From positions 1-38,332 of the IMG/VR virus record IMGVR_UViG_3300037150_000306: DNA of 38,332 bases; one strand, written 5' to 3'. This DNA comes from a virus. How positions within the stretch are numbered: position 1 is the first letter of the stretch; every line of letters begins with the position of its first letter. This document shows, one piece after another, positions 1 to 38,332 of this stretch. The translations under genes and the position numbers were made by a program. The notes under the pieces are model-generated. The model saw only the letters and a list, made by a program, of their open reading frames with translations, was not told where the DNA came from and did not search any database.

Positions 1-180
1 GGCAAATTTTTACGTCCACAAAATACGACATTTCAGGCCAAGCGAATCAGAATCACGAACTCGCAGCATCGACGCGTCGAAGGGGCCGGAAGCAGCCGTA
101 GAAGCCCCGCAGAGGCGCCGATGCGCGGTTCGACGCCTTCGAAGAGGGAGTAAAGGCGCAGCAGCCAGAGTGGTGAAGCA
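1..180. other. Left-end non-coding region before terminase
   Basis: I see no credible gene here. The only structure is short inverted repeats, for example TCGAAGG near 74-80 against CCTTCGA near 137-143. If the genome ends are joined, this region plus the 289 nt after the HNH gene forms a gap of about 470 nt between HNH and the small terminase. That is where a cos site would be expected, but no cos sequence can be identified by eye. Confidence 0.4.
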
Positions 181-639
181 ATGTCCAGACCGCGCACACC
201 GACCGCCGTCCTCGAACTGAAGGGATCGTTCCGCAAGAATCCCAAGCGGGGTGAGGAGCGAGCATTCGAGCCGCGGTCGACGGGCCATTGTGAGCCACCG
301 GCACAGTTCCTGCGCACGGACGTCTCCGAGTTCGCGCGCTACCTGGCGATCTGGCAGGAGACGGTTGCGATTTGCTGGTGGCTGACGCCGGCCGAGGCAG
401 GCCCGCTCGCCAGCTATTGCCGCTTGAAGGACAAGGAAAACCGCGGCGTAGCGAAGCCGGCGGATCTCAGCAACCTCATCAAGCTGTATCCGATTTTGGG
501 CATGACGCAGGATGGCAGAGCAAAGTTCAGAGAACGCGGCGCGGAAGCGCTCGGCGAAGGTGCCTCGAAAGGCCCGCACGCGCAAGCCGACGACTGGGAG
601 AACATCGCCGGCGAAGCCGAGCGCCTCCGAATCGTCTAA
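181..639 (+). CDS. terS: Terminase small subunit (P27-like)
   Basis: This is probably the DNA-recognition subunit of the packaging motor, which binds the phage end and hands DNA to the large subunit. The 152-aa protein opens with a proline/arginine-rich segment (RPRTPTAVLELKGSFRKNP) typical of P27-type small terminases. A helical middle follows (about residues 55-105), with the LxxYCxLKDKE-type segment usual in this family. The length is normal. The ATG at 181 gives the full N-terminal motif. It lies directly upstream of the large terminase and its 3' end overlaps the large-subunit frame by 128 nt. The family call rests on motif resemblance and position. Confidence 0.85.
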   Translation: MSRPRTPTAVLELKGSFRKNPKRGEERAFEPRSTGHCEPPAQFLRTDVSEFARYLAIWQETVAICWWLTPAEAGPLASYCRLKDKENRGVAKPADLSNLIKLYPILGMTQDGRAKFRERGAEALGEGASKGPHAQADDWENIAGEAERLRIV

Positions 640-2371
640 GCGCAACTATGCCGAGATCGCGCACCGCTATGCGCGCGACGTCGTCGCCGGTCTCGTTCCG
701 GCCTGCAAATGGGTGCGTCTGGCATGCCGGCGTGACCTGCGGGATCTCGCAAGGTCTCGCGAGAAGGATTATCCGTATCGGTTCGACGCGGCCCGGGCGA
801 ACCTGCCTTGCCGCTTCATCGAGAAGCTGCCGCACACGCGTGGCCAGTGGGCGCGTGTGCGGCGCGGACATTCGAACCGGATCCAGCTCGAGCCGTGGCA
901 GATCTTCATCGTCTGCGCGATCTTCGGCTGGATCAACAAGGCGACGCGCTTCCGCCGTTTCGCCGAGGCCTACATCAAGGTGCCTCGGAAAAACGCGAAG
1001 AGCACTCTCGCCGCGGCGATCGGCCTGTACATGCTCATGGCCGACGGCGAGTACGGCGCGGAGGTCTACAGCGGCGCGACGAAAGAGAAGCAGGCCATGG
1101 AGGTCTTCAAGACCGCATGGCGCATGGTCAGGAAGACGCCGGCGCTGGAGGATTATTTCGGGATCGAGTCGGCGATCAAATCGCTGTATCGCCAGGAGGA
1201 CGGGAGCAAGTTCGAACCGCTGGTGGGGGATCCCGGGGACGGCGCCTCGCCCAGCTGCGCGATCGTCGACGAGTATCACGAGCACGACACCTCGATCCTG
1301 CACGACACGATGCAGACCGGGATGGGTTCGCGGGAGCAGGGGCTGGTCATCGACATCACGACCGCGGGCAGCAAGATCGAGGGCCCGTGTCACATCCTCG
1401 AACGCGACGTCGAGAAGCTCCTCGACGGTTTGGTCGAGAACGATGCGCTGTTCGGCATCATGTACGGGATCGACCTGGAGCCCTACGAATGGGACGGCGT
1501 CACGGTGCCGGCCGACGACTGGAAAACGGAGACCGCGCTTCGTAAAGCGAATCCGAACTACGGCGTGTCGGTGTTCGAGGCGTTCTTGCAGAAGCAACTG
1601 CGCGAGGCGATCCAGAGCGCGCACAAGCAAAACACGTTCAAGACAAAGCACGAGAACGTGTGGGTCAACGCGGCGATCGGGTATTACAACGTGGAGGCCT
1701 GGCGCCGCTGTGCGGATCCAAGCCTGAAGCTCGATCAGTTCAGGCGCGAGAAGTGCTGGGAAGGAACCGATCTCGGAGCGAAGGACGATCTGGCTTCGAG
1801 GGTTAAGGTGTTTCGCCGCATCGTCGGCGGCGCGGTGCACTACTACGTGTTCGGCCGGCATTATGTGCCGCACGACCGGGCGATGGACGGGGACCATTCG
1901 CACTACGAACGCTGGATTGCCGACGACCGGCTGCAGGCGCACGCCGGCGCGGAGATCCAGCTGGAAGCGATCCAGAAGGAAATCGAGGCCGAACTCGGGA
2001 CCTTCGACTTTCAGTGTTTGGCTTTCGATCCATGGGGGGCTCTGCAAATGCAGCAGGAACTCGCGCTGAAGCTCTCCGAGGACGTGGTGCTGAGCATCCC
2101 GCAGACGGTGCAGTACCTGTCGGCGCCGATGAAGGAGATCAATGCCGCCACGCTGGCCGGCAGGATCCATCACGACGGCGATCCGGTGCTGGCTTGGGCT
2201 ATCTCGAATGTGATCGCGCGCGAGGACAACAACGAGAACGTGTTTCCGCGTAAGGAAAAAGGCGGGAACCAGAAGATTGACCCGCACAGCGCCCTGTTGA
2301 ACGCGATGAACCGGGCCATGGTGCAACAGCGCCGGTCGGTGTATGAAACGCGAGGTCTGATCGCCGTATGA
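512..2371 (+). CDS. terL: Terminase large subunit
   Basis: This is the ATPase and nuclease of the packaging motor, acting at the portal. The 619-aa protein has a Walker-A-like motif VPRKNAKST (about 157-165), a Walker B VDEYHEH (about 251-257) and a C-terminal nuclease region with the GTDLGAKDDL segment (about 418-427). It ends with the DPVLAWAISNV segment typical of Terminase_1-type proteins. The first 44 residues are basic and poorly conserved in look. Family similarity begins near NYAEIAHRYARDVV (about 45), so a start downstream of 512 is possible. The gene overlaps the small subunit by 128 nt in another frame, and its stop overlaps the next start (ATGA). Confidence 0.95.
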   Translation: MAEQSSENAARKRSAKVPRKARTRKPTTGRTSPAKPSASESSKRNYAEIAHRYARDVVAGLVPACKWVRLACRRDLRDLARSREKDYPYRFDAARANLPCRFIEKLPHTRGQWARVRRGHSNRIQLEPWQIFIVCAIFGWINKATRFRRFAEAYIKVPRKNAKSTLAAAIGLYMLMADGEYGAEVYSGATKEKQAMEVFKTAWRMVRKTPALEDYFGIESAIKSLYRQEDGSKFEPLVGDPGDGASPSCAIVDEYHEHDTSILHDTMQTGMGSREQGLVIDITTAGSKIEGPCHILERDVEKLLDGLVENDALFGIMYGIDLEPYEWDGVTVPADDWKTETALRKANPNYGVSVFEAFLQKQLREAIQSAHKQNTFKTKHENVWVNAAIGYYNVEAWRRCADPSLKLDQFRREKCWEGTDLGAKDDLASRVKVFRRIVGGAVHYYVFGRHYVPHDRAMDGDHSHYERWIADDRLQAHAGAEIQLEAIQKEIEAELGTFDFQCLAFDPWGALQMQQELALKLSEDVVLSIPQTVQYLSAPMKEINAATLAGRIHHDGDPVLAWAISNVIAREDNNENVFPRKEKGGNQKIDPHSALLNAMNRAMVQQRRSVYETRGLIAV

Positions 2372-2541
2372 AGTTCGATCTGCAGGACGGGCTGCTGCTG
2401 CTCGGCATCGCGTGCGTCGTCGGCGGCATCGCCGTCTGGTCCAAGCCGGCCGCGGCGATCGTCTTCGGTTTGTTTTGTCTTTTGGCGGTGCTGTTGATCG
2501 GCCGCGCAGGAAAGGCGACGAGTGGGTCTGCTGACAAATAG
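2368..2541 (+). CDS. Small two-helix membrane protein between terminase and portal
   Basis: A 57-aa ORF starts at the ATG that overlaps the large-terminase stop (ATGA) and overlaps the portal start by 20 nt. This is the tight coupling seen throughout the operon. It has two hydrophobic stretches (about residues 9-23 and 28-44) separated by a short WSKP turn, and a polar C-terminus ending SADK. That fits a hairpin inner-membrane protein. Its function is unknown. Holin-like sequences look like this, but the lysis genes lie elsewhere, so I do not call it one. Confidence 0.6.
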   Translation: MKFDLQDGLLLLGIACVVGGIAVWSKPAAAIVFGLFCLLAVLLIGRAGKATSGSADK

Positions 2542-4153
2542 GCTCGGCATTCAGGCGCTCAGCCTGGAGGATCCGGCGCAGCCGCTGTTGCCCTACTCGG
2601 CGCTCTTTGAGTCGCTGGGGCTCGGCCGGTCCGATGCCGGCGTTATGGTCAACGAGAAACAGGCCATGCGGGTTACCACCGCCTTCGCCTGCGTCATGAT
2701 CATTTCGTCGGACTTGTCGGCGCTCCCGCTGCTGGTGATGCAGCGGATGCCCGATGGCACCGTGCGGGAGGCAACCGAGCATCCGCTTTATGGTCTCCTG
2801 CAGAGCGAGCCCAACGATTACATGACCAGCATGGTGTTCCGTGGGGCATGGCTTGCGTCCGGGCTCGGCTGGGGCAATGGCTACGCCTATATCCGTCGCG
2901 ACGGCGCAGCCCGTGCGCGTCGGCTCGAACCGCTCGCCTCCGAACGAACCAGCCCCGTTTTGTTGCCGGTCAAGGACGACAAGGGCAACGTGAAGCGCAA
3001 GCTGTTCTATGCCACGTCGGCCACCGACAGCGGCCAGGTGATCTACCTCGATTCCGATGACGTGCTGCATCTGCCGGGGCTCTCCTACGACGGTTATGTC
3101 GGGATGTCGCCGATCCAGACCTGCAAAAACGCCTTCGGGCTCGCGATCGCCGCGGAGAAGTTCGGCGCGCAGCTCTTCGGCAACGGGGCCAAGGCTTCGG
3201 GCGTGCTGTCGCATCCTGGCACGCTGGGAACGGAGGCGCTCGAAAATCTGAAGAAGTCGCTGAGGGAAATCATCACCGGGGAGAACGCGCTGCGGCCGCT
3301 GGTGCTTGAGGAGGGGATGAAGTGGGAGCAGGTGACCATCAATCCCAACGATGCGCAGTTCCTCGATACGCGCAAGTTTCAGCGCGAGGAGATTGCCGCA
3401 CTCTACCGCGTGCCCATGCACCTGTTGCAGTCGCTTGAGCGGGCCACCAATAACAACATCGAGCATCAGTCTCTGGACTACATTCGCTATTGCCTGCGGC
3501 CGTGGGCGGTGCGCATCGAGCAGGAGATCAACCGCAAGCTGCTCCGGGCGCCCTATTTCGTCGAGCACGATTTCAACGCCTTCCAGCGCGGCGACTACGC
3601 CTCGCAGGTCACGGGCATGATGCAGCTGCGGCTCGGCGGTGTGTACAGCGCCAACGATTGCTTTAAGCAGTTGCGCCAGAATCCGATCCCTGCATCCGAC
3701 GGCGGCGACATCCGCATCGCGCCGCTGAACACGATCCCGCTGGAGCAGCTTTTGGGTGAAGCGGACGGCGATACGGCGCCCCCGGATGGCGAGCCAACCA
3801 CGGACGCTGCCGGCGGAGAAACCATCACCGATCTCCGGCGCAGCCGCGTGGTCAATGCCTGGCGCCGGCTCTTTCGGGACGCGATCGGTCGCATCGCCAA
3901 TCGCAAAAAGAAGGATGTGGAGGCCGCCTATCGCGCCCTGCAGCCCGTCGTGGCCTCGATGGCCGACGCGATGATGGCCATGTATTTCACCCCGGATGAG
4001 GATGTGAAGAAAAATGCCGAAACTGAAAGTTCCCGCATCGCGCGCGACCTGGCGTCGAGCTGCCCTGAATGGCAGCCCGATCAGGCTGCGACCCTCGCCA
4101 CAACCACAACCGCAGACGCCTACACCGCGCTCCACCGAGCGCTGATCGGATAA
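2522..4153 (+). CDS. Portal protein (HK97-type)
   Basis: This forms the dodecameric ring at the capsid vertex through which DNA enters and to which the tail connectors attach. The 543-aa product starts at GTG 2522. It has the usual portal signatures: EKQAMRVTTAFACVMIISSDLSALPL near the N-terminus, the DDVLHLPGLSYDGYVGMSPI segment near the middle, and FQREEIAALYRVP in the C-terminal half, followed by the SLDYIRYCLRPW clip/stem region. Length and position (between large terminase and protease) match the HK97-like family. A region rich in Thr, Asp and Gly (about 420-440) separates the core from a helical tail. Confidence 0.95.
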   Translation: MGLLTNRLGIQALSLEDPAQPLLPYSALFESLGLGRSDAGVMVNEKQAMRVTTAFACVMIISSDLSALPLLVMQRMPDGTVREATEHPLYGLLQSEPNDYMTSMVFRGAWLASGLGWGNGYAYIRRDGAARARRLEPLASERTSPVLLPVKDDKGNVKRKLFYATSATDSGQVIYLDSDDVLHLPGLSYDGYVGMSPIQTCKNAFGLAIAAEKFGAQLFGNGAKASGVLSHPGTLGTEALENLKKSLREIITGENALRPLVLEEGMKWEQVTINPNDAQFLDTRKFQREEIAALYRVPMHLLQSLERATNNNIEHQSLDYIRYCLRPWAVRIEQEINRKLLRAPYFVEHDFNAFQRGDYASQVTGMMQLRLGGVYSANDCFKQLRQNPIPASDGGDIRIAPLNTIPLEQLLGEADGDTAPPDGEPTTDAAGGETITDLRRSRVVNAWRRLFRDAIGRIANRKKKDVEAAYRALQPVVASMADAMMAMYFTPDEDVKKNAETESSRIARDLASSCPEWQPDQAATLATTTTADAYTALHRALIG

Positions 4154-4156
4154 CCC

Positions 4157-5044
4157 ATGAAGAATTCGATCCGCAAGCCTACGTTTCGCGCAGCGCTGCA
4201 GTCTGACGGCACGCTCGAGCTCCTCGTCTATGAGGAGATCGGCGAGAACTACTGGAGCGGCGGCGGCGTCACCGCGAAGACCGTGAAGCAGCAGCTCGAC
4301 CAGGCGGGGCCCTACTCTCGCATGGCGGTGCGGATCAACTCGCCCGGCGGCGACGCCTTCGAGGGCATCGCGATCCACAATCTGCTGCGCGCCCAGGGCA
4401 AGCCCATCGACGTCTTCGTCGACGGGATCGCGGCGTCGGCCGCCAGCGTCATCGCCGTGGCGGGCGACACGCGGACGATGGGCTCGGGCGCCATGATGAT
4501 GATTCACAACGCGTGGTGCGGTTGCACCGGCTACGCCGACGACATGCGGAAGATGGCCGACACGCTCGACAAGGTGTCCGCCGCGGTTGCGGAGACTTAC
4601 GTCAAGCGCGCAGGGCTCAGCGAGAAGGACGCGCACTCTCTGATGGATGCGGAGAGCTGGCTGAGCGCGGAGGATTGCGTCGCGAATGGACTCGCGACGG
4701 CGATCGCCGAGGACGATGAGAACGACGACGCGGCTATGGCGCTGGCCCGCAGCTTCAAATCTCTGGCGCGGATGGCGAAGCTGCCTGAGAAGCTCCGTGC
4801 CGACACGGCCGACGGCGACGCTGCCTGCGAGTGCTATTGCGCGCCTTGTCAGGATGACCGCTGCAACGAATGTGAGTGCCGCGGCTGCGATGCTGAAAAC
4901 TGCGGCGCGAACAACTGCGACTGCGCCGGCGCGGAAGCGAATCAGAGCGCGCAGCAAACGGCCCCACCGGCAGATCCTGTCGTCGAGCCCGCCGATCTCA
5001 GCGCGTTCGAGGCCGAGCTGCAGCTGATCCAAACCGCTCCGTAA
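4157..5044 (+). CDS. ClpP-like (S14) head maturation protease with Cys-rich tail
   Basis: This is a serine protease that probably trims capsid subunits during prohead maturation. The 295-aa protein has the ClpP-type fold signatures: INSPGGDAFEG (60-70), nucleophile Ser94 in GIAASAASVIA, and His117 in MMMIHNAW. The acidic third residue is probably in the DAESWLSA segment (164-171). The catalytic domain ends near residue 190. The odd part is residues 224-256, which carry 11 cysteines in CxC, CxxC and CxxxxC spacings, followed by a Pro/Ala-rich end. Capsid proteases of this family do not normally have such a segment, and metal binding is an inference. It is followed by the capsid gene. Confidence 0.9.
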   Translation: MKNSIRKPTFRAALQSDGTLELLVYEEIGENYWSGGGVTAKTVKQQLDQAGPYSRMAVRINSPGGDAFEGIAIHNLLRAQGKPIDVFVDGIAASAASVIAVAGDTRTMGSGAMMMIHNAWCGCTGYADDMRKMADTLDKVSAAVAETYVKRAGLSEKDAHSLMDAESWLSAEDCVANGLATAIAEDDENDDAAMALARSFKSLARMAKLPEKLRADTADGDAACECYCAPCQDDRCNECECRGCDAENCGANNCDCAGAEANQSAQQTAPPADPVVEPADLSAFEAELQLIQTAP

Positions 5045-5066
5045 CACCAATTTCAAAACGGCCACC

Positions 5067-5109
5067 CGCACAACCGCTCGCGGTCGCGAGCGACGGGTTG
5101 CCGTGTGCG
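5067..5109 (+). promoter_or_regulatory. Strong hairpin upstream of capsid gene
   Basis: An 18-nt perfect palindrome (5075-5092, arms CGCTCGCG/CGCGAGCG around GT) sits inside a second pair, CGCACA (5067-5072) with TGTGCG (5104-5109). It lies in the 124-nt gap between protease and capsid genes. No T-run follows, so it is not a classical terminator. mRNA processing or stabilisation of the capsid transcript is an inference. Confidence 0.5.
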
Positions 5110-5168
5110 TGGTAACCGGCGCCCGGGCGTCGGCGGGCCCGCCACGCTGCAACAGGAGAAAAAAGCGA

Positions 5169-6524
5169 ATGAGCACCACCATCAATGCGCTCCGTGAGAA
5201 ACGGAATCGTGTGGCGACGCAGATGCGTACGCTGCTGGACGCGGTGAAGAAGGAAGACCGCGGGCTCAACACCGAAGAGCGGACTCGCTGGGATGCGATG
5301 ACCGACGAGATCAACGGCATCGATGCCAGCGTCGCAGCGGAAGAGCAGTTAACGAAGATCGAGAGCTCGCTCGGCGCGATCGACGAGAGCGAGCTCACTC
5401 CGGCATTCGATGAGGTCCGCAACAGCCGCGCCGGCCGCGTCGGCCGCGCCAAAGACAACACTCCGCATGCGCTGGCGTTTCGCAAGTGGTCTCGCGGTGG
5501 TATGGAGGCGCTCGAGCCCGCCGAGCAGCAGCTGATGCGTTCGCATGCCGTTTCGAACTCGGCTCTGGGCATCAAAAACGCCCAGACCGTCACCACCACC
5601 GGCGGCGGCTACCTCATTCCGCAGGGCTTCAGCTACCAGCTGGAAGAGGCGCTGAAGTTCTTCGGCGGCATCCTCGGCGAAGTCGACGTTTTCGAGACCG
5701 CAACCGGAGCGCCGCTGCCCTGGCCGACCGCCAATGACACCGGAAGCATGGGTCGCATCCTCGCCATCAACACGCAGCTAGCGGAAACCGACATCGCGTT
5801 CGGGCAGGTGACCTTCAATGCGTATATCGGCTCGAGCGATGTCATCCTCGTGCCGATCTCGCTGATGGAGGACGCCTTCTTCGACATGGACGCCTATCTG
5901 GCTCGCGAGCTGGGGACGCGGCTGGCGCGGCAGGTGACCTACTACGGCACAGTCGGCACCGGCGTCAGCCAGCCCACCGGGATCGGGCCCGCCGTCACCA
6001 CCGCGGGGAACACGACGCAGGGTGCGAGCGGCGAGACCACGAGCTGCGTCTACGCGGATCTGGTCAACCTGCTGCATCTGGTCGATCCGGCCTACCGCAA
6101 CGCGCCGAGCTGCAAGTTCACGTTCGCGGACTCGACGCTGAAGGTGCTCCGGAAGCTGGTCGACGGCCAGAGCCGTCCTCTGTGGCAGCCGGGCCTCACG
6201 GCCGGCTTCGGGCAGGGCTTCCCGGAGACGATTCTGGACAAGCCGTACGTCATTAACCAGAGCGTTCCGGCGATGGCTGCGAGCGCCTACTCGATCCTCT
6301 TCGGCGACCTCAGCAAGTTCAAGGTGCGCGTGGTCTCCGTGGGCGGACCGAACACCGCCTCCGACAACTACGGCAAGATCGTCCGCGGCGTCACGATGAT
6401 GCGGCTGGTCGAGCGCTACGCCGATTACCTGCAGGTCGGCTTCACCGGCTTCCTGCGCTACGACTCCAACCTGATCGACGCGGGCACGCACCCGATCGCC
6501 GCGTTCCAGAACTCCGCCTCGTAG
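5169..6524 (+). CDS. Major capsid protein (HK97 fold)
   Basis: This is the shell subunit. The 451-aa product starts at ATG 5169, which follows the strong ribosome site AGGAG near 5153. A longer frame extends to 5103 but adds a non-family leader. Residues 1-70 are charged and helical (LREKRNRVATQMRTLLDAV), resembling the HK97 delta/scaffold domain that the adjacent protease would remove. Typical capsid text follows: a GGGYLIPQGF segment, PLPWPT and VPISLMEDAFFDMDAYLARELG. The C-terminal MRLVERYADYLQVGFTGFLR strand matches HK97-family capsids. It is flanked by hairpins on both sides, which suggests tuned expression of this most abundant product. Confidence 0.95.
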   Translation: MSTTINALREKRNRVATQMRTLLDAVKKEDRGLNTEERTRWDAMTDEINGIDASVAAEEQLTKIESSLGAIDESELTPAFDEVRNSRAGRVGRAKDNTPHALAFRKWSRGGMEALEPAEQQLMRSHAVSNSALGIKNAQTVTTTGGGYLIPQGFSYQLEEALKFFGGILGEVDVFETATGAPLPWPTANDTGSMGRILAINTQLAETDIAFGQVTFNAYIGSSDVILVPISLMEDAFFDMDAYLARELGTRLARQVTYYGTVGTGVSQPTGIGPAVTTAGNTTQGASGETTSCVYADLVNLLHLVDPAYRNAPSCKFTFADSTLKVLRKLVDGQSRPLWQPGLTAGFGQGFPETILDKPYVINQSVPAMAASAYSILFGDLSKFKVRVVSVGGPNTASDNYGKIVRGVTMMRLVERYADYLQVGFTGFLRYDSNLIDAGTHPIAAFQNSAS

Positions 6525-6538
6525 TTTCCACAGCCCAG

Positions 6539-6562
6539 CCCGGCAGCCAACCAGCTGCCGGG
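6539..6562 (+). promoter_or_regulatory. Hairpin after capsid gene
   Basis: A perfect 9-bp stem (CCCGGCAGC at 6539-6547, GCTGCCGGG at 6554-6562) closes a 6-nt loop just after the capsid stop. It lacks a T-tract. The likely role is partial termination or 3'-end protection of the capsid message. Confidence 0.5.
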
Positions 6563-6596
6563 CGCGCACTTACCTGTTTCGCAGGAGTTTCCGCAA

Positions 6597-6836
6597 ATGA
6601 AGATCAAGATTCTCCAGTCGATCGCGGGCCACACCGAGCCGCGCTACGGCCTTGCCGATTTCTCGTTTCCGCCGGGCGCCGTCATCGACGTGCAAACCGA
6701 TCTTGCCCGCGCGTGGATTGCCGCGGACATCGCGCTGGCCGCCGATCGCAACGACAAGCTGACCATGCCGATCGAGGTCTACACGCTCAAGTCGAAGCCC
6801 GTGCAGCCGGAGCTGCCGGCAGCGGCGGAGGAATAG
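6597..6836 (+). CDS. Small hypothetical head protein
   Basis: A 79-aa protein begins MKIKILQSIAG after a GCAGGAG ribosome site. It has a beta-rich first half and a short Ala/Asp helix, then a Pro/Glu-rich end. Small proteins in this place, between capsid and connector, are common in HK97-like phages and are sometimes annotated as head or scaffold accessories, but I recognise no domain. It sits 6 nt before the connector gene and is clearly co-transcribed with it. Confidence 0.7.
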   Translation: MKIKILQSIAGHTEPRYGLADFSFPPGAVIDVQTDLARAWIAADIALAADRNDKLTMPIEVYTLKSKPVQPELPAAAEE

Positions 6837-6842
6837 CGGCCC

Positions 6843-7700
6843 ATGGCGCTGCTGACTCTTGTCCAGCCCGTCGAGGAGCCGGTCTCGATCGCGTGGATGA
6901 AGAACTATCTGCGTCTCGACCCGGGCTTCACGACCGACGATGCGCTGATCGGCTCTCTCATCACCGCCGGGCGCGAGTGGGCGGAGAACTTCTGTGAGCG
7001 GGCCTTTGTCTTTCAGACGAAGCGCCTGCTCATGGACTTCTTCCCGGGCTACGTCGACTTCAAGCTGGCCGGGCAGCGCGTCAGTTCGCCGTTTGTCTCC
7101 GGATCCAACGCCATCCTCGTCGGCATCCGCTATGCCGTCGCGCTCCCGTGGCCGCAGGCGCGCTCGATCGAGCTGTTTCAGTATCTCGACCAGAACGGCA
7201 GCCAGCAGGAGATGGCCGAGAATGTCGATTACATTCAGGATCTCGACTCGCAGCCCGCGCGCCTGATGCCGCTCTTCGGATCGATGTGGCCCGTCGCGCG
7301 GGTCGTGGCGAACGCCGTCCAGGTTGACTACGTGACGGGATGTTGGGGACCGATCGAGGTCAGCACGATTGCGAATTCTGCGGTGCTCAGCTCGCCCTTC
7401 ACGTTCCTGCCGCGGGACGTCGGCGCAACCATCTGCATTCCAGGGGCGGAGCTGGCCGGCTCCGGGCAGTCGCTGCAAACCAGCATCGCTTCGGTCGATG
7501 CGGATGGGAATGCAACCATGGCAGCTTCGGCGGCCGCTGCGGTGACGAAGACAATCAGTTTCGGGGTGATGCCGCAGTCGGTTTTGAATGCGATCACGCT
7601 GCTCGCCTCGCACTGGTATGAGAACCGCGATCCGGATGAGAACGACATCCCCTTCGCGGTGAAGGCGCTCCTGTATCCCTATCGGGATCTGAGGCTATAG
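6843..7700 (+). CDS. Head-tail connector (gp6/phiE125 gp8-like)
   Basis: This is an adaptor that stacks under the portal and builds the connector channel. The 285-aa protein starts with the family signature: MALLTLVQPVEEPVSIAWMK, then KNYLRLD and a DDALIGSLITAGREWAENF helix (about residues 18-56). The C-terminal half ends with VLNAITLLASHWYENRD, the conserved closing helix of gp6-like connectors. The middle (about 75-225) is beta-rich and extended, as in phiE125-gp8-type proteins. It lies 6 nt after the preceding gene and 2 nt before the next. Confidence 0.88.
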   Translation: MALLTLVQPVEEPVSIAWMKNYLRLDPGFTTDDALIGSLITAGREWAENFCERAFVFQTKRLLMDFFPGYVDFKLAGQRVSSPFVSGSNAILVGIRYAVALPWPQARSIELFQYLDQNGSQQEMAENVDYIQDLDSQPARLMPLFGSMWPVARVVANAVQVDYVTGCWGPIEVSTIANSAVLSSPFTFLPRDVGATICIPGAELAGSGQSLQTSIASVDADGNATMAASAAAAVTKTISFGVMPQSVLNAITLLASHWYENRDPDENDIPFAVKALLYPYRDLRL

Positions 7701-7702
7701 AA

Positions 7703-8080
7703 ATGCCGCCGCCGAACCCACGCGCTTCCGAGCGCTTTCTCGTCATCGATTCCGGCGAACTGCGGCATCCGATCGCCATCAACGCGCCCAGCTCCACGCC
7801 GGGCCCCGATGGCGCCTCCGTCACGCCGTCCAGCTGGACGCCGGTACGGTCCACAAACGCCGCCATCTACACCGCCGGCGGCATGGAAACATCGCAGGCG
7901 AACCAGCTCGTGTCGGAATGCTCGCACGTCGTCAAGGTGCGCTGGACGCCGGACGTGCTTAAGGCCCGCTACCAGGTCGCTTTTGGATCGAGGACGTTCA
8001 TCGTGCTCTATATCGAGAACGTGCTCGAACGCAACCGCGTGCTGCTGCTGTACTGCAAGGAAGTCGACGGAGCGCAATAG
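7703..8080 (+). CDS. Head closure / head-tail joining protein
   Basis: The 125-aa, beta-rich protein carries the pattern of SPP1-gp16-like head-tail adaptors. GELRHPIAINAPSS near residue 16 and VKVRWTPDVLKARYQVAFG near the middle correspond to the usual R-G-x-L-R-H-P-I-x-I and (Y/F)xIRYRxDI(T/K) segments. The end, FIVLYIENVLERNRVLLLYCKEV, is also typical. Such proteins plug the connector after DNA packaging. Its place between connector and tail terminator supports the call. The start is ATG 7703. Confidence 0.8.
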   Translation: MPPPNPRASERFLVIDSGELRHPIAINAPSSTPGPDGASVTPSSWTPVRSTNAAIYTAGGMETSQANQLVSECSHVVKVRWTPDVLKARYQVAFGSRTFIVLYIENVLERNRVLLLYCKEVDGAQ

Positions 8081-8491
8081 ATGGACATCGACGTCGGCAT
8101 CACCACGCTGCTCGCCGGAGACAGCGGCGTCAAGGCCAATCTGAAGATGGGCGGCGTAGAGTCCATTTTCGATGGCGTCGCGCCACCGGACGTCGCGCAG
8201 TACCCGTGCCTGGCGTACCAGTGGGTGGGCGGCAGCAACGATCCGGGGCTCACCAGCGCAGGCCCGCGGCGCTCGCGCCTGCAGATCGACTGCTGGGGCC
8301 TCACGAAACCGCAGGCGAAGACGCTGGCGAATGCCGTGGCGCACCTGCTCGATGGCTACAGCGGTGTTTTGAGCGACGGAACGACGGTGATGAGCTGCTG
8401 GATCATCAACCCGCCCGGCGTCGATTTCTTCAGCGGCGACTTCCGTCGCCGCATGCTCGAGTTCTACGTGCTGCACAACTTCACCCCATAA
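8081..8491 (+). CDS. Tail terminator (DUF3168-like)
   Basis: The 136-aa protein starts immediately after the preceding stop. It reads like DUF3168 tail-completion proteins: a short N-terminal helix, the segment DVAQYPCLAYQWVGG, a strand SRLQIDCWGLTKPQAKTLAN in which the oligomerising helix follows, and a closing strand RRMLEFYVLHN. Family members cap the tail tube and join it to the head. The position directly before the tail-tube gene supports this. Confidence 0.82.
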   Translation: MDIDVGITTLLAGDSGVKANLKMGGVESIFDGVAPPDVAQYPCLAYQWVGGSNDPGLTSAGPRRSRLQIDCWGLTKPQAKTLANAVAHLLDGYSGVLSDGTTVMSCWIINPPGVDFFSGDFRRRMLEFYVLHNFTP

Positions 8492-8506
8492 CAGGAGGAC
8501 ACGCAC

Positions 8507-8947
8507 ATGACCTATACCGCATCCCAGGCCCAGGCGGGCAGGGGAACAACCCTCGGCATCGGCGCGACGCCCACGCTGATCGGCGAGCTCGACAACGTTC
8601 CGATGGATCTGCCGGAATGGAACACGGATGACGTGACGAACTTCGAATCCGGTTCGGACGAAGAGTTCATCACCACCATTCGCAAGTCGATGGAGTACTC
8701 CGTCACCGGCAACCGCGTCAGCTCCGATGCCGGCCAGATCGCCGTGGAAACGGCCTATGCCGCGGGCTCGCTGTCCTCGTTCACGCTGACGCTGCCGAAG
8801 ACGGCGGCGCAGACAACCAGCGGCGACAAGTATGTCTTCAATGCGCTGGTGCTCAGCCAGTCGTTCAAGATCGAGACGACGAAGAAGGTCACCTTCAGCA
8901 TGAAGCTGAAGACGTCGGGCCCGGTGGCGTTCACCGCCGGAAGCTAA
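8507..8947 (+). CDS. Major tail tube protein
   Basis: This is the subunit of the hollow siphophage tail. The 146-aa protein follows a strong AGGAGG ribosome site (near 8492). It has the alternating beta-strand pattern of tail tube proteins, with GELDNVPMDLPEWNTDDVTNF near the N-terminus and a repeated T/S-rich strand set ending in FSMKLKTSGPVAFTAGS. The position after the tail terminator and before the chaperones is diagnostic. The strong ribosome site fits high demand. Confidence 0.85.
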   Translation: MTYTASQAQAGRGTTLGIGATPTLIGELDNVPMDLPEWNTDDVTNFESGSDEEFITTIRKSMEYSVTGNRVSSDAGQIAVETAYAAGSLSSFTLTLPKTAAQTTSGDKYVFNALVLSQSFKIETTKKVTFSMKLKTSGPVAFTAGS

Positions 8948-8972
8948 AGAAAAGCCGTTCCCGAGCGAAGTT

Positions 8973-9344
8973 ATGGCCACTGATGCGTTACCGGACTCGC
9001 ATGTTACCGTGGGTCCGGGGAGATACGTCATGAGCGAAGAAGAGCAGAATGCGGTCGTGGGTCGCGTTCTGACGCGGAAACGGAATCTCGAAAAGCGCGT
9101 GGCCTTGCTGGAGCAGGAGGCGAAGCGCTATGGAGAGATCCTTGTGCAGGTGGGATCAGGTCTGCGCGTGCGGCCCGAGGATGTCTTTTTTCTCGGACAG
9201 TCGACGCCGGCGCCGGTGCGCGATGCGCCCGTCGATCCGGCGCTCATCGATGGCGCAAAGGCCGCAGCTCTCGTGCTGGAGCTGCGGACTGTCAGGGCCG
9301 AGTTGGCCGCGGTGCGCCGCGAGGCCGCGCAGATCGGGTTCTAG
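8973..9344 (+). CDS. Coiled-coil hypothetical protein
   Basis: The 123-aa reading begins at ATG 8973. An internal ATG at 9030 (MSEEEQNAVVGRV) has a much better ribosome site (GGGGAGA at 9017-9023), so the real product may be 104 aa. It has two charged helical segments (RKRNLEKRVALLEQEAKRYG and LVLELRTVRAELAAVRREA) separated by a Pro/Val-rich linker. This looks like a small coiled-coil tail accessory. I recognise no domain. A terminator-like hairpin follows. Confidence 0.65.
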   Translation: MATDALPDSHVTVGPGRYVMSEEEQNAVVGRVLTRKRNLEKRVALLEQEAKRYGEILVQVGSGLRVRPEDVFFLGQSTPAPVRDAPVDPALIDGAKAAALVLELRTVRAELAAVRREAAQIGF

Positions 9345-9375
9345 ATAGCAAACCCGGTGAGGTAGTGCAGCAATG

Positions 9376-9408
9376 CAGGGGCGGCAACGTTCCGGCCCTG
9401 ATCTTTTT
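9376..9408 (+). terminator. Rho-independent terminator inside late operon
   Basis: CAGGGGCGG (9376-9384) pairs with CCGGCCCTG (9392-9400) with one mismatch, and is followed by TCTTTTT (9402-9408). It lies between the tail-tube segment and the tail chaperone gene, so it should reduce downstream transcription. Confidence 0.6.
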
Positions 9409-9420
9409 AAGGGTGTGAAA

Positions 9421-9804
9421 ATGAGAAAAAATCAGCCAGGCGGTTCTTCGAAATTTTCCGATCCGACGTTGCCGGAGACCTACGTCGACATCGACGGCGA
9501 GAAGTTCAGGTTATGTTTCGATTTCGCATCGCTCGCGCAGGCGAAGAGAAAGCTGCAGGAGCAGGGCGTGGAGATCAACATTCTTCACTCGCTCAACTTT
9601 TACACGCTCGACGTAGACACGCTGGCTGCGATCTTCTACGCGGCGGCGCACCGCTTCCATCCAAAGATGGAATGGTCGAAGGCGCAAAAGCTCACGAATC
9701 TGAGAACTGGAGCGGCGATCATTGAGGGTCTGGCGACCGCCTATGCCTCAGCGATGACCGACCCAAAGAGAAACCCTCGAGAGGGGACGACACAGAAAGC
9801 CTGA
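9421..9804 (+). CDS. Tail assembly chaperone, G-like
   Basis: The 127-aa product starts at ATG 9421 after AAGGGTG. An upstream in-frame ATG at 9373 lies within the terminator hairpin and is less likely. The N-terminus (LPETYVDIDGEKFRLCFDF) followed by helices with ALAAIF/YAAAHRFHP-like text resembles the first half of tail assembly chaperones that coat the tape measure protein before tail-tube assembly. Its 3' end carries two slippery heptamers that allow -1 frameshifting into the next frame, as in lambda G/GT. Confidence 0.78.
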   Translation: MRKNQPGGSSKFSDPTLPETYVDIDGEKFRLCFDFASLAQAKRKLQEQGVEINILHSLNFYTLDVDTLAAIFYAAAHRFHPKMEWSKAQKLTNLRTGAAIIEGLATAYASAMTDPKRNPREGTTQKA

Positions 9805-10196
9805 GCGAGCAGGAACTCTGGCTGCATCTCTGGTCCGTCGCCCGATACGACCTGCATCTCAGTGATGCCGACTTTTTCCGGCTCACGCCGCGCAAGCTTG
9901 ACGCCCTGCTGACCCGAAGAAGGGCCGGTGTTGAGCGCAACGAGCTTCTTTTCGCTCAGCTGACTGAAAAGGCGGTGAATTACAGCGTCAGAGCGCCCAA
10001 GGATCCGGCGCGGATTCAGGATTTCATGCCGTCGCAGTGGGTGGCCGACGTGAAGAGGAAGGCGGCGGTGCCAGACATAAGCAAGCCGGTTCGCATGACC
10101 GCGTGGCGGCGCAGGGAGGTAGCCGACAACTGGCGTCGGTTCATGAGCAGCGGCTTTGCCGGCTATACGACGGTGGAGACGCCGGACGCGGGATAG
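9421..10196 (+). CDS. Frameshifted tail chaperone GT product (-1 at 9762-9768)
   Basis: The -1 frame is open from 9726 to the TAG at 10194-10196 but has no ATG or GTG before GTG 9975. It encodes tail-chaperone-like text from its very beginning (LSEQELWLHLWSVARYDLHL, then DFFRLTPRKLDALLTRRR). The overlap contains CCCAAAG at 9762-9768, read as C CCA AAG, a perfect X XXY YYZ slip site. Five nt later comes a CCCTC/GAGGG stem (9774-9785). A second heptamer, AAACCCT, is at 9771-9777. Slippage at the first site would give about 258 aa. A short independent protein from GTG 9975 is possible but would lack the domain start. Confidence 0.8.
9762..9785 (+). promoter_or_regulatory. Programmed -1 ribosomal frameshift signal
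   Basis: Slip heptamer CCCAAAG (9762-9768) is in phase with the upstream frame (CCA AAG codons). It is followed after 5 nt by the hairpin CCCTC-GA-GAGGG (9774-9785). AAACCCT (9771-9777) is a second in-phase heptamer that overlaps the stem. Confidence 0.78.
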
Positions 10197-10208
10197 TGGG
10201 ACTGCCAG

Positions 10209-10240
10209 TGGTATACTGCCGACGGCTTTCCGGAGGAAAC
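10209..10240 (+). promoter_or_regulatory. Extended -10 promoter and ribosome site
   Basis: TGG followed by TATACT (10209-10217) is an extended -10 element. It is followed by GGAGG (10232-10236), 4 nt before ATG 10241. No good -35 is seen. It would start a short mRNA for the secreted-protein gene. Confidence 0.4.
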
Positions 10241-10570
10241 ATGTTGAAGCTGCTGGCAGTTATAAGTTTGCTAACTTGCGCGATAGGTCATGCGCAGTCC
10301 GCGCCGACGCAGTCGCTGTCGGAAGCGATCGCCAAACACTCCGCCGAGGCGCTTTTGGCGACTGCTACCTTGGCAGCGGCCAACCCGGCCAATACGCCGG
10401 AAGCGCGGCAAGAGGCCTTTAACTTGCGCACCGCGATCTCAGCGCAGTTGACCGCGCTCGATCAGGCGGTCATAAGCAACAATACCGTCGCGCTTGAGGC
10501 GGGCGAGGCCCAGCTATCTCCGGGCATGACCCAAAGCAAGGACGATTACCTGAAAAAGCATTCCGAATAA
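10241..10570 (+). CDS. Small secreted protein with Sec signal peptide
   Basis: The 109-aa protein begins with a textbook signal peptide (MLKLLAVISLLTCAIGHA, cleavage probably after A18 before Q19). An Ala-rich helical region follows (about 30-100) that ends KDDYLKKHSE. The mature part is about 91 aa, alpha-helical, and has no recognisable domain. It is probably exported to the periplasm. It sits between the tail chaperones and the tape measure module with its own ribosome site and an extended -10 element. It therefore looks like an accessory (moron-type) gene rather than a virion part. Its function is unknown. Confidence 0.75.
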   Translation: MLKLLAVISLLTCAIGHAQSAPTQSLSEAIAKHSAEALLATATLAAANPANTPEARQEAFNLRTAISAQLTALDQAVISNNTVALEAGEAQLSPGMTQSKDDYLKKHSE

Positions 10571-10584
10571 CCGGTTTGTGGGAC

Positions 10585-10612
10585 TTGACATCCCTGGAGG
10601 GGGTGCTATCCT
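10585..10612 (+). promoter_or_regulatory. Sigma70-type promoter
   Basis: TTGACA (10585-10590, perfect consensus), a 16-bp spacer, then TATCCT (10607-10612, 4 of 6). It precedes the ribosome site GGAAGGGAG (near 10622) and ATG 10638. It is one of the cleanest promoters in the window and lies in the middle of the late operon. Confidence 0.65.
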
Positions 10613-10637
10613 GACGGTTCTGGAAGGGAGTCTCCTG

Positions 10638-10985
10638 ATGAAGCTGGCCGTATGGATCGCGGCTGTTGTAGTGCTGGCAGCGGGCGCAGCATTCTGTGTG
10701 CGCGAGGCGAAGCGCGCGGAGCGTTCGCCGCAGGCCATTGCCGATGGCTTCGCGGCCATCCTCGCCGGGGGCCAGACGGAGATCGATGAACTCCGCGCGA
10801 AGAACGTGGATCTGGACCGACAGATCATCGAGGATTGGCGAGAGGGCTACGGAAGACCGGCAAAGGCGGACCTGCCGGAATATATGGCGGACCTGGCCTG
10901 GGCGAAAACTCGCCTGGAAGCGAACGACCCGGCGCAGCGAGATCTGGATCGCGACATCGCGTGGTGCCGAAAGCGGTTGAAGTAA
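10638..10985 (+). CDS. Membrane-anchored coiled-coil protein
   Basis: The 115-aa protein starts at ATG 10638. It has one N-terminal membrane helix (VWIAAVVVLAAGAAFCV, about 5-21), then a charged helical domain with heptad-like text (GQTEIDELRAKNVDLDRQI) and a C-terminal CRKRLK. The topology fits an inner-membrane protein with most of the chain on one side. An i-spanin-like or superinfection-exclusion role would fit the shape, but there is no sequence evidence. It has its own promoter upstream and a rho-independent terminator just downstream, so it is an independent expression cassette. Confidence 0.72.
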   Translation: MKLAVWIAAVVVLAAGAAFCVREAKRAERSPQAIADGFAAILAGGQTEIDELRAKNVDLDRQIIEDWREGYGRPAKADLPEYMADLAWAKTRLEANDPAQRDLDRDIAWCRKRLK

Positions 10986-11008
10986 AGAAATCGAGTGTAG
11001 GTTTTTGG

Positions 11009-11036
11009 AAGCCGCCTTTCGGGGCGGCTTTCTTAT
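11009..11036 (+). terminator. Rho-independent terminator
   Basis: A perfect 8-bp stem (AAGCCGCC at 11009-11016, GGCGGCTT at 11023-11030) with a 6-nt loop is followed by TCTTATT. It closes the 10585-10985 cassette and would also attenuate late read-through into the tape measure. Confidence 0.8.
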
Positions 11037-11050
11037 TGGAGAGGTAGAGC

Positions 11051-11599
11051 GTGGGCGGATTCACAGTCAAAATCGAGGGGCTGCGCGAGCTCGATGCGAA
11101 GCTCAGCGAGATGAAGGATTCCCAGATCAAACGGGTGATCCGCCACGGGCTCGATGCCGGCGGCGAAGTGATGAGGCGGGCCATTGCCGAAGCGGCGCCG
11201 GAGAGGCCGGATCTGCCCAGTGAAGATGCGCTCCCGCCCGGAGCCATGAAGCAGGACATTGAAGTTCGACGCGGGCGATTCGAGGGGCTGCTGGCGGTGT
11301 TTATTGGGCCGGGGAAATACACGCGGCGCCAGGCGGGCTGGGTGGAATATGGTCATCGGCTGGTGCGGGGCGGTATTTCGCGGTTAACGAAGACGATCTT
11401 CGGAAACGTGAAATACAAGGGATCGGGTACCGAGGTGGGCGAAGTTAAACCTCATCCATTCATCCGGTCGGCCTATGAAGCGTTTCGCGAAGAAGCGGTA
11501 CAGGTAGCGGTGGACACGATGCGGGGGGAGGTCGGGCTGGGTGCGGCGCCGAGCTCGGGCCGCGGGTCGGAAGAGAACCACAGCGGGGAGGAGGACTGA
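11051..11599 (+). CDS. HK97 gp10-like neck/tail protein
   Basis: The 182-aa product starts at GTG 11051. It carries the HK97-gp10-like pattern: VKIEGLRELDAKLSEM, a helix with HGLDAGGEVMRRAIAEAAPE, an inner beta-part with VFIGPGKYTRRQAGWVEYG, and the closing HPFIRSAYEAFREEAV helix. In most HK97-like phages this gene lies between the connector and the tail tube. Here it sits just before the tape measure, after the accessory cassette. The C-terminal 25 residues are disordered and rich in Gly, Ser and Glu. Its stop overlaps the tape measure start (TGATG). Confidence 0.78.
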   Translation: MGGFTVKIEGLRELDAKLSEMKDSQIKRVIRHGLDAGGEVMRRAIAEAAPERPDLPSEDALPPGAMKQDIEVRRGRFEGLLAVFIGPGKYTRRQAGWVEYGHRLVRGGISRLTKTIFGNVKYKGSGTEVGEVKPHPFIRSAYEAFREEAVQVAVDTMRGEVGLGAAPSSGRGSEENHSGEED

Positions 11600-13977
11600 T
11601 GGCCGAAGCGGCTGGCAGTGTAAAAATCATTTTTGCGGCAGATGCGACGAGCTACAGTGCCGCGCTGTCCTCGATGCAAAAGCAGATGGATTCGTTCGCC
11701 GCCAAAGCTGGGGTGGCCGGGCGGAGCGGCGCTGCTGCCGGGCATGGCATGGTTGCGCCCTGGCAGGCCTCGTCGGCCGCCTTGCGTGTTGCTGAAGGCA
11801 ACATGACGAACAATATCCGCGCCGCGGAAAGGTTCCTCGCCACGATTCCCGGAGTGGGCCGCGCGTTGCAGGTGGCCTTCCCGGTTGTCGGAGCCGTCGC
11901 CCTTCTGGGCGTATTTGCGCGAATGGGCAACGAGGTTGTGGACTTCATCAAGAAGACGAACAAGATCCCGCAGGCGCTGGAGACTGCCTTTCGGGAATCG
12001 TTGCTGAGTGGTCAGTCGGCGGCCGACGATCTCCAGAAGGAGAACGATGCCCTCGACAATCAAATCGCGAAGCTCGAGGGACGGCCGCAAAACAATCTGG
12101 CCACGGCGATCGACGACGCCCGCATCGCGGCCGATAAGTTGGAGCAGTCGCTCATGCGCGACAATCGCGAGATTGCGGAGCTGCTGAAGCAGAACCAAAT
12201 TGGGTCGCTCGGCGAGCTGCTCACCGGTAAGGGGCGAACGACGGACGTCGCGGGAGTCGTCAACTATTGGAATCAGGAGCTGGCGAATAAGGCGAAGGAC
12301 TTCGACAGCGCGGTGCACGCATTCGGGCCAGACAGTGCGCAGGCGAAGGCCGCGCAGACTGCGCTCGCACAGCGGCGACAGGCGGCGGAAGCCAACATGC
12401 AGATGGAGATCGACGTTCGCAAGCCCGGTCCCGACCGTGCGGCGAACATTACCGGCGATCAGGCGCCGAACCTGAACATCGCCCAGGGCTATCTCGCGAT
12501 TCTGCAGCAGCAGGACAGAATGGACAGCCTGAGCGGGCAGCACGAGCAGAAGAAAAGCGTTGCGGATGCGCTGACCCACGCGCGCGAGCTGCAAGCCGCG
12601 GCAAAGGAGCGCGGCGCTCAGCAAATGCAGGCATGGCGAGAAAACCTCGAGGCGCAAAAGGCCGCCCACGCGATGACGCTCGACGAAGACGCGGCCTACT
12701 GGCAGAAGCTGGCCGACAGCGCGAAGCGCGGATCGACGCTCTACAACGCCGCACTGATGGAGGCGAATAAGGCGCGCGCCGCAAGCCAGGTCCAGGATCA
12801 GCAGCAGTTCGTCGGGGCTACGATCGAGAAGATGCGCTCCGGAGAAGCGGGCGACTCGTCGAGCGATCGCGTGCACGCCGCGCTGCAGGAACAATATGTC
12901 GGCGACGACACGCGCGAGCGAGAGATCAAACGCCAAACGGAGGAGGGCGCCACGCGCGCCTTCGCTGCGGCCGAGCAGCAGCGCAAGGCTGCGGACAGCC
13001 TCGCGGAGGAAGCGATCCGGCTGCAGGAGCAGAGCGGGCAGCTCTCCCGCGCCGGCGCCGCGCAGGCGCTCATGACGGTCCATCAGGAGAGCTTTGCGAA
13101 CTGGTCGGCGGCGTCCGCCTCGTTCTCGGCGCAGTTTCCGAATTTGGCCGTGCCGGGCGCGACGCAAGCCCTGCAGGAGTACGGGAAACAATCGCAGCAG
13201 GATGAAGCCGCGCAGGAGGCCACGACCTCGCTGGGTGCGCTGCGCGAGGCGACCGATCGCATGACGCAGGCCTTCACGGATCTGCCTGCCCACCTGGTGG
13301 AGCTGGTGAGCAGCGCGATCAGCGGCTTCAATGAGGCGTTCTCCAGTGCGGTGATGGCGCATGCGGATAGTGGTCAGGAATACCGCCGCAATATGACGAA
13401 TGCACTGGGCGGCCAGTTCCGCTCGCTCGGCGCGCGCGGCCTCGATTCCGCGCTCCAGATGGGCGAGGGCGGCCTGCTCTCGAAGCTGGGCTTCGGCAAG
13501 ATGAAGCCCGATGGCACGAAGGGTAATCCGATGTTCGTCAGCATCGTCGGCGGCGGCGCCGCGGCGCCCGGCGTGGGGCTGCTGAGCGCGCTGGGCGCAT
13601 CGGGTCCCGCCGGCACTACGGGCAGCAGCAAGGGCGGCTTCCTCTCCACGGTGCTGCCGGCGCTGACGCAGATGATTCCGCACCTGGCCTCGGGCGGTCC
13701 GCTTTCCTCGAACATGCCGGCGCTGGTCGGCGAGAACGGGCCCGAGCTCTTCATGCCGAGCAGCTCCGGCCGCATCGTGCCGAACGGAGACTTTGGAGGC
13801 GGCGGCAGCAGCGGCGACGTGCATCTCCACATCGATGCGCGCGGCGCCACGGATCCGGCGTCAGTAGGGTTTCAGATCCAGAAGGCAGTTGATCAGGTGC
13901 GGAGGGAGATCCCGGCGATCTCGCTGGCCGCACATCGGCAATACAATCGCGCGCGGCCGGGATCGTCGCGGGTCTAG
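11599..13977 (+). CDS. Tape measure protein
   Basis: This sets tail length and leads DNA entry. The 792-aa, mostly helical protein has the usual N-terminus (VKIIFAADATSYSAALSSMQ), a hydrophobic helix near 86-107 (FPVVGAVALLGVFARMG) and long Ala/Gln/Glu coiled-coil regions (about 120-590). The C-terminus carries the hallmark PALVGENGPELFMPSSSGRI (about 706-725). At roughly 0.15 nm per residue the tail would be about 119 nm. This scaling is established for siphophages; the value here is inference. Its stop TAG (13975-13977) lies in a CTAG shared with the antisense gene. Confidence 0.93.
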   Translation: MAEAAGSVKIIFAADATSYSAALSSMQKQMDSFAAKAGVAGRSGAAAGHGMVAPWQASSAALRVAEGNMTNNIRAAERFLATIPGVGRALQVAFPVVGAVALLGVFARMGNEVVDFIKKTNKIPQALETAFRESLLSGQSAADDLQKENDALDNQIAKLEGRPQNNLATAIDDARIAADKLEQSLMRDNREIAELLKQNQIGSLGELLTGKGRTTDVAGVVNYWNQELANKAKDFDSAVHAFGPDSAQAKAAQTALAQRRQAAEANMQMEIDVRKPGPDRAANITGDQAPNLNIAQGYLAILQQQDRMDSLSGQHEQKKSVADALTHARELQAAAKERGAQQMQAWRENLEAQKAAHAMTLDEDAAYWQKLADSAKRGSTLYNAALMEANKARAASQVQDQQQFVGATIEKMRSGEAGDSSSDRVHAALQEQYVGDDTREREIKRQTEEGATRAFAAAEQQRKAADSLAEEAIRLQEQSGQLSRAGAAQALMTVHQESFANWSAASASFSAQFPNLAVPGATQALQEYGKQSQQDEAAQEATTSLGALREATDRMTQAFTDLPAHLVELVSSAISGFNEAFSSAVMAHADSGQEYRRNMTNALGGQFRSLGARGLDSALQMGEGGLLSKLGFGKMKPDGTKGNPMFVSIVGGGAAAPGVGLLSALGASGPAGTTGSSKGGFLSTVLPALTQMIPHLASGGPLSSNMPALVGENGPELFMPSSSGRIVPNGDFGGGGSSGDVHLHIDARGATDPASVGFQIQKAVDQVRREIPAISLAAHRQYNRARPGSSRV

Positions 13978-14195
13978 GAACTCGATGGAGGATGTTTCTG
14001 CGCTATCTCAATCGCTTGAGCGCGGTCGATGTTGCCGTCGATTATCAGCCGCCCGGCAACGGCGAGGGCTAAGTTGTGAATCGCCACGACTTGATCTTCA
14101 GTGAACCCGACCTCAAGCATGCGAGTGAAGGTTTCGGTCACAGTTTTCGTAACGCTCGCCAGATGTTCTAGTGCCTCTGTTTTATCGTCTGCCAT
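13974..14195 (-). CDS. Small antisense-strand protein
   Basis: The only convincing complete minus-strand gene here encodes 73 aa. It is mainly helical and composition-balanced: MADDKTEALEHLASVTKTV, then FTEDQVVAIHNLALAVAG and a DGNIDRAQAIEIA repeat-like segment. It is unlike the Arg/Pro-rich shadow frames. No good ribosome site precedes its ATG. Its stop TAG is read from the same CTAG (13974-13977) that ends the tape measure, so the two genes converge exactly. The function is unknown. A regulator or anti-host peptide is possible. Confidence 0.55.
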   Translation of the reverse strand: MADDKTEALEHLASVTKTVTETFTRMLEVGFTEDQVVAIHNLALAVAGRLIIDGNIDRAQAIEIAQKHPPSSS

Positions 14196-14243
14196 AGCGT
14201 CAACATTTTAAATCCCGGGCCGTTCAACCCGACCTTGTCAACA

Positions 14244-14272
14244 GCTCCGCTCACCGCGGGGCTTTTCTTTTG
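14244..14272 (+). terminator. Rho-independent terminator before giant gene
   Basis: AGCTCCGC (14244-14251) pairs with GCGGGGCT (14257-14264), with one G-T pair and a 5-nt loop, and is followed by TTTCTTTT. It lies between the tape measure and the 14285 gene, so the giant gene may depend on read-through or its own promoter, which I could not identify. Confidence 0.65.
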
Positions 14273-14284
14273 GGGAGATCTCCG

Positions 14285-17200
14285 ATGAAACGCTGGATTC
14301 CGGGCGCGCTCGCCGCGCTGCTGCTGCTGCCGTGTGCTTTCGCACAAACCGGCTATGTGACGATGACGGCGGCCAACCTGACCGATCAGAGCGGCAGCGG
14401 CGCGCTCCTCTCGAACGCGACGGCGACGTTTTGTCTCACGAACGCCGCCGGAACGCCGATCGGCGTGCATATCGGATCGAGCGCCGGCGGTCAGGCGGCG
14501 CCCCGCTGTTCGTCGGGCCCGGTGAATAACGGCGCGCTGGTTGGGACGTGGCAGACGGCCGACCCCGGCGCCGCGGGCACGAATATGGTGCCGGATCCGG
14601 CCTTCACAGCCGCCCTGGGTACAAACTGGACGAATCCGTCGTCGACGACGACGCCTCCGGTACACAGCGCCGAATGCGATACGATGCCGTCCGCGTCGCA
14701 TACCACCGTCTCGTGCACCGTGACCGGACTGCTCGGCGGCGAGACAGTCATCCTGAGCACACTTAGGCTAGGCAACCCCACAGTGATCTCCCTGACGGAC
14801 TCGGCCGGTCAAACGCCGGTCGTGTTCCACACAGTCGTTTGGGGCGGCAACGCCTACGACGGATATGTTTTATCGAATGCGAGCGCCGGTTCGCACACCT
14901 TTACTCTGACGGTGGCAACGGCGGTGACCTATCTGGGCCTGCGCGCCGATGTCTTCTCGGGAACGCCACTGGCAAATCCAATCGACGCGTTTAGCTGGAA
15001 TAACGCCAGCTGCTCGGGTACTACGGTGAGCGGGTCACCGGTAACGACAACCCTGGCCAACGAGACCGTATTTGCATGGGGCCAGGCGAGCGGTTCCACA
15101 GCGCTGACCGCGGGATCGGGTTACACCCTCTATCCGCAATCTGGCGGCGGCCCGAGCGATTCAGCCGGAGAGACGATCGCCGCAACGTCGCCCGGAGCAG
15201 TGACTGCCTCGTTTGGCCAGTCTGGCGGGAGCTTATGCGTGGTCAGGACCGTTGCGCTGAAGCCGCTGGTGCCATGGCTGATTGCTAACACCGGTTCACC
15301 GCAGGCGGGGCTGAACTATCTCGCGGCCGGATCGTCTGCGAGCGGGACGAACGCGTATTCGCAGTCAGCCGCGATTACGGTGATTCCGGGGCAGACCTAC
15401 ACGTTCGCGGGGTATATCAACGCCGTTGGCGTCACCGCAGGGAGCCTTTATTGGCAGGTGTGGGCCCCGGGTCCGGGGACGCAGTTGGGCGCAGCCGCAG
15501 CCACGCTGGGCGCGTCGGGCGATTACACTGTCCAGTTCACCGCCCCGGCGGGAGTGACATCCGTTCTGGTGCGAGCTGTGATCAACTCGCTGGCGATTAC
15601 GCCCGGTGACACAGCCGCATTCGCGGAACCCCTGCTGCAGGCCGGCAGCGCGCGGCTCGTCGATACCAACCTCAGCAACCCGCAGAATCCGTGCGAGGGG
15701 CTCACGATCACCGACAACGTCAGCGGCAGCGTCCTGCTGGGCGGACCGGGATCCGGCTACACCTGCCTGCAGCCGCAATGGACGGAAAGCGCGCCGATGA
15801 GCTGCGTCGCCGGCGTCTGCAACCTTGACAGCTATATCCCGACGACTACGCCCGGGGTGATGCAGGTCTCCGGGATCGCCGGGCCAGTGGGTCCGGCAGG
15901 TCCAGCGGGGCCAGCGGGGCCTGCGGGGGCGTCGTCGGGGTTGGTTTGGGTCAAGCCGGAGAACTATGGCGCGAAGGGCGATCTTAAGAGGGTCTTCGAC
16001 GCCTTCACCGTCATGCCGGGAACGAGCAACTATTCCTCCGCGGTCGCGTCTCCGCTGGCGGTCACGGCGAGCAGCAATGACGTTGTCGTGACCTGGTTTG
16101 GATACTACGGAACGTGGGGCACCACACCGTCTGCCGGAACCTCGCGGATCAACGTCGCCGCGGACTCCTCTCACTATGGCGGCCTCGTCTTCGATCAGAC
16201 CATCGCTTCACCGCAAACGGTCGCGGCGGTGACGGGATCGATCACGACGCAAAATGGCTGGACTTCGGGGCGGCTCGTATTGAAGCCCACCACAGGCCAA
16301 ACGATTACATTCGTTGGCGCGAGTGATGTGCAGGAGTCCTCCGGCAGCACCTCGATCACGGTCAACGTACCCAGTGGCGTCGCGAATGGAGATTTCATGC
16401 TCGCATGCGCGACGGTTGCGAACGCCGGAGGGTTCAACTCCCTCACCGCTCCCGCAGCCTGGGGAACGCAGGAGTACGTGGCGTTTGCTCTGCCGAATAC
16501 CGCGGGGAATCCGGACACGGGGATCCATACAGCCTGCTGGCCCCGCACGGCATCCAGCGAGCCGTCCAGCTATACGTGGACGGAGGGCGCAAGCTATTTC
16601 AATTTTGCCTTCATTGTCGCCTATCGCAACGTTTCCGGAATTGATGGGAACACAGCCGCGAACCAGCTGCAATCGTTCTCCGGCACCTTCTCGTCGGCCG
16701 ACGCTGGAAAGCGCATCTGCCTGCAGAAATCCAGTTCGGCGTCCAACGGCCTGGGGCAAACCTGCGGCACGATCACGGCTTATAACCCGCCAGCTGCTGG
16801 CGGTCTCAGTTCGATCACTCTCAGCTTTACTCCGGGTACGCTCGTCTCCGGCGTGGAAGCAGTGTACGCGTCCGACGACTATCCGGATTTTCACACGATG
16901 CTGAGCACTGCGCCCTGCGCCATTCCAGGACCAGGGTGTCATGTCTACCTGTCTTCAAAATACGGTCTCAGCAGCGGTCTGGCGCTCGCGCAAGGCAACC
17001 TTGCGTTTGCCATGGGCGGGGACGGCGCCGGGATGCCGTGGAGCGCGAACGATTTCCTTTCCGGTGTGCCGCCGCAGGACAGTGGCACGCAGCTTGTATT
17101 TCTCACGACCTCGCTTTCTTCGACAACTCCGGGGCTCCTGATCAGCGGCGGCTCGACGTTGAACTCCAGCCTTGCGAATGTTGAGCTGGATCGTTTTTCC

Positions 17201-17953
17201 CTCATCGGGGGCGCAGGCGATAACGGTGATGGAGCCGGCGGCGACGGTCTGGATGTTCTGAACTGGCAGGGCTTAAAGGCGGAAGGAGTCCAGATAGCGA
17301 ATTTCGCCGGCAATGGGATACTCCTGGATGGCGTATCCGGACCGCCCTACTCCTACACCGAGAACACGGTGTTCGATTTCGGGATCATCACCCTGAACCA
17401 CGGAGCCGCGATTAAAACGGGCTCGAATACCCCCAATATCGAGACGGTCGCGGTCACCAACTCGGACATCGAAGGCAACGGAGGGCCGGCATTCAATATC
17501 ACTTCTCCCGGTGCGGTGCAGGGTCTGCGGATCGAGAGCAACACGATCCAGTGGAACAATCGAAACGCCGCTGCGGCCGAGATCACGCTGGCTGCGACGG
17601 GGCAGATCACAGGCTGCGACATTCGCGGCAATTACTTCGAGCCAGACAATGTCTTCGGCGGGAAAAGCAACGCCGTCCTCACGAACGTCGCGGCGGCCAT
17701 CGGCTGCGAGTGGGGAAATAACAAGAACTTCTTCAATGCAGGCATCCCTCCTTACCTGACTTTTTCGGCTGCAGGCACGCCCCTGCCGGCATGCTCCGCC
17801 TCAAGCGCCGCGCTGAATGCAAGCACGGCGTATGTGACCGACGCTACCGCCTGCACGAGCGGCACGACCTACACCTCCGGCGGATCGACAGCCTGCAAGG
17901 TCCTCTGCACGGGTGGCAACTGGGTCGAAACCGGCTACGGATACCCGTACTAA
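14285..17953 (+). CDS. Giant signal-peptide protein with collagen-like repeats and beta-helix (tailspike- or adhesin-like)
   Basis: The 1222-aa product starts at ATG 14285 after GGGGAG; an in-frame TTG further upstream adds nothing. Residues 1-20 form a clear Sec signal peptide (A-F-A|Q cleavage), which is abnormal for a phage tail protein. Beta-rich Ser/Thr/Gly domains (about 20-525) follow. Next comes a run of Gly-Pro-x triplets (about 533-549) and then KPENYGAKGD (about 557-566), the entry motif of pectate-lyase-like beta-helix tailspikes. Two beta-sandwich-like segments lie at about 580-800. Right-handed beta-helix text (NVELDRFSLIGG, GLKAEGVQIANFAGNGILLDG) lies at about 966-1112. Receptor binding or glycan cleavage is an inference. 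It lies between tape measure and tail tip, behind a terminator. Confidence 0.8.
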   Translation: MKRWIPGALAALLLLPCAFAQTGYVTMTAANLTDQSGSGALLSNATATFCLTNAAGTPIGVHIGSSAGGQAAPRCSSGPVNNGALVGTWQTADPGAAGTNMVPDPAFTAALGTNWTNPSSTTTPPVHSAECDTMPSASHTTVSCTVTGLLGGETVILSTLRLGNPTVISLTDSAGQTPVVFHTVVWGGNAYDGYVLSNASAGSHTFTLTVATAVTYLGLRADVFSGTPLANPIDAFSWNNASCSGTTVSGSPVTTTLANETVFAWGQASGSTALTAGSGYTLYPQSGGGPSDSAGETIAATSPGAVTASFGQSGGSLCVVRTVALKPLVPWLIANTGSPQAGLNYLAAGSSASGTNAYSQSAAITVIPGQTYTFAGYINAVGVTAGSLYWQVWAPGPGTQLGAAAATLGASGDYTVQFTAPAGVTSVLVRAVINSLAITPGDTAAFAEPLLQAGSARLVDTNLSNPQNPCEGLTITDNVSGSVLLGGPGSGYTCLQPQWTESAPMSCVAGVCNLDSYIPTTTPGVMQVSGIAGPVGPAGPAGPAGPAGASSGLVWVKPENYGAKGDLKRVFDAFTVMPGTSNYSSAVASPLAVTASSNDVVVTWFGYYGTWGTTPSAGTSRINVAADSSHYGGLVFDQTIASPQTVAAVTGSITTQNGWTSGRLVLKPTTGQTITFVGASDVQESSGSTSITVNVPSGVANGDFMLACATVANAGGFNSLTAPAAWGTQEYVAFALPNTAGNPDTGIHTACWPRTASSEPSSYTWTEGASYFNFAFIVAYRNVSGIDGNTAANQLQSFSGTFSSADAGKRICLQKSSSASNGLGQTCGTITAYNPPAAGGLSSITLSFTPGTLVSGVEAVYASDDYPDFHTMLSTAPCAIPGPGCHVYLSSKYGLSSGLALAQGNLAFAMGGDGAGMPWSANDFLSGVPPQDSGTQLVFLTTSLSSTTPGLLISGGSTLNSSLANVELDRFSLIGGAGDNGDGAGGDGLDVLNWQGLKAEGVQIANFAGNGILLDGVSGPPYSYTENTVFDFGIITLNHGAAIKTGSNTPNIETVAVTNSDIEGNGGPAFNITSPGAVQGLRIESNTIQWNNRNAAAAEITLAATGQITGCDIRGNYFEPDNVFGGKSNAVLTNVAAAIGCEWGNNKNFFNAGIPPYLTFSAAGTPLPACSASSAALNASTAYVTDATACTSGTTYTSGGSTACKVLCTGGNWVETGYGYPY

Positions 17954-17974
17954 CAACCGCACAAAAGGCCATCC

Positions 17975-18628
17975 ATGCAGACCATCACCATCAACGGCAC
18001 CAGCTACTCGCTGGTGACGATCCCGACCTCGCCGGGTCCGGCCGACATAGAGATCGGCATGAACGATCTCATCGCGCTCCAGATGTCGCCCTACACGCTG
18101 CAGCAGCAAACGCAGCAGTGGCCGGGCGGCGACTGGTGGGACGCGAAGGTTACGCTTCCCTCCATGGCGACGGCCACCGCCGCGCCCTGGGAGGCGTTTC
18201 TGGCCGAGCTGCGCGGTCCGCTCAACGTCTTCCAGCTCTCCGATCCGCGCCACCAGAAACCGATGGGCAACACCGGGGCCTCGACGCCGAAGATCGACAG
18301 CGGGACCTATGCGACGACGACGTCGAGTATCGGCACGGTGGGCTGGCAGCCCGATCAGGCGCGCGTCCTGTTGCGCGGCGATCGCTTCCAGCTCGGCTAC
18401 CGCCTGCATATGGTGGTGGATTCCGATGTCAGCTCCAACAGCAGCGGCGCGGCGACCATCTCCATCTGGCCGTCGCTGCGCGAGCCGCCGACCGCCGGCG
18501 AGCCGCTCATCCTGAAGTGTCCGAAGGGCCTCTTCCGGCTCGCGCCCGCCGGCGCGCGCCGCATGCTGAGCGCGTCGCCGCGGCAGCTCACGCGGATCGG
18601 CAGCTTTCCCTGCCTCGAGGTGCGATAG
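17975..18628 (+). CDS. Distal-tail-like protein
   Basis: The 217-aa, beta-rich protein follows the giant gene by 21 nt. It contains QQWPGGDWWDAKVTLPSM and a C-terminal strand set ending TRIGSFPCLEVR. It is the first of a conserved tip cassette: this gene, the 186-aa gene, the NlpC/P60-like gene and the J-like hub. The position after the tape measure suggests a Dit-like ring protein, but I recognise no named domain with certainty. Confidence 0.7.
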   Translation: MQTITINGTSYSLVTIPTSPGPADIEIGMNDLIALQMSPYTLQQQTQQWPGGDWWDAKVTLPSMATATAAPWEAFLAELRGPLNVFQLSDPRHQKPMGNTGASTPKIDSGTYATTTSSIGTVGWQPDQARVLLRGDRFQLGYRLHMVVDSDVSSNSSGAATISIWPSLREPPTAGEPLILKCPKGLFRLAPAGARRMLSASPRQLTRIGSFPCLEVR

Positions 18629-19189
18629 ATGCCGCGCGCGAATCTCGATACCACGCTGGCCACCGACATGGCGGCGCCCAACTACCAGCCGGTCATCCTC
18701 GCCAGCTTCGCCTTTCGCTCGAAGACGGAGTACGTGTGGAGCGGCATCGGCGACCTGGTGTGGAGCGGCAACACGTTCAAGGGCATCGGCTCGCTGGGAA
18801 CGATGGGCCCGATCGGCGGCGGCGCCGCCGGCGTCGAGGAGCCGGGCACGTCGGTCACGCTGAGCGGGATCGATGCCGATCTGCTCGGCGAGACCATGGC
18901 CGACGTTAATCCCTTCGGTGCGGTCTCCATCTGGATTGGCTCCTGGCTGAACGGCGGCCTGCACGGCACGCCGTACCTGCTGTGGCAGGGCGGCATGGGT
19001 GCGCCGCTGATCGTGCCGGACGTTCAGAAGTTCCGCATCGTGCTGGCGCTGCAGACGAAGATGGCGCAGCTCTCGCGGCCCACCTGCCGGCGTTACACGG
19101 CCGCGGACCAGCGGCTCGCCTACCCGGACGACACCGGCTTCAACTGGGTCGAGATCCAAAACGACATCGCGGAGCGCTGGGGCAACTGA
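18629..19189 (+). CDS. Tail tip / hub-associated protein (DUF2163-like)
   Basis: The 186-aa protein starts directly after the preceding stop (TAG ATG). A beta-rich core reads VILASFAFRSKTEYVWSG and GTSVTLSGIDADLLGE. The end, AADQRLAYPDDTGFNWVEI, resembles the closing segment of DUF2163-type tail proteins. Such proteins form part of the tip that holds the hub. The assignment is by resemblance and order, since the NlpC/P60-like gene and the J-like gene come next, as in lambda-type L/K/J cassettes. Confidence 0.7.
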   Translation: MPRANLDTTLATDMAAPNYQPVILASFAFRSKTEYVWSGIGDLVWSGNTFKGIGSLGTMGPIGGGAAGVEEPGTSVTLSGIDADLLGETMADVNPFGAVSIWIGSWLNGGLHGTPYLLWQGGMGAPLIVPDVQKFRIVLALQTKMAQLSRPTCRRYTAADQRLAYPDDTGFNWVEIQNDIAERWGN

Positions 19190-19190
19190 A

Positions 19191-19745
19191 ATGAGCACAA
19201 ATCTGACAACCCCCGCCGTGGCGGGGAAGGCGAAGGTGTCTCCAGCGCAGCCGCCGCTGAAGAATGCCCGCGTGGCGAATTGGGCGATCGAGCATTATCA
19301 CGACTTCCTGCTCGCGCGCGCGAAGATGCCGTTTGCCTGGGGAACGAACGACTGCGCGATGTTCTGCGCGGATGGAATTCAAACGATGATCGGCGTCGAT
19401 ATCGCCGCCGACTTTCGCGGCCAATACACCGATCAGGCCTCGGCGCTCGCTGCGATCAAGGCGATCGCCGGGGGCGCGACCATCGCCGACGCGGCGGCGT
19501 GGTGCGCGTCGAAGCACGGTCTGGTCGAGTGGGAGCATCCGCGGATGGCGAAGCGCGGCGATCTGGTGATCGCACTGGATGGAGAAGCGGGCCCGCTGGC
19601 CGCGCTGGTGCATCTGAACGGCGCCGACGTCGTCGCACCGGGCGACGCGGGCCTGCGCCGGCTGCCGATCACCGCGGTGGTGCGCAGCTGGCATGTGGGG
19701 CCCGTGGAGCACGCGCGGACTTTCTGGAGTCAGCACAATGTCTAA
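19191..19745 (+). CDS. NlpC/P60-like tail peptidase (DUF6950-like)
   Basis: The 184-aa protein has the conserved PFAWGTNDCAMFCADGI segment (about 46-62). DCAMF is the position of the catalytic-type Cys-containing helix of NlpC/P60-like folds. A C-terminal MAKRGDLVIALD strand with the histidine-bearing LVHLNGADVVAPG follows. The family sits before the central hub gene in many siphophages and is thought to help cell-wall entry. The likely active-site Cys is about residue 54, while the His and Asp are inferred. It overlaps the next gene by 8 nt. Confidence 0.78.
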   Translation: MSTNLTTPAVAGKAKVSPAQPPLKNARVANWAIEHYHDFLLARAKMPFAWGTNDCAMFCADGIQTMIGVDIAADFRGQYTDQASALAAIKAIAGGATIADAAAWCASKHGLVEWEHPRMAKRGDLVIALDGEAGPLAALVHLNGADVVAPGDAGLRRLPITAVVRSWHVGPVEHARTFWSQHNV

Positions 19746-22700
19746 AGCGATCGAGGGCGCGGCCATGCTGGCCGGTTCCATCGGGATGAGCTTTGTGGCC
19801 GCGGCGACGGGCGGCGGGCTCTTTCTGAACCCGCTGTACGACAAGGTGATGTTCGCGCTCGCTGTCGGCGGCATTAGCATGGAGGCGGGTGCGATCGCGC
19901 AGGCGCTCACGCAGCAGCGTGGCCAGAACATCACCACGCGGCAGCCCGCCTGCTACCGCCAGGTCATCTATGGCACGCAGCGCGTGGGCGGCGTCATCGT
20001 CTACCAGTCCACCACCGGCAGCAAATACGACCAGTACAACCTCGTCATCGTGCTGGCCACCCACGTCGTCGAGGCGATCGAGAACCTGTATCTCGACGGC
20101 CGCCGCGTCTATTGGGCGGGGGGTACCGGCAACGTCACGCGCAACGGCTTCAATTTTGGAGGCGCTGCCGGCGGCGGCGATCAAATCGGTCCCAACGGTG
20201 CGCACTACAACTTCGACACGCTGGTCTACTGCGAGGCGCGCTTCGGCGATCAGGCGGACGGCGACGTGATCGGAGGCCTCACCGCCAACGATCCCAATTG
20301 GGCGGCGAGCGGCGGACAGGCGCCGTATCTGGGCGGCTGCGCTTATGTCTATCTTAAGATCGAGTACGACGCGGCGATGTTCGGGCAGTTCCCGGAAATC
20401 CGCTTCACGGTGCACGGCAAGAACGACATCTACGATCCGCGCACCAGCGTCGCGGTCTATGACACCCCCAACCTACAAACGCTTTCCGGTTGGGGGTTGC
20501 ATACCGAAGGCACCGGCACCCCGCCAACCACTACGCCACCGACCACCTTTGCCTCCATCGGAGGTGTTGCGCCAACCACTTACTCATTCACGCCGGGGAC
20601 CGGTGGGGCCACTGCTCTGACCATGGCGTGCGCTAACACCGGTTCCGCCTATGCCGATTGGATGGCCTATCTGGCCCCGCGCCCCATCTTATCCAGCACA
20701 GGCAATCTCAAGCTCAGTCTCACGTTGACTCCAGATGCCAGTTGCGCAACCTACGCGCAGTGCATCGAGATTGACACCATCATCTCCTATGGTGGCTACA
20801 ACTACAACGGAAGTTGCCAGCTCAACTACGCTGAAGGCGGCCACTTTCAAATCGTGAACGCGGCCGGCGCGTGGGTGGATTGCGGATTCAATCCAGGCAT
20901 CCTGTCGGCTGGTGTGGCTCATACCCTCGTTTTCACCTATGCGTATGACACCACAGCCAAAACGTTTTCCTTCGTATCAATCGAGTTGGACGGGACGGTG
21001 TACACCATCTCCGGCACTTTGCAGAATGTGCCCGCATCCTTAATGGGCTGGGCGACGGGTGTCATTCTGCAGTTACAGCAGGACTTAAACAGCACTACCG
21101 GCGCGCACATGTCCTTTACGGTTGACAACGTCCAGTATTCATGGCCGGGAAGCGGGTCTTCTGGATACAGCACGAATGCGGCCCTGATCTGCGCCGATAT
21201 TCTCTCGGGTTCTCCCTGGGGACTGAACGACAGCACCGTGAATCAGGCGCAGCTGATCGCCGCGGCCAACGTCTGCGACGAGACGGTGACCTGCGTGGCC
21301 GGCAGCGAGGCGCGCTACGCGGCGCACTGGCACTACGACACCAGCACGCCGCCGGGCGAGGCGTTGAAGGTTTTCCTGTCGACGATGGGCGGCCGCATCA
21401 CGCGTGCCGGCGGCGAGTGGTTCCTGTGGCCGGCATACTGGCAGGGGCCGAGCGCGGCTTTCGACGAGAACATCCTGCTCGACACGCCGCAGTGGAATCC
21501 GTACCGCAAACCGGACGAGCTCATCAACCGCGTCAATGGCACCTACCTCGCGCCGAACTATCCGTACAACGTGGCGGGCGACCTCTACGACGCCAACGGC
21601 TGGTACGACGGCTCCATCGCGAATCAGTTCCCTTTCGCTTTTCAGCCGACAAACTTTCCGCAGTACGCCGCCGACGTCCTCCACGGCTATCCCAGCGATC
21701 AGTACCTGACCGAGGACGGGAATTATCAGCTGCCGCTCGAGCTGGAGCTGAAGGCGGTGCTCTCGGTGAGCCAGGCGCAGCGTCTGGCAAAGATCGCGCT
21801 GCTGCGCAACCGCCAGCAGGGCTCGGGCGTCCTCAAGATGAAGCTCGGCGCCTTCGGCGTTACGGGGCTCGATGTCATCACGATGAGCTTTGCGCAGCTG
21901 GGCTGGAGCAGCTACGCGCTCGAAGTCTCCGGAGAGCCGCAGCTCACCTGCAGCGAGGCCGAGTTCGACGAGGAGGGCAAAGTCGTCCGCGCGCCGGAGC
22001 TGTCGTTGCAGGTGCCGGTGCAGGATACCTCCTCCACGGTCTACGCGGATCTGGGTTCGGGCGAGGAGCTGACGCCCTACGATGTGCCCAGCACAACGAA
22101 TCAGGCGCCGTACATCCCGGCTCCGCCGACCAGTATGACGCTGGTCTCCGGCGCCGCGACCGCGGTTGAGGGTGCGGACGGGGTAACCATCCCGCGTGTG
22201 CTGGTCGAGTGGACGGATCCAGCCGACATTCTCGCGGTGCAGGTGATCATCCAGTTCCAGCTCCACGCCGCCGGCAGCTGGCAGACAGGAGGCATTGTCC
22301 CGGTCGGCGACGAGCAGGCCTTCGTCGGCGGCGTCGTGGCCGGCGTGGTCTACGACTTCCGCATCTGCTCGCTGCGCGCCAACGGCGCGGTCTCGGAGTG
22401 GCTCGAGCAGGACAGCTACACGGTCAGCGCGACGCTGTCGATCGTGAAGTCCACGGGCCTCAATCCGAACTCGCCCTTCAACGTCGAGAACGATGCGGTG
22501 CTCGATTCCATCGTCGACGGCAGCGGCAGCGCGGCGGAGATTCGCATCTACGGACCGGGCGGTATCGGCACGGCCTGGGACAACTACACCGGGCAGGGAA
22601 GCGCGACCTATCCGGCGGCTTCGATCTCGGGCCTCGCGTTCTCCTCGCCCTACACGCTGGTCTACGACACGGTGACCTCGGGCTACCTGGCGCTGGCGAC

Positions 22701-22842
22701 CTACACCGATGCGCTGAGCGACAGCTACATCATGGTTGGCTGGGTTACCACCTGCGCCTCAGGCGGGACGGGCAGCGGAAGCGGGGGCGGCGGCGGCACG
22801 GGCGCCGGCGGCGGCGGCGGCCGGGGATACCCAACGGTTTAG
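19738..22842 (+). CDS. Central tail hub / host-specificity protein (J-like) with inserted domain
   Basis: The 1034-aa product starts at ATG 19738, inside the end of the preceding gene. The N-terminal hydrophobic stretch and RQPACYRQVIYGTQRVGG are typical of J-like hubs, as is the GKNDIYDPRTS segment near 236. In relatives this is normally followed almost at once by YSTNAALICADIL-type text, but here that appears near 480. The roughly 240 residues in between (nt 20461-21165) form a Cys/Thr/Tyr-rich beta-sandwich-like insert with visibly lower GC. The hub continues to a fibronectin-like part (about 800-900) and a Gly-rich end (GGGGTGAGGGGGRG). It probably binds the receptor and triggers infection. 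Confidence 0.88.
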   Translation: MSKAIEGAAMLAGSIGMSFVAAATGGGLFLNPLYDKVMFALAVGGISMEAGAIAQALTQQRGQNITTRQPACYRQVIYGTQRVGGVIVYQSTTGSKYDQYNLVIVLATHVVEAIENLYLDGRRVYWAGGTGNVTRNGFNFGGAAGGGDQIGPNGAHYNFDTLVYCEARFGDQADGDVIGGLTANDPNWAASGGQAPYLGGCAYVYLKIEYDAAMFGQFPEIRFTVHGKNDIYDPRTSVAVYDTPNLQTLSGWGLHTEGTGTPPTTTPPTTFASIGGVAPTTYSFTPGTGGATALTMACANTGSAYADWMAYLAPRPILSSTGNLKLSLTLTPDASCATYAQCIEIDTIISYGGYNYNGSCQLNYAEGGHFQIVNAAGAWVDCGFNPGILSAGVAHTLVFTYAYDTTAKTFSFVSIELDGTVYTISGTLQNVPASLMGWATGVILQLQQDLNSTTGAHMSFTVDNVQYSWPGSGSSGYSTNAALICADILSGSPWGLNDSTVNQAQLIAAANVCDETVTCVAGSEARYAAHWHYDTSTPPGEALKVFLSTMGGRITRAGGEWFLWPAYWQGPSAAFDENILLDTPQWNPYRKPDELINRVNGTYLAPNYPYNVAGDLYDANGWYDGSIANQFPFAFQPTNFPQYAADVLHGYPSDQYLTEDGNYQLPLELELKAVLSVSQAQRLAKIALLRNRQQGSGVLKMKLGAFGVTGLDVITMSFAQLGWSSYALEVSGEPQLTCSEAEFDEEGKVVRAPELSLQVPVQDTSSTVYADLGSGEELTPYDVPSTTNQAPYIPAPPTSMTLVSGAATAVEGADGVTIPRVLVEWTDPADILAVQVIIQFQLHAAGSWQTGGIVPVGDEQAFVGGVVAGVVYDFRICSLRANGAVSEWLEQDSYTVSATLSIVKSTGLNPNSPFNVENDAVLDSIVDGSGSAAEIRIYGPGGIGTAWDNYTGQGSATYPAASISGLAFSSPYTLVYDTVTSGYLALATYTDALSDSYIMVGWVTTCASGGTGSGSGGGGGTGAGGGGGRGYPTV

Positions 22843-22862
22843 CGGAAAAGAGGGGCGAAACC

Positions 22863-23150
22863 ATGGCAGTCGAAATTGCGCGACAGGAACTGCGGGCGGC
22901 GCGGCGCGATGAGTACATCGTGCTGATGGACGACTACGGCGCGGAGCTGCACGTCGTGATCCCGGTCACGTTTACGGCGGATCAGCGTGCAGCGGAGATC
23001 GCGGCGAAGACGGCGGCGCACGCCGCGACGCAGGCGCAGCTCGAAGCGTATGCGTCCGCCGCGAAGCAGGACCTGACCCAGCAGAAGGCGGCCGGTCAGG
23101 CGCTGCGGCTGAAGACGCAGCAGCGGTACGGCCTCGCGAAAGCGAGCTGA
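22863..23150 (+). CDS. Small tail-end coiled-coil protein
   Basis: A 95-aa protein starts MAVEIARQELRAARRDEYIV and has a strand-rich middle (ELHVVIPVTFTADQ). It ends in an Ala/Gln/Lys-rich helix (AAHAATQAQLEAYASAAKQD, about 55-75). It looks like a small tail-fibre-linked or chaperone-type protein. No family is recognised. It follows the hub gene by 20 nt, with a ribosome site GGAAAAGAGG. Confidence 0.68.
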   Translation: MAVEIARQELRAARRDEYIVLMDDYGAELHVVIPVTFTADQRAAEIAAKTAAHAATQAQLEAYASAAKQDLTQQKAAGQALRLKTQQRYGLAKAS

Positions 23151-23157
23151 AACGGCC

Positions 23158-23493
23158 ATGGCCATCGGGTACGTGCAGGAGATTCCGAAGCCGCCGCGCG
23201 ATCTGACGGCAATCGAGTTATGGGGTGAGGAGGAACGTATGCAGACGAACCTGAAAGCGGTGCTGATTGCGCCGGAGACCATCGAACAGTGGCTGACCGA
23301 GGGGAGCCGTCGGGCCTTCAAGGTGACCACCGGGCTGCCCGCCGGCGCCGCGCTGATGCGGATCGACCGCTGGGACGGCCGAACCTTTCGCGCAATCTTC
23401 CATCACCCGTCGTTTCCGCTCGCCGATCCGTTCGGCGAGATCGAGCTGCTCGATGTGCGGCTGCAGGATCTGTCGCTGGCCGCGAGCAGCTGA
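23158..23493 (+). CDS. Hypothetical protein of tail-end cluster
   Basis: The 111-aa protein starts at ATG 23158, 7 nt after the preceding stop. It has an alpha/beta pattern with IAPETIEQWLTEGSRRAFKV and a strand-rich end (FRAIFHHPSFPLADPFGEIELL). I recognise no domain. Similarly sized genes next to the hub in other phages are unannotated. It is co-transcribed with its neighbours. Confidence 0.68.
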   Translation: MAIGYVQEIPKPPRDLTAIELWGEEERMQTNLKAVLIAPETIEQWLTEGSRRAFKVTTGLPAGAALMRIDRWDGRTFRAIFHHPSFPLADPFGEIELLDVRLQDLSLAASS

Positions 23494-23499
23494 GGCAGC

Positions 23500-23748
23500 A
23501 TGACGCTGGCCGAAGCACAGGCGCGCGTCTGCAGCTACGAGCGCTTTCTCCTGAAGGCGATCGAGGCGGCCGACAGGAAGGAGCAGCGCTGGTGGGCCTC
23601 GCGGCTGCTGGCGGCCGAAGGGGAACGGGCACGGATCCTGTGCTGCCGCAACGAGCATCCGGACCGGCTGCGCGGGGTGCATCGAGCCCGCGCGCAACAC
23701 ACGCAAAAAACGCCGGAGCCGTGGTCCTGGATGACGGTCGGAGACTGA
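23500..23748 (+). CDS. Small basic hypothetical protein
   Basis: The 82-aa protein is helical and basic: MTLAEAQARVCSYERFLLKA, RKEQRWWASRLLAAEGERAR, then two cysteines (CCRNEHPDR). No domain is recognised. It is the last gene of the late operon before the terminator at 23803. Confidence 0.6.
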   Translation: MTLAEAQARVCSYERFLLKAIEAADRKEQRWWASRLLAAEGERARILCCRNEHPDRLRGVHRARAQHTQKTPEPWSWMTVGD

Positions 23749-23802
23749 AGGTTTTTCGGAGAGGAAGGGAGGTCGCGGACAATTCGCCAGAGCTAGCGGA
23801 AT

Positions 23803-23840
23803 GCGGGAGGCACGCCGTGCGCGCTCCCGCTTCTGCTTAT
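23803..23840 (+). terminator. Hairpin terminator after late operon
   Basis: GCGGGAG (23803-23809) pairs with CTCCCGC (23824-23830), with an inner GCAC/GTGC pairing, and is followed by the T-rich TTCTGCTTAT. It closes the tail operon on the + strand. Confidence 0.55.
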
Positions 23841-23940
23841 TTCAGCTTCTCTTTCTCGGCCAGCGTGCGCAGCGCGCGGCGCAGCACTTCCGCTCGGCTC
23901 AGGAGGCCGGTTTTCTTCTGCAGCCGGGCCAGCAGCCCGG
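23837..23940 (-). pseudogene. Fragment of ribbon-helix-helix regulator gene
   Basis: The minus strand reads into text typical of the C-terminal part of RHH antitoxin/CopG-like proteins: LLARLQKKTGLLSRAEVLRR, then ALRTLAEKEKLK and a stop at 23837-23839. Upstream (beyond about 23940) the frame is only antisense to the integrase fragment, so the N-terminal beta-strand and start codon are missing. I treat it as a broken gene fused to the integrase remnant at about 23935-23940. Confidence 0.5.
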
Positions 23941-24205
23941 GCTCAACTGGCTGCGACCCTACGATCTGCGCCACACCGCGATCACGCGGATGGCGGAGGC
24001 GGGCGTGCCGATCCATGTGATTATGAGCTTTGCCGGGCACATGAGCGCGAAGATGCAGCTGCACTACACCAGCATCAGTATGGCGTCGAAGCGGGAGTGG
24101 GCGCAGAGGGCGTTCGAGATGCCGACGTGGGAGCAGACCGCGCAGGCGCTGAAGAAACCGAGCGTGAGCGTGGGGATCGAGCGGCGCAGAGCGGGAGCGG
24201 GCTAA
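23938..24205 (+). pseudogene. int: C-terminal fragment of tyrosine recombinase (integrase)
   Basis: The frame encodes the box II end of a phage integrase: LRPYDLRHTAITRMAEAG, then SFAGHMSAKMQLHYTSIS. It holds the Arg of LRH, the His of AGH and the catalytic Tyr of HYTSI. The first box-II position is Tyr (PYDLRH) rather than the commoner His. The arm-binding and core-binding domains and the box I Arg are absent. The frame upstream is antisense to the RHH fragment, so only the last 88 codons or so are real. Such a piece cannot recombine DNA by itself. It lies close to the tRNA-Lys-like element at 24508, the expected partner of an integrase. Confidence 0.75.
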
Positions 24206-24373
24206 GTGCCGGAGCATTTACACGAAGAACACGGTGAGCGCGGCGGCCTGATGATTCGCTGCTGGGGATGCGGCGATCTGAACGATCAGCACAATCCTCG
24301 TCGTGAGCCTTTTTGCACCTATTGCGCACGTCTCATCAGGCGCTTTGTGAGGACACTGGCGACCGGCATATGA
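24206..24373 (+). CDS. Small zinc-ribbon protein
   Basis: A 55-aa ORF starts at GTG 24206, touching the integrase-remnant stop. It has two CxxC pairs (CWGCG near 23-27 and CTYC near 42-45), the layout of a single zinc ribbon, followed by a basic C-terminal helix (ARLIRRFVRTL). No family is recognised. The CxxC pairs make it a likely real small DNA- or RNA-binding protein. Confidence 0.55.
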   Translation: MPEHLHEEHGERGGLMIRCWGCGDLNDQHNPRREPFCTYCARLIRRFVRTLATGI

Positions 24374-24507
24374 TGACCAAGGGAACCATCCGAGTTATCC
24401 ACAAGCGAGTTATTTCTTGGACTTTTTGAAATTCTGAGTTATGTTCGAACACGTCCGGCCCGGCAGCAAAAACGAGGGTGGACGCGGAACAAAAGAGACG
24501 CGGTGAC
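24374..24507 (+). promoter_or_regulatory. Early-region control segment with DnaA box
   Basis: This AT-richer segment contains a perfect DnaA consensus TTATCCACA (24395-24403). Three GAGTTAT copies start at 24392, 24407 and 24436. A candidate promoter consists of TTGGAC (24417-24422), 17 bp, then TATGTT (24440-24445). It lies upstream of the early operon. The match to the DnaA box is exact, but one box alone does not prove use. The promoter is modest. Confidence 0.4.
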
Positions 24508-24583
24508 GATCCCCGCCCGGAGGAAATCGGCCAACGCCCTTTTAAGGCGTGGGTCCTGGGTTCGAATCCCAGCGGGCTCACCA
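24508..24583 (+). tRNA. tRNA-Lys(UUU)-like element, probably relic attachment core
   Basis: The 3' two-thirds are perfect: anticodon stem ACGCC/GGCGT with loop CTTTTAA (24534-24550), a 5-nt variable loop, T arm CTGGG TTCGAAT CCCAG (24556-24572), acceptor CGGGCTC, A and CCA (24573-24583). Folded as a 76-nt tRNA from 24508, the 5' part is poor: 5 of 7 acceptor pairs, a 3-bp D stem and no U8. It may be a degenerate tRNA-Lys, or the tRNA 3' end carried as an attP core next to the integrase remnant. I favour the second reading. Confidence 0.55.
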
Positions 24584-24724
24584 CCTATCTCTCTTTCCGC
24601 GACCGCTCGCGTATCCGGGAGCCCGGACGCCCCACATCCTGGGACCGGCTCGCAGGAACACGCGGCCCCCCGGTCGTGGGTCGTCCGCCCTCCCGGGCCG
24701 CAACCGGCGAGAAAGAGAGACGCC
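24584..24724. other. Leader region before early operon
   Basis: 141 nt without a convincing gene. TCTCTCTTTC (24588-24597) has an inverted partner near 24711-24720 (GAAAGAGAGA), which could fold the leader of the early operon. No T-run follows. Confidence 0.3.
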
Positions 24725-25792
24725 GTGCAGCCCTCCCAGCCCTCCACTGAACTGCCTGCAGGTCCCGTTCCCCTCAGGCCCTCCCCCGTTTCTTCTCAGG
24801 CATCGTCCGAAGAACGCGCCTTTGTAACCTATGCGCTGGCCCGGTTGCGTGTCTACGCGCACCGCATGGCGCTGGACAAGATCCAGACGGACAGCACGGG
24901 CCGGCCCATCTGCCTTGAGTGTGGCGCTTCCGCCCGCGCGGAAACCCGCATCGATCACCAGCTGGCCTGCACGACCGGCGCGGTCCTGCACTGGCTGGCG
25001 CAACTGCCCGACGATCTTCCCGCGATCGAGGCGGACGATCTGAAGCGCGACGCGCTCCTTTCCGCGGCGCAGCATCGGGATCTGGCTGCGCTGATCTTCG
25101 AGGCGCGCTCTCTGGCGCGGGCGCAGATCATGACCCAGATCCCCGGCACGGAGGTCTGTCACGAATGCGTGCAGGCTCTCGGCCTGTTCGGCGTCGACGG
25201 ACACACGCCGGAGTGCCGTACCGGCAAGGTGCTGCGTCGGCTCGATGCGCTCTGCGCCGACAGCGAAGCAAAGTTTCCGCCTCCTTCCGCGGCGGCTGGT
25301 GAATCCGCTCCGGGAGCCGCGCTTTTTTCCGGAGAGCCGGTGCACTTCAACGAGCCGTGGGCGCTGCGCGATGGGATGCGCGACGGGACGCTGATCGTCG
25401 ACGCGCGGGGCTGCGAGATCGCGGATCTGGCAATGAGCGACGTTGGCGAGTCCAGCGAGCGCGAATTCGCGCGGCGCATCCGGGCCTGCGTCAACGCGTG
25501 CGCCGGACAGCCGACGCATCAGCTGGAGACGATTGGCGAGGCCATCGCCCAGGCGCCGCGCAACAGCTACGCGATGCTCTTCTTTCACCGGCGTCACTTT
25601 AAGGCGGCCGTGGTGGCCACGCTGCGCATGCTCCTCGATCAGGCCGAGCGCGAAGCGGAGCAGGCCGCGCAGCCGGAGAATCAGGCGGTTGGCATTGACC
25701 CCGACGCGCACCTCGGCGCCGTCGAGTCGTGCGAGGCGCCGGTGTGTCCCCGCGACGGTACCTCGGGATGCGAGAAGGGCGGCCAGTCATGA
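24725..25792 (+). CDS. Protein with tandem zinc-binding motifs, early operon
   Basis: A 355-aa product is read from GTG 24725. The frame stays open upstream through the tRNA-like element, where translation is not credible. It has two copies of one zinc-type motif, C-x2-C-x(11 or 12)-H-x3-C: CLECGASARAETRIDHQLAC and CHECVQALGLFGVDGHTPEC. They are linked by a helical segment. The C-terminal half is acidic/Ala-rich and helical. It is the first gene of the early operon. No named family is recognised; the repeated motif suggests a nucleic-acid or protein adaptor. The start is uncertain, because a later ATG at 24866 (MALDKIQ) would also keep both motifs. Confidence 0.65.
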   Translation: MQPSQPSTELPAGPVPLRPSPVSSQASSEERAFVTYALARLRVYAHRMALDKIQTDSTGRPICLECGASARAETRIDHQLACTTGAVLHWLAQLPDDLPAIEADDLKRDALLSAAQHRDLAALIFEARSLARAQIMTQIPGTEVCHECVQALGLFGVDGHTPECRTGKVLRRLDALCADSEAKFPPPSAAAGESAPGAALFSGEPVHFNEPWALRDGMRDGTLIVDARGCEIADLAMSDVGESSEREFARRIRACVNACAGQPTHQLETIGEAIAQAPRNSYAMLFFHRRHFKAAVVATLRMLLDQAEREAEQAAQPENQAVGIDPDAHLGAVESCEAPVCPRDGTSGCEKGGQS

Positions 25793-26040
25793 TCCGCGCG
25801 TTGCGCATCCCGCTCTGGCTCCTGTGGACGCTGCTGTTGGCCGCGTTGCTGTTCTGCGGCTGGCAATGGTATCGCGCCCAGCGCGAGGCCGCGACCTACC
25901 GCGACGCGCTCGGCGAGCTCGGCGTGCGCTGTGTGCGCGTCGACCAGCCCGCTGGCGCTCTGGTCTGTGTGACCTCGCGGGGCGACGCCTTCGCTGTCGG
26001 TTTCCGCCAGCCCGTGCGCAGTGAAGGAGACGAGCAATGA
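25789..26040 (+). CDS. Single-pass membrane protein
   Basis: The 83-aa product starts at ATG 25789, overlapping the previous stop (ATGA). It has an N-terminal membrane helix (PLWLLWTLLLAALLFCGW, about 8-25), then a soluble tail with an RCVRVDQ...VCVTSRGD segment holding two cysteines that could form a disulfide. It may anchor or secrete a small domain. Its function is unknown. The next gene starts 4 nt before its end. Confidence 0.68.
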   Translation: MIRALRIPLWLLWTLLLAALLFCGWQWYRAQREAATYRDALGELGVRCVRVDQPAGALVCVTSRGDAFAVGFRQPVRSEGDEQ

Positions 26041-27719
26041 CCGCCTCCAAAGTTCAGGAGATGCCAAAGCACGCGCCCGCCGGGATGACCGTGCGCTCGA
26101 TCCCTCGCGAAGCGCTCCAGGCCGCGCCCTGGAACGCGCGGACGAGCTTCGATGACGAAGCGATGGACGGGCTGAAGGCCTCGATCGCGCAGCACGGAAT
26201 CCTTGTGCCGCTGATCGTGCGCCCGATTGCAGGTCGCTCCGGCAGCTACGAAATCGTCGCAGGCCACCGCCGTTATCTTGCCTCGCTGAACCCTGAGCTG
26301 CCCTGCGATGTGCGCGAGCTCAGCGATGCCGAGGCGCGGGAAGTGGGCCTCATCGACAACCTGCAGCGGCAGGACCTGTCGGCGCTGGAAGAGGCCGAGG
26401 CCTACCAGCAGATGTTTCGTCTCGCCGGAGACAGCGGTCGCCCGCTGACACCGGCTGAGCTCGCGGCGCGGGTGGGCAAAAGTGAGGGCTATGTCCGCCT
26501 GCGTCTGCGACTGCTCATCGCCGACGCCGAGGTGCGCGACGCGCTGCGCGAGGGCACGATCCTGCTCGGGCACGCGCTGGAGCTGGCGCGGCTGGAATCC
26601 TCGGCGCAGAAGACGCTGCTGCAGTGGCTGCTCTTCGAGGAGTGGGGCAGCGGGAAGCAGAAGCGGAAGGACGTGCCCAGCCTCGCCGAGCTGAAGCGGC
26701 ACATCGCCGAGGAGATCCTGCTCGATCTGGCGAAGGCGCCCTTCGACACGAAGGATGCGCAGCTGGTGCCACAGGCCGGATCGTGCCTCGACTGCCTAAA
26801 GCGGACCGGCAACAACAAGCTGCTGTTCGCCGACGTGAAGCAGGGCGACACCTGCACCGATCCCGGCTGCTTCGCAGGCAAGGTGACGCGGGCGATCGAC
26901 GTGGCCGTCGAGCAGCTGACGGCGAAGGGCAAGAAGGTGGTGCGGATCTCGGAGAACTGGCAACGCGCCGCCACGCTGCCGAAGGACGCGCTGATCAGCA
27001 GCCAGTACACCGCGCTGCAGGGGCACATCCGCAACGCGCAGCAGGAGTGCCCCGATTTTGCGGTCGGGGTCTACGTCGACGGCCACGAGCGCGGCAAGCG
27101 GCAGAACGTATGCCTCGCGAAGAAGTGCAAGGTGCATGGATATCAGCGCGAGTCTGTCGCCCGCCCGACGCTGACCGCGAAGGACGTCGAGAAGAAAGCG
27201 AACCTCGATGTCGAGCGGACGGCGCGGCAGAGGATTTTCGCGGCGGTGACCGAGAAGGCTCTCAGGCTGACGAAGGCGACCGACGCGATGATTCGCGCGG
27301 TTGCGCTCACGGCGATATTCGAGTTCGGCGGCGAGGCCCTGATGAAGGCGGTCGGCTGGCCAGAGAAGACGTTTGTGAGCAAGAAGGAGCTCGCGGCGAA
27401 GGTGCACGCGCTGCCGGCGTCGAAGGCGGTCGCGATCGCGATGCTGTCATCGTGCTGCGATGACCTTCGCGTCTGCGAGTATTCGGGGAAGCCGGAGTGC
27501 CTTGAGGCGGCCGCGATGGCTTTCGGGGTTCATACGGGCGCAATCCGCAAAGTCGTGGCGGCGGAGTTTGCGGCGAAGGGAAAGAAGCCGGCGGCGAAGA
27601 AGGCGGTTGCGAAGAAGGCCACGAAAAAAGCTGTGGCGAAACGGCCCGTGCTGTCCGGAGCGGCGCGCGCGAAGATCGCTGCCGCGCAGAAGGCGCGCTG
27701 GGTGAAGGCGAAGGCATGA
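26037..27719 (+). CDS. ParB-like DNA-binding protein with zinc cluster and basic tail
   Basis: The 560-aa protein has the ParB/Spo0J N-terminal nuclease/CTPase-type domain with the conserved box YEIVAGHRRYLAS (71-83). It continues with DNLQRQDLSALEEAEAY (107-123) and a helix-turn-helix (LTPAELAARVGKSEGYVRLR, about 136-155). A cysteine cluster follows (CLDCLKRTG, then CTDPGCF, about 258-285). The last 60 residues are a Lys/Ala-rich histone-H1-like tail (KKAVAKKATKKAVAK). No ParA partner and no obvious parS are visible, so the protein may act as a regulator or DNA organiser rather than in partition. It lies in the early operon. Confidence 0.8.
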   Translation: MTASKVQEMPKHAPAGMTVRSIPREALQAAPWNARTSFDDEAMDGLKASIAQHGILVPLIVRPIAGRSGSYEIVAGHRRYLASLNPELPCDVRELSDAEAREVGLIDNLQRQDLSALEEAEAYQQMFRLAGDSGRPLTPAELAARVGKSEGYVRLRLRLLIADAEVRDALREGTILLGHALELARLESSAQKTLLQWLLFEEWGSGKQKRKDVPSLAELKRHIAEEILLDLAKAPFDTKDAQLVPQAGSCLDCLKRTGNNKLLFADVKQGDTCTDPGCFAGKVTRAIDVAVEQLTAKGKKVVRISENWQRAATLPKDALISSQYTALQGHIRNAQQECPDFAVGVYVDGHERGKRQNVCLAKKCKVHGYQRESVARPTLTAKDVEKKANLDVERTARQRIFAAVTEKALRLTKATDAMIRAVALTAIFEFGGEALMKAVGWPEKTFVSKKELAAKVHALPASKAVAIAMLSSCCDDLRVCEYSGKPECLEAAAMAFGVHTGAIRKVVAAEFAAKGKKPAAKKAVAKKATKKAVAKRPVLSGAARAKIAAAQKARWVKAKA

Positions 27720-28018
27720 ACGAGTTCACGCTCTGGGTTACGCGCAATTGGCCGGGCGCCGTTTGCCATTTCTGCGGCGTCGAGGACGCGCAGGTGGATG
27801 GCGATCGTGTTCGCTGGCTCTCGACGAAGCGCAACGTCTGCAACCACCCGGGTTGCCAGCGCAAGCTGCAGGTCGAGGTCGACCGCGAGCAGAAGCGGCT
27901 GCGCGCGGCGGGGCGGAGCGGCAAGCGCACCCCGGCCGAGGTGCACCAACAGATCATGCAGGAAAGGCGCGCACGGCGGGCAGCCTCGCGGGCGCGCAGA
28001 AAGGCGAAGGCGGCATGA
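27716..28018 (+). CDS. Small zinc-finger-like basic protein
   Basis: The 100-aa product starts at ATG 27716, overlapping the previous stop by 4 nt. It has a cysteine pair (CHFC), then CNHPGCQ in the middle (about 42-48), which suggests a Zn-binding fold. A long basic helical tail follows (EQKRLRAAG, QERRARRAASRARRKAKAA). Nucleic-acid binding is likely from charge and Cys spacing. No family is recognised. Confidence 0.65.
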   Translation: MNEFTLWVTRNWPGAVCHFCGVEDAQVDGDRVRWLSTKRNVCNHPGCQRKLQVEVDREQKRLRAAGRSGKRTPAEVHQQIMQERRARRAASRARRKAKAA

Positions 28019-28353
28019 TGGCCACGATTCCGGAGACCCTGCACATTTGCAACCGCTGCGGCGAGCTGGCCAGCCGGGAATGCGAAAGCTGCGCCGAGGT
28101 GCGGCGGCTCAACGAGCAGCTGGAAGAGGGCTTCCACGCGCGGCGCGCGGCGGTGTTCTTCGACTCGCTGCCTCGCATCACGCCGCCCGGCTCGGAGTTT
28201 CCCCGCCGCTTCCGCCCGCCGGAGTGGCTGTTCTGCCTGCGCGGCTGGATGCGGGTCGCCGCTGTGGCGCTGTTCGACGGCGCGTTGCTGCTGCTGGCGC
28301 TGACCGCGTTCTGGTGGGCCGGTAAGGCCGCCATCCACGAGCTGCTGGGGTGA
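28015..28353 (+). CDS. Zinc-ribbon protein with C-terminal membrane helix
   Basis: The 112-aa product starts at ATG 28015, overlapping the previous stop. An N-terminal CNRCG/CESC pair forms a ribbon (about 12-27). Helical text follows, then a hydrophobic segment (VALFDGALLLLALTAFWWAG) near the C-terminus that would anchor it in the membrane. The combination of ribbon plus single tail anchor is unusual. Its function is unknown. Confidence 0.62.
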   Translation: MMATIPETLHICNRCGELASRECESCAEVRRLNEQLEEGFHARRAAVFFDSLPRITPPGSEFPRRFRPPEWLFCLRGWMRVAAVALFDGALLLLALTAFWWAGKAAIHELLG

Positions 28354-28389
28354 AAGAAAACGGTTTTCCGAAAGGAAGAGGGAGAGAGC

Positions 28390-28767
28390 ATGGAGCTGGA
28401 TCCGCACAGGGAAGTCAATCCGATCAACATTGGCAACATCAACAACGGCGCGGTGATCGAGGCTTTCGACATCGAGCTGCGCAAGGTGCTGGCCAACATC
28501 GTCGATCTCAACACGCCGGCGACCAACACGCGCGCGCTCATCCTGCGCATCGACTTCAAGCCGCACAGCGACCGCTGCACCATCGTGACGGACTTCCACT
28601 GCAGCTCGAAGCTGGCGCCGATCGAGACCCACACCTCGAAGATGTTCCTCGGCCGCGCGGAGGATGGGGCCGTCGTCGCGTTCGACAAGGACCCGCGGCA
28701 GATGCCGCTGTGGAGTGCGCCGAAGCTGAAAGAGGTTCCGGTGATCGAGTTCGGCAAATCGTCTTAA
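28390..28767 (+). CDS. Hypothetical protein before DUF2303-like gene
   Basis: The 125-aa product starts at ATG 28390 behind a strong purine-rich site (GGAAGAGGGAGAG). It has a beta-rich pattern with NIGNINNGAVIEAFDIEL and RALILRIDFKPHSDRCTIVT. Similar small genes often sit directly before DUF2303-type genes in phages, and the pair may act together, but no function is known. There is no cysteine cluster, unlike its neighbours. Confidence 0.68.
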   Translation: MELDPHREVNPINIGNINNGAVIEAFDIELRKVLANIVDLNTPATNTRALILRIDFKPHSDRCTIVTDFHCSSKLAPIETHTSKMFLGRAEDGAVVAFDKDPRQMPLWSAPKLKEVPVIEFGKSS

Positions 28768-28805
28768 CGCAGTTTTCAACCGCAGGTCAGGGAGAGAAAA
28801 GCGCA

Positions 28806-29600
28806 ATGGCAAAGGAACAGAAGGAGTCCTCGGGATTTTCCGGGATTTTCGAATACGTGTTGGCAAAGCTGAAGGACCGGACGCCGGTCACGCACAAGGT
28901 CGGCAGCCAGGAGTATGCCGTCAAAGAGGATGGGACGCTGGGCGCGCCGGTGCGCGAGCTGGCGCCGCAGTGGGATAAACCGACGTTCGAGGTGACGACG
29001 CTGTCGGCGCTGGCCGATCTCTACGCGGCCGGGATGGACGGGGTGCCAACAGCGCGGGTCGATAACGTGCCTCAGGTCGCCTTTCACGTCGTCGATCCGC
29101 TGACCGTGCAGCTGGTCTCGCTGCGGGCCGACGAGTTTGGACGCCGCCATGTGTACGCCCGCGCGAAGCATACGCCGGAGACGCCGTTTGCATTCGGCAA
29201 GTACTATTCCGATCCGCAGGACTTCCTGATCGCCTTCCGTGCCAGCTTCGACTTCAACGAAGAAGCCGTGAAGGTCTGCCAGGTGTGCTCGCAGGTCGGC
29301 GCCGGCGAGGCGGTGGCCGTCACCGACGACGGCATCTCGCAGGAGGTCATCGTGAAATCGGGCACGGTGACGAAGAGCGCGGTGACGCTGCCGGCGGACG
29401 GGATTCCGCTGATTCCCTGGCGGACCTTCCGCGAGGCGACGCCGGTGATCTCGAAGTTCCTGCTGCGCATGAAGGGTGTGAAGGATGCGCTGCCGCACAT
29501 TGCGCTCATCGAGATCGATGCGCGGTGGAAGATCGAGACGCAGGCCAGCATCGCGCACTGGATCAAGGCGCACACGCAGGACGCCACGATCATCGCCTAA
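28806..29600 (+). CDS. DUF2303-like early protein
   Basis: The 264-aa product starts at ATG 28806. It carries text of the DUF2303 (YfdQ-like) type, with FHVVDPLTVQLVS near residue 90, HTPETPFAFGKYYSDPQDFL near 124, and a WRTFREATPVISKFLLRMK block near 202-220. It ends WKIETQASIAHWI. Proteins of this kind occur near replication genes in many siphophages, but their role is unknown. It pairs with the small gene upstream. Confidence 0.65.
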   Translation: MAKEQKESSGFSGIFEYVLAKLKDRTPVTHKVGSQEYAVKEDGTLGAPVRELAPQWDKPTFEVTTLSALADLYAAGMDGVPTARVDNVPQVAFHVVDPLTVQLVSLRADEFGRRHVYARAKHTPETPFAFGKYYSDPQDFLIAFRASFDFNEEAVKVCQVCSQVGAGEAVAVTDDGISQEVIVKSGTVTKSAVTLPADGIPLIPWRTFREATPVISKFLLRMKGVKDALPHIALIEIDARWKIETQASIAHWIKAHTQDATIIA

Positions 29601-29720
29601 GAACCCCACGCCGACAACACGGGCAAGCGCCTGCAGCACGGGCGGGATGGATGCGGCCATCCGGTTTCGCTTCGCGTCCGCATGACGCGAAGCCTGTTCT
29701 CCTGAGGTCCTGCAGTGGTG
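29601..29720 (+). promoter_or_regulatory. Intergenic segment with hairpins
   Basis: A perfect 10-bp stem (GCTTCGCGTC at 29669-29678, GACGCGAAGC at 29684-29693) is followed by CTGTTCTCCTG. A shorter GGATGG/CCATCC stem lies just upstream. A weak terminator or processing site between the DUF2303-like gene and the ASCH cassette is likely. Confidence 0.45.
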
Positions 29721-29990
29721 ATGAACGCAAGCACGCGCTACGACGCACGTTTCGAGACCTGGTGGCAATCGACCGAGAGGCGGGGCGCTCGCCCGGTCTA
29801 CGTGGAAGAGAAGGACGTGGCCTGGGCTGCGTGGGAAGAGGCCATGCGCATCGCCGCCGGCGAGCGCGAGGCTGCGCTGAATCGCGTGGGCGCGGCCATC
29901 GAGCCGCAGCTCGAGCACAACACCGCCGCCCGCGAAGCGCTGGTGCGGGAAAACGCCGAACTGAAACGGCAGCTGGCGGCGAAGGCATGA
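29721..29990 (+). CDS. Small helical protein upstream of ASCH gene
   Basis: The 89-aa protein is read from ATG 29721; GTG 29715 in frame adds two residues. It is mainly helical and acidic/basic: RYDARFETWWQSTERRG, then EEKDVAWAAWEEAMRIAAGE. It ends in a coiled-coil-like LVRENAELKRQLAAKA. No domain is recognised. It overlaps the ASCH-like gene by 4 nt. Confidence 0.65.
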   Translation: MNASTRYDARFETWWQSTERRGARPVYVEEKDVAWAAWEEAMRIAAGEREAALNRVGAAIEPQLEHNTAAREALVRENAELKRQLAAKA

Positions 29991-30454
29991 AGGCCTTGTC
30001 GCTGTGGCAGCCGCATGCTCAGGCCATCGCGGTTGGCCTGAAACCGTACGAGACGCGGGACTGGGCAACGTCGTATCGCGGACCGCTCGCCATCCACGCG
30101 GCGAAGCGGCTCTGGACCGATGCCGGCGCATGGCATGACCACGCCTCGAAGCTGCTGCGGGAGCGCAGTGTCTTCCGGGGAACCATGGTCTACGGAGCGG
30201 TGGTGTGCACGGCGGAGCTCGTTGACTGTCTGCGCACCGGTGAACTCATCGGACGGCTCGATCCGGATGGGGATGGGTTCTGGGGCGATTTCGGGCTGGG
30301 CCGCTACGCGTTCAGGCTGGCCAACGTGCAGGCGCTGCCGTCGCCGATCCCATGGCGCGGGCAGCAGGGATTCTTTGAAGTCGACCTCGGAATGCATGAG
30401 GCGAAGCCGCGCGACACGCAGACGCTGTCGCTGTTTGGGGAGGAAGTGAAATGA
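29987..30454 (+). CDS. ASCH-domain RNA-binding-like protein
   Basis: The 155-aa product starts at ATG 29987, overlapping the preceding stop. It opens with the ASCH hallmark MKALSLWQPHAQAIAVGLKP followed by YETRDW, then has a beta-barrel-like pattern with YRGPLAIHAAKRLW and ends SLFGEEVK. ASCH-domain proteins bind RNA or modified nucleosides. Here it sits just before the first MazG-like gene, so a role in nucleotide or RNA handling is a reasonable inference. Confidence 0.85.
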   Translation: MKALSLWQPHAQAIAVGLKPYETRDWATSYRGPLAIHAAKRLWTDAGAWHDHASKLLRERSVFRGTMVYGAVVCTAELVDCLRTGELIGRLDPDGDGFWGDFGLGRYAFRLANVQALPSPIPWRGQQGFFEVDLGMHEAKPRDTQTLSLFGEEVK

Positions 30455-30813
30455 CGGTAAGCGAATTCTTCGAGGCCAGCAAAAGCCGCACCGAGCGTTG
30501 GCATCCTGGCGGCCTTGGCGAGTGGTCTGAGCTGGAATGGGCCGGAGCGATGGCTGGCGAAGCGGGCGAAGCGGCCAACGCCGCCAAGAAGCTGAAGCGG
30601 ATCGATAATCGCATCGCGAATCTGAGCGACGATCCTAACCGTCAGCTGTCCGACCGAGACGACGCGGTCAGGGCAATCGTTTCCGAGTGCGCCGACACAA
30701 TCATTTACGCGCTGTTGCTGATGGCGAGGTGCGGTGTCGAAGATCCCGAGGCAGCATTGCGGACGACGTTTAATCGCACCTCCATCCGCTATGGCTTTCC
30801 CGAGCTTGTATGA
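30451..30813 (+). CDS. MazG-like nucleotide pyrophosphohydrolase
   Basis: The 120-aa product starts at ATG 30451, overlapping the ASCH-like gene by 4 nt. It has the MazG-type metal motif: E37xxE40 in GEAGEAANAAKKLKR, and E79xxD82 in SECADTIIYALLLM. That fits an NTP or dNTP pyrophosphohydrolase active on the phage nucleotide pool. Its length is normal for a single-domain phage MazG-like protein. Confidence 0.85.
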   Translation: MTVSEFFEASKSRTERWHPGGLGEWSELEWAGAMAGEAGEAANAAKKLKRIDNRIANLSDDPNRQLSDRDDAVRAIVSECADTIIYALLLMARCGVEDPEAALRTTFNRTSIRYGFPELV

Positions 30814-31127
30814 GCGGCAAGGGCAAGTGGGACCTGACGTCGACGCATGCGCTCGAGGGGGCGGCGGAGTGGATTCGGAAGCGCGGCTGTTTGGGGAGCG
30901 GTAATTTGCTGACAGTTCAGGATCTGGCTTTCAAGCTTGCAGATGAGGGTGCGCGGCAAACAATCCGATCCTTTTGCAGTACCGAAAAAGGTTGGTTCGA
31001 CACGTCGCGATTGGGTCCGCGAACTTCTGACGTGCGTAGGTGGGTCGCCGAAGCAGTGCATTATCTGGCGATGCGCGGCCAGCTCACGCGTGCTCGGCGC
31101 CGGGAGGATCTGGTGAAATTTCAATGA
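30810..31127 (+). CDS. Hypothetical protein with duplicated 25-aa N-terminus (copy A)
   Basis: The 105-aa product starts at ATG 30810. Its first 25 residues (KGKWDLTSTHALEGAAEWIR core) are identical to those of the following gene, while the rest (LLTVQDLAFKLADEGARQTI, then DVRRWVAEAVHYLAMRGQLT) is different. That remainder looks like a small winged-helix-like domain. The nucleotide copies differ only at five third-codon positions. It overlaps the MazG-like gene by 4 nt and is followed by copy B. Confidence 0.7.
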   Translation: MSGKGKWDLTSTHALEGAAEWIRKRGCLGSGNLLTVQDLAFKLADEGARQTIRSFCSTEKGWFDTSRLGPRTSDVRRWVAEAVHYLAMRGQLTRARRREDLVKFQ

Positions 31128-31408
31128 GCGGGAAGGGAAAGTGGGACCTGACGTCGACGCACGCGCTCGAGGGCGCGGCGGAATGGATTCGGAAGCGCGC
31201 CGACGCCACCTGCGTGCTGGTGGTGCGTGGCAAGGACTATGCCTTCGCAGTGGCGGAGGGCGTGGATCCGGCGGCGGCCTACGACGCGGCGCAGTTTGTG
31301 TTGCCGGACGCGCTCGATCTGGAGCGCGCACGCCGGCGGGAGAAGCAGGCAGCGGCGACGCGAAAGCGGGCGGCTGCCATCGCAGGGAAGAGTGGAGCGA
31401 GGCAATGA
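31124..31408 (+). CDS. Hypothetical protein with duplicated 25-aa N-terminus (copy B)
   Basis: The 94-aa product starts at ATG 31124, overlapping copy A by 4 nt. After the shared N-terminus it has CVLVVRGKDYAFAVAEGVD and a strongly basic helical tail (LERARRREKQAAATRKRAAA). No domain is recognised. Because the shared 25 residues are exactly conserved, they probably form a docking or binding module used with two different C-terminal parts. Confidence 0.7.
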   Translation: MSGKGKWDLTSTHALEGAAEWIRKRADATCVLVVRGKDYAFAVAEGVDPAAAYDAAQFVLPDALDLERARRREKQAAATRKRAAAIAGKSGARQ

Positions 31409-32010
31409 TGTTCTTTGAGGGATGGATGAAGCGCTGGAAGGAGCGCAACGCGCATGCGGTTGTCGGCTACCGCTTTGGCGATGCGCCCACGGCGGACGAG
31501 GTCGCGGCGCAGGCCGCCGAGCATGCGCGCTGGAGAGAGAGAGAGAACGCGCTGCGGGCGGCCATTGCTAGCGATCCTCGATGGCCGTGTCATTCGCGTC
31601 CAAAGGGGGAGTGGTGCGATCGCGAAGGGCTCGGCGGGTTCATGGGGTTCATGGGGCACACCTGCCGGCGGCCAGACGCGGATCGCGCGGTCGCGTGGGC
31701 CGAGCTGACCGTGGCGCAGGTGGCGCGGCTCGCGGAGCTGATCGAGGAATGCGGCGAGGTGGTGCAGGCCGCGGCCAAGGTGCTGCAGTGCGGCTACGAC
31801 GAGCGCTCGCGTCACGGGAAGGGCATGCCGCGGCGGGTCCTGCTGGAGCGCGAGCTGGGGCACCTGGAGGCGTCGCTCTCGGTGCTGTACGGCTCCGGCG
31901 ACGCGCGGCGGTCTCAGGTACGCGTCTGGAAGGAGCGGCGGCTCGGCGTGCGGCATGCGTCCCCCGCAGCGGCTCCGACTTCGCAGCAGGAGAGCGACGC
32001 AAGCCAGTGA
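31405..32010 (+). CDS. Second MazG-like protein, altered metal motif
   Basis: The 201-aa product starts at ATG 31405 (the next ATG at 31408 is equally possible), overlapping copy B. After a helical N-terminal third and a Cys/His/Trp segment (CHSRPKGEWCDREG), it has the MazG-like core LAELIEECGEVVQAAAKVLQ. E115xxE118 is present, but the second half reads ERELGHLEASL, with His where the usual ExxD would have Asp. A catalytic variant or inactive paralogue is possible. It overlaps the initiator gene (GTGA). Confidence 0.7.
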   Translation: MMFFEGWMKRWKERNAHAVVGYRFGDAPTADEVAAQAAEHARWRERENALRAAIASDPRWPCHSRPKGEWCDREGLGGFMGFMGHTCRRPDADRAVAWAELTVAQVARLAELIEECGEVVQAAAKVLQCGYDERSRHGKGMPRRVLLERELGHLEASLSVLYGSGDARRSQVRVWKERRLGVRHASPAAAPTSQQESDASQ

Positions 32011-33047
32011 AAGACGTCGGGGCAACACGGACGATCCGCGTCCGGGACAAGCGGAAGCCGGGGCACTGCTGGCAGGACAACGAGCTCTACGACGTCTTCC
32101 AGCCGGTGATCGGCGCTACAGCCACACACATTTACGCCGCGATGAGCCGGTGGGCTTTCGGACATCGCGTGGAGATGGGCATGAGGGAGATCGCTGTCGA
32201 ATCCGGAACGAGCCGCAGCGCGGTGCAGCGTGCCCTGGTCGCAATGGAGCGGCTGGGCATGGTGCGCGGGGTGGCGGGGCGTGGATCGCAGCCGGCAGCC
32301 TACAACCTGCTCGACCTGAAGGAGGCCTCCATCGCGCTTGGCGCGGAGTGGAATCCTCATCGAGCGTCGCACGGCCTGTCGCCGACTCGGGTTGCCGAGC
32401 TGCGAACGGCCGTCCTGCATTGCGTCCCATACGGGGACACAAAAGCCGGTGGAAATCTCCCGGATTGTGTCCCATATGGGGACACAAAAGCCGGTGGAAA
32501 TCTCCCGGATTGTGTCCCACACGGGGACGCTTCTGGGACGCTACTGTCCCAGAAAAGGGGGGTTAGTGTCCCACACAGGGACGCTCATCTTTATATATAT
32601 AAACAAGACACAAGACAACAAGACAACCATCCCCTACCCCTTCCGCCAGCGGAAGGGGGGCTGCGCGACGAATCGGAATCTTCGGACATCGCACCAGCGG
32701 AAGGGGGGCTGCGCGACGAATCGGAATCTTCGGACATCGCGCTGGACCGCGAAGCGCAGCGGGTGCTGCGAGCCTGCGGATCGACCTCGGACGGGGTGCT
32801 GCGCGTGATCCGCAAGCAGCTGGCGGAGCGTGTGCGCCCGGCGACGCCGGAAGGGCTCGCGAAAACGGCGGAGTGGATGATCGCGATGTGGGAGGACTAC
32901 CGCAAATGCGGCGATCGCGGCTGGCTGCGGTTCGTCTGGGGACCGCGCAAGTTCTGGGGCGATGGGCACTGGGCGAATTGCGCACTGTGGCCGATCGACG
33001 AAGAGCGCCGCGAGATGTACCAAAGGGCTCGGGAGGGCGTGCGATGA
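32007..33047 (+). CDS. Replication initiator (lambda-O-like) with internal origin
   Basis: The 346-aa product is read from GTG 32007, overlapping the previous stop. The N-terminal domain (about 20-100) reads as a winged helix: CWQDNELYDVFQPVIG, then MREIAVESGTSRSAVQRALV and AMERLGMVR. Residues 139-193 are encoded by four palindromic 19-nt iterons. Residues 194-209 come from an AT-rich run, and 214-245 from a perfect 48-bp tandem repeat (PAEGGLRDESESSDIA twice). The C-terminal end (FVWGPRKFWGDGHWANCALW) looks like phage initiators that contact the host helicase loader. This is the O-protein/ori arrangement of lambda. The protein would bind the iterons in its own gene. Confidence 0.78.
   Translation: MKDVGATRTIRVRDKRKPGHCWQDNELYDVFQPVIGATATHIYAAMSRWAFGHRVEMGMREIAVESGTSRSAVQRALVAMERLGMVRGVAGRGSQPAAYNLLDLKEASIALGAEWNPHRASHGLSPTRVAELRTAVLHCVPYGDTKAGGNLPDCVPYGDTKAGGNLPDCVPHGDASGTLLSQKRGVSVPHRDAHLYIYKQDTRQQDNHPLPLPPAEGGLRDESESSDIAPAEGGLRDESESSDIALDREAQRVLRACGSTSDGVLRVIRKQLAERVRPATPEGLAKTAEWMIAMWEDYRKCGDRGWLRFVWGPRKFWGDGHWANCALWPIDEERREMYQRAREGVR
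32422..32633 (+). other. ori: Putative replication origin: iterons plus AT-rich unwinding element
   Basis: Four copies of G(T/C)GTCCCAYAYRGGGACRC lie at 32422-32440, 32467-32485, 32512-32530 and 32566-32584 (spacing 45, 45 and 54 bp). Each has GTCCC/GGGAC arms. An everted pair, TTCTGGGAC (32531-32539) with GTCCCAGAA (32546-32554), lies between the third and fourth. An AT-rich run with TTTATATATATAAA (32590-32603) and three ACAAGAC copies (32603-32609, 32610-32616, 32618-32624) follows. All lie inside the initiator gene, in frame. Use as an origin is inference. Confidence 0.7.
32646..32741 (+). repeat. Perfect 48-bp tandem repeat
   Basis: Two copies (32646-32693 and 32694-32741) differ only at the last base and encode PAEGGLRDESESSDIA twice. 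It lies right after the AT-rich element and is in frame. Recent slippage duplication is likely. Confidence 0.85.
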
Positions 33048-33367
33048 AGGATCCTTTCGATTTCCGCCGCATGACGTGCTCGATCGAGGAACACGCCTTC
33101 GCGCACGCCGTGGGATACACGGACGGAGCCTGGCTGGAGCTGGCCCGTCGTGGCCTGTTGAAGGAGACGCTGCTCGACGAACGGATCCAGCGGGCGTGGG
33201 CTAAATCGCGGGTGGGGCCGCGGCGGCCGGTGTCAATCGGTTGCGGCGCGGAGTTCGTGCCGACGCGGGTCTTAAGCGCTCGGAAGCGGGAGGATCGGGA
33301 GGATCGGCGTGCGCAGTCGCTGGTCGATCTTGCCTTTCGTGTGCCGCGCCGCAGGAGGCGCGCATGA
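33044..33367 (+). CDS. Small basic hypothetical protein after initiator
   Basis: The 107-aa product starts at ATG 33044, overlapping the initiator stop (ATGA). Its N-terminal half, MTCSIEEHAFAHAVGYTDGA, is followed by an Arg-rich helical C-terminus (RKREDREDRRAQS, VPRRRRRA). In lambda this place is taken by P, the helicase loader, but I see no ATPase motif and the length is short. The role is unknown. It overlaps the next gene by 4 nt. Confidence 0.68.
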   Translation: MKDPFDFRRMTCSIEEHAFAHAVGYTDGAWLELARRGLLKETLLDERIQRAWAKSRVGPRRPVSIGCGAEFVPTRVLSARKREDREDRRAQSLVDLAFRVPRRRRRA

Positions 33368-34479
33368 GGCCGCCCGCTGGAGTGGAGTGCTCGTGGTGCC
33401 GGGGCGAGAAAAATCACCATTGCCAGGCGCAGATCTACGATGACGGCGTCGGTGGCGTCGCGCTGTGTCTGCCCTGCGCGGATGGCGAGCCGTGCGTGAT
33501 CGATCGCGTGGGAGGGCCGCCGCTGCCCGACGATCCGGAAATGATCGGCTCCTGGGGGACGACGGTGTACGACGGCGCAGCACCGCCGGCGCCGGTGATT
33601 CACCGCACGCCGGAAGAGCTGGGGATTCCCGCAGTCGTGCCGGCGGATACGGGCCGGCCGTGGATGACGGACGAGGAGTTCGCGGAGAAGAAGCGCGAGG
33701 CCTTCGATTTCGCGAATGCGGTGCGGCGGCGCGAGCGGCAAAAGCCGGAGCCAAACTTCAGCGTGGGCGCGTATCGCGCGCGGAAGCAGCAGCTCGAGGA
33801 GAAGGTCATCGCCGGCGAAAGGGTGCGGATGTCGGCGGGCGTGACGACGGGCCCGGAGATGCTCGCGCCGCGGAGGGCGCGGCATTTTCAGCCGGAAGAT
33901 CTGGAGCGGCGGCGCAGGGAACTGACCGCGCGCAATGTTGCGAAAGGCGCGGCGACGCGGGCGAAGGTGGCGGAGCTGCTCGGGACGGTGCCGGACAACG
34001 CGATCGCCGGGCAGGCGGGCGTCTCAGCCTCGCGCGTCGCGCAACTGCGCAAGGAAAAGGGAATCGCACCGGTGGTGACGAGCAACAGCCATCCGGGCGA
34101 AAAACGAACGGAGGAAGCGATGGATGCAATGCGGGAGGCTGTGAAGAAGCTGGGCGGAACGATGACGGATGCTGCGCTGGGCGAGCAGCTCGGCTGCAGC
34201 GGGAGCCGTGTTGGGCAACTGCGCAAAGAGTTTGGGATTCCGGCGGCCAGGCCGGGGCGCAAGCCGGGAGCGCCGGCGAAGTCGAAGGCGCTGATCAAGG
34301 CGGAGCAGCGGCCGGTGACGATTCCGGAAAGCGATACGTTCGACGCGTTGGTCGATGCGGTCGAGGTGCGGCTGCAGCTCACACCGATGCAGGCGCGCGC
34401 GCGGCTGGCGAAGCTGACGCCACAGCAGATGGCGGTCGCGCTGGGCGCAGTGCTGCAGGCGTCGCTCAGGGAGGGCTGA
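33364..34479 (+). CDS. Zinc-finger protein with two helix-turn-helix repeats
   Basis: The 371-aa product starts at ATG 33364. It has an N-terminal Cys/His cluster (CSWCRGEKNHHC, then CLPCADGEPC), an acidic linker and a helical stretch. Two similar helix-turn-helix units follow: NAIAGQAGVSASRVAQLRKE (about 219-238) and AALGEQLGCSGSRVGQLRKE (about 272-291). The two units share the (S/A)xRV-(A/G)-QLRKE end, so they arose by duplication. The C-terminus has an Ala/Leu helical region. It is probably a DNA-binding regulator of the early region. No named family is recognised. Confidence 0.7.
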   Translation: MRPPAGVECSWCRGEKNHHCQAQIYDDGVGGVALCLPCADGEPCVIDRVGGPPLPDDPEMIGSWGTTVYDGAAPPAPVIHRTPEELGIPAVVPADTGRPWMTDEEFAEKKREAFDFANAVRRRERQKPEPNFSVGAYRARKQQLEEKVIAGERVRMSAGVTTGPEMLAPRRARHFQPEDLERRRRELTARNVAKGAATRAKVAELLGTVPDNAIAGQAGVSASRVAQLRKEKGIAPVVTSNSHPGEKRTEEAMDAMREAVKKLGGTMTDAALGEQLGCSGSRVGQLRKEFGIPAARPGRKPGAPAKSKALIKAEQRPVTIPESDTFDALVDAVEVRLQLTPMQARARLAKLTPQQMAVALGAVLQASLREG

Positions 34480-34485
34480 AACGCG

Positions 34486-34752
34486 ATGGCTCGTCGACGT
34501 TCCCCCGAAGACGAAGAGTTCTACCTGCAACTCGGCCGCAGAATCGAAGCCGTGCGAAAACGAAAAGGCTGGAGCGCGGACCAGCTGGCGCGGGAGGCGG
34601 CCATCTCAAACCGAGCGCAGATCTATCGCTACGAGTCGGGCGAAAATGCCATTGCGGCGCCGACGCTGGCGCGGATCGCGGCGGCGCTGCAGGTCTCGGT
34701 GGCGAGCCTGCTTCACGAGTGGATTCTTCCGGGAGGGGTAACTCGCCTTTGA
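34486..34752 (+). CDS. XRE-family helix-turn-helix regulator
   Basis: The 88-aa product starts at ATG 34486. It has a complete XRE/Cro-C1-type domain (about 17-73): LGRRIEAVRKRKGWSADQLA, then ISNRAQIYRYESGENAIAAP and LARIAAALQVSVASLL. There is no C-terminal peptidase domain, so it is more Cro-like or single-domain than CI-like. It is transcribed with the early operon, not divergently. It may act as an early/late switch or antirepressor-type regulator. Confidence 0.85.
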   Translation: MARRRSPEDEEFYLQLGRRIEAVRKRKGWSADQLAREAAISNRAQIYRYESGENAIAAPTLARIAAALQVSVASLLHEWILPGGVTRL

Positions 34753-34928
34753 TGCGCCACACGCATTTTCTGTTGCACGGCGTCGAGAAGCGTTTAGAGT
34801 AGGCAGCGGAGTCAATCCAACAATCTTGCCGGTGCAGGCAACCGGACCGTGTATGGCGGGTCATGCCATAGTCAGGCCGAAGAGACGGAAACGTGTCTTT
34901 GGCCTTTTCCTTTTGGGAGTGAAAACGT
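34753..34928 (+). terminator. Early-operon terminator and lysis leader
   Basis: An imperfect stem (GGCCGAAGAGAC at 34876-34887 with GTGTCTTTGGCC at 34893-34904, two mismatches) is followed by TTTTCCTTTT (34905-34914). It ends the early operon. Only weak promoter-like matches are seen, for example TTGCAC near 34774. A GGGAGTG ribosome site near 34915 serves the next gene. Confidence 0.6.
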
Positions 34929-35372
34929 ATGCGGGTTTGGCGCGACAGCGACCGACAGCGGAGCAAACTGCTGCTCTACGGTGCGAACACAACACTGGGG
35001 TGGCGGATTCTGCGCACGATCTACGCGCGCGAAGGCGAGCGCGGCGTGGAGCGCGGGACGATGCGCATGGTTTACGACGAGATCACCGGTCACTTGCTGG
35101 GCTATCAGGTTCTGGGCACGAGCGAGCAGCGGGGAGATCAGGATCTGCCTTCGATGCCCTCCGCGGCTTCGATTTCCTACAGCGAAATGCAGATCAATGC
35201 CGGGACGGCGTTCGAGAAGGGAAAGTCGCAGACCGCTGGACTGCCGGAGCATCGCCGGGCGGAGCGGTACATTCCCGAGGATCGCGTCGAGCGCGTCCAG
35301 CAGAAGGTTCGGATGTTTGAGAGAAGGATCGGCCCGGCGAGGGGCGACATCCTGCGGGTGTGGCCGAAGTGA
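34929..35372 (+). CDS. Hypothetical protein starting the lysis cluster
   Basis: The 147-aa product starts at ATG 34929. It is basic and helical/beta mixed (LLYGANTTLGWRILRTIYA, then YDEITGHLLGYQVLG), with a helical C-terminus (PEDRVERVQQKVRMFERRIG). It carries no cysteine cluster or membrane segment. Its function is unknown. It overlaps the zinc-ribbon gene. Confidence 0.65.
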   Translation: MRVWRDSDRQRSKLLLYGANTTLGWRILRTIYAREGERGVERGTMRMVYDEITGHLLGYQVLGTSEQRGDQDLPSMPSAASISYSEMQINAGTAFEKGKSQTAGLPEHRRAERYIPEDRVERVQQKVRMFERRIGPARGDILRVWPK

Positions 35373-35605
35373 GCGTTCATGGAGCGCTGGGCGGCGACGC
35401 GATCGACTTCAACGCAGTCGCGTCGACGCGCATCGGCTACATCGCGGTCGAGCCGAAGATTTGCGAGTGGTGCTGCGCGAACTTCTGCCGCGTGGTGGGA
35501 TCGGGCGTCAAGGAATGTCCGAAGTGCAGCGGCCGTCTGGAGCGGCTGGCGAGCCAGCCTCTTCGCTCGACAATCCAAAAGGGACACGCTCGGAGGGTCG
35601 CATAG
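35369..35605 (+). CDS. Zinc-ribbon protein in lysis cluster
   Basis: The 78-aa product is read from GTG 35369, overlapping the previous stop (GTGA); GTG 35360 in the same frame adds three residues. It has CEWCCANFC and CPKC pairs typical of a zinc ribbon, then a basic end (GHARRVA). No family is recognised. It directly abuts the membrane-protein gene. Confidence 0.62.
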   Translation: MSVHGALGGDAIDFNAVASTRIGYIAVEPKICEWCCANFCRVVGSGVKECPKCSGRLERLASQPLRSTIQKGHARRVA

Positions 35606-35863
35606 GTGGCCAACGTGGAACTCGACAACGACTGGGCGAGAGCGCGGGGAACGGTCGAGGTGGTGCTGGGGCGGCACAGCACGCTTCTGGATGGCAACGG
35701 CAACGGCGAGCGCGGGCTCGTTAGCGTGGTCGCGCGCATGCAAACCGAGGACACGATTGTCCGGGACCGCCAGCACAAGACCAACCAGCGGTGGCTGCTG
35801 CTGATCGCGGTACTTCCGATCCTCATGAAAATCCTTGAGCTGCTCCACTGGATCCCGAAATAA
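35606..35863 (+). CDS. Small membrane protein next to endolysin
   Basis: The 85-aa product starts at GTG 35606, directly after the previous stop. It has a soluble N-terminal part (about 1-60) and one C-terminal hydrophobic helix (WLLLIAVLPILMKILELL, about 63-80). A tail-anchored protein next to an endolysin may be holin-related, but a single helix at the C-terminus is not typical, so I leave the role open. It overlaps the endolysin start (TAATG). Confidence 0.65.
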   Translation: MANVELDNDWARARGTVEVVLGRHSTLLDGNGNGERGLVSVVARMQTEDTIVRDRQHKTNQRWLLLIAVLPILMKILELLHWIPK

Positions 35864-36351
35864 TGGCGACGCCTGAACAGGTGCAGTTCCTGCGGAGGGC
35901 TTGCGGAGCGGCCCGGCTCGCGCATCACGTTTGGTCCGAATACGCAGCCTGCGAAGCGGCGCTCGAAACGGCGTGGGGGACGTCGCGGCTGTACCTGCAG
36001 GGCAACAATGTCTTCGGCGAAAAGCAGCACGCGAAGCCGGTGTTTCTCACGGTGACGCTGCCGACGCGCGAATACCGGTACGGCGTGGGCTGGATCACGG
36101 TGCAGGCGCCGTTTATCTGGTTTCCGTCGCCGATCGAGGCGTTCGAGATGCGGATGCAGACGCTGCGGCGGCTGGCGGTGGAGAAGAACAGCGCCGGCGA
36201 ACTCGAATATCCCGAATATGCCGCGGCGCTGGCGGCGACTTCGGGCGAAGCATTCGTGACGGAAGTTTCAAAGCGCTGGTCGACGGATCCCGAGCGCGGC
36301 GCGAAGGTGCTGGAGATCTTCGCCGCGCACAGGGATGTGTTTGCGCAATAA
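35863..36351 (+). CDS. GH73-type endolysin (N-acetylglucosaminidase)
   Basis: The 162-aa product starts at ATG 35863. It has the GH73/FlgJ-like catalytic signature AACEAALETAWGTSRLYLQG (28-47, catalytic Glu35) and the NNVFGEKQ segment (48-55). It also has a conserved EFxxR-like (AFEMRMQTLRR) helix. It would cut the glycan chain of peptidoglycan at the end of infection. There is no signal peptide, so release needs a holin. Small membrane proteins lie on both sides. Confidence 0.88.
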   Translation: MATPEQVQFLRRACGAARLAHHVWSEYAACEAALETAWGTSRLYLQGNNVFGEKQHAKPVFLTVTLPTREYRYGVGWITVQAPFIWFPSPIEAFEMRMQTLRRLAVEKNSAGELEYPEYAAALAATSGEAFVTEVSKRWSTDPERGAKVLEIFAAHRDVFAQ

Positions 36352-36527
36352 AAGGATTCTTCGAAGCCCCTAACGCACCGGTGCAGCTTTGGTGGAGGGA
36401 CCGGAAGGTCCAGTGGATAGCACGGAAGCCAGGGCATCATTGGGCGGGCGGGCACATACGTAGCAAAGCGGGGGAGCGAGGGGCTAGCGAAGCGGCTCCC
36501 TCGCACCTCGCAAAGGAGAAAAGGCAA
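36352..36527. other. Gap after endolysin
   Basis: 176 nt with no credible gene. A strong AAAGGAG site at 36512-36518 serves the next gene, and short GC-rich inverted segments are seen. No clear terminator or promoter. Confidence 0.4.
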
Positions 36528-36746
36528 ATGGGCACGCAACCGACACCGATTTCAGGCGGCAACGCGACGCCGGCAGTGAACACGCCGTCGCATTTCTTCG
36601 CCAATTACAAGACCACGCTGTGTGGCCTGGCCGGCGCAGCGCTGCTCGCTGTGCAGACCTACAACGGCGGCGGCGGATGGAAGGGCTACGTCGGCGCGGG
36701 GCTGATCGCCGTGTGCGGCGCGCTGATGAAGGACTTCAACGTTTGA
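36528..36746 (+). CDS. Small membrane protein (holin-like)
   Basis: The 72-aa product starts at ATG 36528 after AAAGGAG. It has a soluble N-terminus (about 1-27), then two hydrophobic segments (LCGLAGAALLAVQTY and YVGAGLIAVCGALM) with a GGGGWKG turn, and ends KDFNV. This layout, together with the adjacent endolysin, fits a small holin-like or tail-anchored phage protein. The KDFNV end is common in such proteins. Confidence 0.62.
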   Translation: MGTQPTPISGGNATPAVNTPSHFFANYKTTLCGLAGAALLAVQTYNGGGGWKGYVGAGLIAVCGALMKDFNV

Positions 36747-36762
36747 GCTTTACCGAGGCGAA

Positions 36763-37092
36763 GTGAGCCTGTTCTCCGATCCCATCAGCGGCCTGTTCGG
36801 CGTCTTCTTCAAAAAAGCGCTGGACAGCAAGGTGATGCAGTACGTCGTGCTGCTGCTGGAGATGGGGATTGCGGGGACGCTGGCGTTTCTCGCGTTCGCC
36901 GGCGGCGCGCTGGTCGCGCGGCAGCCGGTGGCGTGGTCCATCGGGACAGGCATGGTCGCCGCAGCTATCGCGATGCTGGCAACGTTTCAGGCGTCGCCCA
37001 ACAGCAAAGGGCTCGTGATTTCGTTCCCGTCGAAGCTGGCGGACGAGCGGATCGATACGCCCACCACCACCATCGAGAGGAAAACGAAATGA
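36763..37092 (+). CDS. Membrane protein of lysis cluster
   Basis: The 109-aa product starts at GTG 36763. It has two hydrophobic helices (VVLLLEMGIAGTLAFLAFAG, about 28-47, and SIGTGMVAAAIAMLATF, about 59-75) and a soluble Thr-rich tail ending IERKTK. It is a second holin or antiholin candidate. The role is inferred only from topology and location. It overlaps the next gene (ATGA). Confidence 0.65.
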   Translation: MSLFSDPISGLFGVFFKKALDSKVMQYVVLLLEMGIAGTLAFLAFAGGALVARQPVAWSIGTGMVAAAIAMLATFQASPNSKGLVISFPSKLADERIDTPTTTIERKTK

Positions 37093-37625
37093 TTCGACGC
37101 ATCGCAGTCCTCGCTTTCATCTTCGCGCTGATGCTGAGTTTTGGCTTCGCGCAGACGGTTGTAGCTCCGGCAGTTCCCGCCGCGCCTGCAACCGGATTGC
37201 ACTTTGCCACTTCGGTGCAGGCCATCGAGCTGGACATCGCCGGCGCCACGGCGGCGGCGGAAAGCACCATCGCAACGCTCGACTTTACAGCCACGACCCA
37301 GATTCAGGGACAGGCGATTGTCGGGCCCGGCTACAAGGGCTACTACGGCGGCCTGCAGTGGACGCCCGATTTCTCCAAGCTGATCGCAAAGACGCTGTTG
37401 CCTGCGGACACTCTGCAGCCGTATCTCAGCGGCGCGGGCGGCGTCGGCCAGCAGGCGGACGGAATCAATCACGCCTCGGTGATCGTTGGCGGCGGCCTGA
37501 ACTACGATCCCACAGGCACCGGGCACTTCTCGGTGCAGGCTGGGCGCTTCGATTACGTGCGCGTCGGCTCGAAGAATGGCTGGGCTGTGGGCGGCGGCAT
37601 TTCCATCATCTTCCCTCAGTCCTAA
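37089..37625 (+). CDS. Secreted/outer-membrane-like protein
   Basis: The 178-aa product starts at ATG 37089. It has a strong signal peptide (MIRRIAVLAFIFALMLSFGFA, cleavage after A21 before Q22). The mature region ends with alternating strands: a HASVIVGGGLNYDPTGTGHF block, then QAGRFDYVRVGSKN, WAVGGGISIIFPQS and a final Phe-containing strand. That looks like a small beta-barrel or surface protein. Its placement after the lysis genes suggests an envelope-related accessory function. No family is recognised. Confidence 0.72.
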   Translation: MIRRIAVLAFIFALMLSFGFAQTVVAPAVPAAPATGLHFATSVQAIELDIAGATAAAESTIATLDFTATTQIQGQAIVGPGYKGYYGGLQWTPDFSKLIAKTLLPADTLQPYLSGAGGVGQQADGINHASVIVGGGLNYDPTGTGHFSVQAGRFDYVRVGSKNGWAVGGGISIIFPQS

Positions 37626-37629
37626 GCCA

Positions 37630-38043
37630 GTGCCGAGTGCTGCCAAAAGGCCATGCGCGCGGCCGGGATGTCCGAACCTGGTCGCGCGTGGCTATTGCGC
37701 CAGCTGTCAGCCCGTGTACAGCTCGAAGGCGCTGACGGAGCAGCGGCGGCCGAGCGCGCACAAGCGCGGCTACACGCGCAAGTGGGATGCGGCGAGCAAA
37801 GGGTTCCTGCGGTCGAATCCGCTGTGCGTCGGCTATCCGCGGGGCGTCCATGGCGAACGGCCGGTCGCGGCAGAGGTGACGGATCACATCGAGGCAGCGG
37901 CGAAGCGGCCTGATCTGTTCTGGGAGAGATCGAACTGGCAGCCGCTATGTGGTAACTGCAACAAACGAAAGAACATCGCGGAAGAGGGCGGCCTGAGCGC
38001 TTTGCGGCACGGCGCCGCACAGCGCATGGGCGTGCTAGGGTAG
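37630..38043 (+). CDS. HNH endonuclease
   Basis: The 137-aa product starts at GTG 37630, just after the preceding stop. It has a CARPGC/CASC zinc pair, then an HNH core with VTDHI (His86), WERSNWQPLCGNCNKRKN (Asn102, Cys107/110) and KR. HNH proteins of this type lie next to the terminase in HK97-like phages and help cut the packaging substrate. Here the terminase is at the other end of the window, which supports a circularly permuted or cos-opened genome. Confidence 0.9.
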   Translation: MPSAAKRPCARPGCPNLVARGYCASCQPVYSSKALTEQRRPSAHKRGYTRKWDAASKGFLRSNPLCVGYPRGVHGERPVAAEVTDHIEAAAKRPDLFWERSNWQPLCGNCNKRKNIAEEGGLSALRHGAAQRMGVLG

Positions 38044-38064
38044 TCGGCAGGCAGACCATTACAA

Positions 38065-38238
38065 TGGGATTCATATACTTGACTCCCTGAATACAGGAAA
38101 GGGGGCAGCATCCCCCGAACTGCAGCGGTCGAACCTTGCGTTCGAGCCAGGACATGCTTCACCGGCAACCGCACGCCACACCGGACCAGGTAATGCTGAG
38201 GCAAGAGGCGAGTCAGGGAGTCAAGTATATGAATCCCA
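38065..38238. repeat. 174-bp element with perfect 26-bp terminal inverted repeats
   Basis: The arms are 38065-38090 and 38213-38238, fully complementary with no mismatch. The 122-nt interior holds two small stems (GGGGG/CCCCC at 38101-38116 and TCGAAC/GTTCGA at 38129-38145). No flanking target duplication is obvious. Possible readings are a MITE-like element, a packaging/cos-associated structure, or a structured RNA or terminator. It lies just after the HNH gene near the genome end. Confidence 0.85.
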
Positions 38239-38332
38239 GGCAAAGCGCAGCGACACGGCTGCAGCACCCAGTGAGATACAGGAATCGAGGGGGTAGGGGG
38301 GTCGAAATCTCTCCGAAGGCATCGCCGCAGAC
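38239..38332. other. Right-end segment
   Basis: 94 nt with no supported gene, containing a G-rich run (38288-38300). A reading frame without a start codon runs through the inverted repeat to TAG 38294-38296. I see no cos-like sequence with certainty. Confidence 0.35.

Follow-up and report, generated by a model that had tools for sequence, protein, structure and literature searches.

The cytoplasm is regarded as the site where the fibres of tailed phages fold and are assembled. Lambda Stf (PF08400) has a conserved N-terminus with a beta-sandwich fold and a variable C-terminus, and is encoded in the tail gene module, but it lacks a signal peptide and its gene is placed after J, not between tape measure and Dit. 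Tailspike depolymerases carry pectate-lyase or SGNH/GDSL domains and are not known to use Sec for export. Exported phage morons such as lambda Lom are encoded inside the tail region; Lom is a small outer-membrane protein, however, and neither a fibre nor a depolymerase. PblA and PblB of streptococcal prophages are tail-module proteins that serve as surface adhesins, and a signal peptide has been predicted for pneumococcal PblB (PMC4508584). In the open literature, a coverage outside which most subscription journals lie, no Sec-exported tail fibres of tailed phages were found.

Here, a likely exported tail-fibre-like protein is described from the window, i.e., the whole stretch of DNA that was analysed, a 38.3-kb IMG/VR virus record from a virus of bacteria with siphophage gene order. 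The protein belongs to an unnamed family in which one gene slot houses both exported and non-exported versions, and in which the disulfide cysteines come and go with the signal. Such a family amounts to a natural experiment on the place where a receptor-binding protein folds and is added to the particle, and it could account for the use of disulfide-stabilised adhesins by phages. Export also raises the question how such a fibre reaches a particle that is put together in the cell interior. Should the product be absent from the virion, the family would represent a widespread, as yet unnamed class of adhesins or depolymerases that are encoded in tail operons and secreted by phages. By description, PblA and PblB share with it the tail-module gene and perhaps the surface role, but differ in their Gram-positive hosts and show no evidence of its cysteine signature.

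The window gene and its product

Genes in the window are ordered as TerL, portal, protease, capsid, connectors, major tail protein, tape measure, the gene of the exported protein and Dit, followed by a second tail protein, a DUF6950 protein and a J-like central fibre. On re-reading of the sequence, the original prediction was right on the open reading frame, its length and its coordinates. Its placement of the gene between tape measure and tail tip agrees with a tape-measure-like neighbour upstream and Dit downstream, which is likewise the typical slot of the family. The features are as follows.

11599..13977, + strand: tape-measure-like protein, upstream neighbour (phrog_5062, E 0.0015)
14243..14263, + strand: terminator-like hairpin just 5′ of the ribosome-binding site, from a hairpin search; recurs in L003 and L006
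14285..17953, + strand: exported tail-fibre-like protein gene, by reading of the open reading frame (1222 aa plus stop)
14285..14344, + strand: predicted Sec signal peptide, residues 1-20 (MKRWIPGALAALLLLPCAFA, followed by Q; predicted cleavage between AFA and Q), by n/h/c-region score; kept in near relatives, swapped for a different one in L002
14345..14551, + strand: conserved N-terminal domain, first half, residues 21-89, from alignments
14432..14509, + strand: codons of C50 and C75, a third, optional pair of cysteines whose counterpart columns 92 and 268 always co-occur
14552..15658, + strand: insertion of ~369 aa within the N-terminal domain, residues 90-458; L003 has a shorter one and L006 none
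15659..15844, + strand: conserved N-terminal domain, second half, residues 459-520, from alignments (DTNL..PQN.C...GYxCxQP...C..GxC.xDxYxP)
15692..15820, + strand: codons of the core cysteines C470, C494, C507 and C512; all four are found only in members with a signal peptide
15881..15925, + strand: collagen-like Gly-Pro-x triplets (five GPx), residues 533-547, from the translation; Pfam Collagen in 9/34 relatives
15968..15982, + strand: GAKGD motif, residues 562-566, from the translation; followed by an insertion ahead of the helix-like repeats
16880..17734, + strand: probable right-handed beta-helix, residues ~866-1150, from the repeat pattern by eye; pectate-lyase-like Pfam match only in 4/34 relatives
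17975..18628, + strand: distal tail protein (Dit), downstream neighbour (phrog_1302, E 1.5e-29)
19693..22842, + strand: central tail fibre J-like protein (phrog_5616, E 9e-48; J and tail proteins of phages matched by tblastn)

A Shine–Dalgarno sequence, GGGGAG at 14272-14277, precedes the ATG at 14285. The signal peptide was scored with a simple n/h/c-region score of our own, which is not SignalP; no other window gene or mechanical open reading frame comes within 0.5 of the value for the window protein, except the same frame with an upstream start, and shuffled first residues reach that value in 21 of 20,000 cases. Both results bear out the clear signal peptide that had been claimed. A relative in another contig, L002, is 91% identical to the window protein but stands behind a different signal peptide, VRRLLPAFLCLLSFTAFA followed by Q, so the function of the signal is conserved and not its letters. 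The window protein thus has what defines a Sec-exported protein, a cleavable signal peptide with functional conservation, and the pairing of its cysteines tracks the signal.

The protein had been characterized as a giant beta-helix and collagen-like protein. The Gly-Pro-x triplets and the GAKGD motif are indeed present in the translation, whereas the C-terminal right-handed beta-helix is probable from its repeat motif: the window protein has no match in Pfam, including the pectate-lyase superfamily PF12708, and the full-length model, with a pLDDT of 38, does not confirm the helix by structure. A sequence comparison of the window protein with the PDB gave no match either.

Signal peptide and cysteines across the family

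The first loci of the family were viral contigs fetched by Dit, which share the slot, the signal peptide and the N-terminal domain and have different remainders. Profile searches with the N-terminal domain then enlarged the set to 48 distinct members. Annotated phage and plasmid collections yielded no relatives of the window protein or its N-domain, and neither did two scans of genome contigs with strict patterns.

Conservation of the signal, which had been proposed as a check, is seen in 38 of the 48 members, and most of these tagged members have an AxA-type cleavage site followed by Q. For L045a, L080, L083 and L084 the signal peptide was assigned by eye; L030 has a weak one, and L084 an ambiguous start. 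In the other ten members the protein begins with the mature domain itself, for instance with MPTGYTQV in L051 and MGYTTVSG in L048. As the gap between the upstream stop and the start is below 60 nt in L048 (58 nt), L051 (41 nt) and L093 (37 nt), there is too little room for a signal peptide. Homologues starting downstream of the hydrophobic segment had been named as evidence against the prediction, and in these ten they exist. However, the ten also lack the disulfide cysteines, which argues for two real states, exported and cytoplasmic, instead of a spurious signal and makes the case for export stronger. The domain is 58-59% identical between the tagged L055 and the untagged L051 or L048. A tree of the family requires four changes of signal state, with weak support, and does not reject a single origin (38-member set, AU p 0.31). 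The tagged L097 and L101, both with the first core cysteine, lie inside a mostly untagged group that lacks strong support.

The cysteines follow the signal closely, with the reservation that the relatedness of the sequences makes the counts interdependent. All 38 tagged members have one or more complete cysteine pairs in the domain, and the ten untagged ones have none; the first core cysteine occurs in 35/38 and 0/10, respectively. In an unbiased subset, made up of the earlier scans and a search that accepted C, G or A at the site of the first core cysteine, the full set of four core cysteines occurs in 30 of 33 tagged vs. none of five untagged members (Fisher 1.1e-4). When the last search is included, the core pair of first and second cysteine is complete in 34/38 vs. 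0/10, a comparison that, like the count for the first core cysteine alone, is biased at the first column, since one of the two patterns of that search selected G or A there. The optional columns 92 and 268 are both cysteine in nine members and singly in none. Cysteine parity, which is less open to search bias than the core columns, gives the same picture: the count in the domain is even in 38/38 tagged and 2/10 untagged members, and in the whole mature protein in 31/34 and 3/8, despite unrelated C-terminal modules. Even parity is typical of disulfide-bonded extracytoplasmic proteins. Cysteine pairs and parity together make export of the tagged members into an oxidising compartment well supported at the sequence level.

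These data also bear on whether the protein is an ordinary cytoplasmic tail fibre, with a hydrophobic start that is incidental or a true start further downstream. The ten homologues that start exactly at the mature domain are what such a fibre would look like. Still, this explanation is largely refuted and has very little probability left, in view of the good Shine–Dalgarno sequence ahead of the signal-peptide start, the different signal peptide that replaces that of the window protein in L002, and the restriction of cysteine pairs to tagged members, with even parity tracking the tag. An uncleaved signal peptide that holds the fibre at the inner membrane, where it would act in assembly or lysis, is the least probable explanation of all: nothing specific speaks for it, and the AxA-type sites followed by Q speak against it. 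From the sequence evidence it is instead highly probable that the protein is produced late, together with the remaining tail proteins, passes through Sec with loss of residues 1-20, and acquires two or more disulfides as it folds outside the cytoplasm.

Architecture and origin

Members of the family consist of a conserved N-terminal beta-sandwich of ~130 aa, often followed by collagen-like repeats and then by interchangeable C-terminal modules, among which are a GDSL esterase, a pectate-lyase beta-helix and a beta-propeller. In 34 full-length members, Pfam recognizes collagen (nine), GDSL lipases (seven) and pectate-lyase-like domains (four), as well as carbohydrate-binding modules; the pectate-lyase and GDSL modules are those of the tailspike depolymerases mentioned above. 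Among the PHROGs, the C-termini match families of tail fibres, collagen-like minor tail proteins and tail spikes. Nearly all members with mapped surroundings lie in a tail-gene module, typically in the slot between tape measure and Dit, otherwise before the tape measure or after J. The family thus has the tail-module position, the conserved N-terminus and the exchangeable C-terminal receptor or enzyme modules of tail fibres and tailspikes. A start at the docking domain without a signal peptide, as in Stf, is found in the ten untagged relatives only and not in the window protein.

The model of the N-domain (pLDDT 70) is a beta-sandwich, and its best structural matches, with Z values below 8 that may reflect a common fold only, are residues 1-105 of the tail fibre of cyanophage A-1(L) (Z 7.8), the N-terminus of lambda Stf (9e7m_Ta, confirmed as Stf; Z 7.5, 93/94 residues, rmsd 3.1) and the Bxb1 tail tip (Z 7.0). 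The best predicted viral proteins matched include minor tail and tail fibre proteins; the first named one, from Arthrobacter phage BlueFeather, is apparently gp17 (judged by its length of 441 aa), a protein that lacks a signal peptide. By sequence, PF08400 has no match at E 10 in the window and seven relative records, and a profile-profile comparison of the N-domain with Stf-like N-termini gave none. By its model the N-domain bears a weak likeness to tail-fibre attachment domains such as that of Stf. Because of this fold likeness and the untagged members in the same slot, a tail-fibre origin of the exported protein is likely. The N-domain is probably a former or present tail-docking domain, and the C-terminal beta-helix would bind or cut surface polysaccharide.

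Several loci have additional members. L045 has tandem signal-peptide members between tape measure and Dit, at 2729-4090 and 4503-7781. In L004 a second tagged member lies after J, and the L017 record contains another member (L084). The member at 7905-16372 of L030, cut by the stretch that was fetched, exceeds 2,800 aa and has a GDSL-like region.

Destination and expression of the exported protein

The original prediction had left the choice between an exported adhesin or depolymerase and a fibre with an unusual assembly route, and of this, export stands, on the signal, the cysteine pairs and the parity. Our favoured explanation is a receptor-binding protein of the tail-fibre or tailspike type with an acquired or kept Sec signal peptide that docks after lysis, and we consider this reading as a whole to be evenly poised between right and wrong. 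Lysis would mix the compartments, and the exported protein has perhaps an even chance of then docking through its N-domain onto tails already assembled in the cytoplasm. The argument for this step is that the untagged relatives in this slot have retained the domain, which a cytoplasmic protein can use only on the virion. Against docking, we know of no route other than after lysis by which a periplasmic protein could join a tail assembled in the cytoplasm. Two further observations count against it: L004 and L045 have two tagged copies each, and the copy in L002 (contig 3300037130_000238) is in a phage that is Mu-like by its transposase and transposition proteins and has none of the structural genes of the window. 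In that contig, the gene lies at the end, on the strand opposite to an unrelated head-tail module, although the contig stops at its stop codon.

The same observations favour an exported non-virion product, an adhesin or depolymerase derived from a fibre (as indicated by position, modules, fold and untagged relatives), which is secreted late or in lysogens and reuses the N-domain as an anchor. It might coat the host, block superinfection, or destroy receptors or surface polysaccharide so that progeny are not trapped. Besides the signal peptide and the cysteines, this is in line with the enzymatic GDSL and pectate-lyase C-termini and with L047, where Dit directly follows the tape measure and the empty slot indicates that the gene is optional. 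It is also in line with lambda lom, whose annotation reads outer host membrane protein and which adjoins orf-401/stf in the lambda tail region. However, an envelope anchor does not explain the retention of the domain, at about 55-60% identity, by untagged members in this slot, and neither an outer-membrane barrel nor a lipid anchor was recognised. Moreover, without a promoter-like site expression is likely just before lysis, when a host coat would be of little use. On balance this non-virion product is possible, if somewhat improbable as formulated; docking is favoured slightly over an adhesin or depolymerase that stays free or on the host surface, which is nearly as likely. If docking occurs, some tailed phages would have Sec-exported, periplasm-oxidised fibres that are added at lysis, while close relatives use the same fibre without the detour, a generalization that we advance tentatively and rate a little short of even.

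Expression late rather than in lysogens fits best, as the gene lies in the tail operon and a scan for sigma-70-type consensus sites found no promoter-like site near it. As to the promoter and terminator of its own that a Lom-type gene would have, no promoter-like site was seen within the reach of that consensus, and terminator-like sites in the region number three, with 3.2 expected by chance. The terminator that had been placed ahead of the gene does correspond to a hairpin, also seen in the nearest relatives L003 and L006, but a strict scan of the 48 members found such a hairpin in one, which is not the window, and it was rejected as a family feature. Likewise, the antisense gene noted upstream exists as an open reading frame (13974-14195), but it has no relative in any fetched locus, is missing from the matching gap of L003, and was rejected as part of the system.

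Elsewhere in the window, a hairpin, T-run and Shine–Dalgarno sequence just before an open reading frame, at 34875-34929, resemble 14243-14284, and a ParB-like protein is encoded at 26037-27719 (phrog_4715; Pfam ParB_N and HTH_ParB). The tyrosine-recombinase open reading frame at 23801-24205 (134 aa) looks like a deletion remnant: it aligns to both ends of a 522-aa frame in L004 (16014-17582), with ~394 codons missing in between. Just before this L004 frame lies a second exported paralogue, which is absent from the window. A tRNA-Lys (TTT) at 24508-24583, close to the integrase remnant, is a possible attachment site.
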